This document shows positions 1 through 64,000 of a stretch of 64,000 bases of DNA, in pieces. The position numbers were made by a program, and so were the translations under genes. Position 1 is the first letter of the stretch. Each line of letters begins with the position of its first letter. Source of the DNA: Pantoea trifolii (GTDB taxonomy: Bacteria > Pseudomonadota > Gammaproteobacteria > Enterobacterales > Enterobacteriaceae). The notes beneath the pieces were generated by a model, which had not been told where the DNA came from, ran no database searches, and saw only the letters and a program-made list of their open reading frames with translations. The DNA is taken from positions 62,001 to 126,000 of the forward strand of contig NZ_JANIET010000002.1 of NCBI RefSeq assembly GCF_024506435.1, in the 5' to 3' direction.

Positions 1-1153
1 GCCGCGCCTGCTCGCTCAGGCTAAAGCCAAGGCCGTGACGATCGGAAATCAGCATGCGGCCATCGCGCAGTTCCAGCTGCTCATTGAACAGCGGATTGAG
101 CCATTCGAAGTGCTCCAGCCAGGGTTCAATCGGGTAGGTTGCCGCCAGGTGAATGTGGATCTCCATCGCGAAATGCGGTGCCAGTTTGCGGCCATGCCGC
201 GCTGCCAGATCCATGATCTTCAGGAAAGGCGTGATGCCGCCAACGCGCGGCGCGTCGGGCTGCACGACGTCGCTAGCATTACCCAGAATCAGCTGTTCAT
301 GCTCGCGGAAGCTGGTGAGCATTTCCCCGGTGGCGATGGGCGTATCCAGCGCGGCAGTCAGCGCGGCGTGGCCCTCGACATCGTAAGCATCCAGCGGCTC
401 CTCAATCCACACCAGATTAAACTGCTCCATCTTGCGGCCCATGCGGATCGCCGTTTCGCGATCCCATTGCTGATTGGCGTCAACCATCAGCGGGAAATCA
501 TCACCCAGCGTTTGGCGCACCGCGGTTAATCGACGCAGATCTTCAGCGGTGTTGGGCTGACCGACCTTAAGCTTGATGCCGCCAATGCCACTTTCGCGTG
601 AAATCGCCACGTTTTTGATCACCTGATCGAGAGGCGTGTGCAGGAATCCGCCGGAGGTGTTGTAGCACTGCACAGAATCGCGATGTGCACCCAACAGCTT
701 AGCCAGCGGCAGCCTGGCGCGACGCGCTTTCATATCCCACAGCGCGATATCAAACGGCGAAATCGCCTGCACTGCCATGCCGCTGCGGCCGACTGACGCG
801 CCTGCCCACAGCAGTTTGGTGTAGATCTTGTCGATATCATTAGGATCTTCACCCAGCAGCGCGTCAGCAATTTCACAGGCATGCGCATAAATGCCCTGAC
901 CGCCGGCGCGTTTTGAATAGCTAAAGCCGATGCCTTGATAGCCATCGCGCGTTTCAATTTCCGCAACGATTATTGCCACTTCGGTTAATGGCTTTTGACG
1001 TCCGGTCAGTACTTTGGCATCGCTGACCGGCGTTGCCAGCGGCAAAAATGCCAGCGACAAATGGATCCACACAATACGATCGCCGCTGTCCGTGGCGTTG
1101 CCTGTAGCCTGCGTTTTGGCGTAGCTCACGGCGTTAGAATTCACACTCGACAT
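1..1153 (-). CDS. Mandelate racemase/enolase-superfamily dehydratase, L-talarate/galactarate dehydratase-like (3' end outside window)
   Basis: Translating the minus strand from ATG at 1153 gives an open frame of about 384 residues that runs off the left edge. It has the enolase-superfamily plan: an N-terminal capping domain, a KxK pair at about residues 193 and 195 (GIKLKVGQPN), metal ligands in MVDANQQW and WIEEPLDAYD, then IATGEM and a late catalytic His region (APHFAMEIHIHLA). This arrangement and the length (family about 398 residues) fit L-talarate/galactarate dehydratase better than other subgroups, so the likely reaction is dehydration of an acid sugar to a keto-deoxy acid in the cytoplasm. 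A LacI-type regulator lies divergently with shared operator-like repeats. The exact substrate is inferred. Confidence 0.8.
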   Translation of the reverse strand, partial: MSSVNSNAVSYAKTQATGNATDSGDRIVWIHLSLAFLPLATPVSDAKVLTGRQKPLTEVAIIVAEIETRDGYQGIGFSYSKRAGGQGIYAHACEIADALLGEDPNDIDKIYTKLLWAGASVGRSGMAVQAISPFDIALWDMKARRARLPLAKLLGAHRDSVQCYNTSGGFLHTPLDQVIKNVAISRESGIGGIKLKVGQPNTAEDLRRLTAVRQTLGDDFPLMVDANQQWDRETAIRMGRKMEQFNLVWIEEPLDAYDVEGHAALTAALDTPIATGEMLTSFREHEQLILGNASDVVQPDAPRVGGITPFLKIMDLAARHGRKLAPHFAMEIHIHLAATYPIEPWLEHFEWLNPLFNEQLELRDGRMLISDRHGLGFSLSEQAR

Positions 1154-1168
1154 GATGTTCTCCGGTAA

Positions 1169-1188
1169 ATGATTGCGATAACATTTTT
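1169..1188. promoter_or_regulatory. Operator-like repeat 1 (LacI/GntR type)
   Basis: ATGATTGCGATAACATTTTT lies 16 bases upstream of the dehydratase start. It matches the copy at 1267-1286 in the pattern ATGATwGCGmTAACATTTTk. It resembles operators of the gluconate-repressor branch of LacI proteins. Position next to the start codon suggests repression of the dehydratase gene. Confidence 0.55.
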
Positions 1189-1266
1189 GGTCCGCATTGC
1201 ACTATGTGCCAGGAGTTAGGTTTAGTTATGTCTTGATGATCACACTTTTACCATTCTGCAATAATA

Positions 1267-1286
1267 ATGATAGCGCTAACATTTTG
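1267..1286. promoter_or_regulatory. Operator-like repeat 2 (LacI/GntR type)
   Basis: The second copy, ATGATAGCGCTAACATTTTG, lies about 70 bases upstream of the LacI-type gene. The core AGCGCT is palindromic, as in LacI-family sites. The pair at 98-base spacing could allow autoregulation and looping across the divergent promoters. Confidence 0.55.
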
Positions 1287-1353
1287 CGTTAAGCTGTTGT
1301 CGCGTCTCACCAGACTGCTATGCTAGCGGCATCTGCATGAACCGTGAGCTGCC

Positions 1354-2367
1354 ATGAAACCAACCAAACTGGTGCGCAAAGGCGCGCCAACGCTGGAAGA
1401 TGTTGCCCGCGTCGCGGGGATTTCGCCGATGACGGTCAGCCGGGCGTTAAATTCGCCGCAGCAGGTGCGGCTGGCGACGGTAGCCAAAGTGAAAGCTGCC
1501 ATCAGCGCCACCGGCTATATTCCTAACGCCCAGGCCGGCAGCCTGGCGAGCAATCGCAGCCGCTTAATCGCGGTGGTAGTGCCGCAAATTAATAACAATA
1601 TGTTCGTTGATACCATTCAGACGCTGAATGACACGCTCAGCGCGCACGGCTATCACATGCTGTTGTGCGTCACCGGCTATGAGACTGAAACCGAGGCAGA
1701 AACCGTGGCGACGCTGTTGTCGCGGCGTCCGGATGGCATCGTGCTGACCGGCATTCATCACAGCAGCCAGTTGAAAAAAGTGTTGTTGCAGGCCGAAGTG
1801 CCGGTGGTGGAGATCTGGGACATGACGCCAACACCGATCGACATGCTGGTGGGTTTTTCCCACGAAAAGGTCGGCGCGCGTGTGGCAGCGTACCTCGCAG
1901 AACGCGGTTATCAGCGACCAGGTTTGATTTGGACCGATGACCGCCGCGCGCTGCAGCGCAAGCAGGGATTACTCGATGCGTTAGCCGCTCAAGGCATTTC
2001 ACCGCAAGTGGATGCGCCGATAGCGCTGCCAGCTCTAATGCAGCGCGGGCGCGAAGCCTGCGCTCAACTGCTGGATGCGCATCATGATGTCGATGTGCTG
2101 GTGTGCAGTTCCGATACCTTAGCACAAGGCGCATTAATGGAAGCGCAGGCACGCGGAATAGATGTGCCAAATCGGCTGGCGGTGATTGGTTTTGGCGATC
2201 TGGATTTTGCTGCTGCTAATTTCCCCGCTATCTCGACGGTGCGCGTTGATCGGCATCACATGGGACAATTAGCGGCTGAACAACTGCTGAACCGGCTGCG
2301 AGGCAATGCTGTTGAACATCCCATTATCGATCTTGGTTTTGAGATGGTGCCACGCGATTCCGGTTAG
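1354..2367 (+). CDS. LacI-family transcriptional regulator, GntR (gluconate repressor)-like
   Basis: The 337-residue protein starts with a LacI helix-turn-helix and hinge at about residues 13-60 (TLEDVARVAGISPMTVSRAL, then the ATGYIPN-type hinge). A periplasmic-binding-protein-like effector domain follows to the C-terminus (VVVPQINNNMF, CSSDTLAQGALMEA, VIGFGDLDFA). Length and organisation match gluconate-type repressors. It is divergent from the acid-sugar dehydratase, with two matching operator-like repeats between them, so it probably represses that gene in response to the sugar acid. The effector cannot be read from the sequence. Confidence 0.88.
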   Translation: MKPTKLVRKGAPTLEDVARVAGISPMTVSRALNSPQQVRLATVAKVKAAISATGYIPNAQAGSLASNRSRLIAVVVPQINNNMFVDTIQTLNDTLSAHGYHMLLCVTGYETETEAETVATLLSRRPDGIVLTGIHHSSQLKKVLLQAEVPVVEIWDMTPTPIDMLVGFSHEKVGARVAAYLAERGYQRPGLIWTDDRRALQRKQGLLDALAAQGISPQVDAPIALPALMQRGREACAQLLDAHHDVDVLVCSSDTLAQGALMEAQARGIDVPNRLAVIGFGDLDFAAANFPAISTVRVDRHHMGQLAAEQLLNRLRGNAVEHPIIDLGFEMVPRDSG

Positions 2368-2459
2368 CGAAATCTGAAGTGAGAAGCTCATCACATGCGA
2401 AAAATATCTTCCATGTTATAAAATATGGAAAATTTATTTCAAATTGAGAGGTTCCTATC

Positions 2460-2924
2460 ATGTCATCGCTGCCGTCCCTTGAAACCTTGCTACAGCAGGA
2501 AGCTGAGCATCGTTTACCGCAGTTTGATTTCGATTTAGCGTGGCAAATCGGCCAAAGCATCCAGCAGCGAGCCCGTGAAGACAATGCGCCTGTGGCTATC
2601 GAAGTCTATGCGTTTGGACAGGTGCTGTTTCTGACTGCGTTGCCAGGATCCGCCCCAGAAAATCTGGAATGGATGCGTCGCAAGCGCAATACCGTGCTGC
2701 TGACCGGCCATTCTTCGATGTATGTGGGGCTTTTTAACGAGCAGAAAGGCGAGCGTATGGCGCAGCAGGCTTATACTCGCCAGGAAGATTACACCGATCA
2801 CGGTGGCTCTTTCCCGCTGCTTACTGCTCAAGGCGCGATCATCGGCGCAGTCACCATCAGTGGTTTACCCTCCGAAGACGATCATGCGTTGGCGTTGTGG
2901 GGGATTGCCCAACTGCTGCGTTGA
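2460..2924 (+). CDS. UPF0303 family / GlcG-HbpS-like (DUF336) protein
   Basis: A 154-residue cytoplasmic protein without signal peptide. The fold family is recognised from RKRNTVLLTGHSSMYVGL in the middle and GGSFPLLTAQGAIIGAVTISGLPSEDDH towards the end, typical of UPF0303 proteins related to HbpS/GlcG (heme-binding-like domain). The ATG at 2460 has a good GAGAGG ribosome site 8 bases upstream. It follows the LacI-type gene by 92 bases and may be co-transcribed. Biochemical role is not established for this family. Confidence 0.8.
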   Translation: MSSLPSLETLLQQEAEHRLPQFDFDLAWQIGQSIQQRAREDNAPVAIEVYAFGQVLFLTALPGSAPENLEWMRRKRNTVLLTGHSSMYVGLFNEQKGERMAQQAYTRQEDYTDHGGSFPLLTAQGAIIGAVTISGLPSEDDHALALWGIAQLLR

Positions 2925-2980
2925 GTCTGGTCGAATAAAGAACGCCGGAAATCAAAAAATGGCCTCCGGCGTATTAATTC

Positions 2981-3259
2981 TCAAAATAACAGCGTTGCTG
3001 AGCCAACGCCGCACGCTTTGGCGTATCGCGCGATAGTATCCAGGCTGGCAGAGGTGATGTTTTTTTCCATGCGCGAAACGGTTGGCGGTTTTACTCCCAT
3101 TCGCTCAGCTACCTGAGCGCTGGTTAAACCCGCATTTTGACGCCACTGTTTGAGTAGCGATTGCATCCGCGATTTACGCTCCTCAGCTTCCCATGCTGCA
3201 CGATATTCGGGATCTTGCAGCATCTCTTCATGAATTTGATTATGAGTTTTATATTTCAT
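2981..3259 (-). CDS. XRE-family antitoxin (HigA-like)
   Basis: A 92-residue protein with a helix-turn-helix at about residues 45-75 (LTSAQVAERMGVKPPTVSRMEKN) behind a charged N-terminal arm. Its start overlaps the 3' end of the toxin gene by 11 bases, the toxin-first order of higBA-type modules. The expected role is to neutralise the toxin and repress the operon through the tandem inverted repeats at 3610-3645. It is complete and shows no frameshift. Confidence 0.85.
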   Translation of the reverse strand: MKYKTHNQIHEEMLQDPEYRAAWEAEERKSRMQSLLKQWRQNAGLTSAQVAERMGVKPPTVSRMEKNITSASLDTIARYAKACGVGSATLLF

Positions 3260-3569
3260 TCTGCATTTCCTCCAGCCTTCGTAGGGCTTTCTCTATTTCT
3301 GATGATGGTATTTTTTGACTCTTCTTAATGAAAATACGCAGCATGTAAATTTTCTGTCCTCGCTGATACACCCAAAGTCCGCGTGAGATATCGCTACCAG
3401 ACGTTCTAATCTCATACAGCCCATTTCCCAATGGTTTGGTATGAGGTTCACGGAGACTACATGGATCGGTTTGCAGTCGATTGACGAGTTTTACAAACTT
3501 CACGCGAATGATTGGCGGTAATGACCTAAGTTCATCCTCAGCTGCTTCATGGTAGATAACCTCGAACAC
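3249..3569 (-). CDS. RelE/HigB-superfamily toxin (phage Gp49-like)
   Basis: A 106-residue basic protein (MFEVIYHEAAEDELRSLPP..., KPLGNGLYEIRTSGSDISRGLWVYQRGQKIYMLRIFIKKSQKIP) with the RelE/ParE fold signature of the Gp49-like HigB group, which are ribosome-dependent mRNA interferases. The start is GTG at 3569 with a GGAGG ribosome site 8 bases upstream. It is the first gene of a two-gene toxin-antitoxin operon. Chain length and conserved C-terminal basic residues suggest an intact toxin. Activity is inferred from family membership. Confidence 0.83.
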   Translation of the reverse strand: MFEVIYHEAAEDELRSLPPIIRVKFVKLVNRLQTDPCSLREPHTKPLGNGLYEIRTSGSDISRGLWVYQRGQKIYMLRIFIKKSQKIPSSEIEKALRRLEEMQNEI

Positions 3570-3609
3570 TGGCAGGGCCTCCGTGCGATAATTCTAACGA
3601 TGATTCGTT

Positions 3610-3645
3610 ATTAGCTCAACAGCTAATATTAGCCTTTGAGCTAAT
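3610..3645. promoter_or_regulatory. Tandem operator pair of the toxin-antitoxin operon
   Basis: Two abutting 18-bp inverted repeats, ATTAGCTCAACAGCTAAT (3610-3627) and ATTAGCCTTTGAGCTAAT (3628-3645), lie 41 bases upstream of the toxin GTG. The first is perfect in its ATTAGCT arms, the second differs at one position. They are likely binding sites for the XRE antitoxin dimer or toxin-antitoxin complex. Confidence 0.7.
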
Positions 3646-3690
3646 GATTCATGCTTAATCGAACGGAATTTTAAAAGTATTCAAAAAACA

Positions 3691-3725
3691 AAAACGCCCG
3701 ATGCGATCAACACATCGGGCGTTTT
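3691..3725. terminator. Bidirectional intrinsic terminator
   Basis: Arms AAAACGCCCGATG (3691-3703) and CATCGGGCGTTTT (3713-3725) enclose a 9-base loop, with T-tracts on both strands. It ends the leftward cytochrome c/dehydrogenase operon. Confidence 0.85.
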
Positions 3726-3740
3726 AATGCACAACAAACG

Positions 3741-5054
3741 CTATTTCATTGCCGGGACTTTCAACTTATCCCCTGCGCCGGTGATTTTGCGCAGATCGGC
3801 GACCTGGCTGGCCTTCACTTCTGCAGCCTGATTTCCCCACGAATTCCTCACGTAGTTCAGCACATCCGCCATCTCCTGATCGTTAAGTTTCCAGGAGAAC
3901 GCCGGCATGCCTGCGGATGTGGGGCGACCTTCGGTGTGCGGTGCGCGGGCACCGTCCAGCAGCGAGTGAATCATGTTGGTGGGATCGTTCTGCATTGCGC
4001 CATTGCCGGCAAAGGCGGGTACCATGCCGGTGATACCTTCACCCGACAACCCGTGACACGCCGAACAATCCACTTCATAGCGCAGTGCCGCCTGATCGTG
4101 ACGCGTTTTATCCATCACAAACCCGGCGGATTTCGGCGTGGAAGAGGCCGGTAAGCTGCGCAGATAAGTGGCGATAGCGTGCAAATCGCGATCGTTAAAA
4201 TACTGCGTCGAGTGCTCAACCGCTTCCGCCATTGGACCCGCCGCCACGCTTTCGCCGTTAGAGCCGGTTTTTAGATAGTCAGCGATCTGTGCATCGCTCC
4301 ACTTGCCAATGCCAGCGTGAGGATTTGGCGTGATATCCGGCGCGTACCAGCTGCCCAGATTGCCGCCTTGCAGATATTGGCTGCTGATTTCGCCGCCCAA
4401 TGCGTTGCGCGCGGTGTGACAAACGCTACAGTGCGCCGGACCATCAACGATGTATTTGCCGCGATTCCACTCGTCATTCTGCGCAGTTTGCGGCTTGAAC
4501 GCGTTGTTATCGAAGAACAACAGGTTCCAGCCCGCCATCGCCAGACGAATGTTATACGGGAAATTCATGCCCGCATTCTCATCGATGGCGTTGTGCACCG
4601 GTTTTTGCGCCGAGAAGTAGGCCCAAAGATCGTGCATATCGCCATCGCTCATTTGGGTGTAAGCGGTGTACGGCATCGCGGGATAGAGGAAGCCGTGTTC
4701 GCCGCGTCCCTGACGCACCGCGTTGAAGAAATCACGTTCGGTCATGTTACCGATGCCGGTTTCACGATCCGGCGATATGTTCGAGGTTTGCAGCATGCCA
4801 AAGGGCGTATCAATTTTGTAGCCGCCCGAGAAGTCCGCATTGTGGCAGGCGGCGCAGTCGGCAAGGCGCATCACGTACTCACCGCGTTTGATGGCGGCAT
4901 CATCGTTACTGTGGAAATCGGCCAGCTGCACCTTGTCGTCGGCAACGTTGGAGCGCGCGCTGTCTAACACTACCCACAAACTGCCCGACGCCGCGATGCC
5001 TGCAATCACCGCCAGTGCGGCGAGCGTGTAGGTCACTTTCTTTGCTTTCGCCAT
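3741..5054 (-). CDS. Membrane dehydrogenase cytochrome c subunit (gluconate 2-dehydrogenase type), triheme
   Basis: A 437-residue protein with an N-terminal signal/anchor (residues about 6-30) and three CxxCH heme sites: CAACH near residue 67, CSVCH near 208 and CSACH near 331. Three c-type hemes and this length are typical of the cytochrome subunit of bacterial membrane-bound alcohol, gluconate and 2-ketogluconate dehydrogenases, which pass electrons from the flavoprotein to ubiquinone on the periplasmic side. It ends a three-gene operon, 2 bases after the GMC flavoprotein gene. Whether the complex oxidises gluconate, 2-ketogluconate or another polyol cannot be decided here. Confidence 0.88.
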   Translation of the reverse strand: MAKAKKVTYTLAALAVIAGIAASGSLWVVLDSARSNVADDKVQLADFHSNDDAAIKRGEYVMRLADCAACHNADFSGGYKIDTPFGMLQTSNISPDRETGIGNMTERDFFNAVRQGRGEHGFLYPAMPYTAYTQMSDGDMHDLWAYFSAQKPVHNAIDENAGMNFPYNIRLAMAGWNLLFFDNNAFKPQTAQNDEWNRGKYIVDGPAHCSVCHTARNALGGEISSQYLQGGNLGSWYAPDITPNPHAGIGKWSDAQIADYLKTGSNGESVAAGPMAEAVEHSTQYFNDRDLHAIATYLRSLPASSTPKSAGFVMDKTRHDQAALRYEVDCSACHGLSGEGITGMVPAFAGNGAMQNDPTNMIHSLLDGARAPHTEGRPTSAGMPAFSWKLNDQEMADVLNYVRNSWGNQAAEVKASQVADLRKITGAGDKLKVPAMK

Positions 5055-5056
5055 GA

Positions 5057-6826
5057 TTACGCCCCCACCAGCGGTGCCGGATTATGGATGTACTTCTGGT
5101 GGATCGCCTGCGCGGCGCGCACCGCCAGCGCACCAATGGTAATGGTGGGGTTATAACCGCCGTTGTTCGGGAAGGCGGATGCGCCGACCACAAACAGGTT
5201 GTGCGCATCCCAACTTTGCAGATACGGATTGAGTGCAGAAGTGCTGGGATCGGCGCCCATCACCGCGCCACCAATAGTGTGCGAGCTGTGCTGCTGATAC
5301 GGATTCCAGCTCTTCTCCGCCTGGTTATCCACCACGATGTGCTGGCCGCCGGTCTCTTTCATGATGTTGATGGCGCGATCGGTGACGTACTTCGCCATGC
5401 GCACATCGTTCTGGTTCCAGTCGAACGTGGTGCGGATCAGCGGCTGGCCGTGACGATCTTTGTAGTTGGGATCGAGATCGAGATAGGCTTCGCGCATCGG
5501 CATCGAGGTACCCTGGCAGAAGATGGTGCCGGCGGTTTGGTAATCGCGCTTGTAGCCCGCTTTCCACTCGCTGCCCCAGCGTTTGGTGCCCGGACGCAGG
5601 CCGTTCATGTTCTGAATCGGACGGCCGTTGGTGGAGAAGCCCATGATGCCCGCGCCGCCGATAAAATCGAGATCGCTGTGGTCGAAGTTATCGCCATTGA
5701 AGTCATCAATCTGCACCGCCAATGCGCCGCCGCCGATGAACGGATTCATGTATTCGTTATCAAAGAAGCCGGTGACGCTGGAGCAGGTTTGATAGTTGTA
5801 GTTACGGCCAATGGTGCCGCGCCCGGTCAGCGGATTGTATTGCTCGCCCACGCCGGAGAGCAGCATCAGGCGCACGTTATCCATCTGATAAGCGGTGATG
5901 CAGACGATATCCGCCGGTTGGAAGCCTTCCACGCCATCCTGAGTAATGAATTTCACACCTTTCACCGTTTTACCGTCGTCATGTTTCACGGCATGCAGCA
6001 CTTCGGTTTCGGTCAGCAGCGTGAAGTTTGGACGGCGCATCAGCACCGGCAGAATGCAGGCTTGCGGCGATGATTTGGAGAAGTTGCCGCAGCCGTGGAA
6101 GTCGCAGAAGCCGCAATACGTACACGGACCCATGCTGACGCCGAGCGGATTCACATAGGCTTGCGACAGGTTACCGGCAGGCACCGTGAACGGGTGATAA
6201 CCCATATTCTCGGTGGTTTTGCGGTACTTGCTCATCCAGTGCGTATCTTTCAGCGGCGGGGTAGGATAGTCGCGCGAACGCGGGCCTTCGAAGATATTGC
6301 CGCCTTTTTGCGGCTGGCCGTTGAGATTGCCCGCGATACCGGAGGTACCCGCAATACGCTCGAAGCGATCGTAGAACGGTGCCATTTCGTCGTAGGTCAC
6401 GCCCCAATCCTGCAGTTGCAAACCCTGCATCTTCTTCGCGCCGTAGCGTTCACGGGTTTGCTTCGCCACTTCAAAATCCCACGGCGTAAAGCGCCATGAC
6501 ATGCCCGCCCAGTGTGTGCCGGCACCGCCCACGTTCCAGCCAAACTGAAACGCGGACCAGTTACGCACCGGCGCCGCCAGCTGATCGCTGCGGTTGCGGA
6601 AGGTGGTGGTTTCCACGCTCATTGGTTGCAGGATTTTGCGGCGCGTGTGGAAACGCAGTTCATCGGCATCAATGGCGACCGGGAAATCGGTCGAGGTATC
6701 GCGCCAGGCACCGCGTTCGATGGCGACCACGTTAAGTCCCGCGCGGGTTAGCTCTTCCGCCATCACCGAACCGGCCCAACCTAAGCCGACGATGACCACG
6801 TCAGCTTTATTTCTAACTAATGACAT
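5057..6826 (-). CDS. GMC-family FAD dehydrogenase large subunit (gluconate 2-dehydrogenase type)
   Basis: A 589-residue flavoprotein. FAD binding is shown by VVIVGLGWAGSVMAEELTRAG at residues 11-31, and the GMC C-terminal catalytic region by HTIGGAVMGADPSTSALN and VVGASAFPNNGGYNPTITIGALA. A cysteine cluster near residues 234-255 (GPCTYCGFCDFHGC, then SPQAC) is like the iron-sulfur site of FAD glucose/gluconate/sorbitol dehydrogenases. It has no signal peptide of its own, so it is probably exported with the Tat-carrying small subunit encoded upstream. Expected role is periplasmic oxidation of a sugar acid. Confidence 0.88.
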   Translation of the reverse strand: MSLVRNKADVVIVGLGWAGSVMAEELTRAGLNVVAIERGAWRDTSTDFPVAIDADELRFHTRRKILQPMSVETTTFRNRSDQLAAPVRNWSAFQFGWNVGGAGTHWAGMSWRFTPWDFEVAKQTRERYGAKKMQGLQLQDWGVTYDEMAPFYDRFERIAGTSGIAGNLNGQPQKGGNIFEGPRSRDYPTPPLKDTHWMSKYRKTTENMGYHPFTVPAGNLSQAYVNPLGVSMGPCTYCGFCDFHGCGNFSKSSPQACILPVLMRRPNFTLLTETEVLHAVKHDDGKTVKGVKFITQDGVEGFQPADIVCITAYQMDNVRLMLLSGVGEQYNPLTGRGTIGRNYNYQTCSSVTGFFDNEYMNPFIGGGALAVQIDDFNGDNFDHSDLDFIGGAGIMGFSTNGRPIQNMNGLRPGTKRWGSEWKAGYKRDYQTAGTIFCQGTSMPMREAYLDLDPNYKDRHGQPLIRTTFDWNQNDVRMAKYVTDRAINIMKETGGQHIVVDNQAEKSWNPYQQHSSHTIGGAVMGADPSTSALNPYLQSWDAHNLFVVGASAFPNNGGYNPTITIGALAVRAAQAIHQKYIHNPAPLVGA

Positions 6827-6844
6827 TGACTCAGCTCCGGCTAT

Positions 6845-7573
6845 TTAATCGTTAGGAATCAGACTGACGGGAATAAGCGCCAGATTTTCGTTGCGGCGTT
6901 CGATATAAGGGCGATAGTCATAGCGTGCGCCAGGAAAACCGATCATTTTCCAGCCCACCATATTTTTATTTCCGCCATAAATCGGATCCGCTAAATAGCT
7001 TTCGCGCGCGTTTTGTAGCATTAATTCAAACAGCGCCTGGCTATTCACGTCTTTTCCTAAATCGATCTTGCCGTCTTCCATTGCCGTCAGGAATATATCG
7101 ATCTGTTCAGCTGATAAGGTATGCAATGAAGCCTGATGCTGTTGCTGCGCCCACTTTTCCAGCGCGGCTAAGCCGGTTAAATAGCGCGCTTTCGGCGGCG
7201 TGAGAAATTGCGGGCTGCCCATCAACGCCGCTTCATTTTCCGGATGCAGCGGCGCCTGCAAATAGAGCGCCGCGCCGGAGCCATAATCTCCGGCTAACTG
7301 GTTATCGAGGAACTCAATTGCGCCTGCTTCAGTGGCGGATGGACCAAGATCATCGGCGGGGATCAGGCGATCAAAAATAGCGGCCAGATTCTGGCGATCC
7401 AGCGGATTAGTGAGCACCTGGTAACCGTCTTGCCATGCGGGTTGCGGCAGGTGATCGGGGCTGAGTTTGGTTTCCAGCGGGACATTGTGCAGCTCTTTCG
7501 CCCGCAGTTGCGGCGCGACGGCGAGGGATGCCACAATTCCACTGAGCGAAAAGAGCGCTTCTCTTCGGTTCAT
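6845..7573 (-). CDS. Membrane dehydrogenase small subunit (gluconate 2-dehydrogenase subunit 3 family)
   Basis: A 242-residue protein with a twin-arginine signal at the N-terminus (MNRREALFSLSGIVASLAVAP). The body has the family pattern of gluconate 2-dehydrogenase subunit 3 (FDRLIPADDLGPSATEAGAIEFLDNQLAGDYG; C-terminal YGGNKNMVGWKMIGFPGARYDY). This subunit usually escorts the folded flavoprotein through Tat and stabilises it. First gene of the operon, 18 bases before the large subunit. Confidence 0.88.
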   Translation of the reverse strand: MNRREALFSLSGIVASLAVAPQLRAKELHNVPLETKLSPDHLPQPAWQDGYQVLTNPLDRQNLAAIFDRLIPADDLGPSATEAGAIEFLDNQLAGDYGSGAALYLQAPLHPENEAALMGSPQFLTPPKARYLTGLAALEKWAQQQHQASLHTLSAEQIDIFLTAMEDGKIDLGKDVNSQALFELMLQNARESYLADPIYGGNKNMVGWKMIGFPGARYDYRPYIERRNENLALIPVSLIPND

Positions 7574-7648
7574 ACTTCTTATCCCTTAATCTTCAAGACA
7601 TGAATATTGACAGAGCACGACGTTCAGATATTTCAGACGCAATGACAT

Positions 7649-7664
7649 CGCGCTAAATAGCGCG
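7649..7664. promoter_or_regulatory. 16-bp palindrome upstream of the dehydrogenase operon
   Basis: CGCGCTA-AA-TAGCGCG lies 76 bases upstream of the small-subunit start. It may be an operator for an unidentified regulator. Only symmetry and position support this. Confidence 0.35.
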
Positions 7665-7780
7665 CAGGCGCTAGCAACGAATCTGCGTTCGTTATTATTT
7701 TTTCAGAGGTGGGTTAATATTCGGTCTCCATTTATGGTGACCGTATTCGCGGGAAACCCGTTTATCGGGCGTCCTTTATG

Positions 7781-8605
7781 TTAATGAATATATTTATTCA
7801 TATCTTCATAGCAGTGACGGGAAATATCCCACAGATCGTCTTCCCAATTCTGCGGACTTAACAGTTCCGGCGACCAAACGCCGTCGTAGCCGGTTGCTTT
7901 CACCGCCGCTACCCAGGCGGCAATATCGACATCGCCTTCGCCCGGCGCATAGTCGCGTTGTACCCACTCATCCCAGGCTTCGCCCGGTTTCGCCGCGCGA
8001 CCATCGCAGAAATGCACGCCGTAAATCAGATCTTTATCCATGCGCGCCACTTCGGCAGGCGTGGTGCCGCCACCGGCATGCAGGTGCCAGAAATCCACCA
8101 CCACACCGAGGTTGTCTTTGCCGCTCTGTTTAATCACATCAAGCGCGTGTTGCAGCGAATTGAACGCGGTGAAGGCGACGACTTCAACCTGGAATTTGAT
8201 GCCGTGCGGTGCGCCGATATCGGCGATGGCGGAGATATTCTCCAGCAGGATGGCATCACGCTCGTTAGCGGAAAGGTGATCGAGTTCGGTCAGCGCCATG
8301 ATTTGCACTACCGGGCAACGCAATTCTACCGCGGCCTGGCAGATTTTTTCCGCTTCGCGCAGCAGTTCAGCTCGCGCTTGCGGTTCATGTCGACCAATGC
8401 GTTTCAGCGCATTGATGCAGGTAATATTGACGCTGTATTTCGCCATCAGATCGCGGTAGGCAGCATAGCTGCCACCGTTTTCCAGATAGCGATACAGGTG
8501 TTCTGGCAGGATTTCCAGCCCGCTAAAGCCTGTCTCATGGGCGATGCGTAACTGAGTGACGGCATTGCTGTACCAAACAGACACGCCATGCAACGACAAC
8601 TTCAT
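7781..8605 (-). CDS. Sugar phosphate isomerase/epimerase family (xylose isomerase-like TIM barrel)
   Basis: A 274-residue AP-endonuclease-2/xylose-isomerase-like barrel (MKLSLHGVSVWYSNA..., GVVVDFWHLHAGG, GVHFCDGRAAKPGEAWDEW, GVWSPELLSPQNWEDD). The Asp/His/Glu metal-ligand pattern of IolE/IolI-like enzymes is visible. The start has a strong GGAGGAG ribosome site. It is 17 bases downstream of a LacI-type regulator in the same direction, and a second barrel enzyme of the same superfamily (11229-12170) lies on the divergent side. Substrate unknown; cyclitol or keto-sugar catabolism is likely. Confidence 0.8.
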   Translation of the reverse strand: MKLSLHGVSVWYSNAVTQLRIAHETGFSGLEILPEHLYRYLENGGSYAAYRDLMAKYSVNITCINALKRIGRHEPQARAELLREAEKICQAAVELRCPVVQIMALTELDHLSANERDAILLENISAIADIGAPHGIKFQVEVVAFTAFNSLQHALDVIKQSGKDNLGVVVDFWHLHAGGGTTPAEVARMDKDLIYGVHFCDGRAAKPGEAWDEWVQRDYAPGEGDVDIAAWVAAVKATGYDGVWSPELLSPQNWEDDLWDISRHCYEDMNKYIH

Positions 8606-8622
8606 CTCTCCTCCTTGTTACC

Positions 8623-9636
8623 TCACGGCTTCAGGTGAGAGCGTCGAATACGCAATTCTCCCTGAGACCAAACGCCACCCGGAGTGGCACGTTCATCAAT
8701 CAGCCGGTTCAGGGCTTCAGTGACGATCAAATCAATACGTTGGCTGAAAGTGGTGAGCTGCCAGCCGGGCAAGCTGGCTTCGTCGATGTCATCGAAACCC
8801 ACCACCGCCATAAATTTGTTGCCTGCACCTTCGCGCAGTGCCGCCAGCGCGCCGAGCGCCAGCACATCGTTTTCGCAAAACAGCGCTTCTACCCGCTGAT
8901 CGGGCGCGTGCGCGTTGAGATACTCGGTCAACACGTCGTAGCTGCGTTCGCGGGCGTATTCACCGGCGGTGAGCAGCACTTCCAGCGCTAAGCCAGCTTC
9001 GTTGAGCGCCAGTTGCAAGCCTTCTAAACGCAGCGTGTGATGGCTGCTGGTGGCCGGTCCCATCATGTAACCGATGCGCGTATAGCCTTGCGCCAGCAGC
9101 AGTTCGCCCAGCTGTTTGCCCGCCTGCAATCCATCGACATTGACCACTTCAATGCCGGGTTCGTCGTTGTTACGGCACACCTGCACCAGCGGAATGTGGT
9201 GCATTTCACGCGCCACGGCGATCAGTTCATCACTCAGCACCGTGCCGAGAAACAGCATGCCATCGACCTGCAGCTGATCGGCCAGCGACAGCACCGCACG
9301 GTAGTTTTCACCGCTACCAATATTCAGCAGCAGCGCCATGTAGCCGCGCTGCTGGAGCTGGCGGGTGACGGTGTCGAGCATCAGCATCGAGTGCGGATTT
9401 TTTAGCTCGTCGATCACCACGCCAATAATCTGAGTCTTTTTCTGCGAAAGGCTGCGCGCCAGCAGGTTAGGGCGGTAACCCAGCTCGGTAGCAATAGTGA
9501 TTACGCGTTCGCGCGCTTTCTCGGAAATGGACGCGCCGGGCGTAAAGGCTCGCGACACCGTCCATTTCGAGACGCCAGCCAGTCTTGCCACATCGCTGGC
9601 GGTGGCTTTGTGGGATTTTGCGGTTGGTTTACTCAT
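8623..9636 (-). CDS. LacI-family transcriptional regulator
   Basis: The reading frame is open to 9819, but the probable start is ATG at 9636, which places the LacI helix-turn-helix (ATASDVARLAGVSKWTVSRAF) at about residues 11-31 and gives 337 residues, the usual length. The 61 extra codons upstream overlap operator sequences and look non-coding. The effector domain follows (IGVVIDELKNPHSMLMLDTVTRQL, ALFCENDVLALGALAAL, VVGFDDIDEASLPGW). It is divergent from the oxidoreductase/isomerase pair, with four matching operators between them. Confidence 0.87.
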   Translation of the reverse strand: MSKPTAKSHKATASDVARLAGVSKWTVSRAFTPGASISEKARERVITIATELGYRPNLLARSLSQKKTQIIGVVIDELKNPHSMLMLDTVTRQLQQRGYMALLLNIGSGENYRAVLSLADQLQVDGMLFLGTVLSDELIAVAREMHHIPLVQVCRNNDEPGIEVVNVDGLQAGKQLGELLLAQGYTRIGYMMGPATSSHHTLRLEGLQLALNEAGLALEVLLTAGEYARERSYDVLTEYLNAHAPDQRVEALFCENDVLALGALAALREGAGNKFMAVVGFDDIDEASLPGWQLTTFSQRIDLIVTEALNRLIDERATPGGVWSQGELRIRRSHLKP

Positions 9637-9776
9637 AGCACCTGCATAGGGGAAATAGCGGAGACCCCCAGCATTGAACGTGAAACCCAACGGAAAATAA
9701 ACACCTAAGCGCACGCATTTGGTGTAAAGCGCGACAATTAACCCTGTTTTTATGATGTTGCGATTATGTTTGATCT

Positions 9777-9814
9777 TTGCACCCGATTGCAATGTTTTTT
9801 GCAATCGGGTGCAT
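9777..9814. promoter_or_regulatory. Operator pair O1-O2 for the LacI-type regulator
   Basis: TTGCACCCGATTGCAA (9777-9792) and its reverse-orientation partner TTGCAATCGGGTGCAT (9799-9814) are 22 bases apart centre to centre, about two helical turns. Together they form a perfect 15-bp-arm hairpin with a 6-base loop. They share the motif with O3 and O4 and lie upstream of the regulator gene. Confidence 0.7.
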
Positions 9815-9943
9815 TTCATTCACTTTTTGTGATCGCTTTCGCTGATTTGCACTTTGCCAGATTGACTAAAAAGTCGTCTTCGCCGACATTTTGCTCACCA
9901 CAAAGCAAGAAACATCATTAAAGGCTCACCTAAGTGGCTCATT

Positions 9944-9959
9944 TTGCACCCGGTAGCAA
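9944..9959. promoter_or_regulatory. Operator O3 over the -35 region
   Basis: TTGCACCCGGTAGCAA matches the O1/O2 motif. It ends just before a TATAAT -10 box at 9964-9969, so it would cover the -35 region of the rightward promoter driving the oxidoreductase gene. Confidence 0.65.
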
Positions 9960-9963
9960 AAAG

Positions 9964-9969
9964 TATAAT
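9964..9969 (+). promoter_or_regulatory. Probable -10 box of the rightward catabolic operon
   Basis: TATAAT, 73 bases before the ATG at 10042. The -35 region (about 9941-9946) is weak and overlaps operator O3. Confidence 0.5.
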
Positions 9970-10008
9970 ACTTGAAAAACAATACCCAACATCTTACCTC
10001 AACCCATT

Positions 10009-10024
10009 TTGCACCCGAGTGCAA
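10009..10024. promoter_or_regulatory. Operator O4 downstream of the start of transcription
   Basis: TTGCACCCGAGTGCAA, 18 bases before the ATG at 10042 and downstream of the predicted transcription start. It would block elongation or cooperate with O3. Confidence 0.65.
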
Positions 10025-10041
10025 AATAAACAGGAGTTGTT

Positions 10042-11220
10042 ATGCTCATCGGTGAAAAGAGTATTCCACGCCCACTGCGCTGGGCGATGATCGGCGGCGG
10101 TCGTCTCAGCCAGGTTGGTTATAAACACCGTTGTGGTGCGCTGCGTGATAACACGGCGTATCAGATGGTTGCCAGCGCCTTTGATATCGATGCCGAGCGC
10201 GGCCGCGATTTCGGCGTCAACTTAGGACTCGATGCGGATCGCTGCTACGCCACTTATCAGCAGCTGCTGGCCGAAGAGGCAAAGCGTGAGGATGGCGTTG
10301 AAGTGGTATCTATCGCCACACCAAACGGCACCCATTTCGAGATCACTAAAGCGGCGCTGAATGCCGGTATTCACGTGATTTGTGAAAAGCCACTGTTCTT
10401 CACCACTGCCGAAGCGCTGGAAATCAAAGCGCTGGCGGCGGCGAAAGGGCTGATTGTCGGCGTAACTTACGGTTTCTCTGGCCATCCGCTGCTAATGCAG
10501 ATGCGGGCGATGATCGCCAATGGCGAAATTGGTGATGTGCGCATGGTGGAGCTGCAATACACCCACGGCTTCAGCGCCAATGACAGCGCCGACAAATTCA
10601 GCGAAGCGCAAAAATGGCGCGTCGATCCTAAAATTGCCGGTCCGTCGTTTGTACTCGGCGATATCTCTACGCACACCTTCTACATCTCACAGCTGGTGCT
10701 GCCAGAGCTGAAAGTGAAATCGCTGCTGTGCGATCGTCAGAGTTTTATTCCGTCGCGTGCGCCGCTGGAAGATAACGCCATGGTGCTGATGCATTACGAC
10801 AACGGCGCGGTAGGGCGCATGTGGGCCTCATCCATTAACGCCGGTTCGATGGACAGCCAAAGCATTCGTGTGATTGGTTCGCGCGCCAGTCTGGAGTGGA
10901 GCGACTACAACCCTGGTGAGCTGAAATATGAAGTGCAGGGCCAGCCGAATCAGATCATGCATCACGGCATGCCGTACCTGCATGAAAGTGCTTTGGCAGA
11001 TGAACGTCTGGGCGCACTGCATACCGAAGGTCTGGCGGAATCCTGGGCCAACATCTATTTGAAATTTGCCATCGCCATTCACGCCACCCAACAGGGCGAC
11101 CAAAAAACTCTCGATAACCTGATCTATCCCGATATCAACGCCGGGATTGAAGGTGTGCGCTGGATCGAAAACTGCGTGCGTTCTGCGGACAACGGCGCGA
11201 GCTGGGTTAACTACGAATAA
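10042..11220 (+). CDS. Gfo/Idh/MocA-family NAD(P)-dependent oxidoreductase
   Basis: A 392-residue enzyme with an N-terminal Rossmann fold (RWAMIGGGRLSQVGYKHR near residues 10-27), the family motif ICEKPLFFTTAEA with its catalytic-type Lys near residue 116, and the C-terminal alpha/beta domain. Members oxidise sugars or cyclitols. It is the first gene of a two-gene operon under LacI-type operators, 8 bases before a TIM-barrel isomerase, so the pair probably acts on one polyol. Substrate unknown. Confidence 0.87.
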   Translation: MLIGEKSIPRPLRWAMIGGGRLSQVGYKHRCGALRDNTAYQMVASAFDIDAERGRDFGVNLGLDADRCYATYQQLLAEEAKREDGVEVVSIATPNGTHFEITKAALNAGIHVICEKPLFFTTAEALEIKALAAAKGLIVGVTYGFSGHPLLMQMRAMIANGEIGDVRMVELQYTHGFSANDSADKFSEAQKWRVDPKIAGPSFVLGDISTHTFYISQLVLPELKVKSLLCDRQSFIPSRAPLEDNAMVLMHYDNGAVGRMWASSINAGSMDSQSIRVIGSRASLEWSDYNPGELKYEVQGQPNQIMHHGMPYLHESALADERLGALHTEGLAESWANIYLKFAIAIHATQQGDQKTLDNLIYPDINAGIEGVRWIENCVRSADNGASWVNYE

Positions 11221-11228
11221 GGACTGCC

Positions 11229-12170
11229 ATGAAACTCTCGTTTTGTACCGATAGCCTCGGTCATCTGCCGTTTGAACAGATGCTGGATAAATTGCTGGAA
11301 CTGGGTGTTTACGGCGTTGAAATGACGACCGGCGGCTGGTCACCGGCACCGCATCTGCGTACCGAAGCGTTGCTGGCGAGTGCCACGCAGCGTCAACAGC
11401 TACTCCAGGCGCTGGAGAGTCGCGGCATGTCGATTGCGGCGCTGAACGTGTCGGGTAATCCGCTCGATCCGGGCGAACTGGGCAACAAGCATAAACGCGA
11501 TACGGAAAACGCGCTGGCGCTGGCCGGTGAATTGGGCGTGAAAAAAATCGTGATGATGAGCGGCCTGCCGCCCGCCAGTTCGCACGACACCACTCCAAAC
11601 TGGATCACTTACACCGTGAGCTGGCCGGCGACGCTGAAAAACTGCCTCGATTATCAGTGGAATGAAGTGGCAATCCCATACTGGCAAGGGCTGGTGCAGC
11701 GCGCTAAAGAGGGCGGCGTGGAGAAGTTTGCGCTGGAGAACTTCAGTTCGATGCTGGTGTGGAATCCGGAAACCTTGTTCCGCCTGCGCGACGCGGTGGG
11801 TGATATGGTTGGTCTGAACCTCGATCCCAGCCATCTGCTGTGGATGGGCGCGGACCCGATTGCCGCTGCGCGCGCGCTTGGCCCGGCGATTCATCACTGC
11901 CACGGCAAAGATGTGCGTCTGGAGCGCGGGCTGGTGGACATCAACGGTCTGCTGGAAACCAAACCGGTGGAAGATGTCGCCAATCGCGCGTGGAACTATG
12001 TTGCCGTCGGTTGCGGCCAGGATCTGCAGTGGTGGAAAGAGTTCTTCTCGGTGGTACGCATGATGGGCTACAACGATTGGGTATCGCTGGAGATGGAAGA
12101 TCTCACCATGTCGGTGGAAGCGGGCGTGACCTCCTCGATTGCGGCGCTTAAGCAAACCATTAGCCAGTAA
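11229..12170 (+). CDS. Sugar phosphate isomerase/epimerase family protein
   Basis: A 313-residue xylose-isomerase-like barrel (MKLSFCTDSLGHLPFEQMLDKLLELGVYGVEMTTGGW; LNLDPSHLLWMGADP; HHCHGKDVRLE; WVSLEMEDLTMS). Metal ligands Glu, Asp, His and Glu are present in the expected strands. It is co-transcribed with the oxidoreductase upstream. It probably isomerises or epimerises the oxidoreductase product. Confidence 0.85.
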   Translation: MKLSFCTDSLGHLPFEQMLDKLLELGVYGVEMTTGGWSPAPHLRTEALLASATQRQQLLQALESRGMSIAALNVSGNPLDPGELGNKHKRDTENALALAGELGVKKIVMMSGLPPASSHDTTPNWITYTVSWPATLKNCLDYQWNEVAIPYWQGLVQRAKEGGVEKFALENFSSMLVWNPETLFRLRDAVGDMVGLNLDPSHLLWMGADPIAAARALGPAIHHCHGKDVRLERGLVDINGLLETKPVEDVANRAWNYVAVGCGQDLQWWKEFFSVVRMMGYNDWVSLEMEDLTMSVEAGVTSSIAALKQTISQ

Positions 12171-12179
12171 TGTCAAACC

Positions 12180-12203
12180 CACGGCGGGCAAGCGCTCGCC
12201 GTG
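12180..12203. terminator. Hairpin after the oxidoreductase/isomerase operon
   Basis: CACGGCG (12180-12186) pairs with CGCCGTG (12197-12203). There is no clear T-tract, so termination would be weak. Confidence 0.4.
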
Positions 12204-12266
12204 TTCTGTACATCGAGCCTTGCCTGCCTGATAATTCGTGGTTCACCCATAATTAAGAGGCACGCC

Positions 12267-12611
12267 ATGCTGGAAAACCACCCACAGCGCGATGAAATCA
12301 GGCTGGAGAATGTGCTGGCGGCGTTGGGCAATCCGATGCGTATGACGGTGATCAGCATTCTGGCGGACGGCGGTGAACACACTTGCGGATCGCTGCTGAA
12401 AGGCGTTTCCAAATCCACCTTAACCCATCACTGGCGCGTGCTGCGCGAGGGCGGCATTATCTGGCAGAAACCCTCTGGCCGTGAAAATCTGCTGTCGCTG
12501 CGCCGCGACGATCTCGATGCCCGTTTTCCGGGTTTACTTGATTCGCTGTTAAACGCCACTCAGCAAGATCCCTTGACCCGCACCACGCTGGATGACTTCC
12601 AGGTTAAATAA
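12267..12611 (+). CDS. ArsR-like winged helix regulator
   Basis: A 114-residue protein. ATG at 12267 is chosen over an earlier in-frame start because AAGAGG precedes it. The winged helix covers about residues 10-80 (LENVLAALGNPMRMTVISILADGG, GVSKSTLTHHWRVLREGGIIWQ). No Cys-rich metal site like that of ArsR/SmtB is seen except one Cys near residue 39, so it belongs to the broader ArsR-like family. It converges on an MFS exporter gene with an 8-base overlap of 3' ends. Confidence 0.82.
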   Translation: MLENHPQRDEIRLENVLAALGNPMRMTVISILADGGEHTCGSLLKGVSKSTLTHHWRVLREGGIIWQKPSGRENLLSLRRDDLDARFPGLLDSLLNATQQDPLTRTTLDDFQVK

Positions 12612-13794
12612 CCCGCGCACGCCCAGCCAGCGTTGCCACAACCATCTGCAATCCGGCTATCACCAACAGCAGCATCAGCGGCCACTGCCAGTTGCCGCTG
12701 ACATCATGCAGCAGGCCAAAACAGAGCGGGCCCAGCGCCGCTAATCCGTAACCGACGCACTGCGCCATGCCCGATAATTTCGACGCCTGAAGATGATCAT
12801 GGGTGCGCAGATTAAACAGCGACAGGCAAATCACCATCGATGCGCCAGCGCCTAATCCCGCCAGAATCAGCCACAGCAGCGCGTGATTAGGTGCTATTAG
12901 CAGACCCGCAACGGCGATAAAAATCGACAGCGAGGCGAGAAAACCAATCGCTCGCTGATCGCGCATTTTCTTCAGCGCACTCATGCAAGCCAGATTCGAA
13001 ACGATGGCCACAATCTGATAGACAAACAGCATGCCACCCGCTTCCAGTTGGCTAATGCCGCTGTCTTGCGCAAAAGGCGTAAACCAGCCAATCAAGGTGT
13101 AAAACACCAGAGACTGGCAGGCCATAAACAGTGTAACCTGCCAGCCTAAGGCCGCGCGCCACGGTGAGCGCGTTGAAGTGCTGTTGGCGCTGTTTTTTGC
13201 CTGAGACGCAGGCTTCTTCAGATACGGCAGCCAGGCTAACAGCGCGACGATCGCCGGAACCAGCCACACTGCTAATGAGAGTCGCCAGCCCGCGCTACTT
13301 AGCTCTGCCAGCGGCACCACCACGCCCGACGCAATGCTGGCGGTGATTGCCATGGTCATCGCGTACAAGCCAACATATCGGGCGGTGTGTTCGGTGAAAT
13401 CACGTTTAATCAGCGGCGGCAGGAGCACGTTGGCCGCCGCAATCCCCGAGCTCAGGATGATGGTTCCCGCCCACAACGCAGATTCACTGCCGCTGATACG
13501 CAGCATCGATCCCAGCGTGATGAGCAGTAATGCGCCCCACAAACTGCGCTCAAGACCAAAACGGTTGCCGAACCAGGCTGCAGGTGGCGCTAAGGTAGCG
13601 AACATCAACAGCGGCAAGAAGTTAATCACGCCCGCGGCACTGGCGCTCAGGCCAAACGTCAGCCGGATGTTTTCCAGCACCGGGCCGACCGCGGTAATAG
13701 GCGTGCGCAAGTTGGCCGCCGTCAGCAGCAGTAAGAACAGGAAAAAACCAGAACGACGCAGAACAGGATTCGCAGATAACGCGGTATGGGTCAT
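12604..13794 (-). CDS. MFS transporter, CynX/NimT-like
   Basis: About 397 residues with 12 predicted membrane segments. LFLLLLTAANLRTPITAVGPVLENIRLTFGLS near the N-terminus is typical of the CynX/NimT (cyanate / 2-nitroimidazole) branch of the major facilitator superfamily. The start at 13794 removes six unlikely residues of the longer frame. Substrate unknown. The 3' end overlaps that of the ArsR-like gene. Confidence 0.82.
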   Translation of the reverse strand: MTHTALSANPVLRRSGFFLFLLLLTAANLRTPITAVGPVLENIRLTFGLSASAAGVINFLPLLMFATLAPPAAWFGNRFGLERSLWGALLLITLGSMLRISGSESALWAGTIILSSGIAAANVLLPPLIKRDFTEHTARYVGLYAMTMAITASIASGVVVPLAELSSAGWRLSLAVWLVPAIVALLAWLPYLKKPASQAKNSANSTSTRSPWRAALGWQVTLFMACQSLVFYTLIGWFTPFAQDSGISQLEAGGMLFVYQIVAIVSNLACMSALKKMRDQRAIGFLASLSIFIAVAGLLIAPNHALLWLILAGLGAGASMVICLSLFNLRTHDHLQASKLSGMAQCVGYGLAALGPLCFGLLHDVSGNWQWPLMLLLVIAGLQMVVATLAGRARVI

Positions 13795-14023
13795 ATTTTC
13801 GCACCATAGCAATGAGGCAGACCGAGTCTGCTTATGGTGCGTTGGTTGACGTTAACGCTTACGCAGCGGCGATTGACCGCTGAAAGGAGGGCAATACTAA
13901 CGAGTGAGTGGGGAGATGTAAAGTCGACGGATTATCGAGTGCGGTCATATTAAATTTGTCGCTTGCGCCATCGCTCATCCGCGTCCACCTTTAGTATTTC
14001 CCTTTTCCACAAATGGACGAACA

Positions 14024-14557
14024 ATGCTCTGGTTATGGAACGTGCTTATCTTGTTGGCAACCGTGGTGGTGATGGAAATCGTCGCGGCGCTGTCGCATAA
14101 ATACATCATGCACGGCTGGGGTTGGGGCTGGCATTTGTCGCACCATGAACCGCACAGCGGTAAGTTTGAGCTCAACGATCTGTATGCGGTGGTGTTTGCG
14201 GTACTGGCGATTGTGCTGATTTATGTCGGTGTGCAAGGCATGTGGCCGCTGCAGTGGATTGGTGCCGGAATGACGACGTACGGTGCGCTCTACTTCATGG
14301 TGCACGATGGTCTGGTGCATCAACGCTGGCCGTTCCGCTATATCCCACGCAAAGGCTATCTCAAGCGCTTATACATGGCGCACCGCATGCATCATGCGGT
14401 GCGCGGACGTGAAGGCTGCGTATCATTTGGTTTTCTCTATGCGCCACCGCTGAATAAGCTGCAAGCCACGCTGCGCCAGCGCCACGGGCGAAAAATCAAC
14501 GAGGACGCTGCCACAGACCAGCCGGACGCGGTTCAGGACGAGCCACACGCGAAGTAA
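14024..14557 (+). CDS. crtZ: Beta-carotene hydroxylase CrtZ
   Basis: A 177-residue membrane di-iron hydroxylase converting beta-carotene to zeaxanthin. The histidine clusters expected of the family are present: HKYIMHG, HLSHHEPH, HDGLVHQRW and HRMHHAVRG. Length and sequence fit CrtZ of Pantoea. It runs rightward and its last 62 bases overlap the 3' end of crtB on the opposite strand, the normal Pantoea arrangement, so it has its own promoter. Confidence 0.97.
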   Translation: MLWLWNVLILLATVVVMEIVAALSHKYIMHGWGWGWHLSHHEPHSGKFELNDLYAVVFAVLAIVLIYVGVQGMWPLQWIGAGMTTYGALYFMVHDGLVHQRWPFRYIPRKGYLKRLYMAHRMHHAVRGREGCVSFGFLYAPPLNKLQATLRQRHGRKINEDAATDQPDAVQDEPHAK

Positions 14558-15425
14558 TCGCCAAACCAGCCCCTTTCACCAGCAGCGCCAGTTTTTCACC
14601 TTTACTGGTGCGCTGACGTGAATCCCAGGCGTGCACACCGGCGTGTTGAACTTTGACGCCAATTTCGCGATAAACGCCGCGTGCCGTAGCGATGGCCCAC
14701 GCCGAGCGCAGCGGTAAACCCGGTAAACCGGATCGCGCCGAGTGATAATAGGCTTCCGCTTCCGTCACTAAACGCGCTGCCAGTGTGGCGAGCGCTGCAC
14801 GATGTTGCGGCGCCGTCAGCGTATCGGCGCGTAATCCCGCCTGATCGAGCCAGGTTTGCGGCAGATAGCAGCGACCATTTGTGGCATCTTCGACAATGTC
14901 GCGCGCAATGTTAGTGAGCTGGAACGCCAGACCTAAATCGCAGGCGTGATCGAGTACCGCTTCGTCACGCACGCCCATTACGCGCGCCATCATCAAACCG
15001 ACCACGCCCGCAACGTGATAGCAGTAACGCAGTGTGTCGTCGAAGCTGGCATAGTGTTCGTCACGTGCATCCATGGCGAAGCCTTCCAGATGATCAAACG
15101 CCAGTTGCTGAGGCAGTTGGTGAATGATCGCCACTTCCTGAAACGCCCTAAAGGCCGGTTCATCCATGTGCGCACCGCTGTAGGCGCGACGGGTTTCAAT
15201 CTGCAGATGCTGCATACGTGCCTGCGCGTCTTCGACAGCATGCTGTGTGCCGCCTTCGCCCAGCGTTTGCCCATCAATCACATCGTCGCAGTGACGACAC
15301 CAGGCATACAGCATCAACGTGCTACGGCGCGTCGGTGCATCAAACAGCTTGGCGGCGGTGGCGAAACTCTTCGAGCCGACCGCCATGGTTTGCGTCACTT
15401 GCTCAAGTAAAGGCTGTCGATTCAT
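14496..15425 (-). CDS. crtB: Phytoene synthase CrtB
   Basis: A 309-residue squalene/phytoene synthase joining two GGPP to phytoene. Both Asp-rich sites are visible: WCRHCDDVIDG near residues 43-53 and FQLTNIARDIVEDATNGRCYLP near residues 170-190. Its ATG overlaps the crtI stop by 4 bases, indicating translational coupling. It is the last gene of the leftward crt operon. Confidence 0.97.
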   Translation of the reverse strand: MNRQPLLEQVTQTMAVGSKSFATAAKLFDAPTRRSTLMLYAWCRHCDDVIDGQTLGEGGTQHAVEDAQARMQHLQIETRRAYSGAHMDEPAFRAFQEVAIIHQLPQQLAFDHLEGFAMDARDEHYASFDDTLRYCYHVAGVVGLMMARVMGVRDEAVLDHACDLGLAFQLTNIARDIVEDATNGRCYLPQTWLDQAGLRADTLTAPQHRAALATLAARLVTEAEAYYHSARSGLPGLPLRSAWAIATARGVYREIGVKVQHAGVHAWDSRQRTSKGEKLALLVKGAGLAITSRVARPEPRPAGLWQRPR

Positions 15426-16903
15426 TCGGCGCGATCCTCCAGCATCAGCCTGGCGGTGGCCTTAGCCGAACCGATTACACCGGGCACGCCCGCGCCCGGA
15501 TGCGTACCGGCACCCACCAGATAGAGATTGCTGATATCGGCATCACGATTATGCGGGCGGAACCAGGCGCTTTGCGTCAAAATCGGCTCCAGCGAAAACG
15601 CCGAGCCGTGATGGGCATGCAGCGTGTCGCGAAAATCAAACGGCGTAAACATTCTGTGTGTCACTAATTGCTGACGTAATCCCGGCATGTAGTGCTGCTC
15701 CAGATAAGCAAAAATTCGATCGCGCAAGCGCGGTCCTTCCTGTTGCCAGTCGATGTCAGCGGTGCCGAGATGCGGCACCGGCGCTAACACATAAAAGCTG
15801 CCGCAGCCGGGCGGTGCCAGCGACGGATCGCTGCTGCAGGGCGCGTGCAGGTAGAGTGAAAAGTCCTCAGCTAGCTGGCTGCTGTTAAAAATCTCATCAA
15901 TCAATTCGCGGTAACGCGGGCCAAAACAGACAGTGTGATGCGCGAGCTGTTCATGTGGCTGATTAAGGCCAAAATAGAGCACAAACAGCGAGTTGCTCAT
16001 GCGCTTACGCTTCAGCGATGTTGCACGTTTGATTGCCAGCGGATGATGGCGCAGCAGTTTGTCGTAGGTATGCACCACGTCGGCATTGGAGGCCACAGCA
16101 GCGGCATCGAAGCGTCGTCCGTCTTCTAACTGAACGCCGCTAATGCGGTTGCCGCTGGTTTCCAGCTGACTCACTTCGGCATTCAGTAACAGCTCGCCGC
16201 CAAGATCCTCAAACAGCCGCGCCATGCCTTGTACCAGCGCACCGGTGCCGCCGCGCGGAAACCATACGCCCCATTCACGTTCCAGCGCATGAATTAAGGT
16301 ATAGATCGATGACGTTGCAAAAGGATTACCGCCCACCAGCAATGAGTGAAAGGAAAACGCCTGACGCAGATGATCGTCCTGAATAAATTTCGCCACCATG
16401 CTGTAGACGCTGCGCCAGGCTTGCAAACGTCCCAGCTGCGGCGCGACGCGCAGCATGTCACGCACTTGCAGAAACGGCACCGTACCGAGTTTCAGATAAC
16501 CTTCTTTAAATACTTCACGGGAATAGGCGAGAAACTGACGATAGCCTGCAACATCCTGCGGATTGAACGTGGCGATCTGCTGCTCCAGCAGCGGCTGATT
16601 GTTGTCGTAATCGAGCTGTTTGCCATCTTCCCAGCACAGGCGATAGAAGGGCGTTACCGGCATCAGCTCGACGTAATCGCTGAGCGATTTTCCCGCCAAG
16701 GTAAACAACTCTTCGATGGCGCTGGGATCGGTGATCACCGTAGGTCCGGCATCAAAGGTAAAGCCGCTATCTTCAAACACATAGGCGCGTCCGCCCGGTT
16801 TGTCGCGCTGCTCGAGTAAGGTGGTTGGTATGCCCGCTGCTTGCAGGCGAATCGCCAGCGCCAGGCCGCCAAAGCCTGCGCCAATCACATAAGTGCGTTT
16901 CAT
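15422..16903 (-). CDS. crtI: Phytoene desaturase CrtI
   Basis: A 493-residue FAD enzyme converting phytoene to lycopene. The N-terminal dinucleotide fold is clear (TYVIGAGFGGLALAIRLQAAGIPTTLLEQRDKPGGRAYVFEDSGFTFDAGPTV is split over residues 4-57), and the C-terminal bacterial phytoene dehydrogenase signature NLYLVGAGTHPGAGVPGVIGSA is present. Overlaps crtY and crtB by 4 bases each. Confidence 0.97.
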   Translation of the reverse strand: MKRTYVIGAGFGGLALAIRLQAAGIPTTLLEQRDKPGGRAYVFEDSGFTFDAGPTVITDPSAIEELFTLAGKSLSDYVELMPVTPFYRLCWEDGKQLDYDNNQPLLEQQIATFNPQDVAGYRQFLAYSREVFKEGYLKLGTVPFLQVRDMLRVAPQLGRLQAWRSVYSMVAKFIQDDHLRQAFSFHSLLVGGNPFATSSIYTLIHALEREWGVWFPRGGTGALVQGMARLFEDLGGELLLNAEVSQLETSGNRISGVQLEDGRRFDAAAVASNADVVHTYDKLLRHHPLAIKRATSLKRKRMSNSLFVLYFGLNQPHEQLAHHTVCFGPRYRELIDEIFNSSQLAEDFSLYLHAPCSSDPSLAPPGCGSFYVLAPVPHLGTADIDWQQEGPRLRDRIFAYLEQHYMPGLRQQLVTHRMFTPFDFRDTLHAHHGSAFSLEPILTQSAWFRPHNRDADISNLYLVGAGTHPGAGVPGVIGSAKATARLMLEDRAE

Positions 16904-18066
16904 TTTTTCTTCCCTGGTTCGACAGAATTCAACAGCGCACGCAGCGCTTCACCGATGGGCACCGGCGGTTTGCCGCACAGAATTCGCGCTTTATCGCGCA
17001 GGCGCAGTTGCCCGGCGTAAAAGCGGCTAATTAACCCGGCATCGAGCCGGTAAAAACGTTGCATCACGCGCCAGCGCTGCTGCGGCTCGCCGGCCAAAAA
17101 CAGCATGCGGTTCAGCAGGCGGAAAAAACGCTGCTCGCGCCACTGCTGACGGGCAAAGCGTTCGATGTGTTGGCTGAGCGTATTGGCATCGGTTGGCAAC
17201 AGCGTGGCCACCCGTTCCGCCAGCGCCACGGCGGACGGCAAGGAGTAACCGGTGGTGGCATGAAACAGCCCGGCGCGCAGGCCGCTGCACGCTTGGCCGC
17301 GCTGTTGTTGCCAGAATCGATCGATATCGCCGCTCAGGGTAATTGGTAAAATGCCGTGCTCTTCACGCCGCAGCGTGCCAAGCCGCCAGCCTTGCTGTTT
17401 GGCATAGTCGGCGATGTGATGACGAGCGGTATTCTCCGCCAGCGTGGGCTGATTAACGTAATGGGTATCTTCAATCAGCAACCGATCGGCGCTGAGCGGC
17501 AGCGTGTAAACAAACCGATAGCCCGCTTGCTGATCGACGGTGGCATCCATCAGGATTGGCTGTTGCAGGCCGTGCGGCTGCGCCAGCTGCCACTCTTGTC
17601 CGAGAAACACCTGATAACCCAGTTGCAGATGCGGCGTGGGTTGTAAGCCGCGACCATCAATCACCACTTGCGCAGCAAGCTCACGGCCATCCGCCAGCGT
17701 CACCTGCGTGGGTTTTACCTGTTGTACGGCTGTGTTTGTCCACAGATCGTCACCCATCGCCGCGTAGAGATGCCGGGCAAAATCGTCTGATGCGATGGAA
17801 CAATAATCCCCGTGCAGATCGCGGCGCAGCGCGGGAAAACGTACCTGATAACCGGACCAACGTGCCGTCATCAGCGGGTGCAGCCAACGCAGCTGTTCAG
17901 CGCTGAGGTCGCTCTGATGAAATGACCAGGTATGATTGCCTGCCGGATGTGCGTCGCTCTCCAGCAGCAGGCATTTCAGCTGCGGCTGCAACTGACGCAG
18001 GCGCAGTGCAATCAAGCCATTCGCCAGTCCGGCACCGACCAAAATCACATCGTATTGCGTGCGCAT
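16900..18066 (-). CDS. crtY: Lycopene beta-cyclase CrtY
   Basis: About 388 residues from ATG at 18066, preferred over an upstream in-frame start because it places the FAD-binding DVILVGAGLANGLIALRL at residues 5-22 and its A overlaps the crtX stop (TAATG). The enzyme cyclises both ends of lycopene to beta-carotene. The family stretch CSGLRAGLFHATTGYSLPSAV lies in the C-terminal half. Confidence 0.96.
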   Translation of the reverse strand: MRTQYDVILVGAGLANGLIALRLRQLQPQLKCLLLESDAHPAGNHTWSFHQSDLSAEQLRWLHPLMTARWSGYQVRFPALRRDLHGDYCSIASDDFARHLYAAMGDDLWTNTAVQQVKPTQVTLADGRELAAQVVIDGRGLQPTPHLQLGYQVFLGQEWQLAQPHGLQQPILMDATVDQQAGYRFVYTLPLSADRLLIEDTHYVNQPTLAENTARHHIADYAKQQGWRLGTLRREEHGILPITLSGDIDRFWQQQRGQACSGLRAGLFHATTGYSLPSAVALAERVATLLPTDANTLSQHIERFARQQWREQRFFRLLNRMLFLAGEPQQRWRVMQRFYRLDAGLISRFYAGQLRLRDKARILCGKPPVPIGEALRALLNSVEPGKKK

Positions 18067-19343
18067 TAGGTCGCCTCCGCCAGCACAACTTGCTGCTGGC
18101 ACAGCGCCTGCTCGACGATGTCAGCCGCGCGCTGGCAACCGCCTGCACGCTGCAGTTGTGCCTGTATCGCTGACATCCGTAGCGCGTAACGATCGTCGGT
18201 CAGTAGCTGTTGCAGATGTTGCTCCAGTTGATGAACGCGGCTGAAGCGCGATGCGCGCCTACCGACGCCATGCCACTCAATGCGCGCCGCCACGCCGGGC
18301 TGATCAAAAGCAATCGGCAGCGCCAGCATCGGTGTGCCGCATTCCAGTGCTTCCAACGCGCTGTTTAATCCGGCATGGGTGATAAACAGTTGGGCGTGCT
18401 GTAGGGCGGCGCGTTGATCGACAAAATCCGTCACCCACGCCGCACCAGCGAGCTCCAGCTGGTGCGCCTGTTCGGTGTTCAATCCTCCGCAATGGGCGAT
18501 CACCAGCGAAAGTTGCTGGCGGCGGCACGCCTGTGCCAGATGCAAAAACAGGCGGAAGCGATGGCCTTGCAGCGTACCCAGCGAGGCGTAAACCACCGGC
18601 TGGCGCAGCGCCGGCCAGGGCGCATTGAGCGGCGCTGCCGCAACCGGCGCGCGCAGTTGTCCGACGGCGTGATAGCAGGCCGGCAGTTGCTGACGCGGAA
18701 AATCAAAGGCCGGCACCATCTGGCTGATTTGTGCCAGTGGCGACAGGCACTGATGTAATCCGCGCCGCGCCGTCAAATTAAACGCCCGCGCATGTTTGAG
18801 GATCACCTCGCCGTGACGACGCATAATGCGATCATACATATCGCTGCTGGCCTGAAAACGTTTTAGCGCTTTTTCATCCTGAGCAAAACGGAAGGGCATC
18901 ACCGCCAGCGGAATCCCGGCTTCACGATTGACCGGCAAGGCGCAGGCCACCGAAACAAAGGGCAGATGCAGTGCTTCAGCGACCAATCCGCCCGCCGCTT
19001 CCATCTCATCGGCGATCACGCCATCAATCTTCAACGCTTTCAGTACCGCAGGCAGTTCGCGGCACAGCATATCGGTGCAGGACGCCAGATCGTTGATCAC
19101 ACGAAACAGCGACAGGCCACCCGGCGAAGCCAGCCGATGCAACACGGGCGCCAGCGAACCAGCAAGATGCGTCTGCTGACCGACGGCAACAAAATCGATG
19201 CGTTCGTCGCTGAGCAAGGTGCGTGCGTCGGCTTGCTGGATGAACGTGATGCGATGGCCACGCGCCAGCAGCGTTTGTGCTAACGCCTGCAACGCGTGAA
19301 AGTGGCTGTAAAGCGGCGGCGCGATCACCGCAAAGTGGCCCAC
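18066..19343 (-). CDS. crtX: Zeaxanthin glucosyltransferase CrtX
   Basis: A 425-residue family-1 glycosyltransferase that adds glucose from UDP-glucose to zeaxanthin hydroxyls. N-terminus (GHFAVIAPPLYSHFHALQALAQ) and nucleotide-sugar region (QLFITHAGLNSALEALECG, PMLALPIAFDQPGVAARIE) match CrtX. The start codon is GTG at 19343 with no clear ribosome site. It is 14 bases downstream of crtE and one base overlaps crtY. Confidence 0.95.
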   Translation of the reverse strand: MGHFAVIAPPLYSHFHALQALAQTLLARGHRITFIQQADARTLLSDERIDFVAVGQQTHLAGSLAPVLHRLASPGGLSLFRVINDLASCTDMLCRELPAVLKALKIDGVIADEMEAAGGLVAEALHLPFVSVACALPVNREAGIPLAVMPFRFAQDEKALKRFQASSDMYDRIMRRHGEVILKHARAFNLTARRGLHQCLSPLAQISQMVPAFDFPRQQLPACYHAVGQLRAPVAAAPLNAPWPALRQPVVYASLGTLQGHRFRLFLHLAQACRRQQLSLVIAHCGGLNTEQAHQLELAGAAWVTDFVDQRAALQHAQLFITHAGLNSALEALECGTPMLALPIAFDQPGVAARIEWHGVGRRASRFSRVHQLEQHLQQLLTDDRYALRMSAIQAQLQRAGGCQRAADIVEQALCQQQVVLAEAT

Positions 19344-19357
19344 CGGCTGAGACGCGC

Positions 19358-20263
19358 TCAGTTGAACATCGCTAGCTGTTGATTAAACAGCGCGTGCATA
19401 TATTGGCGCGTGGCGATGCCGCGATGGCAAGCGCAGGCAAGGTGTGCATCGGCGCTGCGCAGGTGATCGCGCAGGCGACGTTCCGCGCCGTCAGCACCGA
19501 GCATCTGTACCAGCGTGGATTTGCCCTGATCCTGATGCACATCTTTACCGGTGTGTTTGCAACCGTCGGCGAGGTCGTCGAGCAGCTGAAACGCCTGGCC
19601 CAGATCCTGGGCGAAGAAGCTAAGACGTTGCCGCACCTGCGGTGAAGCATCAGCGGCTATCGCTGCCATTTGCAGCGTGGCGCGAAACAGCACGCTGGTT
19701 TTCAGTTCGTTGGTCAGGGCGATCGCTTCTGGACTGCGGCTTTGCGCACCGTCATGCAGATCCTGGAACTGACCTTGTACCAAGCCCTGCAGGCCGACGG
19801 CCGCAGAGAGTTCGGCAATCGCTTCAGACTTTTGCATGGCAGGCAAACCGGGTGCAATAGCAATCACTTCAAATGCACGGCTCAGCAGTGCGATGGCGGC
19901 GAGAATCGCCACGTTTTCACCAAACTCGCGGTGTACGGTAGGGCGACCACGACGCATCTGCGCGTTATCCATCGAGGGAATGTCATCCAGAATCAGCGAT
20001 GCCGCATGCACCATTTCCACTGCACAGGCGAGATCGAGAACGCCATTTTGCGTCAGCTCGCAACCCATATCGCGCGCTGCCAGCAGCAGTAATAAAGGAC
20101 GGATGCGCTTACCCTCCGCTAGCGTTCCGGCACGCATTGCGGCACGCACGCGATCGCTTTGCTGTCCCGCAGGCAGTAAATGTTCAAGATGCGCCTGTAA
20201 AATGTGCTGCAGCTGAAGGAGTTCGCTTGTCTGATGTGCTGTGGTGTCGACATGGGTGGTCAT
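19358..20263 (-). CDS. crtE: Geranylgeranyl diphosphate synthase CrtE
   Basis: A 301-residue prenyltransferase. First Asp-rich motif LILDDIPSMDNAQMRRGRPT near residue 90, second FQLLDDLADGCKHTGKDVHQ near residue 230. It is the first gene of the leftward crt operon and supplies GGPP to CrtB. No idi gene follows it, unlike P. agglomerans-type clusters, so the layout matches the P. ananatis/P. stewartii type. Confidence 0.96.
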   Translation of the reverse strand: MTTHVDTTAHQTSELLQLQHILQAHLEHLLPAGQQSDRVRAAMRAGTLAEGKRIRPLLLLLAARDMGCELTQNGVLDLACAVEMVHAASLILDDIPSMDNAQMRRGRPTVHREFGENVAILAAIALLSRAFEVIAIAPGLPAMQKSEAIAELSAAVGLQGLVQGQFQDLHDGAQSRSPEAIALTNELKTSVLFRATLQMAAIAADASPQVRQRLSFFAQDLGQAFQLLDDLADGCKHTGKDVHQDQGKSTLVQMLGADGAERRLRDHLRSADAHLACACHRGIATRQYMHALFNQQLAMFN

Positions 20264-20494
20264 AATGGCTATCCATGGTTGGTGAATTTCTTATGCTTTT
20301 TGATTAACCGTAGACTGCCTAAGGTGAGTTCGCCAGCGAGGGCCTTGACTTTGTAGCGTGCGCCTTCATGCGCAACAGGTAAACATCGTAATAATACTAT
20401 GCGTGATCTTATCAGCGAAAAAAGTAACAGCAACGCCGTAACATAAATAACTCCGTTAGGCTGGTGGAAATAAATACCGCTAATGGACAATAAA

Positions 20495-21436
20495 ATGACG
20501 AATACCAAACCTGCCGTACTGATTATTCAGCCGGTCATGCCTCAGTTAGATGAAAAGCTCACGCGACATTTCCACTGTCATCGCTTATATGAGCAGCAAG
20601 ACGCGACGCAATTTATTCAGCAGCATGATAAAGCGATAAAAGCCATTGTTACGCGTGGCGATGTCGGGGTTGAAACTGCACTGCTGGAACAATTACCCGA
20701 GTGTAAAGCGATTGCCGTATTCGGCGTCGGCACCGATCGTATCGACCTTCAATACGCTGCCGCACACGATATTCAGGTCAGCATCACCCGCGATATTCTG
20801 ACCGATGATGTCGCTGATTTGGCGCTAACGTTAACGCTGGCGTTCTCGCGTAATTTGGTGGCTTACCATCAGTTTGCAAAATCCGGTGCATGGGAAAATA
20901 ACGGCGTTGAGCTCTCCAGTCGCGCCAGCGGAAAAAGAATCGGTATCGCCGGGTTGGGCGCGATTGGCTTAGCGATTGCGCGCCGTGCCGAAGCGTTTGG
21001 CATGGAGGTGGCGTATACAGCGCGTTCGGCGAAAAACGTCAGCTATAAGCGCTGCGACACCATTGAGCAACTGGCTGCTTTCAGTGATTTTCTGGTGCTG
21101 GCCCTGCCGGGCAGCAAAGAGAATTTCCAGTTGGTCAACGCTAAGGTGCTGGCGGCGCTCGGCAAAGACGGTGTAGTGATCAACATCGCGCGTGGCACGG
21201 TGATCCATGAACCCGATCTGATAGCGGCATTGCAACAGGGAACCATTAAAGGTGCCGCGCTGGATGTTTATCCGGATGAACCGAAAATTCATCCCGCGCT
21301 ACGTGAACTGGATAATGTGCTGTTAACGCCGCATATTGCCAGTGCAACTCATGAAACGCGCGCGCAAATGACCAATAATGTGTTGGAGAATTTGCTGGCC
21401 TATTTCGCCGATGGGAAGATTCTGACATCGGTATAA
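20495..21436 (+). CDS. D-isomer-specific 2-hydroxyacid dehydrogenase
   Basis: About 313 residues from ATG at 20495, with an alternative ATG at 20483. The NAD(P) loop GIAGLGAIGLAIARRAEAFG lies near residue 145. Catalytic Arg is in INIARGTVIHEPDL, Glu in LDVYPDEPKIHP and His in LLTPHIASATHETRAQM. The family includes glyoxylate/hydroxypyruvate and other D-2-hydroxyacid reductases. It is the first gene of a rightward pair. Substrate not determinable. Confidence 0.88.
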   Translation: MTNTKPAVLIIQPVMPQLDEKLTRHFHCHRLYEQQDATQFIQQHDKAIKAIVTRGDVGVETALLEQLPECKAIAVFGVGTDRIDLQYAAAHDIQVSITRDILTDDVADLALTLTLAFSRNLVAYHQFAKSGAWENNGVELSSRASGKRIGIAGLGAIGLAIARRAEAFGMEVAYTARSAKNVSYKRCDTIEQLAAFSDFLVLALPGSKENFQLVNAKVLAALGKDGVVINIARGTVIHEPDLIAALQQGTIKGAALDVYPDEPKIHPALRELDNVLLTPHIASATHETRAQMTNNVLENLLAYFADGKILTSV

Positions 21437-21554
21437 TTTAAGTGTCCGGATTAAGATGAAATTCTTATATCCAGATAAATTATCCCTGTTTAGTCATAGC
21501 AATTTTCACTCAGCCAGGCTGTTATAATAGCGGCACTTAATTCAGGAGCCCATT

Positions 21555-22736
21555 ATGACAGCACAGAAAATTGCCATTATTGGCGGCGGCGTTATCGGAT
21601 TAGCGGTGGCGCGCGCCTTAGCGTTGCAGGGCGTTGAAGTCACCGTTTTCGAACAACAACACCTTGGTGCAGGCACCAGCAGCACCACGTTTGCCTGGGT
21701 GAACTCCAACGGTAAACAGCCGCAAAGTTATCACCTGCTTAATGTGCTCTCGATGGAAGAGCATCTCAAACTGCAGCACGCGCAGCCGAACGGGTTGCGC
21801 TGGCTGGAAACCGGCGGAACCTGGGAATGGGCCGCCGAGGGTGATGCGCAGCAACGTTTGCTGCAGCGTGCGACGTCGCTGCAATCGGCAGGTTATGCGG
21901 CGCGTGAAGCGTCGCCCGCAGATGTGCTGCGCGATATCCCGGAGCTGCGGGCGCAGGCCATTAGCGGCAGCGTATGGCACTTCCCGACAGAATCGGTGCT
22001 GCATCCTGCGCTCTATCTGGCGCGCTTGTGGTCCGAAGCGAAAGCGCACGGCGCGCTGCTGTATCAGCATCAACGCATCAACAGCATCAGCGAAAGTGCC
22101 GATCGCGTTACGCTGGATCTGGAAAACGGCGAGCAGTGGCAGGGCGATCGTATCGTGTTAGCCACCGGACGCTGGGCCAATCAGTTGCTCAATTCACTCG
22201 AACTCAATCTGGCGTTGCTGGATACCAGCAAACCGAATGCGGTGGCCTGCAGTTTTCTGGTGCACACCGCGCCGCAGCCGCTGTCGCTCAGTGCCAATCT
22301 CATCTCTCCGCAACTCAACGTGCGCCCGGACGGCGGCGGACGTTTGCTGCTACAAGCGTTAGAGCTGGATCACCTGGCCGATTCTGCTGCGCCCCCATCG
22401 ATCACCAGCGATATCGCCGCGCAGTTCCGCGCGCGTTATCATGCGCTGTTTGCGGATGCGGGCGAGTTGCACATTGAACAAATCGTCGTAGGCCAACGTG
22501 CCCGACCTGCCGATGGTTTACCGGCAATCGGTTATGTCACAGCGCACCAGCGCGTGTATGTGGCGGTGACGCACAGCGGCATTACGCTTTCGCCATTGAT
22601 AGGCAAGCTGGTGGCTGAAGAGCTCGTTAGCGATGTAGCAAGTGACCTGCTTAGCGATTTCCGCCCGCAACGGTTGATGGGTAAAAGCGTGGAAGAGTTT
22701 GCGCCGATAAAGCGTAATTTCCCGGCGGCGCAATAA
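21555..22736 (+). CDS. FAD-dependent oxidoreductase, D-amino acid dehydrogenase-like (DAO family)
   Basis: A 393-residue flavoenzyme with KIAIIGGGVIGLAVARALAL at residues 5-24 for FAD and a C-terminal VVGQRARPADGLPAIGYV plus HSGITLSPLIGKLVAEEL typical of DadA-like oxidases. It has a good AGGAG ribosome site. It follows the hydroxyacid dehydrogenase by 118 bases in the same direction. It probably oxidises a D-amino acid or imino acid, but substrate is inferred only by family. Confidence 0.85.
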   Translation: MTAQKIAIIGGGVIGLAVARALALQGVEVTVFEQQHLGAGTSSTTFAWVNSNGKQPQSYHLLNVLSMEEHLKLQHAQPNGLRWLETGGTWEWAAEGDAQQRLLQRATSLQSAGYAAREASPADVLRDIPELRAQAISGSVWHFPTESVLHPALYLARLWSEAKAHGALLYQHQRINSISESADRVTLDLENGEQWQGDRIVLATGRWANQLLNSLELNLALLDTSKPNAVACSFLVHTAPQPLSLSANLISPQLNVRPDGGGRLLLQALELDHLADSAAPPSITSDIAAQFRARYHALFADAGELHIEQIVVGQRARPADGLPAIGYVTAHQRVYVAVTHSGITLSPLIGKLVAEELVSDVASDLLSDFRPQRLMGKSVEEFAPIKRNFPAAQ

Positions 22737-22754
22737 CGCAATGAGACACGGTTT

Positions 22755-24107
22755 TTACAGGTCTCTTTCATAATCGATGGTCTCTTTCACTGCCGCCACG
22801 GCAAGCCGCAGTTTATCCTTGCTAACCGATCCCAATGCAAGACGAATGGCATGCGGCACATTGATTGAGGTGCTGAAGGGCTCAGCTGAAGCTACCGAGA
22901 TTTGCTGCTGCATTAAACGCTGTACCACGCGTTCAGCCCTGACTTCGCACGGCAACGGTAGCCAGAGAAAATAAGAGTTGGGATGGCTGATAAAATCTTC
23001 GGGCGCAAGAATCTGGCGGGCGATCGACTGGCGCTCACGGGCATCCCGTCTTTTCAGTGTTTCCAGGCGTTTGATCGTCCCATCCTTAATCCAGCCACAC
23101 ACTAACGAGACCATCAGAGAAGGGGTATTCCACGTAGTAGCACGAATAGCCCGCTCAAGCGCTGCACGCATGCCAGCGGGGCAGACGACGGCGCCGACGC
23201 GCAATCCGGTGGCGATATTTTTCGCAAAACCGGTCACATAAAGGGTTCTTTCAGGGGCATAAAAAGCCATCGGCGGCGGCGGACGAGGCACCAGATAAGC
23301 ATAGGCGGCATCCTCAATCACCAGAAGATCAAACGTTCGGGCAATCAGGGCGAGCTCTCTGCGTTGCGCAGCACTCAGTACCCAGCCAAGCGGGTTATGC
23401 AATGTAGGCATGGTATAAATCGCACGCACGCGCCTGCGCTGACAAATCTGTTTTAATGCATTGAAATCAGGACCGTCGGGTCCAGCAGGTATGGCGGCAA
23501 GTTCAAGATGATAAAGCGCAGCCAGCGCCTTAAAGCCGGGATAAATCAACGCGTCTACCGCCACAACATCGCCGGGTTTCAGCAATCCCATCACCGCGAT
23601 GGTAAGGCCGTGCTGTGCGCCATTGACAATCAGAACGTCATCAGCCGAAGGCGTGATCCCAGTTGAGCTAAGCCATGATGCAATGGTATGCCGGTCGCTC
23701 TCTTTCCCGGCATGCGGCTGATAACGCAGCAGCGATTCAATATCCCCTACATTGGAGAGATTGCGCAGGGCATCGCGCAGGCGATCGGCCTGATCGGGCA
23801 ATGCGGGATAATTGAAATTGAGGTCCACCACATCGGTTGCGACCACATGCTGATCGACACCGAGACCCAGAGGCAAAGAAATTTCCCGGACAAAAGTCCC
23901 GCGTCCGGTTTCACCGCTGACCAGCCCGATTGCCTCAAGTTCAGCGTAGACACGTGTAGCGGTTGCTAGTGAGATCCGTCTTTCCGCCGCCAGCGCGCGA
24001 TGGGTTGGCAGGCGTGTGCCTGCCGACAATTCTCCGCTGCGTATAGCCGCTGCATATTCGTCAACCACATCCTTATAACGTGCTTTCACCGAATGTATCC
24101 ATGACAA
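22755..24107 (-). CDS. MocR/PdxR-family regulator (GntR helix-turn-helix fused to aminotransferase domain)
   Basis: A 450-residue fusion protein. Winged helix at about residues 10-75 (KDVVDEYAAAIRSGELSAG, HRALAAERRISLATATRVYAEL), then a class-I aminotransferase-like domain with the PLP lysine in VTGFAKNIATGLRVG. The start is TTG at 24107 or GTG at 24089. It is divergent from an EamA exporter, its probable target. Confidence 0.88.
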   Translation of the reverse strand: MSWIHSVKARYKDVVDEYAAAIRSGELSAGTRLPTHRALAAERRISLATATRVYAELEAIGLVSGETGRGTFVREISLPLGLGVDQHVVATDVVDLNFNYPALPDQADRLRDALRNLSNVGDIESLLRYQPHAGKESDRHTIASWLSSTGITPSADDVLIVNGAQHGLTIAVMGLLKPGDVVAVDALIYPGFKALAALYHLELAAIPAGPDGPDFNALKQICQRRRVRAIYTMPTLHNPLGWVLSAAQRRELALIARTFDLLVIEDAAYAYLVPRPPPPMAFYAPERTLYVTGFAKNIATGLRVGAVVCPAGMRAALERAIRATTWNTPSLMVSLVCGWIKDGTIKRLETLKRRDARERQSIARQILAPEDFISHPNSYFLWLPLPCEVRAERVVQRLMQQQISVASAEPFSTSINVPHAIRLALGSVSKDKLRLAVAAVKETIDYERDL

Positions 24108-24202
24108 TATTTTGATTGTTCTGGATCATGGCGTTTATCCTCCGTAGCGTCAATTCATGAAGGAAATAGTCACCTTCACTCAGCTACTGAAAGAGGTTTA
24201 AC

Positions 24203-25084
24203 GTGGTGATACAAAAGACGCGTCCTGAGTCAATGTCAGGCTGGCTGAACGGCCTGGCGGGCATGATTATTTTCAGTGGATCGCTGCCGGCAACGCGTAT
24301 TGCCGTTCAGGACATCGACCCGTTTTTTCTGACTTTCATCCGCGCATCGATAGCGGGTGTGCTGGCGCTCATGTTGATCTGCTTGTTTAAGGTCAAAAGA
24401 CCTGATCCAAGCCAACTATTCTCGCTCTTCATCGTCGCTATGGGCGTGGTGATTGGTTTTCCGTTGCTGACCGCCATGGCATTGCAGCACGTAACTTCGT
24501 CACATTCGATCGTTTTCCTCGGGTTGCTTCCGCTAGCAACCGCCGTCTTTGGCGTCATTCGTGGTGGTGAACGTCCGCGACGCGCTTTCTGGCTCTTTTC
24601 CCTCTGCGGCAGTTTGCTGGTTGTGGGCTTTGCGCTTTCTCATCTCGCTGCCGTATCACTTAAAGGCGATCTGCTGATGCTCGCGTCAGTGATCGTCTGC
24701 GGCCTGGGCTATGCCGAAGGGGCAAAACTTTCGCGTGAGCTGGGAGGCTGGCAAGTTATTAGTTGGGCGCTGATTATTTCACTGCCTTTCATGTTGATCG
24801 CGTCATATTTTACCGTACCTGAATCCCTAAGCCACATCAGCACTTCAGCCTGGCTTGCGCTGGGTTATGTCTCGCTTTTCAGCATGCTGATTGGTTTTAT
24901 TTTCTGGTACAAAGGGCTCGCTATCGGTGGAATTGCCGCTGTCGGGCAACTGCAGTTGCTCCAGCCATTTTTTGGACTGGGTCTGTCGGCTTCGTTGCTG
25001 CACGAGAGCGTCAGCCCGCTGATGATAGCTGTCACGCTTGGCGTCATTCTCTGCGTCATCGGTTCGCGAAAATGTGTGCGTTAA
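24203..25084 (+). CDS. EamA-family drug/metabolite transporter
   Basis: A 293-residue protein with about ten membrane segments arranged as two EamA repeats. Start is GTG at 24203 with AAAGAGG 6 bases upstream. It is divergent from the MocR regulator, so expression probably responds to a PLP-linked metabolite or amino acid. Substrate unknown; export of an amino acid-like compound is plausible. Confidence 0.85.
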   Translation: MVIQKTRPESMSGWLNGLAGMIIFSGSLPATRIAVQDIDPFFLTFIRASIAGVLALMLICLFKVKRPDPSQLFSLFIVAMGVVIGFPLLTAMALQHVTSSHSIVFLGLLPLATAVFGVIRGGERPRRAFWLFSLCGSLLVVGFALSHLAAVSLKGDLLMLASVIVCGLGYAEGAKLSRELGGWQVISWALIISLPFMLIASYFTVPESLSHISTSAWLALGYVSLFSMLIGFIFWYKGLAIGGIAAVGQLQLLQPFFGLGLSASLLHESVSPLMIAVTLGVILCVIGSRKCVR

Positions 25085-25098
25085 TCTTCATGCATGTT

Positions 25099-25116
25099 GG
25101 CCGCCCGCAGGCGGCC
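25099..25116. terminator. Hairpin between convergent EamA and OtsA-like genes
   Basis: GGCCGCC (25099-25105) pairs with GGCGGCC (25110-25116) around a 4-base loop. No T-run follows, so it may be a weak bidirectional terminator. Confidence 0.5.
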
Positions 25117-25130
25117 TCATCCATTTTGGA

Positions 25131-26558
25131 TTAATAACGCAGTCGCCCGCTAAAACCATTGGAAATCAGCGCACCCGACTTAAGTGTTAAATCGAAATCC
25201 TGTTCTCGCGGCTGCAGCGCGTTAATGAAGCTTTCAGCCCATTTGTGGCAATCATGCAGATGCAGGTTTTTTAGCAGGCTGGCATGACGTTCGCGACGCA
25301 CCGAAAGCGGCATGATGAGCGCGGTGTGAATGGCATCGGCGATAGCATCGGGATCGTAAGGATTCACCAATAGCGCGCCCTGCATCTGTTCAGCGGCGCC
25401 AGCAAACTGCGACAGAATCAGCACGCCGGGATTGGCATGATCCTGCACGGCGACATAGGTTTTCGCCATCAAACTCATCCCGGCTATTAGCGGTGTGACC
25501 AGCGCCACGCGTGCCGCACGATAAAATCCGCACAGCTCTTCACGCGAATAGTGATTGCTCAAATAACTCACCGGATACCAGTTCAGCTCGCCATGCACGC
25601 CGTTCATTTCGCCGCAGCGGGTTTCTAGATCACGCGACAATGCTTTGATGCGATGGCTGTAACCTGACGCCGTTGAAGCCAGCTGCACCAACGAAAACTT
25701 GTGGTGATACTCCTCGTGTTGACGCAGCAAAACTTCTATCGCGCTGATGCGGTAGGGCGTGCCGGTGCTGTCGTCAAAATGCCCGCCGCTGAGGATAAGA
25801 TTCTCCGGTAAGGTGTCGCGACATTGCTGTTCCATAAACTGGCAGCTGTTACTTTCCGCCAGCGCGCTGGTTTCGGCGGTATCAATGCCCACCGGGAATA
25901 CGCCGACGCGAATCTGGCGGCCATGAATGCGCAGCGTGTAAGGCGTTTGGCGTTCGCAACGGAATCGGGATTCAACCCAGGCGGTGAAATTGTTCATGTC
26001 GTGGGTGGTCTGGAAGCCAATCAGATCGGCGCACAATAAGGAATCAGCCAGATAGCGCCAGTTGGGCACTGATTCAAAGGATTGTCCCGCCGGGAAAGGT
26101 TGATGGAAAAAGAAACCAATGCGATTTATCAGGCCGACATCGCGCAGCATTTTAATGCCAGGGATCAGGTGATAATCCTGCAACCAAATATCATCATCAG
26201 GCATGGCATATTCACTAATGGCGCGCGTATAGGTTTCATTCATTTTCATATAACCGATTTGGCTACTGGTAGAAAAGCGCGCCATATCGGGACGCTGATG
26301 AAATACCGGCCATAATCCCTGATGGATATATTGATGATAACCTTCTTCATATTCTGATTTAGTTAAGCGGAATGTCAGCGTGTCGAATTGTTTACCACTA
26401 GTAAAATTTAGCTCCCGATGAGGTTCAGTGGTAAAAGACTCAAACTCGCCACTCCATTTCACCCACATGCCACCACGACGCGTCAATATACTTTCATAAA
26501 TACTTGAAAGCGTTGAGTAATTATTTTGATTGTGTGATACCAATATTAGGCCTGACAT
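25131..26558 (-). CDS. Trehalose-6-phosphate synthase (OtsA) paralogue lacking key catalytic residues
   Basis: A 475-residue GT20-family protein alignable with OtsA over its whole length (WVKWSGE, QGLWPVFHQRPD, WLQDYHLIPG, GFFFHQPFP, NPGVLILSQFAGAAEQMQGALLVNPYD). Compared with remembered E. coli OtsA, the donor phosphate site is lost: the RLDYSKG motif reads HFDDSTG (His260, Thr265), RDGMNLVAKEY reads IAGMSLMAKTY (Ala359, Ser362, Thr367), and the SNR loop at the N-terminus reads SHN. The acceptor-site Tyr, Trp, Asp and His equivalents (Tyr74/77 region, Trp83, Asp128, His152) remain. The frame is intact with no stop codons. No otsB is adjacent. It may be a regulatory or sugar-phosphate-binding pseudoenzyme. 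Confidence 0.85.
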   Translation of the reverse strand: MSGLILVSHNQNNYSTLSSIYESILTRRGGMWVKWSGEFESFTTEPHRELNFTSGKQFDTLTFRLTKSEYEEGYHQYIHQGLWPVFHQRPDMARFSTSSQIGYMKMNETYTRAISEYAMPDDDIWLQDYHLIPGIKMLRDVGLINRIGFFFHQPFPAGQSFESVPNWRYLADSLLCADLIGFQTTHDMNNFTAWVESRFRCERQTPYTLRIHGRQIRVGVFPVGIDTAETSALAESNSCQFMEQQCRDTLPENLILSGGHFDDSTGTPYRISAIEVLLRQHEEYHHKFSLVQLASTASGYSHRIKALSRDLETRCGEMNGVHGELNWYPVSYLSNHYSREELCGFYRAARVALVTPLIAGMSLMAKTYVAVQDHANPGVLILSQFAGAAEQMQGALLVNPYDPDAIADAIHTALIMPLSVRRERHASLLKNLHLHDCHKWAESFINALQPREQDFDLTLKSGALISNGFSGRLRY

Positions 26559-26763
26559 AGCATTAGCCTTTTGTCAGTGCGTTTACTATTTTTCAATTTT
26601 AGCTACTCCTGCGAATCCTTCAGGGCTGTCGATGAAACTAATCTAGCCGACCAACCCGTAAAAATGTCGTAAAAAAGGCGCTGGAAATTATAAAAATGTA
26701 ATAGATTTAATTTCGAGTTTGGGAAAAGGCTGTAGTCGATATCATAAGGGTCGGTGCGTTTTT

Positions 26764-26790
26764 CGTAGGGTGCGCATTTATACGCACCGG
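26764..26790. repeat. REP-like hairpin copy A
   Basis: CGTAGGG followed by GGTGCG/CGCACC arms around an 8-base loop. Shares the pattern GTAGGG(T)CGCCAT..ATGGCGACC or GGTGCGCAT..ATGCGCACC with copies at 27341, 34629 and 55926. Confidence 0.6.
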
Positions 26791-26845
26791 GACATTCGGC
26801 CTGTTAGAATGACCGCCGTTCAGAAGTGACTTGAAGAGGTTAGTT

Positions 26846-27337
26846 GTGTCGACGTTAGTATTTAGAGAAGCCAGGCTGGCCGATGTGGATCGTTGTTACG
26901 CGATTGAGATTGAGGCTTACGAAGGTGATGAAGCCGCCACGCGTGAAAAGATTGCTACCCGCATCACGCAGTATCCGCAGGGATTTTTATGTCTGGAAAC
27001 CGAGGGCAAGGTGATTGGCTTTATCAACGCCGGTTGCGCGTGGGATGTAGTGATGTCGGATGAAGCGTTCAAAGAGTTAATCGGCCACGATCCCGCAGCA
27101 CCCAACGCCGTCATTATGTCGGTGGTGCTTGATCCTGCTTATCAGGGCAAAGGTTATGCGTCGCTGCTGATGCGCCAGTTTATCGACCTGATGAAGAAAA
27201 TGGATAAGCGAACCATTCATCTGATGTGCAAAACCCAGCACGTTGAATTGTATAAAAAATGGGGCTATCAGTACGTCAAACCGTCCGAGTCAGACCACGG
27301 CGGCATGGCGTGGCATGAGATGCTGATGACGCTGTAA
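26846..27337 (+). CDS. GNAT-family N-acetyltransferase
   Basis: About 163 residues. The start is taken as GTG at 26846 because GAAGAGG lies 6 bases before it; an upstream TTG in frame would sit in the ribosome site. The acetyl-CoA loop is in VVLDPAYQGKGYASLLMRQF near residue 100, with the AANAT-like end LYKKWGYQYVKPSESDHGGMAWHEM. Acceptor unknown. It stands alone between hairpin repeats. Confidence 0.85.
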   Translation: MSTLVFREARLADVDRCYAIEIEAYEGDEAATREKIATRITQYPQGFLCLETEGKVIGFINAGCAWDVVMSDEAFKELIGHDPAAPNAVIMSVVLDPAYQGKGYASLLMRQFIDLMKKMDKRTIHLMCKTQHVELYKKWGYQYVKPSESDHGGMAWHEMLMTL

Positions 27338-27340
27338 TTC

Positions 27341-27367
27341 GTCGGGGCGCCATTCATGGCGGCCCGA
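27341..27367. repeat. REP-like hairpin copy B
   Basis: GTCGGGGCGCCATTCATGGC continuing to GGCCCGAA. A variant of the same interspersed hairpin, here between convergent genes where it may act as a terminator. Confidence 0.55.
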
Positions 27368-27375
27368 ATCTCACC

Positions 27376-28086
27376 TCACGCAGCCACACTTTTCGGCTGA
27401 GCTGACAGATGTCCCGCCCATAAACTGGCCACCCATTTCACGCCTTTGGCGGTAAAACGCGCTTGTGAGAAAGCATGCTGATTCTCGCCACGCCCAGAGC
27501 GCAAGGTGAAATAACCCGCCTGCATATGATGGTGTTGTGGTGCCAGCGTACCTTTTTCGCGATACATGATATTGCGTTCTAACAGGAACTCACGAAACTC
27601 GGTTTCCTTGACCTTCAACATCTTGCACAGCTGACGAAAGCCGAGTGAATCTTCGATCTCAACAAAGCGATCAAAAAATTCAGCTTTGGGTGCAGACAAT
27701 GCAAGTTGCTGCTCAGCCGCCCGGCGCTGCTCAAACTGCTCAGCCCAGGCGCGGGCCGCTACCGCCGGATTGGTGAAATCAGGCAGATGAGTAAATTGTT
27801 CGCGCTGCTGCCAAAGATCGAGTAATTCCGCAGTGAAGCCAGGCGAAAGCCGGGCAACGGCAAGTAATGAATCGCGTTTGTTGAGATGAAACTCCTGACG
27901 CACTTCACCCTGATGCTCATACAGATTCACCGTCAAAGGTTGGGAAAGCCGCTGTGCGGTTTCCAGGCTTTTCACCAGGCGCTTCACTTCACTGTGTGTA
28001 ATGCCCGTGACATGGGCAATTTCGCGGCTGCTCATCATCATCGATGCATTCAAAGCAGACAGACTTTCCGTTGAGATCATCATCAT
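27376..28086 (-). CDS. Phage-type antirepressor (pRha N-terminal plus KilA-C/ANT-like C-terminal domains)
   Basis: About 236 residues; start at one of the ATGs at 28086/28083/28080 after an AAGAGG site. The N-terminal part (MSSREIAHVTGITHSEVKRLVKSLE) resembles pRha phage regulators. The C-terminal part (FFDRFVEIEDSLGFRQLCKML, REFLLERNIMYREKGTLAP, HHHMQAGYFTLRSG, ARFTAKGVKWVASLW) is the KilA-C/ANT antirepressor fold. No other phage genes lie nearby. A LexA-like box at 28143-28158 lies about 57 bases upstream, suggesting SOS induction. Confidence 0.82.
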   Translation of the reverse strand: MMMISTESLSALNASMMMSSREIAHVTGITHSEVKRLVKSLETAQRLSQPLTVNLYEHQGEVRQEFHLNKRDSLLAVARLSPGFTAELLDLWQQREQFTHLPDFTNPAVAARAWAEQFEQRRAAEQQLALSAPKAEFFDRFVEIEDSLGFRQLCKMLKVKETEFREFLLERNIMYREKGTLAPQHHHMQAGYFTLRSGRGENQHAFSQARFTAKGVKWVASLWAGHLSAQPKSVAA

Positions 28087-28142
28087 TATCACCTCTTGCA
28101 GACTTACTCAGCCTTGTAGCTGTTGAATAAGTATACGTAGCA

Positions 28143-28158
28143 CTGTTTATATATCCAG
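28143..28158. promoter_or_regulatory. LexA (SOS) box
   Basis: CTGTTTATATATCCAG keeps the invariant CTG-N10-CAG core and the alternating TA centre of the enterobacterial LexA consensus, with one deviation per half. It lies upstream of the antirepressor gene. Confidence 0.65.
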
Positions 28159-28418
28159 TATTATTTTTAACCGTTCACGCAAGATGTTCAGCTTTGCGTA
28201 ACGTTTCACAAAGCCAGCTCAGTTTCACGCAATCCCTGCGTATTCTCTTAAAGTGAGGTTTTCACGGCTTATTAAATTGTCGCGATGAGGGCTGTTTGAT
28301 AGTTTTGAGCCAATTTTCCGGGCTTTTATCGGCTTTCTGCAGCATTACGTGCAGGGTTGATGTGTGCCTTTTTAACAGCAATAAGTAGTTAACTGGCGGC
28401 TATGCTGCTGGAGAAACG
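28159..28418. other. Intergenic region upstream of the glycosyltransferase
   Basis: No coding potential was recognised. The stretch is AT-richer than its neighbours and should contain divergent promoters for the antirepressor and the glycosyltransferase. No strong hairpin or repeat was seen apart from the LexA box at its left edge. Confidence 0.5.
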
Positions 28419-29402
28419 ATGAAAAAGAATAAATTTAAAACCCATCTGGTCTCATTAGGTTTACTGGCGGAAAAAAAGCTGACCAAACGCCAAACGCTGC
28501 CCGATTACAATCCCGCCGCAGAGCAGGATATTAATTTGGTTGCACGCCAGACCGCACCTGCGGCCATTCCGCGTCAGATTTGGATGTATTGGGAAAGCGA
28601 AACGCTGCCGCAAGAAGTGCAGATTTTTGTCGACAAGATCGTGCGTGAAAATCCCGGTTATCTGGTAACGGTCATCAATAACCTGAACATCCAGCACTAT
28701 CTGCCCGATCTGCACTTCGTACATCAGGATATGCGTCCTTCGCATAAAAGTGACGTCATCCGGCTGGAGTTGCTGCATCGCTATGGCGGAATCTGGATGG
28801 ATGCCACCATCATTCTCAACCGCACAATGGACGAATTGCTGGCGGTGAATGTGGACGATCGTTATGACCTGATCGCCTTTTATCGCGACAGTTCGACGCT
28901 GGACAAAGCCTATCCGGTGATTGAGTCCTGGTTCCTGGCCGCGCCGAAAAATAACGCCTTTATTGCGCGCTGGCTGCACTTTTTCCGCCCGATTGTCGAA
29001 GTGGGCGCCGACGAATTTTTCCGTCGTTTGCTCGCGCTGCCTGATTACGAAACCATTGTTCAAGGCATCACGCCACCGGATTATCTGGTGGTGTATATCG
29101 CGCAGCAGCAAGCGTTGCGTGAGAACAATCAGTACAATTTCTACCTGCGTAAATGTGAGGCCAGCGCGTTGCTGTATCAAAGTCTGGTGGAGTGGCGTCC
29201 GGTGAAGCTGAGCCGCATGCTAATGGTAGATCGTCTGCCAGCAGTGTTGCCGCCGCTGACCAAACTGACGGGATTTGATCGCAAATATCTCGACACCAAT
29301 CTGAAATATGGCGTGGTGAACAAAGACAGCTTGTTGGGTCAGATTCTGTTGACTAGTGCCCGCCCGCAGACGCCGCTTCCGGCGCTGACCAGCAAGGCAT
29401 AA
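28419..29402 (+). CDS. Capsular polysaccharide synthesis-type glycosyltransferase
   Basis: A 327-residue cytoplasmic protein. The nucleotide-sugar region includes IPRQIWMYWESETLPQEV near residue 50, HKSDVIRLELLHRYGGIWMDATIIL near residue 110 (DxD-like, as in Gly_transf_sug/Caps_synth families). It stands alone between an antirepressor gene and an XRE regulator, not in an obvious polysaccharide cluster. The product modified is unknown. Confidence 0.82.
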   Translation: MKKNKFKTHLVSLGLLAEKKLTKRQTLPDYNPAAEQDINLVARQTAPAAIPRQIWMYWESETLPQEVQIFVDKIVRENPGYLVTVINNLNIQHYLPDLHFVHQDMRPSHKSDVIRLELLHRYGGIWMDATIILNRTMDELLAVNVDDRYDLIAFYRDSSTLDKAYPVIESWFLAAPKNNAFIARWLHFFRPIVEVGADEFFRRLLALPDYETIVQGITPPDYLVVYIAQQQALRENNQYNFYLRKCEASALLYQSLVEWRPVKLSRMLMVDRLPAVLPPLTKLTGFDRKYLDTNLKYGVVNKDSLLGQILLTSARPQTPLPALTSKA

Positions 29403-29406
29403 CGCA

Positions 29407-30261
29407 TTAAGGATTGATCAGCTGTTGCAGTGCTGCGGCGCTGGTTTCATCGTCCGGCACATACACCAGCAGGCGATCGCCGTTACGGGACGCTGACCAC
29501 CAATTATTTTGCCGCAGCGTCAGTTCACCCACTTCGTCGCGGTAAAAGCGTTTCACGCGATTCTCCACCTGGCCCAATTCATAGCGCTGCCAGGTGTGCG
29601 CAAACTCATCTGAACTGTTCATCAGGCGGGCAAGAAAGCTTTCCCAGTGCGGATCGCCAAGGTGCTCGCCCATCTGCCCGCGAAACATCGCTACCATCTG
29701 CGGCATCACTTCATCCCAGTCACTGATGGCTTTGCGCCATGCGGGATGATTGAAGGCCAGCCAGATGCAGTTGCGATCTTCCAGTGCGATCTCGGCTAAA
29801 TCCACGCCCATCAGGGCACACCACGCAGCGTTGTAACCGAGGATATCAAAGCGCGGCGTCTCGATAATCGCCGGTAACTGGATAGCGTCAAGCATCTGCT
29901 GATTGTGCGCGGCAATTTTGCAGCAGGCTGCCACTACGCGCACCGAAGGCAACGCATGTCCGGCAAGCGAAAACAGGTGCTGCGTTTCCACATCGTTGCA
30001 CTGCAACGCGCTGGCAATCGCCGTCAGGGTTTTCGGCGAGGCTTTGATATCACGCCCCTGTTCCAGCCACGTATACCAGGTCACGCCAACATCCGCTAAC
30101 TGCGCGACTTCTTCACGGCGTAAACCTGGCGTGCGGCGATGGCGCATGCGCGGCAAACCGAGCCGATTAGGATCGAGGTTTTCGCGGCGCGTGCGCAGAA
30201 AAGTGCCAAGTAATTTGCGGTTGTTTTGTTCGGTGGTTACAGGCGCGGATGCCAGGCTCAT
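29407..30261 (-). CDS. XRE-family regulator with MmyB-like ligand-binding domain
   Basis: About 284 residues from ATG at 30261; the frame extends six codons further to a TTG. Helix-turn-helix near residues 35-75 (GLRREEVAQLADVGVTWYTWLEQGRDIKAS), then the PAS-like MmyB domain (RFDILGYNAAWCALMG, WRKAISDWDEVMPQMVAMFRGQMG). The first residues (LLGTFLRTRRENLDP) are typical of the family. Divergent from an MFS exporter, its likely target. Confidence 0.88.
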   Translation of the reverse strand: MSLASAPVTTEQNNRKLLGTFLRTRRENLDPNRLGLPRMRHRRTPGLRREEVAQLADVGVTWYTWLEQGRDIKASPKTLTAIASALQCNDVETQHLFSLAGHALPSVRVVAACCKIAAHNQQMLDAIQLPAIIETPRFDILGYNAAWCALMGVDLAEIALEDRNCIWLAFNHPAWRKAISDWDEVMPQMVAMFRGQMGEHLGDPHWESFLARLMNSSDEFAHTWQRYELGQVENRVKRFYRDEVGELTLRQNNWWSASRNGDRLLVYVPDDETSAAALQQLINP

Positions 30262-30281
30262 AAGCAGATACTTCGACAAGA

Positions 30282-30324
30282 CGGGTAGTATTTATACCAT
30301 GATAAACAAGAACTGGTACCCGTT
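30282..30324. promoter_or_regulatory. Inverted repeat between the XRE regulator and the MFS exporter
   Basis: ACGGGTA (30282-30288) and TACCCGT (30318-30324) face each other across 29 bases in the divergent promoter region. A candidate operator for the XRE/MmyB regulator; only symmetry and location support it. Confidence 0.4.
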
Positions 30325-30376
30325 TAACGGTTAGGTGATGCTATGCCGTACTGACAGCAAAAACAAGGTAAAACCG

Positions 30377-31786
30377 ATGCAGACATCGCAACTTCAACGC
30401 ACAGGATTGATGGTCCTGCTTGCCGGGCAACTGCTGCCCATGATTGATTTTTCTATCGTTAACGTAGCGTTAGACGCGATGGCCCACACGCTGCAGGCCA
30501 CGGCGATCGAGCTGGCGCTGATCGTCGCGGTCTATGGCATCGCCTTTGCCATCTGCCTGGCGATGGGCGGGCGGCTCGGTGACAATTATGGCCGCCGCCG
30601 CGTATTCCTCGCTGGAGTAGGGATCTTCGGTATTGCATCTTTATTATGCGGCATCGCCAACAGCGTTGGCCTGTTGATGTTTGCCCGCGCGCTGCAAGGC
30701 GTGGGCGCGGCCTTTATCGTGCCGCAAATTCTCGCCACGCTGCACATTACGTTGAAGGGCAGAGCGCATGCACGCGCCATCGGTTTGTACGGCGGCATTG
30801 GCGGGCTGGCGTTTATCATCGGTCAGGTACTGGGCGGTTTTCTTATCAAAGCGGATATCGGCGGCTACGGCTGGCGCAGCGTATTCCTGATCAACCTGCC
30901 GATTTGCCTGTTTGTGCTGATCACCGCGCGCCGCTTTGTGCCGGAAACGCAGAACACCCAACGCGTGCCGGTGGATGTCAGCGGCACCTTGCTGCTGGCA
31001 GGCGCGATTGGCTGCCTGATGCTGGCACTGGCGCTCGGTCCGCTGCTGCATTGGTCGTGGCCGTGCATCTTGCTGCTGGTGCTGTTTCCGCTGTTTCTGC
31101 ATCGTCTGCGCCAGAGTTCGCTGCGTCTGGAAGCGGCCAACGGCGCGCCGCTGCTGCCGCCTTCACTGCTGCGTCTGCCAAGCGTGCGATTTGGCCTGAC
31201 GCTGGCGGTGCTGTTCTTCTCCTGCTGGAGCGGCTTTATGTTCTCGGTCGCGCTAACGCTGCAAGCCGGTTTGGGGCTGACGGCGTTCCAGTCCGGCAAT
31301 GCGTTTATCGCGCTGGGCGTGGCCTATTTTATCGGGGCGATGCAATCGACGCGCATCGTCGAGCGTTTAGGTAAGCGCGGTGCCTTGCTGATGGGCTGCG
31401 GCATTCAGATGGTGGGTTTGCTGGCGCTGATCGCCACGCTGCAACTCGCCTGGCCGCAGGTCGGCATCTTCACGCTGATCCCCGCGACGGTACTGATTGG
31501 TTTTGGTCAGTCGTTTATTGTCAGCACCTTCTACCGCATTGGCATGAGCGGCGTGCCGCATCATCAGGCGGGCGCGGGCAGCGCGGTGCTTTCAACGGTG
31601 CAGCAATCGGCGCTGGGATTAGGCCCGATGCTGCTGGGCGGCGTATTCACACAGATCTACACGCACGGTAATCATCTGGCGGCGATCACCGGTACGCTTG
31701 GCGTTGAGTTGGTGATGATGGCATTACTGGTGATTTTCACCAGCCTCAATCGCCGTACGTTTCAGCCGGTAACGGCGGAAGGGTAA
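30377..31786 (+). CDS. MFS transporter, DHA2 (EmrB/QacA) family
   Basis: About 469 residues from ATG at 30377 (AAGG upstream) with about 14 membrane segments. LLPMIDFSIVNVALDAMAHTLQ near residue 20 is the DHA2 motif, followed by MGGRLGDNYGRRRVF (motif A) and RALQGVGAAFIVPQIL. It probably exports drugs or toxic organic compounds by proton antiport. Under control of the divergent XRE/MmyB-type regulator. Confidence 0.88.
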   Translation: MQTSQLQRTGLMVLLAGQLLPMIDFSIVNVALDAMAHTLQATAIELALIVAVYGIAFAICLAMGGRLGDNYGRRRVFLAGVGIFGIASLLCGIANSVGLLMFARALQGVGAAFIVPQILATLHITLKGRAHARAIGLYGGIGGLAFIIGQVLGGFLIKADIGGYGWRSVFLINLPICLFVLITARRFVPETQNTQRVPVDVSGTLLLAGAIGCLMLALALGPLLHWSWPCILLLVLFPLFLHRLRQSSLRLEAANGAPLLPPSLLRLPSVRFGLTLAVLFFSCWSGFMFSVALTLQAGLGLTAFQSGNAFIALGVAYFIGAMQSTRIVERLGKRGALLMGCGIQMVGLLALIATLQLAWPQVGIFTLIPATVLIGFGQSFIVSTFYRIGMSGVPHHQAGAGSAVLSTVQQSALGLGPMLLGGVFTQIYTHGNHLAAITGTLGVELVMMALLVIFTSLNRRTFQPVTAEG

Positions 31787-31908
31787 TTCTTGTGAGCAGA
31801 TTTCAGCAGGAGCGTTCCACCTTATTGTAAAACAACCGAAAATCCGTGAGTCGCGCTGAATTTACCTTTGGCTCAGCGGTCTTTTTTCCGGAACATATCG
31901 CCGCAGTT

Positions 31909-31941
31909 AACGGGCTGAACCGCGTGTTCAGCCCGTTTTTT
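31909..31941 (+). terminator. Intrinsic terminator upstream of the BamA-like gene
   Basis: AACGGGCTGAAC (31909-31920) and GTTCAGCCCGTT (31926-31937) form a perfect 12-bp stem followed by six T. It lies 122 bases after the MFS stop and only 60 bases before the BamA-like ATG, so the latter needs a promoter inside or beyond the hairpin. Confidence 0.8.
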
Positions 31942-32001
31942 ATGTGGTGCGGAAGCAGGGCGCTTGAATCAGGCACAGGAAAAACGGCAGGCTCACAACA
32001 G

Positions 32002-34434
32002 ATGAAGAAGATGTTAACCGGGTTACTTTTTATGGTAACCACCACCGCCTTTGGTGCAGATGATTTCACCCTAAAGGATATTCACTTTGCTGGGCTCCAG
32101 CGCGTTGCACCCGGCGCGGCGCTGCTGCATATGCCGCTGCGTATTGGCGATCGCGTCAATGATGATGATATTCGCAACACCATCCGTGCGCTGTTCGCCA
32201 CCGGCAATTTTGACGATGTGCAGGTGCTGCGAGATGGCGATGCGCTGCTGATTAAAGTCAAAGAGCGCCCGGCGATTGCCAGCATCTCGTTCTCTGGCAA
32301 CAAAGCGATTAAAGAGGATCAGCTCAAGCAGAATCTCGATGCCTCGGGCGTGCGCGTGGGAGAAGCGCTGGATCGCACCACGCTATCGGAAATGGAAAAA
32401 GGGCTGGAAGATTTCTACTACAGCGCCGGAAAATACACTGCCAGCGTCAAGGCAGTCGTCACGCCGTTGCCGCGCAATCGCGTCGATCTGAAGTTCATTT
32501 TCACTGAAGGCGTGTCAGCAAAAATTCAGCAGATCAATATTGTAGGCAACCAGGCTTTTTCATCGGATGAACTGATTTCGCATTTCCAGCTGCGCGACGA
32601 TGTGCCGTGGTGGAATATCATCGCCGACCAGAAATATCAGAAGCAGAAACTCTCGGGCGATTTAGAGACGCTGCGCAGTTATTATCTTGATCGTGGTTAC
32701 GCGCGATTCAATCTTGATTCCACACAAGTCATTTTAACGCCGGATAAAAAACATATTTACGTTACGATAAATATTCATGAAGGCGATGTTTACCATGTTA
32801 GCGGCGTAACACTGACGGGAAATATGGCTGGCTATTCCGCCGAGATTGAAAAACTGGTGCAGTTGCCAGCGGGCACCTTATACAGCGGGGCAAAAATCAC
32901 TGAAAACGAAGAGGCGATTAAAAGCCTGCTCGGTCGTTACGGCTATGCGTTCCCGCAGGTGAATACCCAATCGGAAATTAACGACAGCGATAAAACCGTA
33001 CAGTTACACGTGAATGTCGATGCTGGGCGACGCTTCTCGGTGCGGCAGGTGCGTTTTTCAGGCAACGACACTTCGAAAGATGCGGTGCTGCGTCGTGAAA
33101 TGCGTCAGATGGAAGGCGCATGGCTGGCGAGTAATCAGGTGGAGCAGGGCAAGGCAAGGCTTAATCGTACCGGCTATTTTGAAAGCGTAGATGTGGATAC
33201 ACAGCGCGTGCCGGGCAGCCCGGATCAGGTGGACGTGGTGTATAAAGTGAAGGAGCGCAATACCGGCACCTTTAATGTCGGATTGGGCTACGGCACCGAC
33301 AGCGGCATCAGCTATCAGCTTGGCGTCAGCCAGGATAACTGGATGGGCACCGGCAACACTGTGAGTTTTAGCGGCACCAAAAACAGTTATCAAACCTATG
33401 TCGAAATCGCCGCCACCGATCCCTATTTCACCGTGAATGGCGTCAGTCTGGGCGGCAAGCTGTTCTATAACGATTACAGCGCGGAAGATAACGATCTTTC
33501 TGAATACACGCTGAAAAGCTTTGGCGCGGGCAGCACCTTAAGTTTCCCGATCGGTGAAAACAGCAGCGTGAACAGCGGGCTGGATTACGTCTACAACCGC
33601 GTCAGCAATATGGCGCCGCAGGTAGCAATGTGGCGCTATCTGGGTTCGCAGGGCATGCATCCAAAAGTCATCACCAGCGATGACGACGATGACGATGCCA
33701 CCGTTGCCGACAAATTTACCGCCAACGATTTCTTCTGGAATATTGGCTGGAGCTACAACTCACTGGATCGCGGCTTCTTCCCCACCTCGGGCGTGAGCGC
33801 CGGTTTCAATACCAAAGTGACGATTCCAGGTTCCACTAACAGCTATTACAAAAGCACGCTGACCGCCAACGGCTATTTGCCGCTGAGCAGCGATCATCGC
33901 TGGGTGTTAATGGGTCGCAGTAAAGCCGGTTACGCCGACGGCTTAGGCGGCAAAGAAGTGCCGTTCTACGATAACTTTTATGCGGGCGGCTCTAGCTCAG
34001 TACGCGGATTCTCCTCCAACACCATCGGGCCAAAAGCCGCCTATTACCGCTGCAGCGGTAGCGAAAGCAGTTACGGGGCTTGCCCGGTAGAGAAATCAGA
34101 TGATGCGGTGGGCGGTAATGCGATGGCGGTGGTGAGCGCAGAGCTGATTGTGCCAACGCCGTTTATCAGCGAGCGCTATGCCGATTCGTTGCGCACCTCT
34201 TTCTTCGTCGATGCCGGCACCGTGTGGGATACCAGCTGGCAGAACACCGCGGCCACCAAAGCGGCGGGGATTCCTGATTATGGCGATCCCAGCCAGATTC
34301 GCGTGTCGAGTGGCGTGGCTTTGCAATGGCAATCACCGTTGGGTCCGCTGGTGTTTTCTTATGCCTTGCCGATAAAGAAATATGAGGGCGATAAGTCGGA
34401 GCAGTTCCAGTTTAATATCGGTAAAACCTGGTAG
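32002..34434 (+). CDS. Second BamA (Omp85) outer-membrane assembly factor paralogue
   Basis: An 810-residue protein, the same length as E. coli BamA, from ATG at 32002 (the frame is open upstream but the Met at 32002 gives a clean signal peptide [19 protein letters not shown]). Five POTRA domains follow to about residue 420 (for example [44 protein letters not shown]), then a 16-strand barrel with the loop-6 motif SSVRGF ([19 protein letters not shown]) and the C-terminal outer-membrane signature ending NIGKTW. It lacks the usual neighbours of bamA (rseP upstream; skp, lpxD downstream), so it is an extra copy, not the housekeeping locus. Confidence 0.88.
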
Positions 34435-34592
34435 CTGTATTTAAAGCGTTAAATGATGAGATGAGTTTTACATTATCTTTAAACGGTGAAGACAGAATAA
34501 AATAGCCAGCAGGGTAAAATAGTAGTCGTGAAATTCTTAAGGAATGAGTGTTCGCAAATATCGTTGTTATGCATATGATGAATTTTATTTCG

Positions 34593-34618
34593 CCACCCAA
34601 TGTTGGGTGGTTTTTTTT
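34593..34618 (+). terminator. Intrinsic terminator after the BamA-like gene
   Basis: CCACCCAA-TG-TTGGGTGG (34593-34610) followed by eight T. It lies 158 bases after the stop codon; the intervening AT-rich stretch holds no recognised gene. Confidence 0.8.
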
Positions 34619-34628
34619 ATTTGTAAGA

Positions 34629-34656
34629 GAGGTCGCCATAAGTGGCGACCCTACGG
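34629..34656. repeat. REP-like hairpin copy C
   Basis: GAGGTCGCCATAAGTGGCGA followed by CCCTACG, reverse-oriented relative to the copy at 55926. Same interspersed hairpin family. Confidence 0.6.
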
Positions 34657-34691
34657 AATGTGCAAATACGTGCGATCGCAGCGATGAGGTC

Positions 34692-34793
34692 AGGAAAGGC
34701 CAGCCCGAAGAGCAAAGCGTCCGAGCCATGGATGGCGAGGCCGATCTGCATGGATGCAGGGTTTCTTTGCGATCGGGCGGGCCTTTTCTGGCC
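34692..34793. repeat. Long imperfect palindrome (MITE-like or terminator)
   Basis: AGGAAAGGCC-AGCCCGAAGAGCAAAG at the left pairs imperfectly with CTTTGCGATCGGGC-GGGCCTTTTCT at the right (about 26-base arms, roughly 50-base loop region). It lies 12 bases beyond the end of the leftward ABC operon. It could terminate that operon or be an interspersed mobile repeat. Confidence 0.5.
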
Positions 34794-34804
34794 TAAGCAC
34801 CAAC

Positions 34805-35890
34805 TTAAAGCGACTCAACCAATCTTAATCCCGTTTCAGCATCAAACAGATGAATCTTCTCAGCGTTGAAGCCAAGCATTATGCTGTCGCCGCTCACCGC
34901 CGCGTGACGGCCAGAAATCTGCATATGCAACGGCTGACCGTGCCACTCGAGATGCAGCAAAGTTGATTCGCCAGTGATCTCCACCACTTTCACCAACGCT
35001 GCGGCATTGCTGTTGGTCTCCAGCAGATCGTGCGGGCGTACGCCGAGCGTCACGGCTGCGCCTGCACGCTCGCGCGCTGCCGCTTGCCAGCGCGCGGGCA
35101 GCGGCTGCCACAGATCCTGGCACTGCACGCCGGGCACGCCATCACGGGCGATCAAGTGTGCCGGTAACAGATTCATTGGCGGTGAGCCGATAAAACGCGC
35201 GACAAAGGTATCCGCCGGACGATCGTAAATCGCCAGCGGCGCGCCTTGCTGCACGATGCGGCCATCTTTCATCACCACAATTTGATCGGCCAACGTCATC
35301 GCCTCAACCTGATCGTGCGTCACATAAACCATGGTGGTTTTGAAACGCTGATGCAGCGATTTGATCTCGGCACGCAATTCCATGCGCAACTGCGCATCAA
35401 GGTTCGACAGCGGCTCATCGAACAGAAACACTTTGGGATTTCGCACCATCGCGCGGCCCATCGCCACACGTTGACGCTGTCCGCCCGACAACGCGCGCGG
35501 ATAGCGTTGCAGCAGCTTATCGATGCCGAGAATCCCGGCGATGCGCGCAATTTTAGTTTGCTGCTCCTCGCGCTTCACCTTTTTCACCTGCATGTGAAAC
35601 GCCAGATTCTCCGCCACCGTTAAGTGCGGATAGAGCGCATAGCTCTGAAACACCATGGCGATATCGCGGTCGGCGGGATCGCGATCGTTGATCTGTACTT
35701 TATCCATCAGGATCGCGCCATCCGACAGGCTCTCCAGCCCGGCCAGCAAACGCAGCAACGTCGACTTCCCGCAGCCGGATGGGCCCACCAGCACGGTAAA
35801 ACTGCCGTCAGGAATGGTGAGATCGAGCGGATGCAGCACCGACTGTTTTGCGTAGCGTTTGGCCACTTTTACGAGTTCAACACTGGCCAT
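34805..35890 (-). CDS. Carbohydrate ABC transporter ATPase (MalK/UgpC-like)
   Basis: A 361-residue ATPase: Walker A GPSGCGKST near residue 37, signature LSGGQRQRVAMGRA near 134, Walker B FLFDEPLSNLDAQLR near 155, H-loop YVTHDQVEAM near 190, then a C-terminal TOBE/regulatory domain as in MalK and UgpC. It is the last gene of a five-gene leftward operon with a PfkB kinase, two permeases and a binding protein, and powers uptake of a sugar or polyol. Confidence 0.93.
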   Translation of the reverse strand: MASVELVKVAKRYAKQSVLHPLDLTIPDGSFTVLVGPSGCGKSTLLRLLAGLESLSDGAILMDKVQINDRDPADRDIAMVFQSYALYPHLTVAENLAFHMQVKKVKREEQQTKIARIAGILGIDKLLQRYPRALSGGQRQRVAMGRAMVRNPKVFLFDEPLSNLDAQLRMELRAEIKSLHQRFKTTMVYVTHDQVEAMTLADQIVVMKDGRIVQQGAPLAIYDRPADTFVARFIGSPPMNLLPAHLIARDGVPGVQCQDLWQPLPARWQAAARERAGAAVTLGVRPHDLLETNSNAAALVKVVEITGESTLLHLEWHGQPLHMQISGRHAAVSGDSIMLGFNAEKIHLFDAETGLRLVESL

Positions 35891-35893
35891 AAT

Positions 35894-36841
35894 TTAAAAC
35901 TCCTGGGAAAGTTGCAGTTGATGCCAGTCAGGATAACGACGCGGCAAGGTGCTGATAGCCAGTGACGCCACCGAAATACCCCATTGCAAAGCTGTGGTGA
36001 GATCTTGCTGATGCAGCAGGGCGGTGAGGAATCCAGCGTTAAAACTGTCGCCCGCGCCGATGGTATCCACCACCGTGACCGGACGCGCTGGCTGACTCAC
36101 TGCATGCTCGGCCTGCCAGCAACGCGCGCCCTTGGGGCCGCATTTCACCACGCAGCCGCCGCGTCCGCTCAGCTGTTGCGCCAGCATGTGCGCGCTGGCA
36201 GGCAACTCGTCTTTCGCCGCCAATCCCAGCGTTTCCACTTCATTGAGCAGCAGCCAGTCGCACAGCGGCAGCCATTGCGTGACTTGCTGGCGCACCTCGT
36301 CCGTCCAGCCCTGCGGCGGCCAGCCGGTATCGACGGCGGTGATAAAACCGCGCTGCTGTAACTCTGAAAGCAGCGCCGGATATTCGTCATACAGATGCAG
36401 ACACAAAAAGGTGCCGCACAGCAGCACGATATCGCCGTTAGCCGCTTGAGCAGGCAGCTGATCCAGCACATCCTGCGCGGTGAGTTGCACGATGTGGCCG
36501 AGATTACTCAGGAAGGATCGCTCGTGATCCGAATGCGTCACGCCAACCGTAAGTGAGGTTTCGCAGCTGTAGCGCGTCCAGTGCGCGGCGCTGTGCGGAA
36601 AATGACTCGCCAGCCAGGCACTCAGGCCATCGTTGCCCTGATTAGCCACCGCGCGATGGCGCACCTGCATCGCTTCCAGCGCCAGCGCGCAGTTGCCTGC
36701 CGATCCGCCCGGACGCAGTTCGCTGTGATTCAGCATCACTTCGGTACCGCGCTGCGGCCAGTTATCCAACGTGCCCATGATCAAATCGACATTGATATTG
36801 CCCACCACATACAGCGTGGCGGTGAGTTTCTGTTCCATCAT
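35894..36841 (-). CDS. PfkB-family carbohydrate kinase
   Basis: A 315-residue ribokinase-like enzyme: N-terminal VGNINVDLIMGTLDNWPQRG and LRPGGSAGNCALALEAM (substrate side), and the C-terminal anion-hole/catalytic base motif DTIGAGDSFNAGFLTALL. It sits between the permease and ATPase genes with a 4-base overlap with the permease. It probably phosphorylates the imported sugar in the cytoplasm. Confidence 0.9.
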   Translation of the reverse strand: MMEQKLTATLYVVGNINVDLIMGTLDNWPQRGTEVMLNHSELRPGGSAGNCALALEAMQVRHRAVANQGNDGLSAWLASHFPHSAAHWTRYSCETSLTVGVTHSDHERSFLSNLGHIVQLTAQDVLDQLPAQAANGDIVLLCGTFLCLHLYDEYPALLSELQQRGFITAVDTGWPPQGWTDEVRQQVTQWLPLCDWLLLNEVETLGLAAKDELPASAHMLAQQLSGRGGCVVKCGPKGARCWQAEHAVSQPARPVTVVDTIGAGDSFNAGFLTALLHQQDLTTALQWGISVASLAISTLPRRYPDWHQLQLSQEF

Positions 36842-37677
36842 CCTTTACTCCCGCCACTGGCAAGGCCGCTGACCAGCGTCTTTTGCAGCCAGATGGCAAT
36901 AAACAGCGGTGGCACCGACGCCAGAATGCCGACGGCAGCGATCAAGCCATCATCGGTGGCGCGCCCGGCGGTGAATCCGGCAATGGTGACCGGCAAGGTT
37001 TGTGCGGCGATGTTGCTGGTAAACAGCAGCGCATAGAAAAACTCGTCCCACGCCAGCAGCCAGCCAAACAGCGCGGCGGCCCCCAACACCGGCTTCGCCA
37101 GCGGCAGCGTAATGCGCAGCAGCACTTGCCAGACACGCAGCCCATCAAGGCGCGCCGCCTGTTCAATATCCTGCGGCAGCGTATCGAACTGGTTTTTCAG
37201 CATCCAGGTGAGGAATGGGAGAATCAGCGAGCAATACACGATAATCAATCCGGGCCGCGTGTTGAGCAGATCGAACTGCTGCAACAGGAAGTAGAGCGGC
37301 AGCACGAACGCCACCGGCGGCACCATATAGATAGCGAGTGAGGCGAATAGCCAGCCGTCGCGACCGCGATAGCGCGAGAAGCTGAACGCCGCCGGAATCG
37401 CCAGCAGCAAGCAGATGATTGTCGCGCCTGTGGCGACTAACAAACTGTTGCCGAGCGCATGCAGGAACAGCACGCCCGGCTGGCCTGGCTCCAGCGACAA
37501 CAGCTTGCCGTAGCGGGTGAAATCCCACTGGCGCGGCAGCCACTCGAGCGGCACGCGGGTGAGATCGCTGGCGGCGCTGACGCTCATCAAAAACAGCCAG
37601 CCCATCGGCGCTAGCACCGAGAACGCCACCAGCAGCGCGGCGGCGTATTTGCCAACATGGCGCATTTTAACCTTCAT
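36838..37677 (-). CDS. Carbohydrate ABC transporter permease (MalG-like)
   Basis: A 279-residue inner-membrane protein with six predicted segments. The EAA coupling loop is at QAARLDGLRVWQVLLRITLPLAKP in the C-terminal half. It overlaps the next permease by 11 bases and the kinase by 4, indicating one operon. Confidence 0.92.
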   Translation of the reverse strand: MKVKMRHVGKYAAALLVAFSVLAPMGWLFLMSVSAASDLTRVPLEWLPRQWDFTRYGKLLSLEPGQPGVLFLHALGNSLLVATGATIICLLLAIPAAFSFSRYRGRDGWLFASLAIYMVPPVAFVLPLYFLLQQFDLLNTRPGLIIVYCSLILPFLTWMLKNQFDTLPQDIEQAARLDGLRVWQVLLRITLPLAKPVLGAAALFGWLLAWDEFFYALLFTSNIAAQTLPVTIAGFTAGRATDDGLIAAVGILASVPPLFIAIWLQKTLVSGLASGGSKG

Positions 37678-38575
37678 GAGCGCTTCCTTTGCGGCGCTGC
37701 CGCCACAGTAACAACATGTATAGCGTGATCAGCACCGCGCACAGCAAGGTCATCAACATGGCGTAAGCCGCGCCGCTGCCGGCCCGCAAGTAGCTAAACG
37801 ACTCCTGATAAACGTAGAAACTCAGGGTTTTGGTGCTATCGACCGGCCCGCCGCGTGTCATCACGTAGATGATGTCGAAGATTTTGAAGGCGTCGATGGT
37901 GCGCAGAACCAGCGCCACGCTGAGTGGGCCAACAATCGCCGGGAAAGTGATGGCACGAAAACGCCGCCACGCCGACGCGCCATCCAGCCGTGCGGCTTCA
38001 AACAGATCGTCGGGAATCGATTGCAGTGCCGCCAGCACCAGCAAGGTCACCAGCGGATAGTTTTTCCAGATATCGGCAAACATCACCGCGTTGAGCGCCG
38101 AATCCGGCGAACCCAGCCAGCTGCGATAGCCATCAATGATGCCTAACTGCGTGAGCAGGGCGTTGATGCTGCCGTAATCCGGGTTGAAATTGAGACGCCA
38201 CATCATGGCGTTAACGATGGTTGGCAGCGCCCATGGCAGAATCACCAGCACGCGCAGCAGGTTGCGACCGGCGAATTTCTGGTTTAGCAACAGCGCTATC
38301 AGCACGCCGATCACGCCTTCAATTGCCACCGACACCACGGTGAAATAGAGCGTGCGCCACAGCGAACTGCGGAAATCCGCATCGGTGATGGCGAACAGAT
38401 AATTTTCAAAGCCAATCCAGCCCGGCGCTTCACCGCTGCCGATCAGGGCGGCATCGGTGAAACTCAGCCAGATGGTGCGTAACAGCGGCCATGCGGTGAG
38501 CAATAGCATCACCAACAACATGGGTGCCAGCAGCACCCATGCCTGCCGTTGTTCGCGTTGACGCAAACTCAGCAT
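37667..38575 (-). CDS. Carbohydrate ABC transporter permease (MalF-like)
   Basis: A 302-residue six-segment permease with EAA loop FEAARLDGASAWRRFRAITFPAI. It begins with the charged stretch LRQREQRQAWVLLAPMLLVMLLL. Forms the membrane channel with the MalG-like partner. Confidence 0.92.
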   Translation of the reverse strand: MLSLRQREQRQAWVLLAPMLLVMLLLTAWPLLRTIWLSFTDAALIGSGEAPGWIGFENYLFAITDADFRSSLWRTLYFTVVSVAIEGVIGVLIALLLNQKFAGRNLLRVLVILPWALPTIVNAMMWRLNFNPDYGSINALLTQLGIIDGYRSWLGSPDSALNAVMFADIWKNYPLVTLLVLAALQSIPDDLFEAARLDGASAWRRFRAITFPAIVGPLSVALVLRTIDAFKIFDIIYVMTRGGPVDSTKTLSFYVYQESFSYLRAGSGAAYAMLMTLLCAVLITLYMLLLWRQRRKGSAHEG

Positions 38576-38584
38576 TGTTGCCCC

Positions 38585-39832
38585 TTAGCGCAGACGCGCC
38601 GCACTCTTATCTACCGCTTGCAGCGCGGCATCTGGCGTTGCGCTGCCCACCAGCACCTGCTGCAACTGCTGCTGCAGCGTGTTGGAGAGACGCGAATAGT
38701 CGGCGGTTTCCGGACGCGACAGCATCACGTTAAGCGACTTATCCGCCGCCGCGATCAGGCTTTCCTGGTTTTTCAGCACCGCCGGATCCTGATACGAGCT
38801 TTTCCAGATCGGCAGACTCAGCGTGGCGTATTGGTTCTGTACCGGCTGTGAAGTCATGTAGCGAATGTATTGCCATGCCTGATCCGCGTGCGTGCTGCCT
38901 TTGGTGATGCCAAGGCCCATTGAACCATTTACCGCACCGAATTTACCCGGCGCATCGCCTGGCGCAGGAACAATGCCCACCTGACCGGCGACCTTACTTT
39001 GCTTCGGATCGTTGGCCATGTTGTACATATAGGTCCAGTTGAGCGCGAATGCCGCATCGCCGTTGGAGAAGGCTTTACGCACATCTTCTTCCAGATATTC
39101 GCGGGAAGCCGGATTGCTCAAGCCTTCATCCAATGAGCTTTTCATCAGCTTCACCGCTTGCAGCGAGGCCGGTGAGGAGAAATCGAGTTTGTCATTGTTA
39201 TAGAATTTGCCGCCAAAACCCGACACCAGCGTGGTGTAATCGCACACCAGCGCTTCGGCCTGCGACCAGCTCCATACCAGCGGATATTTCACGATGTTCT
39301 TCTGCTTGATGATGCGCGCGTCATCCATCACCTGCTGCCAGGTTTGCGGCGGGGTGGTGATACCGGCTTTCTCCAGCATCGCTTTGTTGTAATAGAGATA
39401 TTTGGTGTCGAGGATCCACGGCATGCCGAGGGTTTTGCCTTTGAACTCAACGGTGTTCATTGCGCCCGGGAAAATCTGCCCCTTTTCGTCGGCGCTGATG
39501 CGGCTGCTGACGTCCTGCAACAGATCGAACTTGGTGAATTCTGCCGGCCAGATGGCATCGAACAGCACCACATCGTAGCCGTTGCCGCCCGCGCCACGCG
39601 CCGCAACAATTTTGTCGTGCAGCGCTTCGTACGGTACAAACTCAAGATTAACCTGCACGTCCGGGTGCGCTTTCTGAAACTCCTGCGTCATGGCGCGGAT
39701 ATCATTTTCGCTATACGCCGCCTGCGTCATAAACAGCGCATTCAACGTGGTTGCTGCCGCTGCGTTGCCCACGCTGGCTAACAGAACCGCTGCAAAACAT
39801 CCTTTTATGACTGGGTTGAATCGGATTTTCAT
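38585..39832 (-). CDS. Carbohydrate ABC transporter solute-binding protein
   Basis: A 415-residue periplasmic protein (family 1 extracellular solute-binding). Signal peptide at residues 1-26 (KGCFAAVLLASVGNAAAA). The family's N-terminal TLNALFMTQAAYSENDIRAMTQEFQKAHPDVQVNLEF and Trp-rich sugar-contact regions (MPWILDTKYLYYN) are present. First gene of the operon, 9 bases before the permease. Confidence 0.92.
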   Translation of the reverse strand: MKIRFNPVIKGCFAAVLLASVGNAAAATTLNALFMTQAAYSENDIRAMTQEFQKAHPDVQVNLEFVPYEALHDKIVAARGAGGNGYDVVLFDAIWPAEFTKFDLLQDVSSRISADEKGQIFPGAMNTVEFKGKTLGMPWILDTKYLYYNKAMLEKAGITTPPQTWQQVMDDARIIKQKNIVKYPLVWSWSQAEALVCDYTTLVSGFGGKFYNNDKLDFSSPASLQAVKLMKSSLDEGLSNPASREYLEEDVRKAFSNGDAAFALNWTYMYNMANDPKQSKVAGQVGIVPAPGDAPGKFGAVNGSMGLGITKGSTHADQAWQYIRYMTSQPVQNQYATLSLPIWKSSYQDPAVLKNQESLIAAADKSLNVMLSRPETADYSRLSNTLQQQLQQVLVGSATPDAALQAVDKSAARLR

Positions 39833-39866
39833 GGTGTTTTCCGCCTTGATGCAAAAAGAGGGTGTT

Positions 39867-39895
39867 TTATTAAATCAATTTGATGGATTTAATAA
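39867..39895. promoter_or_regulatory. AT-rich palindrome upstream of the ABC operon
   Basis: TTATTAAATC (39867-39876) and GATTTAATAA (39886-39895) form perfect 10-bp arms around 9 bases, 35 bases before the binding-protein start. AT-rich symmetrical sites of this size suit ROK-family repressors, so it is a candidate site for the ROK protein at 48808-49977. Confidence 0.5.
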
Positions 39896-40020
39896 CGCGC
39901 ACAAGTTGTCAGATTGCTGCGGCTGACATCGGTTTGCTTATGCAATTGATGTGCCAGGGCATAAATCTCATTTGCCACTGAACACTACTTTGCACGGATT
40001 TTTACCGCTGTCATGTAAAC

Positions 40021-40049
40021 AGGTTGTAAATTGTGTGGCTGATCATAGA
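40021..40049 (+). repeat. Left direct repeat of the indigoidine/minimycin-type element
   Basis: Shares 27 of 29 bases with 48730-48758, same orientation: AGGTTGTAAA, one variable base, TGTGTGGC, one variable base, GATCATAGA. It sits between the ABC operon and the island's leftward operon terminator. The right copy contains a plausible promoter for the ROK gene, so the left copy may be a duplicate made on insertion. Confidence 0.7.
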
Positions 40050-40126
40050 AGTTGCTGTGACGTCGAATTTGCATAGCAGCCAGAGATTGGGGGGCCATTT
40101 CTTTTTTAGTTGCATTATTCTGGTGC

Positions 40127-40166
40127 AAAACAGCGCAGCACTGCGACTTTAGCGTGCACTGCGCTG
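40127..40166 (-). terminator. Intrinsic terminator of the island's leftward operon
   Basis: On the minus strand, CAGCGCAGTGC and GTGCTGCGCTG form a near-perfect stem followed by TTTT. It lies 43 bases after the small membrane protein gene. Confidence 0.65.
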
Positions 40167-40208
40167 GGATTCGGTCTCTTATGGTGGCCTGCGCGGCCAT
40201 CATCTTTG

Positions 40209-40469
40209 CTATTTGCTGAGACTGTGAGATCGATCAGAAAGTGATTTGCGATGCAGCATGCCAATTTCTCGTAACAGGAAGAGATAGAGGGCAGGCATGA
40301 TTAATATCATCGCTATCACATAGCCAAATTTATATTTCGCGGAAAGGCGTCCTTTTACACCATAAAAAATATGTTTCCCAGTAATAAAAAAAAGGATAAC
40401 CACATAGGCCGTGACGATATATCCCACCAGAAAATAGGCTGAAAGAAAATTTGAGATCAATGTCTGCAT
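40209..40469 (-). CDS. Small membrane protein of unknown function
   Basis: An 86-residue protein with two hydrophobic segments (about residues 8-32, SAYFLVGYIVTAYVVILFFI, and 48-66, YVIAMILIMPALYLFLL) and a charged C-terminus. I do not recognise a family. It is the last gene of the leftward operon with upp-like, pecM-like and HAD genes, 27 bases after the HAD gene, so it may be part of export or resistance. Confidence 0.65.
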   Translation of the reverse strand: MQTLISNFLSAYFLVGYIVTAYVVILFFITGKHIFYGVKGRLSAKYKFGYVIAMILIMPALYLFLLREIGMLHRKSLSDRSHSLSK

Positions 40470-40496
40470 AATAACCTCGGTGTTGTCTATTGGTAG

Positions 40497-41198
40497 TCAC
40501 ACAAGACTGACGAGAGCATTTTGCTGTTGATGGTATTGTTGGCAAAGTTGCACCACTTGAGTAAAGTCATGTGCTAATGAATTTGGCGAAGCAGTAAGCA
40601 AGGTTTTTTCATCGTGAATACCATAGGTCACTGCAATTGATTTACATCCCAAATGGTTCGCCATGAGAATGTCATGTGTGGTATCACCCACCATAATGGC
40701 TTGTGCATTGCTGGCGTTGAAAAAATCGAGGATTTTTTCCCCGGATTCTGGATGCGGTTTTTTTTGCTGCACTTCATCCGCACAGACAACAATATTAAAC
40801 AGTGAGGCGATGTGCGCCGCAGATAGTAAGGTATTGGCACTGTGAGAAAATTTATTGGTTGTCACCGATAAGCGCATTCCCAGGCGCTTAAGTGTCTCCA
40901 GTCCGTTAATCACACCGGGGAAGAGTAAAGATTGGGCAGCGGGAATAATGATGAGTTTAAATTGACGCTGATACTCTTCAACAGCTAATTCAACCAGATA
41001 ATTGTTCACGGGCAGTTGCATTAGTTGGGCAAAGGCTTGTTCCAATGGTAAGCCTATCGTCTGTCTGATTAACGCTTGCGGTAATTCTTTTAAATCCAAT
41101 GCGCGAAAAGCTGCATTAAATGTTAAAGGGATGGCCTGAGCGGTATCAAAAAGTGTTCCGTCGAGGTCAAACATAATAATAGTTTGAGGCGTATTCAT
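40497..41198 (-). CDS. HAD-family phosphatase (IndB-like)
   Basis: About 233 residues from ATG at 41198; the frame runs upstream but loses the family start. HAD motifs are complete: I DLDGTLFD (residues 11-18), II TTNK, III KPHPE with KKPHPESG, IV GDTTHD. The sequence resembles phosphoglycolate phosphatase-type HAD enzymes with a C1 cap. Indigoidine clusters carry a HAD phosphatase (IndB), and the minimycin cluster of Streptomyces a phosphatase domain reported as self-protective. A nucleotide 5'-phosphate substrate is inferred. Confidence 0.8.
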   Translation of the reverse strand: MNTPQTIIMFDLDGTLFDTAQAIPLTFNAAFRALDLKELPQALIRQTIGLPLEQAFAQLMQLPVNNYLVELAVEEYQRQFKLIIIPAAQSLLFPGVINGLETLKRLGMRLSVTTNKFSHSANTLLSAAHIASLFNIVVCADEVQQKKPHPESGEKILDFFNASNAQAIMVGDTTHDILMANHLGCKSIAVTYGIHDEKTLLTASPNSLAHDFTQVVQLCQQYHQQQNALVSLV

Positions 41199-41232
41199 TG
41201 ATTGTCTCTCAATACAAAAAGCTAACTGAAAA

Positions 41233-42138
41233 TTAATGGCCCAGCTTTCTTTGTGGTAAAGCGACAGGTGATTGGGATTTATCATGACGCGGACGAGCCA
41301 GATAAATAGCCGTAACAATCGCTACACATCCCACCAGCTGTAAATGGGTGAATGTTTGGCCGAGGATTAAATAGCCCAGCACACAAGCCGACAAAGAGCT
41401 CATAAAACCCAGGAAAGAAGTGGTAACCGGCGGTAGTTTTTCAATGCCACGGAACCAGACAAAGTAGCCAAACACGCCGCCCGCCAGACTTAACCAGCCG
41501 TAGCCAATAATATTGGTTAGCGTAAGTTGAGAAGGGAACGTTTCCAGCCAAAGCGCTGCAGGCAATAACATTAAACCGCCTAGCGTCAATTGCCAGCCGG
41601 TAAATGCCAGTAAAGACATATTGGCTGGTCGTCCCCAATGCTTGGTGAGCAAAATGCCCATCGCCATGCTGGTGGTGCCAACTAATCCAACCATAATTCC
41701 CTGCGTATTAAGCTGAACGGCGCTGTTTAACACCAGTAGCCCAATGCCAGCCACACCAACCAGCGCGGAAAACACATGCATAATGCTGAGCTTATGCCGG
41801 AACACCAATGCGCCAATAACCATAACAATGATTGGCTGGCAGGACATCACCAGTGATGCCAGACCACCAGGCAAAAAATAAGCGGCGGCAAACAGGCAGT
41901 AAAAAAACAGGCCAATATTAAGAAATCCTAACGCCGCCATTTTTAGCCACCAAACGCCGTAAGGTCGCACGCGGCAAAACAGCAATAAAATAATGCCGGC
42001 TAATAACGCCCTGATAACCGAGGCCAGTAAGGGCATATTGGCCGGTAAGGTCTGCGTCGTCACAATATAGGTACTGCCCCAAATGATCGGCGCCAGCGCA
42101 GTGATCATAATGTTTATTAGCGTGGCAAACTTATTCAT
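41233..42138 (-). CDS. PecM-like EamA/DMT exporter
   Basis: About 301 residues from ATG at 42138, ten membrane segments in two EamA repeats. LAPIIWGSTYIVTTQTLPAN and MPLLASVIRALLAGIILL at the N-terminus are characteristic of PecM, the exporter linked to PecS and indigoidine efflux in Dickeya. It overlaps the upp-like gene by 8 bases. Likely exports indigoidine or a related nucleoside. Confidence 0.85.
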   Translation of the reverse strand: MNKFATLINIMITALAPIIWGSTYIVTTQTLPANMPLLASVIRALLAGIILLLFCRVRPYGVWWLKMAALGFLNIGLFFYCLFAAAYFLPGGLASLVMSCQPIIVMVIGALVFRHKLSIMHVFSALVGVAGIGLLVLNSAVQLNTQGIMVGLVGTTSMAMGILLTKHWGRPANMSLLAFTGWQLTLGGLMLLPAALWLETFPSQLTLTNIIGYGWLSLAGGVFGYFVWFRGIEKLPPVTTSFLGFMSSLSACVLGYLILGQTFTHLQLVGCVAIVTAIYLARPRHDKSQSPVALPQRKLGH

Positions 42139-42796
42139 GATGCACGCCCGGATAAGTGCCAAAGTAGCGATCGCCAAAATCACCAATACCAGGCCGCATA
42201 AAGGCAGAATCCGTCATCCCTTTTTCAATCGATGATGTGATGATGGTCAAATCGGGCCAGGTTTCGACCAGGCGCTGAATACCCGCAGGGGAAGCAAGCA
42301 CGTTGACTACGATCATATTCTCAATGGCAACGCCACTCTCTTTGAGAATATCAATCGCTTTCAGGAGCGAACCGCCGGTAGCCAGCATCGGCTCGAAAAG
42401 CATGACGCTCATGCCAGCAATACCTGCAGGTAAATGTGAATAAAGATAGTGCGGAAGTTTCGACTCTTTATCGCGCTGAATAAGGATCTTACCGATAGGT
42501 TGATGCGGAAACATGGCGCGGAACTCACTCTCCATGCTTTCACCCGCTCTAATCACGGATACCCCACAGACATCACGGACAAGTGCCTTACCCGTAAAAG
42601 GATCACCTATTGGCGTGGTCACTGTCTCATCAGAGTAGGGCAAGTGCTGTGCGGCGCTTTGCAGCAGCAAACGTATCACCTGATTTGCATGGTGTGTGAA
42701 GGTGTTCAGGTTGGCCGAACGATTACGCATACTGAGATGTAAATGGGATAGCCAGGCAGAATCGGGTAACACGTGAACGTTGGGCAGTGTTGACAT
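42131..42796 (-). CDS. Uracil phosphoribosyltransferase-like protein
   Basis: A 221-residue type-I phosphoribosyltransferase. PRPP loop FEPMLATGGSLLKAIDIL near residue 133 (usual UPRT reads DPMLATGGS), RAGESMESEFRAMFPHQPIG near 83 and uracil-site GIGDFGDRYFGT at the C-terminus. First gene of the leftward operon, divergent from the MarR gene. It is presumably a second copy, as the housekeeping upp normally sits with uraA or purM. In the minimycin cluster a UPRT (MinD) is reported as part of self-resistance. Confidence 0.85.
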   Translation of the reverse strand: MSTLPNVHVLPDSAWLSHLHLSMRNRSANLNTFTHHANQVIRLLLQSAAQHLPYSDETVTTPIGDPFTGKALVRDVCGVSVIRAGESMESEFRAMFPHQPIGKILIQRDKESKLPHYLYSHLPAGIAGMSVMLFEPMLATGGSLLKAIDILKESGVAIENMIVVNVLASPAGIQRLVETWPDLTIITSSIEKGMTDSAFMRPGIGDFGDRYFGTYPGVHHE

Positions 42797-42861
42797 AGGT
42801 CAGTCCTATTGATCCTTGAGAAACAGTAATAGAGTGATAAGATGAATATATCTTTCACGAT

Positions 42862-42883
42862 AGTATCTTTTTAAAAAGATACT
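42862..42883. promoter_or_regulatory. Perfect palindromic MarR/PecS-type operator
   Basis: AGTATCTTTTT followed directly by its reverse complement AAAAAGATACT, 22 bp in all, lies between the divergent upp-like and MarR-like genes. The same TATCTTT/AAAGATA arms recur at 43510-43527 before the NRPS gene. Confidence 0.75.
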
Positions 42884-42947
42884 CATTAAAAAGATAAACA
42901 CAACTATAATTCATTTTCAAGTCTCTTTTTCTTTTATGAGGAACACC

Positions 42948-43433
42948 ATGCAGTATGACCATGTAGACAGATTACTCGTCCAGTGGCTGCAACAACGCCC
43001 CGATTTGGATTGTTCACCCATGGGCGTGCTTGGCCGCATCAGCCGCATGAGCAGAATTGTTGATAAAAAGCTCGATAAAACATTTAAAAACAACGATCTG
43101 AGCGCTATCGAGTTTGATATTCTGGCGGCGCTCAGGCGGTTCAATTCGCTGACGACACCTACAGAACTCTACCAAACATTGATGTTGTCCTCTGGGGCGA
43201 TGAGTACAAGGGTTGAGCAGTTGGTTCAGCGTGATTTAATTGAAAGGATTTACAGCGAAGAAGATCGTCGGAGCTGTAACTTGAGCCTGACAAAAAAAGG
43301 GAAGTCATTGATAGATAAAGCTATATCAGAACATGTCGCCAATGAAGATGAGATTCTGAATCCGTTAAGTCAAGAGCAGCGAGAACAATTGGCATCGCTG
43401 TTACGTAGCTGGTTATTAGCTAACGAAAAGTAG
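42948..43433 (+). CDS. PecS-like MarR-family regulator
   Basis: About 161 residues from ATG at 42948 (GAGG upstream). MarR winged helix at about residues 50-110 (SAIEFDILAALRRFNSLTTPTELYQTLMLSSGAMSTRVEQL, EEDRRSCNLSLTKKGKSLID). The N-terminus VQWLQQRPDLDCSPMGVLGRI and C-terminal AISEHVANEDEILNPLSQEQRE closely resemble Dickeya PecS, which represses indigoidine genes. It lies between both island operons with palindromic sites at each promoter. Confidence 0.85.
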   Translation: MQYDHVDRLLVQWLQQRPDLDCSPMGVLGRISRMSRIVDKKLDKTFKNNDLSAIEFDILAALRRFNSLTTPTELYQTLMLSSGAMSTRVEQLVQRDLIERIYSEEDRRSCNLSLTKKGKSLIDKAISEHVANEDEILNPLSQEQREQLASLLRSWLLANEK

Positions 43434-43509
43434 TTCCGATACCGGCCTGACTCCAGGCCGGTTAATCCCTTCATTGACCTTTTTCCCGGCATAATTCCTC
43501 TTTAAGAAA

Positions 43510-43527
43510 TATCTTTCCAAAAAGATA
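43510..43527. promoter_or_regulatory. MarR/PecS-type operator over the NRPS promoter
   Basis: TATCTTT-CCAA-AAAGATA, followed by a half site AAAAGTATCTTTT at 43547-43559. The first abuts the -35 box and the second covers the -10 box of the promoter below. Confidence 0.7.
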
Positions 43528-43528
43528 C

Positions 43529-43556
43529 TTGACTTTGCTAACTGCAAAAGTATCTT
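43529..43556 (+). promoter_or_regulatory. Probable promoter of the NRPS operon
   Basis: TTGACT (43529-43534), 16-base spacer, TATCTT (43551-43556). Transcription would start near 43563, which argues for the ATG at 43594 as the NRPS start and against the in-frame GTG at 43561. Confidence 0.6.
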
Positions 43557-43593
43557 TTGTGTGAACTATAACTGCTGGGAATATTACATTATC

Positions 43594-46500
43594 ATGACGG
43601 TCAAAGCCCCAATATCGCCTGCTGTTTCAGAATCCTTTTTAGAACGTAGTCATAGCAGTCACTCAGTAAGTTTATTCGCCATGCTTGAAACCCATGCGCG
43701 CCATTTCCCTGAGCAAATTGCGGTCAAAGATGCGCAAAACTCATTGAGTTATCGTCATTTTTTTCAGCAGATTTGGAGCAATGGAAAGAAACTCAACGCG
43801 TTGATTGATACCGAATTGCAGTACATCGGACTTTATTGTGAACCTTCGGTTGAGATGATTTGCGGCGCATGGAGCATTCTCGCGGCTGAGCGCGCCTACC
43901 TGCCGCTGGCACCGGATTATCCTGCCGATCGTCTGCGCTATATGATCGAGGATTCGGGCATCAAGATGGTACTTACCCAGCCGCATCTTAAGGCGCAACT
44001 CGCTACGATGGTGACAGAAGAGATTACTATCATCACGCTGGATGACCTTCAGGCCAGTGCCGCAGCCACTGTTCCTCGCCACCCGTGCCACCACCGGGAG
44101 CGGCTAGCCTATATGATCTATACATCGGGTAGCACCGGTAAACCAAAAGGCGTGATGGTGAGCTATGCGAATATTTCTCACCAGATGGCCTGGCTAAAAA
44201 GTCAGTTTGGTTTTGACCACAATGACCGCATTTTGCAGAAAACCCCGGCCAGTTTTGATGCCGCACAGTGGGAAATTCTGGCACCGGCCTTTGGTAGCCA
44301 GGTGATTATGGGTCCAAAGGATTGCTATCGGGATCCGGATGCATTGATCAACACCCTCATTAGCGAGCAGGTGACAGTGTTGCAATCTGTACCCACGTTG
44401 TTGCAGGCACTGGTCGAACACCCCCTTTTCCAGGACTGCTGTGCGTTAAAGCACGTATTTAGTGGCGGTGAGATTCTGACTCGCAATCTGGCGCAGGCGT
44501 TTTTCCAGCGTTTACCGCACGCTGCATTGACCAATTTGTATGGTCCAACCGAATGCACCATCAACGCGTCGAGTTTTACGCTGGATCCTGAGTTGATCGC
44601 TGCTTATCCCGATGCCATCGCCATTGGTAAACCTGCGGCCAATACGCTTTATCATGTGCTTAATCCCGCGGGTGAACCTGTCGTGCCGGGTGAAACGGGT
44701 GAACTCTATATTTCTGGTTTGCAGGTCGCTAAAGGCTACTATCAGCGACCTGAACTCACCGATGAAAAATTCCTGCCGAATCCCAGAAAAATAATGGCAG
44801 GTCACGATCGCTTATACAAAACTGGCGATTTAGTTCGTCAGGATCCGAATGGTAATACCCACTTTGTGGCGCGCGTGGATAATCAGATCAAGCTACGCGG
44901 TTATCGGGTAGAACTGGATGAGATTCGCCTGGCAATTGAAAATCATCACTGGGTAAAAACAGCGGCGGTTGTGGTTCAACAAGATCCGCGCTCGGGTTAT
45001 CAGACGTTGGTCGCCTGTGTTGAGCTGGACAAACGCCAGGCGGCGCTGATGGATCAAGGCAATCACGATCGTCACCATCTCTCTAAATCGAGTAAGTTGC
45101 AGGTGAAAGCGCAGTTGTCCAATGCGGGTTGCCGAATGTTATCAACGGCCCAATTATCCAGTAGCATCACGCTGCCTTATATCGCTTCAGACCATCAACA
45201 GCGCACGACGGCGTTTGGTCGTAAAACCTATCGTTTTTTTGACGGCGAACCGTCGCTGACGCGCCAGGATTTAATCGATCTTTTACAACGTCAGCCCATA
45301 GAGAGCTGCACAGATGAAAATCTCGCGACGCTCACGCTGGATAAACTGGGCAAGCTGTTACGCAATTTTGGGCAATTTGTTAGTGATGAGCGGTTATTAC
45401 CCAAATACGCCTATGCATCGCCGGGCGCACTCTACGCCACACAACTTTACCTGGAATTAAAGGGTTGTGCCGGATTACCCCCCGCGATCTATTACTACCA
45501 TCCTGTTCATCACTGCTTGCTGCCTATTGCCTCATTGCAACCGACAAAGGATCCCGTTTTCCGGCTGCATTTTGTCGGTAATCGACAGGCGATTGAGCCG
45601 GTTTATAAAAATAATCTGCGTGAAGTACTGGAGATGGAAACTGGTCACATGCTCGGTCTTTTTGACGAGTTGCTGCCCGAATTGGGGCTTCATGTACATC
45701 AGGCCGCACTGTTACGCGGCGCATTACCTGAGTGGTATCAAGGCAGCCACGATGACGATTATCTGGGTTGCTACGTCGTTGATCATCAACCGGTTGCAGC
45801 GAGCCGCGTGCAACCTGAACTCTATTTACAAATGCAGCAGCCGCTCCCGGACTTAGATGCCGGACTTTATCAGTACCAGGCAGGTGAATTGCATTTCCTT
45901 TCGACCAGCATGTTGCAGAAAAGGGATGTCATCGCGATTAATCAAAGGGTGTTTGACCGTGCGCAGTTCGGAATTAGTGTGGTGTGTAATGGCGGCGATC
46001 GTGAAGAACATTACATCCTTGCGGGTCGTGAAATGCATCGTTTACAAGCGAATAAACAACGGTTGGGCCTGATGTCATCCGGCTACAGCTCGAAAAGTAA
46101 TAACGACTTGCCTGCCGCGATAAGCATGCGTGCAATTTTGGCGGAACAGCAACTGCCTATGGAAAGCCTCTATTTTTGCGTGGGAGGGCCAATCAGCCAG
46201 GCGCAGTTTCTGCATCAGGGAATGAATGAGGATCGCATTCATATGCAGGGTCCAGTTGAATTACTCAAGGAAGACCTGGCGGCACAGCTGCCAAAATATA
46301 TGATCCCGAATAAAGTGATCATCCTGGATAATCTCCCGCAGACGGCCAGTGGCAAAGTTGACCATCAGGCACTGAAAGCGCTTCCAGAATTAACGCATAC
46401 AGACGATGGGCAAGAGAGGGTGCCGCTTAAATCCGCGACCGAAAAGAAAATTGCCGAAATTTGGTGCGCGGTAATGAAATGGGAAGCGGTATTTGCCACG

Positions 46501-47487
46501 GACGATTTCTTTACCGGTGGCGGCAACTCGTTAACTGCGGTTGCGCTGGTTAATCGCATCAATAAAACCTTTAATATTAAACTTCCGCTGCAGGTGATAT
46601 TTCATACGCCTCATATCGCAGGTTTAGCGACTGCGGTAGAAAATTGTATTCAATCCGACGTTGAATATTCCCGTCTGATCAAACTGAATGATTTTGCGGA
46701 AAAACCGATTTTCTGCTGGCCAGGTTTGGGAGGATATCCGTTAAATCTCAAATTACTGGCGCAGCATATTCCTGATCAGCGTGCATTTTATGGCATTCAG
46801 GCGAGAGGTATAAATGAAGGTGAAATACCACTTCCAACCATTCAGCAAATGGCACTGGAAGATATTTGCCAGATAAAAGCGATACAGCCAACCGGTCCTT
46901 ACACACTTTGGGGATACTCTTTTGGCGCGCGCGTGGCTTTTGAAACCGCAGCGCAACTCGAAGCGCAAGGTGATGTTGTTGAGTCACTGTCTCTATTAGC
47001 GCCGGGCGCGCCCATCACGCAAATGGAGCGAGAACAACGATACGAGCATAAAGCCGCTTTTGATAATCCGGTATTTCTGGCCATTCTGTTCTCGGTATTT
47101 GCCCATCAGGTTGAGGGGCCGTTACTGGATCGCTGCCTGAGTAGTTGCAAAACTAAAGCAGAGTTTATTGGCTTTATTTGCCAGCGGTTTCCGTTGTTAC
47201 AACGTGAAATGGTTGAGCGCATTATTCACATCGTCGAAACCACTTATGCGTTTAGTTATCAATTCACGGAGTTGCAAAATCGCCAACTCAACGCGTCTGT
47301 TACCATTGTAAAAGCGCAAGGCGACCATTACTCATTTTTAGAGCATGCGCCAGCTTTTAGTCGACAACCGCCAACCATTATTGAGTTATCAGTCGATCAC
47401 TATGCGGTGCTTAAACAGCACGGCATCCATGAACTGGTTCACACCTTATTTACTACTCAACCGTGTAAGGAACAGGCGCATGCGTAA
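43594..47487 (+). CDS. Indigoidine synthetase-type NRPS (A-Ox-T-TE)
   Basis: About 1297 residues, close to BpsA/IndC (about 1282). Adenylation motifs: A3 YTSGSTGKPKGV (near 174), A5 NLYGPTE (314), A7 YKTGDL (408), A8 NQIKLRGYRVELDEI (430), A10 GKV with Lys921. Between A8 and A10, at about residues 495-860, is an FMN-type SagB-like oxidase insertion (YASPGALYATQLYLEL, GLMSSGYSSKSNNDLP near 830), the hallmark of indigoidine synthetases. A carrier domain follows (GGGNSL, Ser979) and a thioesterase (GYSFG, Ser1109). It should activate, oxidise and cyclise L-glutamine. First gene of the rightward operon; its stop overlaps the indA-like start by 8 bases. Confidence 0.92.
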   Translation: MTVKAPISPAVSESFLERSHSSHSVSLFAMLETHARHFPEQIAVKDAQNSLSYRHFFQQIWSNGKKLNALIDTELQYIGLYCEPSVEMICGAWSILAAERAYLPLAPDYPADRLRYMIEDSGIKMVLTQPHLKAQLATMVTEEITIITLDDLQASAAATVPRHPCHHRERLAYMIYTSGSTGKPKGVMVSYANISHQMAWLKSQFGFDHNDRILQKTPASFDAAQWEILAPAFGSQVIMGPKDCYRDPDALINTLISEQVTVLQSVPTLLQALVEHPLFQDCCALKHVFSGGEILTRNLAQAFFQRLPHAALTNLYGPTECTINASSFTLDPELIAAYPDAIAIGKPAANTLYHVLNPAGEPVVPGETGELYISGLQVAKGYYQRPELTDEKFLPNPRKIMAGHDRLYKTGDLVRQDPNGNTHFVARVDNQIKLRGYRVELDEIRLAIENHHWVKTAAVVVQQDPRSGYQTLVACVELDKRQAALMDQGNHDRHHLSKSSKLQVKAQLSNAGCRMLSTAQLSSSITLPYIASDHQQRTTAFGRKTYRFFDGEPSLTRQDLIDLLQRQPIESCTDENLATLTLDKLGKLLRNFGQFVSDERLLPKYAYASPGALYATQLYLELKGCAGLPPAIYYYHPVHHCLLPIASLQPTKDPVFRLHFVGNRQAIEPVYKNNLREVLEMETGHMLGLFDELLPELGLHVHQAALLRGALPEWYQGSHDDDYLGCYVVDHQPVAASRVQPELYLQMQQPLPDLDAGLYQYQAGELHFLSTSMLQKRDVIAINQRVFDRAQFGISVVCNGGDREEHYILAGREMHRLQANKQRLGLMSSGYSSKSNNDLPAAISMRAILAEQQLPMESLYFCVGGPISQAQFLHQGMNEDRIHMQGPVELLKEDLAAQLPKYMIPNKVIILDNLPQTASGKVDHQALKALPELTHTDDGQERVPLKSATEKKIAEIWCAVMKWEAVFATDDFFTGGGNSLTAVALVNRINKTFNIKLPLQVIFHTPHIAGLATAVENCIQSDVEYSRLIKLNDFAEKPIFCWPGLGGYPLNLKLLAQHIPDQRAFYGIQARGINEGEIPLPTIQQMALEDICQIKAIQPTGPYTLWGYSFGARVAFETAAQLEAQGDVVESLSLLAPGAPITQMEREQRYEHKAAFDNPVFLAILFSVFAHQVEGPLLDRCLSSCKTKAEFIGFICQRFPLLQREMVERIIHIVETTYAFSYQFTELQNRQLNASVTIVKAQGDHYSFLEHAPAFSRQPPTIIELSVDHYAVLKQHGIHELVHTLFTTQPCKEQAHA

Positions 47488-48412
47488 CAGCGAATTTAAA
47501 CTCGAATTTCAACCCGAAGTGAAGCAAGCACTTGAATCAGGACATCCCGTTGTTGCGCTGGAATCCAATGTGATTACCCACGGGCTTAATTATCCCGATA
47601 ATATTGAAACGGCATTAAAGGTCGAGGCGGCTGTGCGGATAAGCGGCGCGATTCCTGCCACTATTGGTATCGATAACGGTAAAATTTTGGTGGGTATGGA
47701 TTACCAACAAATAGAACGTTTCGCCACTCAAAAAAATATAGCCAAAGTCTCCAGTCGCGAGTTGCCGTTTATTCTGGCGACCGGTGCGATGGGAGCCACC
47801 AGCGTAGCGTCGTCGTTGGTGATTGCTGAATTAGCGGGCATTCCTTTCTTCTCCTCTGCCGGATTGGGCGGTGTTCATCGTGGTGCGGAAACATCAATGG
47901 ATATTTCCGCCGATCTCATCCAGTTAACGCGTTCAAAAGTGACGGTAATCTGTGCCGGCGTTAAAAACATCCTTGATGTGGGTCTCACGTTGGAGTATCT
48001 CGAAACCCATTGTGTACCGCTTGTCAGCTGGCAAACCGATGAGTTTCCGGCGTTCTATTGCCGTAACAGCGGCTTTAAAAGTCCAGTGCGCCTGGATTCA
48101 GCACCGCAACTTGCGCGTGCGATTGAAATCAACCGGGCGCTGCCAGGGGCCGCCGGAATGGTGATTGCTACCCCAACCCTTGAAGAGGATGCCATCAACA
48201 GCGAGGAGGTTCAGCAAGCCATTGACAACGCTATCTCCCAGGCGAAGCTGCAGGGTATTAACGGTAATGGTGTAACGAAATTCATTATGAAAGCCGTGGA
48301 AGAGATGACGGCGGGGCGTTCAGCAGAAGCCAACAAAGCGGTACTAATCAATACGGCACGCGTGGCTGGCGAGATTGCCATGGCGCATTACACCTATTGC
48401 CGTAATCACTGA
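47480..48412 (+). CDS. IndA/PsuG-family pseudouridine-5'-phosphate glycosidase-like protein
   Basis: About 310 residues from ATG at 47480 (PsuG of E. coli is about 312). Family residues are conserved: Glu in VALESNVITHGLNYP, Lys in AKVSSRELP, GGVHRGAETSMDISADL with the catalytic Asp, and the C-terminal Asn region AEANKAVLINTARVAGEIA. PsuG forms or breaks the C-glycosidic bond of pseudouridine 5'-phosphate. In indigoidine clusters the homologue is IndA; in the minimycin cluster it is thought to attach the oxazine to ribose 5-phosphate. Translationally coupled to the NRPS. Confidence 0.9.
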   Translation: MRNSEFKLEFQPEVKQALESGHPVVALESNVITHGLNYPDNIETALKVEAAVRISGAIPATIGIDNGKILVGMDYQQIERFATQKNIAKVSSRELPFILATGAMGATSVASSLVIAELAGIPFFSSAGLGGVHRGAETSMDISADLIQLTRSKVTVICAGVKNILDVGLTLEYLETHCVPLVSWQTDEFPAFYCRNSGFKSPVRLDSAPQLARAIEINRALPGAAGMVIATPTLEEDAINSEEVQQAIDNAISQAKLQGINGNGVTKFIMKAVEEMTAGRSAEANKAVLINTARVAGEIAMAHYTYCRNH

Positions 48413-48432
48413 CTATAAGGAGAACCCAAACG

Positions 48433-48657
48433 ATGCCGCATCTCAATGTGAGCTTTCATCAAGGTCCAGAAGAGAGTCTCGATCTCGACGCGCTATCTCA
48501 GGCGCTGACTGAAATTATCACCGAAAAATTGGGTGTGAAAAGTCAGTATGTTTCGATGACGATTCAACCAGTCGCCAAACAACATTGGTCAGAACAGGTG
48601 TTGGAAAAATATATTAACCAACCCGGCTATCAGGTGATTAAGCCGGTGAGCTATTAA
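48433..48657 (+). CDS. 4-Oxalocrotonate tautomerase-family protein
   Basis: A 74-residue protein with Pro directly after the initiator Met (MPHLNVSFHQGP), the catalytic amino-terminal proline of the tautomerase superfamily. Residues 18-45 form the expected amphipathic helix (LDALSQALTEIITEKLGV). It lies 20 bases after the indA-like gene with a good AAGGAG site and ends the rightward operon. A tautomerase is not part of the indigoidine clusters I know, so a role in processing the oxazine or pigment intermediate is a guess. Confidence 0.8.
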   Translation: MPHLNVSFHQGPEESLDLDALSQALTEIITEKLGVKSQYVSMTIQPVAKQHWSEQVLEKYINQPGYQVIKPVSY

Positions 48658-48678
48658 GCTGATTTAGCGCTCGCGCAA

Positions 48679-48706
48679 GCCTGGCGCAGTGATTCATGCG
48701 CCAGGC
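48679..48706 (+). terminator. Hairpin ending the NRPS operon
   Basis: GCCTGGCGCA (48679-48688) and TGCGCCAGGC (48697-48706), perfect 10-bp arms with an 8-base loop. No strong T-run follows. Confidence 0.65.
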
Positions 48707-48729
48707 CAATCCTCTTTCCCTTCCCGAAA

Positions 48730-48758
48730 AGGTTGTAAAATGTGTGGCCGATCATAGA
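48730..48758 (+). repeat. Right direct repeat of the island, overlapping the probable ROK promoter
   Basis: The second copy of the 29-base repeat at 40021-40049 (two mismatches inside the 29 bases, diverging afterwards). It contains a TTGTAA-like -35 and, just past its end, a TAGATA-like -10 upstream of the ROK gene. Confidence 0.7.
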
Positions 48759-48807
48759 TATTGATGCGGCTATCCGCAGCGTGTGGAATTAAAGGGAAGG
48801 GAGCAAG

Positions 48808-49977
48808 GTGAAAACGTCGGGAACCAATCTGGAACATGCACGGGCGCACAATCGCCGCGTGATCATTGAAGCCATTCGCCTGCATGGTGAACTGACCCGC
48901 GCCGAGCTGGCTCGTCTAACCGCGCTGACGCCGCAAACCGTGTCGAATATTGTGGCGGAGTTGGAGCAGGCCGAACTGCTCACCAGCCGTGCGCCGCGCA
49001 AGCAAGGACGCGGGCAACCGGCGATTCCGGTGACGCTTAATCCCGCCAGCGCCTTTTCGATCGGCATCCATCTTGATCACCAAACGCTGCTGATTGTGCT
49101 GGTGGATCTTACCGGTGAAATTCACTTCCGCCGCCTTATTCTGGTACAAAAGCCGCAACCGGATGCCACGTTAGCGCGCATCGCCGAGGTGCTCAGCGAG
49201 ATCAAAACGCAGCTGGGCGATCGCTGGCAGAAAGTGCTGGGCATTGGCGTGGTGATGCCCGGTCCGTTTGGCGTTGAGGGCATCTCCTCGATGGGGCCAA
49301 CCACGCTGCACGGCTGGGAACAGGTGAATATCGAAGCCAAACTTGCTGCGATGAGCGGCGTGCCAGTAACGCTGGAAAACGATGCCACGGTGGCGGCAAT
49401 TGGCGAACGTTTTCATGGCGTGGCGCGACAGCTCAACTCGTTTGTCTATCTCTACATCGGCACCGGTTTGGGCGCGGGCATTATCATGGATGGCCATGTG
49501 TATAGCGGGCATGCGCATAACGCCGGTGAAGTGGGTCATGTGGTGGTGGAGCCGGGCGGACGCGAATGTTATTGCGGTAATCAGGGTTGTTTAGAACGCT
49601 ATGTTTCATTGCAGGCGGCGTACGAGTTTTGCGGGCTCGATCCGATGACCGCTTTGCCGGAAGATTTGCTGGAAGTCGATCCGGCGCTGTTTGATAAATG
49701 GATCGATACCGTGTTAACGCCACTGCGTCAGGCGATTAACCTGCTGGAGTGCATCTTCGATGGTGAAAGCGTGATCATCGGCGGCATGATGCCGGCGGTG
49801 CTGCTGGATAAAATCATTCGTCGCCTGCCGCCGCTCTATCAATCGGTGCGCGGCCGCTACCTCACCGGAACACGCGTTAAAGTAGGTATGACCGGCAGCG
49901 ATACTGCCGCGTTAGGTGCCGCCGCGCTGCCGATTTTCGACGAGTTTAATCCGCAGTTTCAGGTGCTGATGAAGTAA
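48808..49977 (+). CDS. ROK-family transcriptional regulator (NagC/Mlc type)
   Basis: A 389-residue protein from GTG at 48808 (GGGAG site). N-terminal winged helix at about residues 10-65 (NRRVIIEAIRLHGELTRAELARLTALTPQTVSNIVAELEQ) followed by the ROK domain with the zinc motif CYCGNQGC near residue 258. It faces away from the island and towards nothing it would obviously regulate. Without the island it would be divergent from the ABC transporter/PfkB operon ending upstream at 39832, its probable target. Confidence 0.88.
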   Translation: MKTSGTNLEHARAHNRRVIIEAIRLHGELTRAELARLTALTPQTVSNIVAELEQAELLTSRAPRKQGRGQPAIPVTLNPASAFSIGIHLDHQTLLIVLVDLTGEIHFRRLILVQKPQPDATLARIAEVLSEIKTQLGDRWQKVLGIGVVMPGPFGVEGISSMGPTTLHGWEQVNIEAKLAAMSGVPVTLENDATVAAIGERFHGVARQLNSFVYLYIGTGLGAGIIMDGHVYSGHAHNAGEVGHVVVEPGGRECYCGNQGCLERYVSLQAAYEFCGLDPMTALPEDLLEVDPALFDKWIDTVLTPLRQAINLLECIFDGESVIIGGMMPAVLLDKIIRRLPPLYQSVRGRYLTGTRVKVGMTGSDTAALGAAALPIFDEFNPQFQVLMK

Positions 49978-49985
49978 CGGCCCGA

Positions 49986-51413
49986 TCAGGCCGCTACCTT
50001 CACTGCCGTTTTCCGCTTCTCCTTCATCTTCCAACACAGCCACAGCGCAATAAACCACGCCGGTGAAGCAGCTAATGCAGCGAGCGTGTCGGGATCAAAT
50101 ATCATGATCACCACCGAGAACAGGAAGAAAATCAGTGTTCCCCAGGCCGTCACTTTGCCGCCGGGCATCTTGAATTTGGATTTCTGATGCAGATCCGGAC
50201 GTTGTCTGCGGTATACAAGATATGAGACCAGAATCATGCCCCAACAATAGATCACCAGAATCGCGGCCAGCGTTGAAACGATGGTGAACAGCGTTGTCAC
50301 ATTCGGCACCAGGAACAGCAGCAAGGTGCCGCTTAGCATGCAGAAGCAGGAGAACAGCAGGCTGCGCAGCGGAATACGTGTGGTGCGCGACAAAATACGG
50401 AACTGCCAGTGCGCATGCTTCTCGACGGACAAGCCATATAACATGCGGGTGCTGGAGTAGACGCCGCTGTTGGCGGAAGACATTGCCGAGGTGAGCGCCA
50501 CGAAGTTGATGATCGCCGCCGCCGCGGGCAATCCGGCTTTGGCAAACAGCGTCACGAATGGGCTGGTATCCGGCGACACGCCTTGCCATGACGTCACCGC
50601 GATGATCACCATCATCGAGAGCATGTAGAAAATCACAATCCGCAGCGGCAGAGAGTTAATTGCACGCGGCAGAATTTTCTCGGGATCGCGGGTTTCTGCC
50701 GTCATGGTGCCGAGCAGCTCAATGCCGGTGTAAGAGAAAATCGCGATTTGGAAACCAGCAAGAAAACCGGTGATGCCATGCGGCATAAACACGGCGGGAT
50801 CGGTGAGGTTATGCACTGAAGCTTTAACGCCATCCGGCGAGGTCCAGCCGCTAAACACCATCCATCCGCCGGTGATAATCAGCGCGATGATGGTAATCAC
50901 TTTGATCAGCGCAAACCAGAATTCAGCTTCACCAAAAGCCTTCACCGACAACATGTTAAACAGACACAGAATGCCGAGGGTGAACAACGCGGGTATCCAC
51001 GCTGACATTTCCGGGAACCAATATTGCATATACGCGCCACACACCACCACATCCGCAATACAGGTCACCACCCAACTTAGCCAGTACGACCATCCCAGAA
51101 AGAAGCTGGCTTTCGGCCCAAGATAATCACCAACAAAATCGGCAAATGAGCGATAGTCGAGCCGGCTAAGCAGCACTTCGCCCATCGCCCGCATCACCAT
51201 ATAGCTGAAGAAGCCGACCAGAATATAGATGATTAATATCGAGGTTCCGGCCACCGCAATATTACGTCCCGCGCCCATAAACAGCCCGGTACCGATCGAT
51301 CCGCCCAGCGCGATCATCTGAATATGACGTTCGCTCAGTCCTCGCTGCAGTTTTTGCGAGGCGTCGTGAGTCCGAGCAGGCTGAATCTGCTCTTGTGTAG
51401 GTTTGTTAGACAC
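49986..51413 (-). CDS. APC-family amino acid permease, CycA-like
   Basis: About 475 residues with 12 membrane segments. GTG at 51413 is preferred (GAAGGAAT site upstream) over the longer frame to 51476. HIQMIALGGSIGTGLFMGAGR and SAMSSANSGVYSSTRMLYGLS match the D-Ser/D-Ala/Gly transporter CycA closely, as do SYLVYRRQRPDLHQKS and the surrounding loops. It probably imports a small neutral amino acid. Ends 9 bases from the ROK gene stop (convergent). Confidence 0.86.
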   Translation of the reverse strand: MSNKPTQEQIQPARTHDASQKLQRGLSERHIQMIALGGSIGTGLFMGAGRNIAVAGTSILIIYILVGFFSYMVMRAMGEVLLSRLDYRSFADFVGDYLGPKASFFLGWSYWLSWVVTCIADVVVCGAYMQYWFPEMSAWIPALFTLGILCLFNMLSVKAFGEAEFWFALIKVITIIALIITGGWMVFSGWTSPDGVKASVHNLTDPAVFMPHGITGFLAGFQIAIFSYTGIELLGTMTAETRDPEKILPRAINSLPLRIVIFYMLSMMVIIAVTSWQGVSPDTSPFVTLFAKAGLPAAAAIINFVALTSAMSSANSGVYSSTRMLYGLSVEKHAHWQFRILSRTTRIPLRSLLFSCFCMLSGTLLLFLVPNVTTLFTIVSTLAAILVIYCWGMILVSYLVYRRQRPDLHQKSKFKMPGGKVTAWGTLIFFLFSVVIMIFDPDTLAALAASPAWFIALWLCWKMKEKRKTAVKVAA

Positions 51414-51906
51414 ACTGATTCCTTCAGTCTGGCAAAAAGACACATGACGATGCCTGCCCGCAAGCATCAATGGCAAATAAGGAGTTGAACCTTAAAGAGA
51501 CACGCTTAAATAGATGAAAGAAAAACGAAATTAATGAAACGCTAATTCATGATGGAGGTTTCCGGCTAGGTTTTACTCATCGTGGTGGCGTGAGTTAACA
51601 AAGTCAATGCGGAAAAATAACAGTTTATTCACTTTTTGATAGCCATCAAAGAACTGAAAAATAGGAATAAAATCCAATTTTATGCAATTTAGTGAATAGT
51701 ATTCGCATAAATATGCGTCATATGAGGGGCTTTTTTAATGCTTAGTTATTCACTCTTTCACGAATTTTTGTATCTAAAAAGTTAAATCCTCCTTATTCAA
51801 CGCAACCCGCTTTTCTTAAAAGGTGTTAAATTACTTTCCGTCTAGTGCAATGCATCACCTTTCCACGTCTTTTCAATATAAATAACTCTGAACCTACAGG
51901 CTTCTC
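51414..51906. other. Intergenic region between the permease and glutamate dehydrogenase genes
   Basis: AT-rich, no gene recognised. It holds small symmetrical sites: GAATAGTATTC (51694-51704) and CGCATA-AA-TATGCG (51704-51717), adjoining and about 190 bases before the gdh start. They resemble, without the right spacing, an arginine-type box. They may serve the divergent promoters of the permease and dehydrogenase. Confidence 0.4.
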
Positions 51907-53181
51907 ATGGAAAAGTTATCTTACGCTTCTGAAAGCAGTACATCTCCCTGGACTACCTACCTGAGCCAAATTGACCGCGTTGCGCCTCATCTTGGTGAAT
52001 TGTCTCGCTGGATCGAAACCCTGCGTCATCCCAAAAGAACGCTGATTGTCGACATCCCGGTGCAGATGGATGACGGCTCGATTCGCCACTTTGAGGGCTA
52101 TCGCGTACAGCACAATCTCTCGCGCGGACCGGGCAAAGGGGGCGTACGTTACCATCCTGCAGTTGACCTGAATGAAGTGATGGCGCTGTCAGCCTGGATG
52201 ACCATCAAATGTGCGGCGGTTAACCTGCCTTATGGCGGCGCAAAAGGCGGTATTCGCGTCGATCCGCACTCGCTGTCTGAAGGTGAACTGGAGCGCTTAA
52301 CCCGCCGCTACACCAGTGAAATCGGCTTGATTATTGGTCCGCAGAAAGATATTCCCGCACCCGACGTCGGCACCAATGGCAAAGTCATGGCCTGGATGAT
52401 GGATACCTACTCGATGAACCACGGCACCACCATTACCGGCGTTGTCACCGGTAAACCGATTCATCTTGGCGGCTCGTTAGGCCGTGAGAAAGCCACGGGC
52501 CGTGGCGTATTTATAACCGGTCGTGAAGTGGCAAAACGCTCCAACATTACCATTGAAGGCGCACGCGTGGCGTTGCAGGGCTTTGGTAATGTAGGTAGCG
52601 AAGCAGCGCGGCTGTTCGCCGAAGCCGGTGCGCGCGTGGTCGTGATTCAGGATCACACCGCAACCTTACTCAACGAAGGCGGCATCGATTTAGCCGCGCT
52701 GACTGCGTGGCAAATCGAACATAAACAGATTGCCGGTTTCCCAGGTGCGCGTGAGATCGACAGAGAGCAGTTCTGGACCACCGCCATGGATATCCTGATC
52801 CCGGCTGCGCTGGAAGGGCAAATTACCCGCGAGCGCGCCGAAATCATCAGTGCCAAACTGGTGCTGGAAGGGGCTAACGGTCCAACGTATCCGGATGCGG
52901 ATGACATGCTGGCGAGTCGTGGGGTGCAGGTGGTGCCAGATGTAATCTGCAACGCAGGCGGGGTAACGGTAAGTTACTTCGAATGGGTTCAGGATATGGC
53001 GAGCTTCTTCTGGAGTGAAGATGAGATTAACCAGCGTATGGATCGCATCATGACGGAAGCGATGGTGCACGTTTGGGATAAGGCCGCTGAAAAGCGCTGC
53101 TCATTGCGTACTGCTGCTTATATTGTTGCCTGCGAGCGCATTCTGCTGGCACGTAAAGATCGCGGTATTTATCCGGGCTAA
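51907..53181 (+). CDS. Glu/Leu/Phe/Val-family glutamate dehydrogenase (NAD type)
   Basis: A 424-residue enzyme, the length of RocG/GudB-type catabolic dehydrogenases rather than the 447-residue E. coli GdhA. Substrate Lys region [11 protein letters not shown] near residue 115, catalytic [16 protein letters not shown] near 155, dinucleotide loop [25 protein letters not shown] near 215. Catalyses oxidative deamination of glutamate or the reverse. The nearby amino acid permease suggests nitrogen catabolism. Confidence 0.92.
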
Positions 53182-53213
53182 TTAATTAAATTTTAAGTTT
53201 GTTTAAATTGTTT

Positions 53214-53249
53214 GATAAACGCCGTCTTTGCCATGAGAGGGCGTTTATC
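53214..53249 (+). terminator. Terminator after glutamate dehydrogenase
   Basis: GATAAACGCC (53214-53223) pairs with GGCGTTTATC (53240-53249). A modest T-rich stretch follows. It lies 32 bases after the stop codon. Confidence 0.7.
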
Positions 53250-53256
53250 TTATCTT

Positions 53257-53547
53257 TCATGCGAGGTTTACGCCACGCAGCCCTGACCAGCACCTCGCGG
53301 CTGATTGGGTAATCATCACCGAAGGATTTTCGCTAAATTCACTCACCAAAGTGACAATTCTGTCAGTTAAACTCCTTATATTCTCGCTACCTACATAAAC
53401 GTATTCATTGGTGGGTAACACATACGCATAACCTTTCTCACAGACTAAACTGCGCGCAAAACCATTCTCAAGCATCGCATACAGCAGTTCTATTTGCGTG
53501 CCAGCGGTGGGGTCTTTTAATTCGACACGGATAGTGTAACTGAACAT
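53257..53547 (-). CDS. Small hypothetical protein (possible GhoS/DUF2622-like fold)
   Basis: A 96-residue protein beginning MFSYTIRVELKDPTAGTQIELLYAMLENGF, with two beta-alpha-beta-like halves reminiscent of small ferredoxin-like proteins such as DUF2622/GhoS. I do not recognise it firmly. No toxin partner (GhoT-like short membrane peptide) was seen next to it. A 28-bp palindrome lies 16 bases upstream of its start. Confidence 0.6.
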   Translation of the reverse strand: MFSYTIRVELKDPTAGTQIELLYAMLENGFARSLVCEKGYAYVLPTNEYVYVGSENIRSLTDRIVTLVSEFSENPSVMITQSAARCWSGLRGVNLA

Positions 53548-53563
53548 AGTATTATCTCCGGTG

Positions 53564-53591
53564 TTTAAATTTAAGTTTACTTAAGTTTAAA
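53564..53591. promoter_or_regulatory. 28-bp AT-rich palindrome upstream of the small hypothetical gene
   Basis: TTTAAATTTAAGT (53564-53576) and ACTTAAGTTTAAA (53579-53591) are near-perfect arms. Candidate autoregulatory operator. Confidence 0.45.
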
Positions 53592-53913
53592 TGATCGAAA
53601 ATGGAGATCTTTTTTTTAAGATAAATCTTAGTGGATATTCATAAATAATCACCGCCATTAACAGTAAATGTTGGCCCTGTTAAGCGTAACGACAAAGGGG
53701 GAATTAAATATAATTATTTAAATTTCAATTTTATTGCGCTCTGGTTAAATAATCTCTTTTTATTTTATTAAAGACAGCAGGTTTCTCGCAGGCTATAATT
53801 AATTTCAGCTCACTGTGAGCTGGTTGCTAAAAAGTTCAAAAATAGTATCCGCAACGGGCGATTTTAAAGATTTTTATTCATTAATATTTATCTCTGCCCA
53901 CGAGGTGTCGCGG
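53592..53913. other. AT-rich intergenic region
   Basis: Very AT-rich; no gene, terminator or known repeat recognised. It is expected to carry promoters for the flanking small genes. The frame open from 53815 was not used because codons 1-33 lack a ribosome site. Confidence 0.4.
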
Positions 53914-54126
53914 ATGAAATTACCTACAACGGATTTTTACGTCTTTGCTCAGGCAGATAGCGAGGGTTGCTGCGACTTGCACCGTGAAAGCTGTCGTATG
54001 GCACCGGCCTACGATAATCGTGTTTTTATGGGATCTTTTTATTCACCGGAACACGCCTGGCAATATTTCCACACTCATCATCCTAATAGCCGAGCGGTAT
54101 TTTGTCTGTTGTGTATGAAAGAATAA
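53914..54126 (+). CDS. Small Cys-rich hypothetical protein
   Basis: A 70-residue protein from ATG at 53914, supported by GAGG about 10 bases upstream. Cysteines occur as GCCDLH near residue 17, SCR and CLLC near the end (VFCLLCMKE). The spacing could bind metal but no known motif matches. No neighbours in the same operon. Function unknown. Confidence 0.55.
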   Translation: MKLPTTDFYVFAQADSEGCCDLHRESCRMAPAYDNRVFMGSFYSPEHAWQYFHTHHPNSRAVFCLLCMKE

Positions 54127-54235
54127 TGCGGGAAACATTTTACCTGTAAAATAGCAGCGGAAGGTTTGATTTAACTGAAGCGTGCCGGGCGGAAACTAGC
54201 AGGAATGGGCCGCACCTCTCCGCTTTATCCCAGCT

Positions 54236-55135
54236 TCACGTTAATGTCGGTTTGATAAGCGGAAGATATCCCGCCACCCCATGTCGCGTAAGCTGCGCCA
54301 GCATTTGCTGGGCGGCATCGTTAGCATTATGTTGCCACAGTGCGATACCCATACTTCCCACGGCGGGCAGTTGAGCGTTCAGGGCATGCAATCCAGCAGG
54401 TAAACCGATCTGGCTGCGCAAGGTGATCCCTAATCCAGCCCGCACCGCTGCCCAGACGCCGCTCAAACTGTGGCTGGTAAACACCACGCGCCAGTCGAGT
54501 CCAGCCTGTTCCAGCACGTTCAGCGCACGTGTACGCATCAGGCATGGCGCTTCAAACATCACCAGCGGTAGGGGTTCATTGCGTGCGAGCAGGGCGCGGA
54601 TATCAAACTCTTGCGCGCCAATCCATGCCAGCGGCGTCTGGCCCAGCAACTCACTTTGTGCGGGTAAATTATCGCCTTGCCACAGTAGCACCATATCTAG
54701 ACTTTGCTCGGCCATCGCCTGTAACAACGGCTGATTGCGATCGACGCGTGCGCTGATACGCACACTCGGATGCTGGCGGCTAAATGGGCCAAGAATGCCG
54801 GGCATCAGCGACTCACCGAAATCTTCCTGCATGCCAATACGCACATCACCCTGCAACAACTCGCCGCGCACCGCGCGCCAGGCTTCATCATTCAGGCTGA
54901 GCAGACGGCGCGCATAGCTCAGCAAGATTTCGCCGCCGGGCGTGGGCGCCAGATGACGACCGCGTTTGGTCACCAGCGCCATACCGCATTGCTGTTCCAG
55001 CTTTTTTAACTGGGCGCTAACCGCTGACGTCGAGCGGCACAGCTGCTGCGCCGCCAGCGCGAAGCTGCCGCACTCGATTCCCAACACAAAACTGCGCAGC
55101 GCATCGCTATCAAGCGAGACCGGAATCTTCTCCAT
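54236..55135 (-). CDS. LysR-family transcriptional regulator
   Basis: About 299 residues from ATG at 55135 (AAGG six bases upstream). N-terminal helix-turn-helix at about residues 6-65 (LRSFVLGIECGSFALAAQQLCRSTSAVSAQLKKLEQQCG), then the LysR substrate domain. Divergent from a CMD-family/tautomerase pair, which is its likely target. Confidence 0.9.
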   Translation of the reverse strand: MEKIPVSLDSDALRSFVLGIECGSFALAAQQLCRSTSAVSAQLKKLEQQCGMALVTKRGRHLAPTPGGEILLSYARRLLSLNDEAWRAVRGELLQGDVRIGMQEDFGESLMPGILGPFSRQHPSVRISARVDRNQPLLQAMAEQSLDMVLLWQGDNLPAQSELLGQTPLAWIGAQEFDIRALLARNEPLPLVMFEAPCLMRTRALNVLEQAGLDWRVVFTSHSLSGVWAAVRAGLGITLRSQIGLPAGLHALNAQLPAVGSMGIALWQHNANDAAQQMLAQLTRHGVAGYLPLIKPTLT

Positions 55136-55234
55136 AACCATCCTTCAAAGCGGGACTATGAGTCCTGAATAATATGATTTTCAGGATTGTAGCAGCGCGC
55201 CACAATCGCTGCCTATTCAATGCCGGAGAAAATC

Positions 55235-55543
55235 ATGAGTAAGCCACTGGATCGCGATTCGTTACAGCAGGTCGCACCGAAGTTAGCCGAGTTAACCCAG
55301 CAGGTGTTGTTTGGTGATATCTGGCAGCGGCCGGTGCTGTCACCGCGTGAGCGCAGTTTGATCACGCTCGCCACGCTCAGCGCTTTGGGCCGCGAGCAGC
55401 AACTGCCGTGGCATCTTGAATTTGCGCAGCAGAATGGACTGAGTCGTGAAGAGCTGGTGGAGTTATTTACTCATCAGGCGTTCTACGCCGGATGGCCCGT
55501 TGCGGTCACCGCACTGGCTTTGCTGCAACAGGAGAACAACTGA
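55235..55543 (+). CDS. Carboxymuconolactone decarboxylase (CMD)-family protein
   Basis: A 102-residue protein from ATG at 55235 (GGAG eight bases upstream). The family core is clear (RPVLSPRERSLITLATLSALGREQQLPWHLEFAQQNG, LSREELVELFTHQAFYAGWPVAVTAL). No CxxC thiol pair is present, so it is not an AhpD-type peroxidase. Overlaps the next gene (TGATG). Confidence 0.87.
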   Translation: MSKPLDRDSLQQVAPKLAELTQQVLFGDIWQRPVLSPRERSLITLATLSALGREQQLPWHLEFAQQNGLSREELVELFTHQAFYAGWPVAVTALALLQQENN

Positions 55544-55923
55544 TGCCATTGACCCGAATCACCGTGCGCGACGGTTGGAGCGATGCCGATCTGCAAATCT
55601 TATCGGACACGTTGCATGAGGTGCTGGTCGCCGAGTTCAACGTACCGCCCGACGATCGTTTCCAGGTAATTGAATCGCTGGCGGCGCCGCGTTTTATTTA
55701 TGATCGCCACTATCTCAGCGGCGGTCGTAGCGAGCGCTATGTGTTGCTGAACATCGTGGCAGGAAAACCGCGCAGTGCGGAACAGAAGCGCGCAACTTAT
55801 CGTGTGCTGAGCGAACGCCTGCAGCAGCGGCTCAATCTTGATCCCCATGATTTGATGATCATTATTCAGCAAACCAAGCTCGGAGACTGGAGTTTCAGCG
55901 GCGGAAAGATGTTTGAGTTGTAA
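55543..55923 (+). CDS. Tautomerase-family protein
   Basis: A 126-residue protein with Pro after the initiator (MPLTRITVRDGWSDADLQ) as in 4-OT/MIF-type tautomerases of the longer class. FQVIESLAAPRFIYDRHYLSGGRSERYVLLNI and C-terminal DLMIIIQQTKLGDWSFSGG are typical. Translationally coupled to the CMD gene and probably LysR-controlled; together they may handle an aromatic or quinone compound. Confidence 0.85.
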   Translation: MPLTRITVRDGWSDADLQILSDTLHEVLVAEFNVPPDDRFQVIESLAAPRFIYDRHYLSGGRSERYVLLNIVAGKPRSAEQKRATYRVLSERLQQRLNLDPHDLMIIIQQTKLGDWSFSGGKMFEL

Positions 55924-55925
55924 GC

Positions 55926-55985
55926 GCCGTAGGGTCGCCATTCATGGCGACCTTCTACCAGGTGCGCATGAATGCGCACCCTACA
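55926..55985. repeat. REP-like hairpins copy D (two inverted copies)
   Basis: CGTAGGGTCGCCATTCATGG continuing to CGACC, then TTCTACCA, then GGTGCGCATGAATGCGCACC and CTAC. This pairs both repeat versions (GTCGCCAT and GGTGCGCAT) head to head between convergent genes. Confidence 0.65.
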
Positions 55986-55992
55986 AAAGCGC

Positions 55993-57791
<1,799 letters not shown>

Positions 57792-57795
<4 letters not shown>

Positions 57796-59234
57796 TTTGC
57801 TTTCACAAAGCGTGCAGACAAACTGCTCACCGGCAGGAAGCTGAAATCCGTATCAAACGGATAGGCGGGCTGCAATTTGCGTTTGCGGGTTAGGCGTTCC
57901 ACATATTGATCGACCACGCCTTCCGACAGCGCCATCAGGTTTGGATTCGCCAGCGGAGCCAGTTCCGGCGACAGATAACCCGACTTCACCACCACAATTT
58001 TAGCGGTGGCAGGATCGAGGCCGAGCAGGGCGAAATCCGCCAGGTTGTGATATGGACGGCGACGATCGGCGACCACCAACGTAATGCCGCCGGTTTGCAG
58101 CAGCGCCTGTTTCGCCAGCGAACGCGGATCGTCGCTGAGATGCTTCACCACAAATTCGGCCTGCACTTTGCCACCGGCCGGATCGAGCGACGCGCCAACG
58201 GTCAGTGTTAAGGTTGCGCCAACGCTGGCAGCAAATGCTGCATCGGTGGCGGGTTTATCGGTAATACCGGCGACGATAACGCCCTGTGCATCCCGGCGAA
58301 TTAGCTCCGCCAACACATCCGCGCGATCGCCAACGCCGCCGCCGGTAGGATTATCACCGGAATCGGCCAGAATCACCGGCGCGGTTTCGCTGGCGATAGC
58401 CATGCTGACGCACTCTTCAATGCTGCCGGTGACGCAGCCAAAGCTGAATTCATCGCGCGCCTGCCAGTAAGCCAGCGCCAGTTTTGCCGCCTGTTCCGCC
58501 AGCACATCGGCATCGGTGCCGGTCATGATCGCAGCGGCGGTGGCGCGCGGTTCATCGGCCCAGACGTAGCCGACCATCAGCGAGGCGTCCCAGATATGCT
58601 CCAGCTGGTTTATCGCGGGCAAACGGGCGTACAAACTCTTAGCCGGTTCATCTTCGGTACTGGTGCGCTCGCCAGGTAATACCACCGGAATCGGTGCCCA
58701 CACCACGCCGGGTTTGATGCCGGTTTGCAGGCTTTTGACCAGCATCGATACCGAGCGGCGCATGGTTTCTTCGACATCAATGTGTGGCGCGGTGCGGTAA
58801 GTCGAGAACATATCGATGGCATCAATGATGCGCTGCGTGACATTGCCGTGCAGATCGTAGCTCACGGTGATCGGGCAATCCGCGCCGACCAACTCGCGCG
58901 TGGCGCTGATCCAGTCGCCTTCGGCATCTTCCATGCCTTCAACATAGACCGCGCCGTGCATGGCGAGATAGACGCCATCCACCGGCAAATGTGCTGCGAG
59001 GCGCGTCAGGAATTCCTGCTTAAAATCGTCGTAGGTGATGCGCGCTACCGGACCCCCGGCGATGGCGCGCGCGTGGAAGGTCGGCAGAAACGCGGCATCA
59101 TAATCCTGCAGAAAGGCGAAGTAAGGGTTGGTGGTGAGTTCATCCCCGCGCACGATGCGGAAGTCGTCGGCATAATTCAGCACCGGATTATAAGTACTGC
59201 ACTCAGTATGAATTCCACCAAAAGCAATGCGCAT
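57792..59234 (-). CDS. M81-family metallopeptidase (MlrC-like)
   Basis: A 480-residue member of the M81/MlrC family, known from microcystin breakdown but common in peptide loci. The N-terminal metal motif GGIHTECSTYNPV and the long domain with DLHGNVTQRIIDAID and ADSGDNPTGGGVGDRADVLAELIR are conserved. It is cytoplasmic, with no signal, and probably hydrolyses a small or modified peptide imported by the neighbouring transporter. Confidence 0.85.
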
Positions 59235-59245
59235 AGCAGCCTCCG

Positions 59246-60379
59246 CTAGTCGGGTAAGTGAATGATAAAACGATACGCCGCCACACTGGCTGCGGCTCTG
59301 GCCCAGCTCTCTTCGTTGATTGCCATGCTGGCGATCGGCGTTTTGCCGATGATCGACGGCAGCACATGGCTGTCGATTGCCTGCATCACCACGGTTTTCA
59401 GCAAGCCATCAAACGAATCGGGCTGATGTGCAATCACAATTAATTCGGGGTCGTTCATCTGGATGATATTGGCGATCGACAAGCCCAGCGCATGACCGGC
59501 CTGATGCAAGATGGCAATCGCCGCACTGTTACCTTTCACCGCCAGCGCTTCCAGCTCGGCGATCGATTCACTCGCCAGCGCTTTGTCACGCACGCTTTCG
59601 CGGATGGCGGTTAACGAGGCCAGCGTATCGAGGCAGCCGCGTTTGCCGCAGCGGCACGGACGTCCGCCAGGTTCGATGGTGCAGTGGGCGATTTCACCGG
59701 CAGCGCCGTGTGCGCCACGGTGCAGCTGGCCCTGAAAGAAGTGCGCCGATCCAATGCCGTCACCGTGTGAAATCAGGGTGAAGTTGCGCGCCTTTTTCGC
59801 CACGCCGAAAATCTTCTCGCTCACCGCTAACGCCTTGGCATCGTTTTCTAACGACACTTCCAGCCCGGTTTGCTGTTTCAACAGTTCCGCCAGCGGCACG
59901 TTTTTCCAGCCCAGCAGCGCCGACTGCACGCAAATCGCCTGATGTTCATCGACAAATCCGGACAGCGTCACGCCCAACCCGATCAGCTGATCTTGCGAAA
60001 TCGATTTCTGCGCAATCAGTTCGGGAATCGCCGCCGCAATCATTTTTGCCAGCTGCGGCGGATCGAGATTCAACGGCATTTGCGTGGCGGCCAGCGTGCG
60101 GCCGTGCATATCAATCAGCACTAACACCACGCGCTCGCCAAGCAGCGAGGCACCAAGAAAATAGGCGCTATCGGCACGCATTTTTAATAACACCGATGGA
60201 CGACCCTGACCGCTGGATTCCGGAACGCTCTCTTCCAGCAATCCAGCCTGCAGCATCTCTTTCACCAGCGGGCTAATTGCGGCTTTGCTTAATTTCATTT
60301 TTTCCGCAAGCGCGGTGCGGCTCATGCCATGCGACGCAATAAGTAAGCGCAGAATTTGTTGCTGGTGGGCATTGAGCAT
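59246..60379 (-). CDS. ROK-family regulator of the peptide locus
   Basis: About 377 residues from ATG at 60379. Winged helix at the N-terminus (QQQILRLLIASHGMSRTALAEKMKLSKAAISPLVKEML) and ROK domain with the zinc motif CRCGKRGC. It is upstream of the M81 and ATPase genes (11-base gap) and divergent from the binding-protein gene, so it controls both. A palindromic site ATTTAGTTAAAT lies at 60445-60456. Confidence 0.88.
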   Translation of the reverse strand: MLNAHQQQILRLLIASHGMSRTALAEKMKLSKAAISPLVKEMLQAGLLEESVPESSGQGRPSVLLKMRADSAYFLGASLLGERVVLVLIDMHGRTLAATQMPLNLDPPQLAKMIAAAIPELIAQKSISQDQLIGLGVTLSGFVDEHQAICVQSALLGWKNVPLAELLKQQTGLEVSLENDAKALAVSEKIFGVAKKARNFTLISHGDGIGSAHFFQGQLHRGAHGAAGEIAHCTIEPGGRPCRCGKRGCLDTLASLTAIRESVRDKALASESIAELEALAVKGNSAAIAILHQAGHALGLSIANIIQMNDPELIVIAHQPDSFDGLLKTVVMQAIDSHVLPSIIGKTPIASMAINEESWARAAASVAAYRFIIHLPD

Positions 60380-60444
60380 TGAGGTTCTCACGGCGTTAGC
60401 ACTATGCGCTGACAATAATAAGGACAGAAAACAAATACAACGAT

Positions 60445-60456
60445 ATTTAGTTAAAT
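60445..60456. promoter_or_regulatory. AT-rich palindrome in the divergent peptide-locus promoter
   Basis: ATTTA-GT-TAAAT in an AT-rich spacer between ROK and binding-protein genes. A candidate ROK operator. Confidence 0.35.
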
Positions 60457-60580
60457 TTCTGAATGCAGATCTGATTATAAGTAAATTATATGAACCAACC
60501 TATTGGCTTTTGTTTAGCGAGTGTGGCTTATATAGCGTGGATATTTCACCGATCGTTTCAATGATTCATTGAGGGTCTTC

Positions 60581-62116
60581 ATGGAAAGCAAACACAAGCA
60601 TTTCAAGGTACTGACGCTGGCCGGTTGTTTAATTGCGTCGATGGCAAGCGCCTCCGTATTTGCCAGCCAACTGGTGATCATGCAAAACGAACCACCGCGC
60701 AGCATGGACCCCGGCAACCAAACCGCGACCTTCACCGGCACGGTGCTGGACCCGATGTACGAAGGCCTGACGCGTCTCGGTGATGACGGCAAAATCATTC
60801 CGGCGCTGGCATTATCCTGGACATCCGATGACAGCGGACTTAACTGGACCTTTACCCTGCGGCCAAATGTGAAATTCCACGACGGCACGCCATTTAATGC
60901 CGATGCGGTGGTAGAAAACTTCCAGCGTCATTTAAATTCGCAGCGCGGTTTAGCCGGTAGCGGGAAAATTCGTACCTTTATTCAGGACGTGAAGAAAAAA
61001 GACGATCTCACTGTCACGTTTCAGCTAAAAAAAATTAACCCGGCCTTTTTAACTGTTTTAGCCTCCGGTCCGGGATTAATGGTGAGTCCAACGGCGGATA
61101 AAGCGGGCAGTATTAACAATAAAGCCGACGGCACCGGTCCTTATAAACTGGTGCAGTACAAATCCGGCGAATATGTGCTTGAACAAAAGAATCCCGACTA
61201 TTGGGGGAAATCTTCCGGTCCGGATGAAATTAAATGGATGTGGAGCAGCGAGCCTTCAGTGATGAATATGGCGCTGCAATCGGGGCAGGTCGATATTATT
61301 AACCCGGTGCCGCCGCAGTTTGCTGGCATGTTGAAAAACAACGCTAACGTTAATCTCAAACAGTCGCCGGGTGCGGCGGTGTTCTGGGTCGATCTCAACA
61401 CCCAAAGCAAAGCGCTGAGTGATGTGCGCGTACGTCAGGCGCTGAATCTCGCCACCGACCAGCAGGCGCTGGTGAAAGCCATCATGTTTGGTTATGCACA
61501 ACCGGCGAACTCCGCGCTGGCACCGGTCGATCCGAACTACGACAAAGCGCTGCATGACTATCCGTATGATCTGCAAAAAGCCAAAGATCTGCTGAAAGCG
61601 GCGGGCTACGCCGACGGTTTCCCAATGTCGATCGCGGTGCAGGCTCCAGATGCGCGTACCGCACAAGTGCTGCAGGGCATGTGGAGCAAAATCGGCGTGA
61701 AACTCAACGTGCGCCAGATGGAGAGCGGCGTGTGGACCAAAGCGGCGTTTGCCGATGGCAAAGAGAAAGCTGCGCAGAGCACCGATGCGGTGCTGGCGTC
61801 CTGGTCTTCTGGTTTGTATGGTTCGGATCTGCAGCTGCGTCCGCTCTATCACACCAGTAGCTTTGCGCCGGGCGGGGCCAATCTCGGCTTCTTTAGCGAC
61901 AAGCAAACCGATGATCTGATCGACACCGCTGCATCGACGCTCGACGATGCTAAACGCAAAGATCTCTACTTCCAGGCGCAAAAACAGATCAGCGGATTAG
62001 CGCCGCAGGTGCTGTTGTTCTATCAGGATGATCTCTATGCCGCACGTAAAAATATCAGCGGCGTAGTGATGCAGCCCGGCGGACAAATCGTCGTACGCGA
62101 CGCGGTGAAGCAATAA
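60581..62116 (+). CDS. Peptide ABC transporter solute-binding protein (family 5)
   Basis: About 511 residues from ATG at 60581 (GAGGG nearby). Signal peptide at residues 1-28 (LTLAGCLIASMASASVFAS). The family 5 body is recognised by PPRSMDPGNQTATFTGTVLDPMYEGLTRLG and the end YQDDLYAARKNISGVVMQPGGQIVVRDAV. First gene of the rightward transport operon, then two permeases. Confidence 0.92.
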   Translation: MESKHKHFKVLTLAGCLIASMASASVFASQLVIMQNEPPRSMDPGNQTATFTGTVLDPMYEGLTRLGDDGKIIPALALSWTSDDSGLNWTFTLRPNVKFHDGTPFNADAVVENFQRHLNSQRGLAGSGKIRTFIQDVKKKDDLTVTFQLKKINPAFLTVLASGPGLMVSPTADKAGSINNKADGTGPYKLVQYKSGEYVLEQKNPDYWGKSSGPDEIKWMWSSEPSVMNMALQSGQVDIINPVPPQFAGMLKNNANVNLKQSPGAAVFWVDLNTQSKALSDVRVRQALNLATDQQALVKAIMFGYAQPANSALAPVDPNYDKALHDYPYDLQKAKDLLKAAGYADGFPMSIAVQAPDARTAQVLQGMWSKIGVKLNVRQMESGVWTKAAFADGKEKAAQSTDAVLASWSSGLYGSDLQLRPLYHTSSFAPGGANLGFFSDKQTDDLIDTAASTLDDAKRKDLYFQAQKQISGLAPQVLLFYQDDLYAARKNISGVVMQPGGQIVVRDAVKQ

Positions 62117-62134
62117 CCCAATGGTTGATGTGAT

Positions 62135-63055
62135 ATGAAAGCGTACGTCGCAAAAAAGGTGCTTTCGCTGCCGTTAATCATTTTCGGCGTGTCGATTATC
62201 GTGTTTATCGCCATCCGCGCGCTGCCGGGCGATCCGGCGCGGCTGATGGCGGGACCAGAAGCGCCGCAGGAAGCGGTGGACCATATGCGCGTGCGGCTGG
62301 GGCTGGATCGGCCGCTGCCGCTGCAATATGTCAAATTCGCGGCGGAAGCACTGCACGGCAACCTTGGCTTGTCGTTGCAGTCGCAGCGTCCGGTGATGAC
62401 CGAGATCAGCGAGCGGTTGCCGTACACCTTATCGCTGGCTGCACTGGCGTATCTGTTGGCGATTGCGATTGGTGTGCCGGCAGGCATGACCGGCGCCATC
62501 TATCGCCAGCGCATTCCCGATCAAATTGTGATGGTGCTGACCATTGCCGGTGCGTCGATTGCCAACTTCTGGCTGGCGCTGCTGGCGTTGAATTACTTCG
62601 CCGTTGAGCTGGGCTGGTTACCGCTGTTAGGTGCTGATTCGTGGAAAAACTACATCATGCCGACTGTCACGCTGGCGATTTTGCCGATGGCGATGATTGC
62701 GCGCATGACGCGTTCCAGCATGCTGGATGTGCTGAGCCAGGATTACATCCGCACCGCCAAAGCCAAGGGATTATCCTCTGCCAGCATTAACTGGAAGCAC
62801 GCGCTGCGTAATGCGCTGATCCCGATTGTGACCATCGTGGCGCTCAACTTCGGCAGCCTGATTGGCGGCGCGGTGGTGACCGAATCGGTGTTCAACTGGC
62901 CTGGCATTGGCCGCTTGTTGGTGGATTCGGTGCGCTACCGCGATTATCCGGTGATTCAGGGCGTGACGCTGGTGGCGGTTACCGGCGTGGTGCTGATGAA
63001 TCTGGCCGGCGAAATCCTGATTGGCCTGCTCAATCCAAAAATAAGGTTCGACTGA
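62135..63055 (+). CDS. Peptide ABC transporter permease (DppB-like)
   Basis: A 306-residue DppB-like six-segment permease; EAA-type loop DYIRTAKAKGLSSASINWKHALRNALIPIVT. Overlaps the next gene by one base (TGATG). Confidence 0.93.
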   Translation: MKAYVAKKVLSLPLIIFGVSIIVFIAIRALPGDPARLMAGPEAPQEAVDHMRVRLGLDRPLPLQYVKFAAEALHGNLGLSLQSQRPVMTEISERLPYTLSLAALAYLLAIAIGVPAGMTGAIYRQRIPDQIVMVLTIAGASIANFWLALLALNYFAVELGWLPLLGADSWKNYIMPTVTLAILPMAMIARMTRSSMLDVLSQDYIRTAKAKGLSSASINWKHALRNALIPIVTIVALNFGSLIGGAVVTESVFNWPGIGRLLVDSVRYRDYPVIQGVTLVAVTGVVLMNLAGEILIGLLNPKIRFD

Positions 63056-63921
63056 TGAACAGCATTGAAACTTCTGTGCTGCCGCCGCGTTCGCGCAGCC
63101 GACACCTGCTCAGCATCCTGATAGCCAATCCATCCATTGCCATCGGCGGTGCGCTGGTGCTGCTGGTGGTGCTCGCCGCCGCGCTGGCTCCGCTGATTAC
63201 GCATTGGGATCCGGTGGAGCAGGATTTGCTTAATACCTTGCAAGCGCCGTCGGCCGCGCACTGGTTTGGCACCGACGATTATGGCCGCGACATTTTCTCG
63301 CGCGTGATTTTCGGCGCGCGCATTACGTTGTTTGAAGTGAGCTTGAGCGTAGCAATTTCAATGGTTATCGGCATTCCGCTTGGCATCATTTCTGGCTTAG
63401 CCGGACGCAAAATTGATGCGCTGATCATGTGGGTGATGGATATCATCTTCGCCTTTCCCGGCATCGTGCTGGCGATTTTGATTGTTAGCGTGCTCGGCGA
63501 AGGACTGACCAATATGCTGATCGCCATCTCGTTGTTCTCGATTCCTGTCTATGCGCGTTTGAGCCGTAACCTGACGCTGGGCCTGAAGAACATGGAGTAC
63601 ATCGAAGCGGCGCACATGCTCGGCGTGCGCTATCCGCGCATCATTACCCATTATATTCTGCGCAACTCGATTGGCCCGCTGATTGTGCAATCGACGCTGA
63701 CGGCGGGCGCGGTGGTGTTGTCTGCCGCCAGCCTGTCATTCCTCGGTTTAGGCGTGCAGCCACCGATGCCAGAGTGGGGCACCATGATGAGCGATGGGCG
63801 CAACTTCCTCGGCCTGAATATTTATGTGTCACTCTTCCCCGGATTGGCGATTTTGATTACCGTGCTGGGCTTCAATGTGCTGGGCGACGGTTTGCGCGAT
63901 GTGATGGATAAACGTTTATGA
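63055..63921 (+). CDS. Peptide ABC transporter permease (DppC-like)
   Basis: A 288-residue DppC-like permease with the N-terminal extension HWDPVEQDLLNTLQAPSAAHWFGTDDYGRDIFSRVI and loop MEYIEAAHMLGVRYPRIITHYILRNS. Overlaps the ROK kinase start (ATGA). Confidence 0.93.
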   Translation: MNSIETSVLPPRSRSRHLLSILIANPSIAIGGALVLLVVLAAALAPLITHWDPVEQDLLNTLQAPSAAHWFGTDDYGRDIFSRVIFGARITLFEVSLSVAISMVIGIPLGIISGLAGRKIDALIMWVMDIIFAFPGIVLAILIVSVLGEGLTNMLIAISLFSIPVYARLSRNLTLGLKNMEYIEAAHMLGVRYPRIITHYILRNSIGPLIVQSTLTAGAVVLSAASLSFLGLGVQPPMPEWGTMMSDGRNFLGLNIYVSLFPGLAILITVLGFNVLGDGLRDVMDKRL

Positions 63922-64000
63922 GTAAACAATCTGCGGTGATTTGCCTCGATCTGGGTGGTTCTTTTATTAAGCTAGGCGTGATGAACGCGCAGGGTGAATT
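63918..64000 (+). CDS. ROK-family sugar kinase (5' part only)
   Basis: The frame starts at ATG 63918 overlapping the permease stop. The 27 visible residues (AVICLDLGGSFIKLGVMNAQGE) are the N-terminal phosphate loop of ROK kinases such as glucokinase or N-acetylmannosamine kinase. The gene runs off the right edge. It may phosphorylate a sugar from an imported glycopeptide or muropeptide. Confidence 0.8.
   Translation, partial: MSKQSAVICLDLGGSFIKLGVMNAQGE

Follow-up and report, generated by a model that had tools for sequence, protein, structure and literature searches.

The locus described here raises the question of what an indigoidine-type nonribosomal peptide synthetase (NRPS) makes when its neighbors include a uracil phosphoribosyltransferase (UPRT), a phosphatase, and an exporter: blue pigment, a C-nucleoside antibiotic of the minimycin (oxazinomycin) type as an earlier note had suggested, or another compound. 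We analyzed the locus within a 64,000-nucleotide stretch of Pantoea trifolii DNA, called here the window.

Gene layout, genomic setting, and regulation

Eight open reading frames reported earlier were recovered at the same positions, with small corrections to some start codons: the NRPS begins with ATG at 43594, and translations place the starts of the HAD and EamA genes at 41198 and 42138 (both minus strand). Their divergent layout was also confirmed, with four genes on either strand:

40209..40469, minus strand, small membrane protein of 86 aa, without a family; its membrane nature is read from hydrophobic stretches
40497..41198, minus strand, HAD phosphatase of the IndB/MinC N-domain type (Pfam HAD_2, 5.3e-40)
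41233..42138, minus strand, PecM-like EamA/DMT exporter (Pfam EamA, 7.3e-32)
42131..42796, minus strand, UPRT of the GDFGD type with a putative MinD-like role (Pfam UPRTase, 5.6e-63)
42862..42883, between the UPRT and pecS-like genes, predicted operator, perfect 22-bp palindrome AGTATCTTTTTAAAAAGATACT
42936..43433, plus strand, PecS/MarR-family regulator (Pfam MarR_2, 5.1e-11)
43510..43527, upstream of the NRPS gene, second predicted operator TATCTTTCCAAAAAGATA
43594..47487, plus strand, A-Ox-T-TE NRPS of the IndC/MinA type (Pfam AMP-binding, PP-binding, and Thioesterase)
47480..48412, plus strand, IndA/MinB-type C-ribosylase of the PsuG family (Pfam Indigoidine_A, 2.3e-111)
48433..48657, plus strand, 4-OT-type tautomerase with Pro after the start Met (MPHLNV) (Pfam Tautomerase, 9.4e-05)

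The EamA and UPRT genes overlap by 8 bp, as do the NRPS and PsuG-family genes. With a GC content of 47.5% versus 55%, the cluster stands out as a low-GC insert on a 776-kb plasmid-like replicon of a 5.06-Mb genome, and the corresponding site in P. dispersa is without it; the cluster was likely acquired horizontally. Among the repeats listed by a search of 39700 to 49000, none of at least 16 bases joins both ends of the insert. The source genome contains three PPTase-family genes.

The PecS-like protein shares 83 to 84% identity with its counterparts in Erwinia loci and 39% with that of a Dickeya locus (L070); for other PecS proteins, PMC6391409 gives urate and xanthine as ligands. Two operator-like sites flank its gene, one on each side, and with up to one mismatch allowed their palindrome core, TATCTTTNNNNAAAGATA, has no third copy in the genome. 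TTGAC lies within 4 bases after the second site. The pecS-like gene is divergent to the UPRT-EamA pair and, unlike in L070, the UPRT gene stands between it and the exporter gene. The whole cluster is predicted to be one regulon.

Ancestry of the NRPS, UPRT, and C-ribosylase

The best 80 of 281 NRPS loci were aligned with the window (81 sequences). The A-domain binding code DAWQFGLINK, which we take to be a glutamine code, is found in 69 of the 81, including the window, the Dickeya locus, and a Streptomyces turgidiscabies locus (L085). The Ser of the T domain and the Ser and His of the TE domain never vary across the 81. The Ox domain has no Pfam entry of its own; it appears as an insert between AMP-binding and AMP-binding_C (residues about 490 to 890), with many residues invariant across the alignment. 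Within this set, the closest NRPSs are from Erwinia (69 to 71% identity), followed by Vibrio and Marinomonas (60 to 61%). The enzyme is of the indigoidine (IndC/BpsA) type, as the earlier note had claimed, and not an unrelated A-Ox protein. A related protein of V. nigripulchritudo bears the name indigoidine synthetase.

A careful tree was built from 31 of the 81 sequences, selected for Gammaproteobacteria and for actinobacteria with HAD-bearing UPRT or DUF4243 clusters. The window NRPS forms a clade with those of two Erwinia, two Vibrio, and one Marinomonas (100/98), which is joined in turn by NRPSs from DUF4243-bearing clusters of Serratia (100/99), Photobacterium (100/99), and Photorhabdus (100/100). 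This nesting is unchanged in a quick tree of all 81 sequences.

Neighboring genes were compared across 57 clusters, comprising 88 NRPS loci (the 80 best of 281, 7 others, and the window) minus 31 without a PsuG-family match of at least 120 bits between 8.7 kb before and 7 kb after the NRPS. Genes were called by phmmer with window or relative proteins as queries, and the contigs of some loci stop close to the cluster; a gene missing from a single locus is therefore a soft absence. UPRT genes are present in 44 of the 57 clusters and in all 23 of the PRAI type. In a UPRT tree of 71 sequences (64 different, the rest being repeat copies drawn from whole genomes; L121 gave no match to the search pattern and was left out), a 100/100 branch separates the cluster UPRTs from housekeeping Upp. 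This split rules out a housekeeping Upp identity; the UPRT neither groups with Upp nor lacks conserved linkage to IndC-type genes, an outcome that the earlier note had named as refuting its reading. It is the second UPRT of the source genome, which carries its housekeeping Upp on C1, and its nearest solved chains are 1upf and 1bd3.

UPRT, PsuG, HAD, and EamA genes are kept in all six members of the NRPS clade. Where dS is finite, NG86 dN/dS values are 0.03 to 0.35, with several dS values high (up to 4.3) or saturated; the UPRT values (0.06, 0.16, and 0.30) are disturbed because the frames of L006, L013, L007, and L009 include extra sequence ahead of the probable start. These values show signs that the UPRT, C-ribosylase, and phosphatase are retained under purifying selection. 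All eight genes of the set were found in Erwinia psidii (L006) and seven of eight in Erwinia mallotivora (L013), where the small protein was not found. Homologues of the latter (31 to 40% identity) adjoin the HAD gene in L006, L007, and L009; none was found in truncated locus L008, and the protein has no match in Pfam or among the NCBIfam matches listed (25 of 41). Among the same 25, only two generic HAD subfamilies exceed the cutoff for the phosphatase, which shares 42 to 67% identity with the HADs of the related clusters compared. Identities to the Erwinia loci are 76 to 78% for the exporter (45% to L070) and 73 to 76% for the tautomerase; a separate tautomerase gene was not found in the Vibrio or Marinomonas members.

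The C-ribosylase was aligned with PsuG-family hits above 250 bits. L080, whose PsuG gene is in two pieces, was omitted here and counted in the 57-cluster table. The tree splits at 100 into 54 cluster enzymes, including that of the window, and 10 others from the same order. An SAG motif is present in 53 of the 54, window included, versus TGG in all 10 others and in E. coli PsuG (4gij). The equivalents of Glu31, Lys166, and Asp149 are present in the window enzyme. A PfkB-type kinase gene adjoins 9 of the 10 other PsuGs, and no kinase family was matched by Pfam among the eight cluster proteins. Tree, motif, and kinase neighborhood rule out a catabolic PsuG identity.

Probable DUF4243 loss and the known clusters

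The min cluster of Streptomyces hygroscopicus was compared through the gene list of a review, with L085 as a stand-in. The review assigns roles in minimycin formation to MinA through MinD, lists a tautomerase, HAD phosphatase, UPRT, transporter, and PsuG-family C-glycosynthase, and attributes the ring-forming step to the C-terminal DUF4243 domain of MinC. L085 displays the reviewed fused layout, with the tautomerase (Tau) as the C-terminal domain of the NRPS and a HAD-DUF4243 fusion. The window locus shares with the min cluster a glutamine A-Ox-T-TE NRPS, a PsuG/YeiN-family C-glycosynthase, and tautomerase, HAD, and UPRT genes, and it carries an EamA exporter where the min cluster has the dedicated transporter MinT. 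It differs in its separate tautomerase gene, a PecS-type regulator, a gammaproteobacterial host, and a genome without DUF4243.

This last difference extends an observation made earlier for the locus to the entire genome. PF14027, which we take to be DUF4243 (the HAD-PF14027 fusion in L085 supports this), had no match in a search of the whole genomes of all six NRPS-clade members, the source genome among them, and five positive-control genomes exceeded the cutoff in the same run. The DUF4243 proteins of Serratia, Photobacterium, and Photorhabdus form one clade (100/98), with Photobacterium beside Serratia (92/90), and their branching matches that of the NRPSs. Because the two trees run parallel, the gene most simply traveled with the cluster and was probably lost once, in the lineage of the window, two Erwinia, two Vibrio, and Marinomonas.

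Exporter type follows DUF4243. A YdcZ exporter pair is present in 16 of 17 DUF4243-bearing clusters, none of which has EamA; among the 40 without DUF4243, YdcZ is absent throughout, EamA is present in 27, and 13 have neither. The counts are strong, but after correction for ancestry there are at most 5 informative pairs, split 5:0 (median p = 0.0625). The nearest DUF4243-bearing relatives, in Photorhabdus, Serratia, and Photobacterium, share the UPRT, C-glycosynthase, and HAD genes with the window but have kept DUF4243 and the YdcZ pair and lack EamA; for this group, one table of PMC12542766 gives a P. khanii region as most similar to minimycin/indigoidine. HAD, UPRT, and EamA genes without DUF4243 or PRAI are also found together in three actinobacterial loci (L033, L038, and L074). 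As a replacement redox gene, an FMN-reductase-like gene was considered and rejected; it is present in Vibrio and Marinomonas and not in the window or the two Erwinia loci. Apart from the NRPS Ox domain, the Pfam search of the eight proteins turned up nothing of an oxygenase family.

The Dickeya ind/pec cluster (L070) shares PecS- and PecM-like proteins, IndA, IndB, and IndC homologues, and the lack of DUF4243. The window locus adds a UPRT, a tautomerase, and a small membrane protein, and its NRPS belongs to another clade, inside the UPRT- and DUF4243-bearing clusters. PsuG, HAD, and EamA genes are present, and UPRT and DUF4243 absent, in L070 and the Dickeya-like loci L101, L102, and L106. In the literature searched, with most subscription papers outside it, no DUF4243-free, UPRT-bearing indC cluster was described.

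Candidate products

In our preferred reading, to which we assign a probability of about 50%, this is a likely horizontally acquired cluster of minimycin-type descent, predicted to form one regulon, that has lost the DUF4243 ring oxygenase, so that the nucleoside it makes and exports is likely a C-ribosyl aminopyridinedione and not minimycin. The minimycin-type proposal of the earlier note stands in part: the linkage of UPRT, phosphatase, and exporter is real, as seen in the 57 clusters, the UPRT branch, and the nested NRPS clade, but minimycin as the product is unsupported, because the genome lacks the domain assigned to its ring step, which this lineage has probably lost. With that enzyme family missing, the product is likely a different uridine-like C-nucleoside, made alongside or instead of the pigment.

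We infer the following scheme in each of its chemical and regulatory steps. The NRPS would load, cyclize, and oxidize L-glutamine to 5-amino-3H-pyridine-2,6-dione, the tautomerase would supply it in its reactive tautomeric form, and the IndA/MinB-type enzyme would attach ribose 5-phosphate to a ring carbon via a lysine Schiff base. OzmD chemistry is presumed here, and we take the ribosylated carbon to be the one through which two rings would otherwise be joined as indigoidine, so that glycosylation and pigment formation would compete, with indigoidine as the competing product. Without DUF4243 the ring would remain a pyridinedione, with a predicted composition of C10H14N2O6 (258.085 Da) once dephosphorylated. 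Dephosphorylation would fall to the HAD enzyme and export of the nucleoside to the EamA carrier. Since the predicted base retains the imide face of uridine, the product would likely be toxic when re-phosphorylated and is predicted to need self-protection, which the second UPRT would provide by increasing the UMP supply, the mechanism that the review gives for MinD. Acting at the two palindromes, the PecS-like protein would be the repressor of both transcripts.

Indigoidine alone is a serious rival, possible though well short of even odds. The locus would then be an ordinary cluster of the Dickeya indABC-pecSM type, with blue pigment as the sole end product, IndA and IndB homologues that aid its formation, and the UPRT and tautomerase carried along. 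All of the Dickeya parts are present, and L070 likewise has no DUF4243. According to PMC12766979, E. coli supplied with a PPTase needs only an IndC-type NRPS to yield indigoidine, and PMC6391409 names PecM of Dickeya as the indigoidine exporter. Because Dickeya-type loci share PsuG, HAD, and EamA without DUF4243 and PecM is described as exporting indigoidine, this gene set may serve indigoidine, and some other need could account for the retention of the UPRT. However, the UPRT missing from the four Dickeya-type loci is kept in every member of the window clade at low dN/dS, and the pigment needs no cluster-clade C-ribosylase with intact catalytic residues.

Minimycin made after all, by an unlinked or nonhomologous enzyme that rearranges the ring, appears improbable. 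The locus and the min cluster as reviewed have in common genes of the MinA, MinB, MinC N-domain, and MinD types, plus a transporter, but PF14027 is nowhere in the genome, the NRPS Ox domain is the only oxygenase family among the eight genes, and DUF4243 absence coincides with that of the YdcZ pair. Least probable of all, and very improbable, is that the IndA-like enzyme and UPRT, whose families are in general salvage enzymes, serve pseudouridine/uracil salvage as mere neighbors of a pigment NRPS, given the SAG motif and tree position, the lack of a kinase among the eight genes, the separate Upp on C1, and an IndC-type NRPS linkage that recurs across two phyla.

Returning to the nucleoside reading, we tentatively suggest, as something that could well prove wrong, that clusters of the window type make an undescribed class of C-nucleoside antibiotics (pseudouridine analogues in which N1 is replaced by the C-NH2 carbon), that IndA and IndB across indigoidine clusters make, finish, and export such a nucleoside, and that blue pigment is the visible overflow of unglycosylated base. 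The preferred reading predicts that Gram-negative bacteria make a new natural product resembling uridine, and it offers a testable reason why many indigoidine-type clusters have two genes dispensable for the pigment, those for a C-glycosidase and a phosphatase. Should it hold, indigoidine would in many cases arise as a by-product of nucleoside synthesis, and clusters worth mining could be recognized by their UPRT.

Cluster genes and predicted operators

All eight genes claimed in the earlier note were found as open reading frames, three of them with corrected starts, and protein families were assigned with Pfam and NCBIfam.

NRPS, + strand, start corrected to 43594
HAD, − strand, start corrected to 41198 from translation
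EamA, − strand, start corrected to 42138 from translation

EamA and UPRT overlap by 8 bp, as do PsuG and NRPS; such overlaps are usual for coupled genes. In an alignment of 81 IndC-type NRPSs, the A-domain code of this one, DAWQFGLINK, recurs unchanged in 69, and every member has the serine of the T domain and both the serine and the histidine of the thioesterase. A PPTase-family search of the genome gave three genes above the cut-off, which means that activation of the NRPS is possible.

Two operators are predicted, at 42862..42883 in the UPRT-pecS interval, which contains the perfect palindrome AGTATCTTTTTAAAAAGATACT, and at 43510..43527 upstream of the NRPS, where a near copy lies. Within the window, the core TATCTTTNNNNAAAGATA is matched exactly at two sites; a third match, at 2 mismatches, lies elsewhere, and shuffled sequence has a mean of 0.14 matches at ≤2 mismatches. 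At ≤1 mismatch genome-wide, only the two cluster sites match, and the reversed control gives 0 matches. Similar half-sites occur in the UPRT-pecS interval of the Erwinia, Vibrio, Marinomonas, and Photobacterium loci. PecS elsewhere represses the divergent pecM, with urate or xanthine as ligands, according to portions of PMC6391409; by analogy, the PecS-like protein here may likewise repress the divergent genes, and the whole cluster is predicted to form one regulon. The half-site AGTATCTTTT lies at 43549-43558, directly downstream of the second predicted operator.

Probable C-ribosylase, UPRT, and candidate product

Residues equivalent to E. coli PsuG Glu31, Asp149, and Lys166 are conserved in the IndA-like enzyme; of these, Lys166 and Glu31 are given as iminium residues in C-C coupling in sections of PMC7722734. 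The motif SAG is present in 53 of 54 cluster enzymes and in 0 of 10 other PsuGs (from 119 genomes of the order), which have TGG at that position, and the two sets separate at SH-aLRT 100. A PfkB-type kinase gene adjoins 9 of these 10, in keeping with catabolic psuK-psuG; for the remaining one, the neighbor on the tested side is an aldehyde dehydrogenase. No second PsuG was found in the window's genome, searched genome-wide. Judged by sequence, the IndA-like enzyme is probably a biosynthetic C-ribosylase. The Lonsdalea PsuG-family gene (L080:6917-7857) is split between two frames that overlap, which suggests either a disrupted gene or a sequencing error.

The earlier note tied its reading to a UPRT distinct from housekeeping Upp and linked to IndC-type genes; the two groups indeed separate at 100/100 (GDFGD versus GDAGD in Upp), and UPRT is present in 44 of the 57 IndC-type clusters bearing a PsuG-family gene. 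The genome has its own Upp, on contig C1. The nearest solved structures to the cluster UPRT are 1upf and 1bd3, both Toxoplasma enzymes.

The NRPS would convert Gln to 5-amino-3H-pyridine-2,6-dione, whose dimer is indigoidine. Indigoidine dimerizes through the Glu C-4-derived carbon. C-ribosylation would fall on this same carbon, a placement based on minimycin labeling as set out in a review, so the nucleoside and indigoidine fates would be mutually exclusive. The order of cyclization and oxidation by the NRPS is under debate in parts of PMC10989907. Without DUF4243, the domain assigned to the minimycin ring step, the nucleotide would be dephosphorylated and then exported as the pyridinedione, whose imide face would match uridine and fit retention of the UPRT. 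We give a C-nucleoside product a probability of about one half, preferring it to pigment alone mainly on the indirect evidence of the retained UPRT. That indigoidine is the only product is less likely but a serious alternative: Dickeya, an indigoidine maker in the relevant part of PMC6391409, has the same HAD, PsuG, and EamA set without DUF4243, but UPRT is kept in the window's cluster and absent from Dickeya. IndC/MinA-type clusters are a known kind; the variant here has UPRT kept, DUF4243 lost, and YdcZ replaced by EamA, a combination of which no account was found in a literature search covering mainly openly available papers.

Probable DUF4243 loss and cluster architectures

The reported absence of a DUF4243-type gene extends to the window's whole genome, where PF14027 (the DUF4243 model, since renamed questin oxidase-like) has no match. 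Among 15 whole genomes searched, it was likewise missing from the two Erwinia, two Vibrio, and two Lentzea genomes and from those of Marinomonas and Dickeya, gave a weak match under the cut-off in Sphaerisporangium, and exceeded it in Serratia, Photobacterium, Zooshikella, Photorhabdus, and Lonsdalea. At L085:2634-9836 (Streptomyces turgidiscabies), fused NRPS-Tau and HAD-DUF4243 proteins adjoin PsuG and UPRT, the fused layout given for the min cluster in a review.

In a careful NRPS tree (31 rows), the six DUF4243-free members (the window, two Erwinia, two Vibrio, and Marinomonas) form one clade (100/98), whose successive neighbors, Serratia, then Photobacterium, then Photorhabdus, all have DUF4243; an 81-row quick tree nests them alike. 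The DUF4243 proteins of these three groups form one clade (100/98), Photobacterium beside Serratia (92/90), and branch as the NRPSs do once DUF4243-free rows are removed. Because of this nesting and matching tree, DUF4243 was probably lost once in the six-member clade, which is simpler than primitive absence with three gains. The remaining genes look constrained since then, with dN/dS, where dS is finite, of 0.04-0.11 (PsuG), 0.06-0.30 (UPRT), 0.09-0.12 (HAD), 0.10-0.14 (EamA), 0.08 and 0.35 (Tau), 0.08 and 0.13 (NRPS), and 0.03 and 0.04 (PecS), many pairs being saturated and some having dS > 2.

Three architectures occur among the 57 clusters. The 17 with DUF4243 have a YdcZ pair in 16 (the exception, L085, has neither YdcZ nor EamA), EamA in 0, and UPRT in 12. 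EamA is present in 13 of the 17 with neither DUF4243 nor a PRA-isomerase-like gene; nine clusters are of the window's type (HAD, UPRT, and EamA without the other two), six gammaproteobacterial and three actinobacterial (L033, L038, and L074). Corrected for ancestry, informative pairs for the exporter swap are all concordant, at most 5:0 (median p = 0.0625). Absence of the ring enzyme together with the other exporter suggests that a different molecule is exported there. The third architecture has a PRA-isomerase-like gene (PF00697; Pfam check in L016):

L015-L017, L018, L020, L021, L023, L024, L026-L028, L031, L032
L037, L045, L047, L049, L052, L059, L061-L063, L082

These 23 clusters all have UPRT and a C-ribosylase, none has HAD or DUF4243, 14 have EamA, and 10 have an Old-Yellow-Enzyme gene; they are perhaps a further C-nucleoside pathway.

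Relatives and genomic setting

A genome-collection scan gave 281 loci, and among the best 80 retained, Erwinia psidii and E. mallotivora keep the cluster's gene order. Two Vibrio loci and Marinomonas, in which no separate tautomerase gene was found, share the core and have, placed between the HAD and EamA genes, an additional gene resembling NADPH-dependent FMN reductases:

L007:6975-7571, Vibrio
L008:2246-2842, Vibrio
L009 near 7340, Marinomonas

NRPSs 61-71% identical occur in Erwinia papayae, E. tracheiphila, Aeromonas sobria, and Vibrio nigripulchritudo (best 120 of 1103 in a protein search).

The genome is 5.06 Mb in 3 contigs, with the window at 62001-126000 of the 776-kb C2. Plasmid records matching window 34000-54000 number 111, 67 from Pantoea. 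In P. dispersa, the solute-binding-protein and ROK genes that flank the cluster's site are separated by 264 bp, compared with 8,975 bp in the window; Pantoea sp. SOD02, with 94.9% identity across the 56% that matched, has four small unrelated genes between them. Cluster GC content is 47.5% versus 55% in the rest of the window, where 8.4-kb stretches are all at least 52%. At E ≤ 1e-100, the NRPS was found in its own genome only among 60 (own, 35 of the genus, and 24 of the order); at E ≤ 1e-150, it occurs in 8 of 246 family genomes, own included, and the gene sets of the 7 others differ. The flank spacing, low GC, and sparse distribution suggest that the cluster was inserted at a variable site. 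The NRPS's own 90% cluster in the protein database holds 28 sequences, and near copies therefore exist elsewhere.
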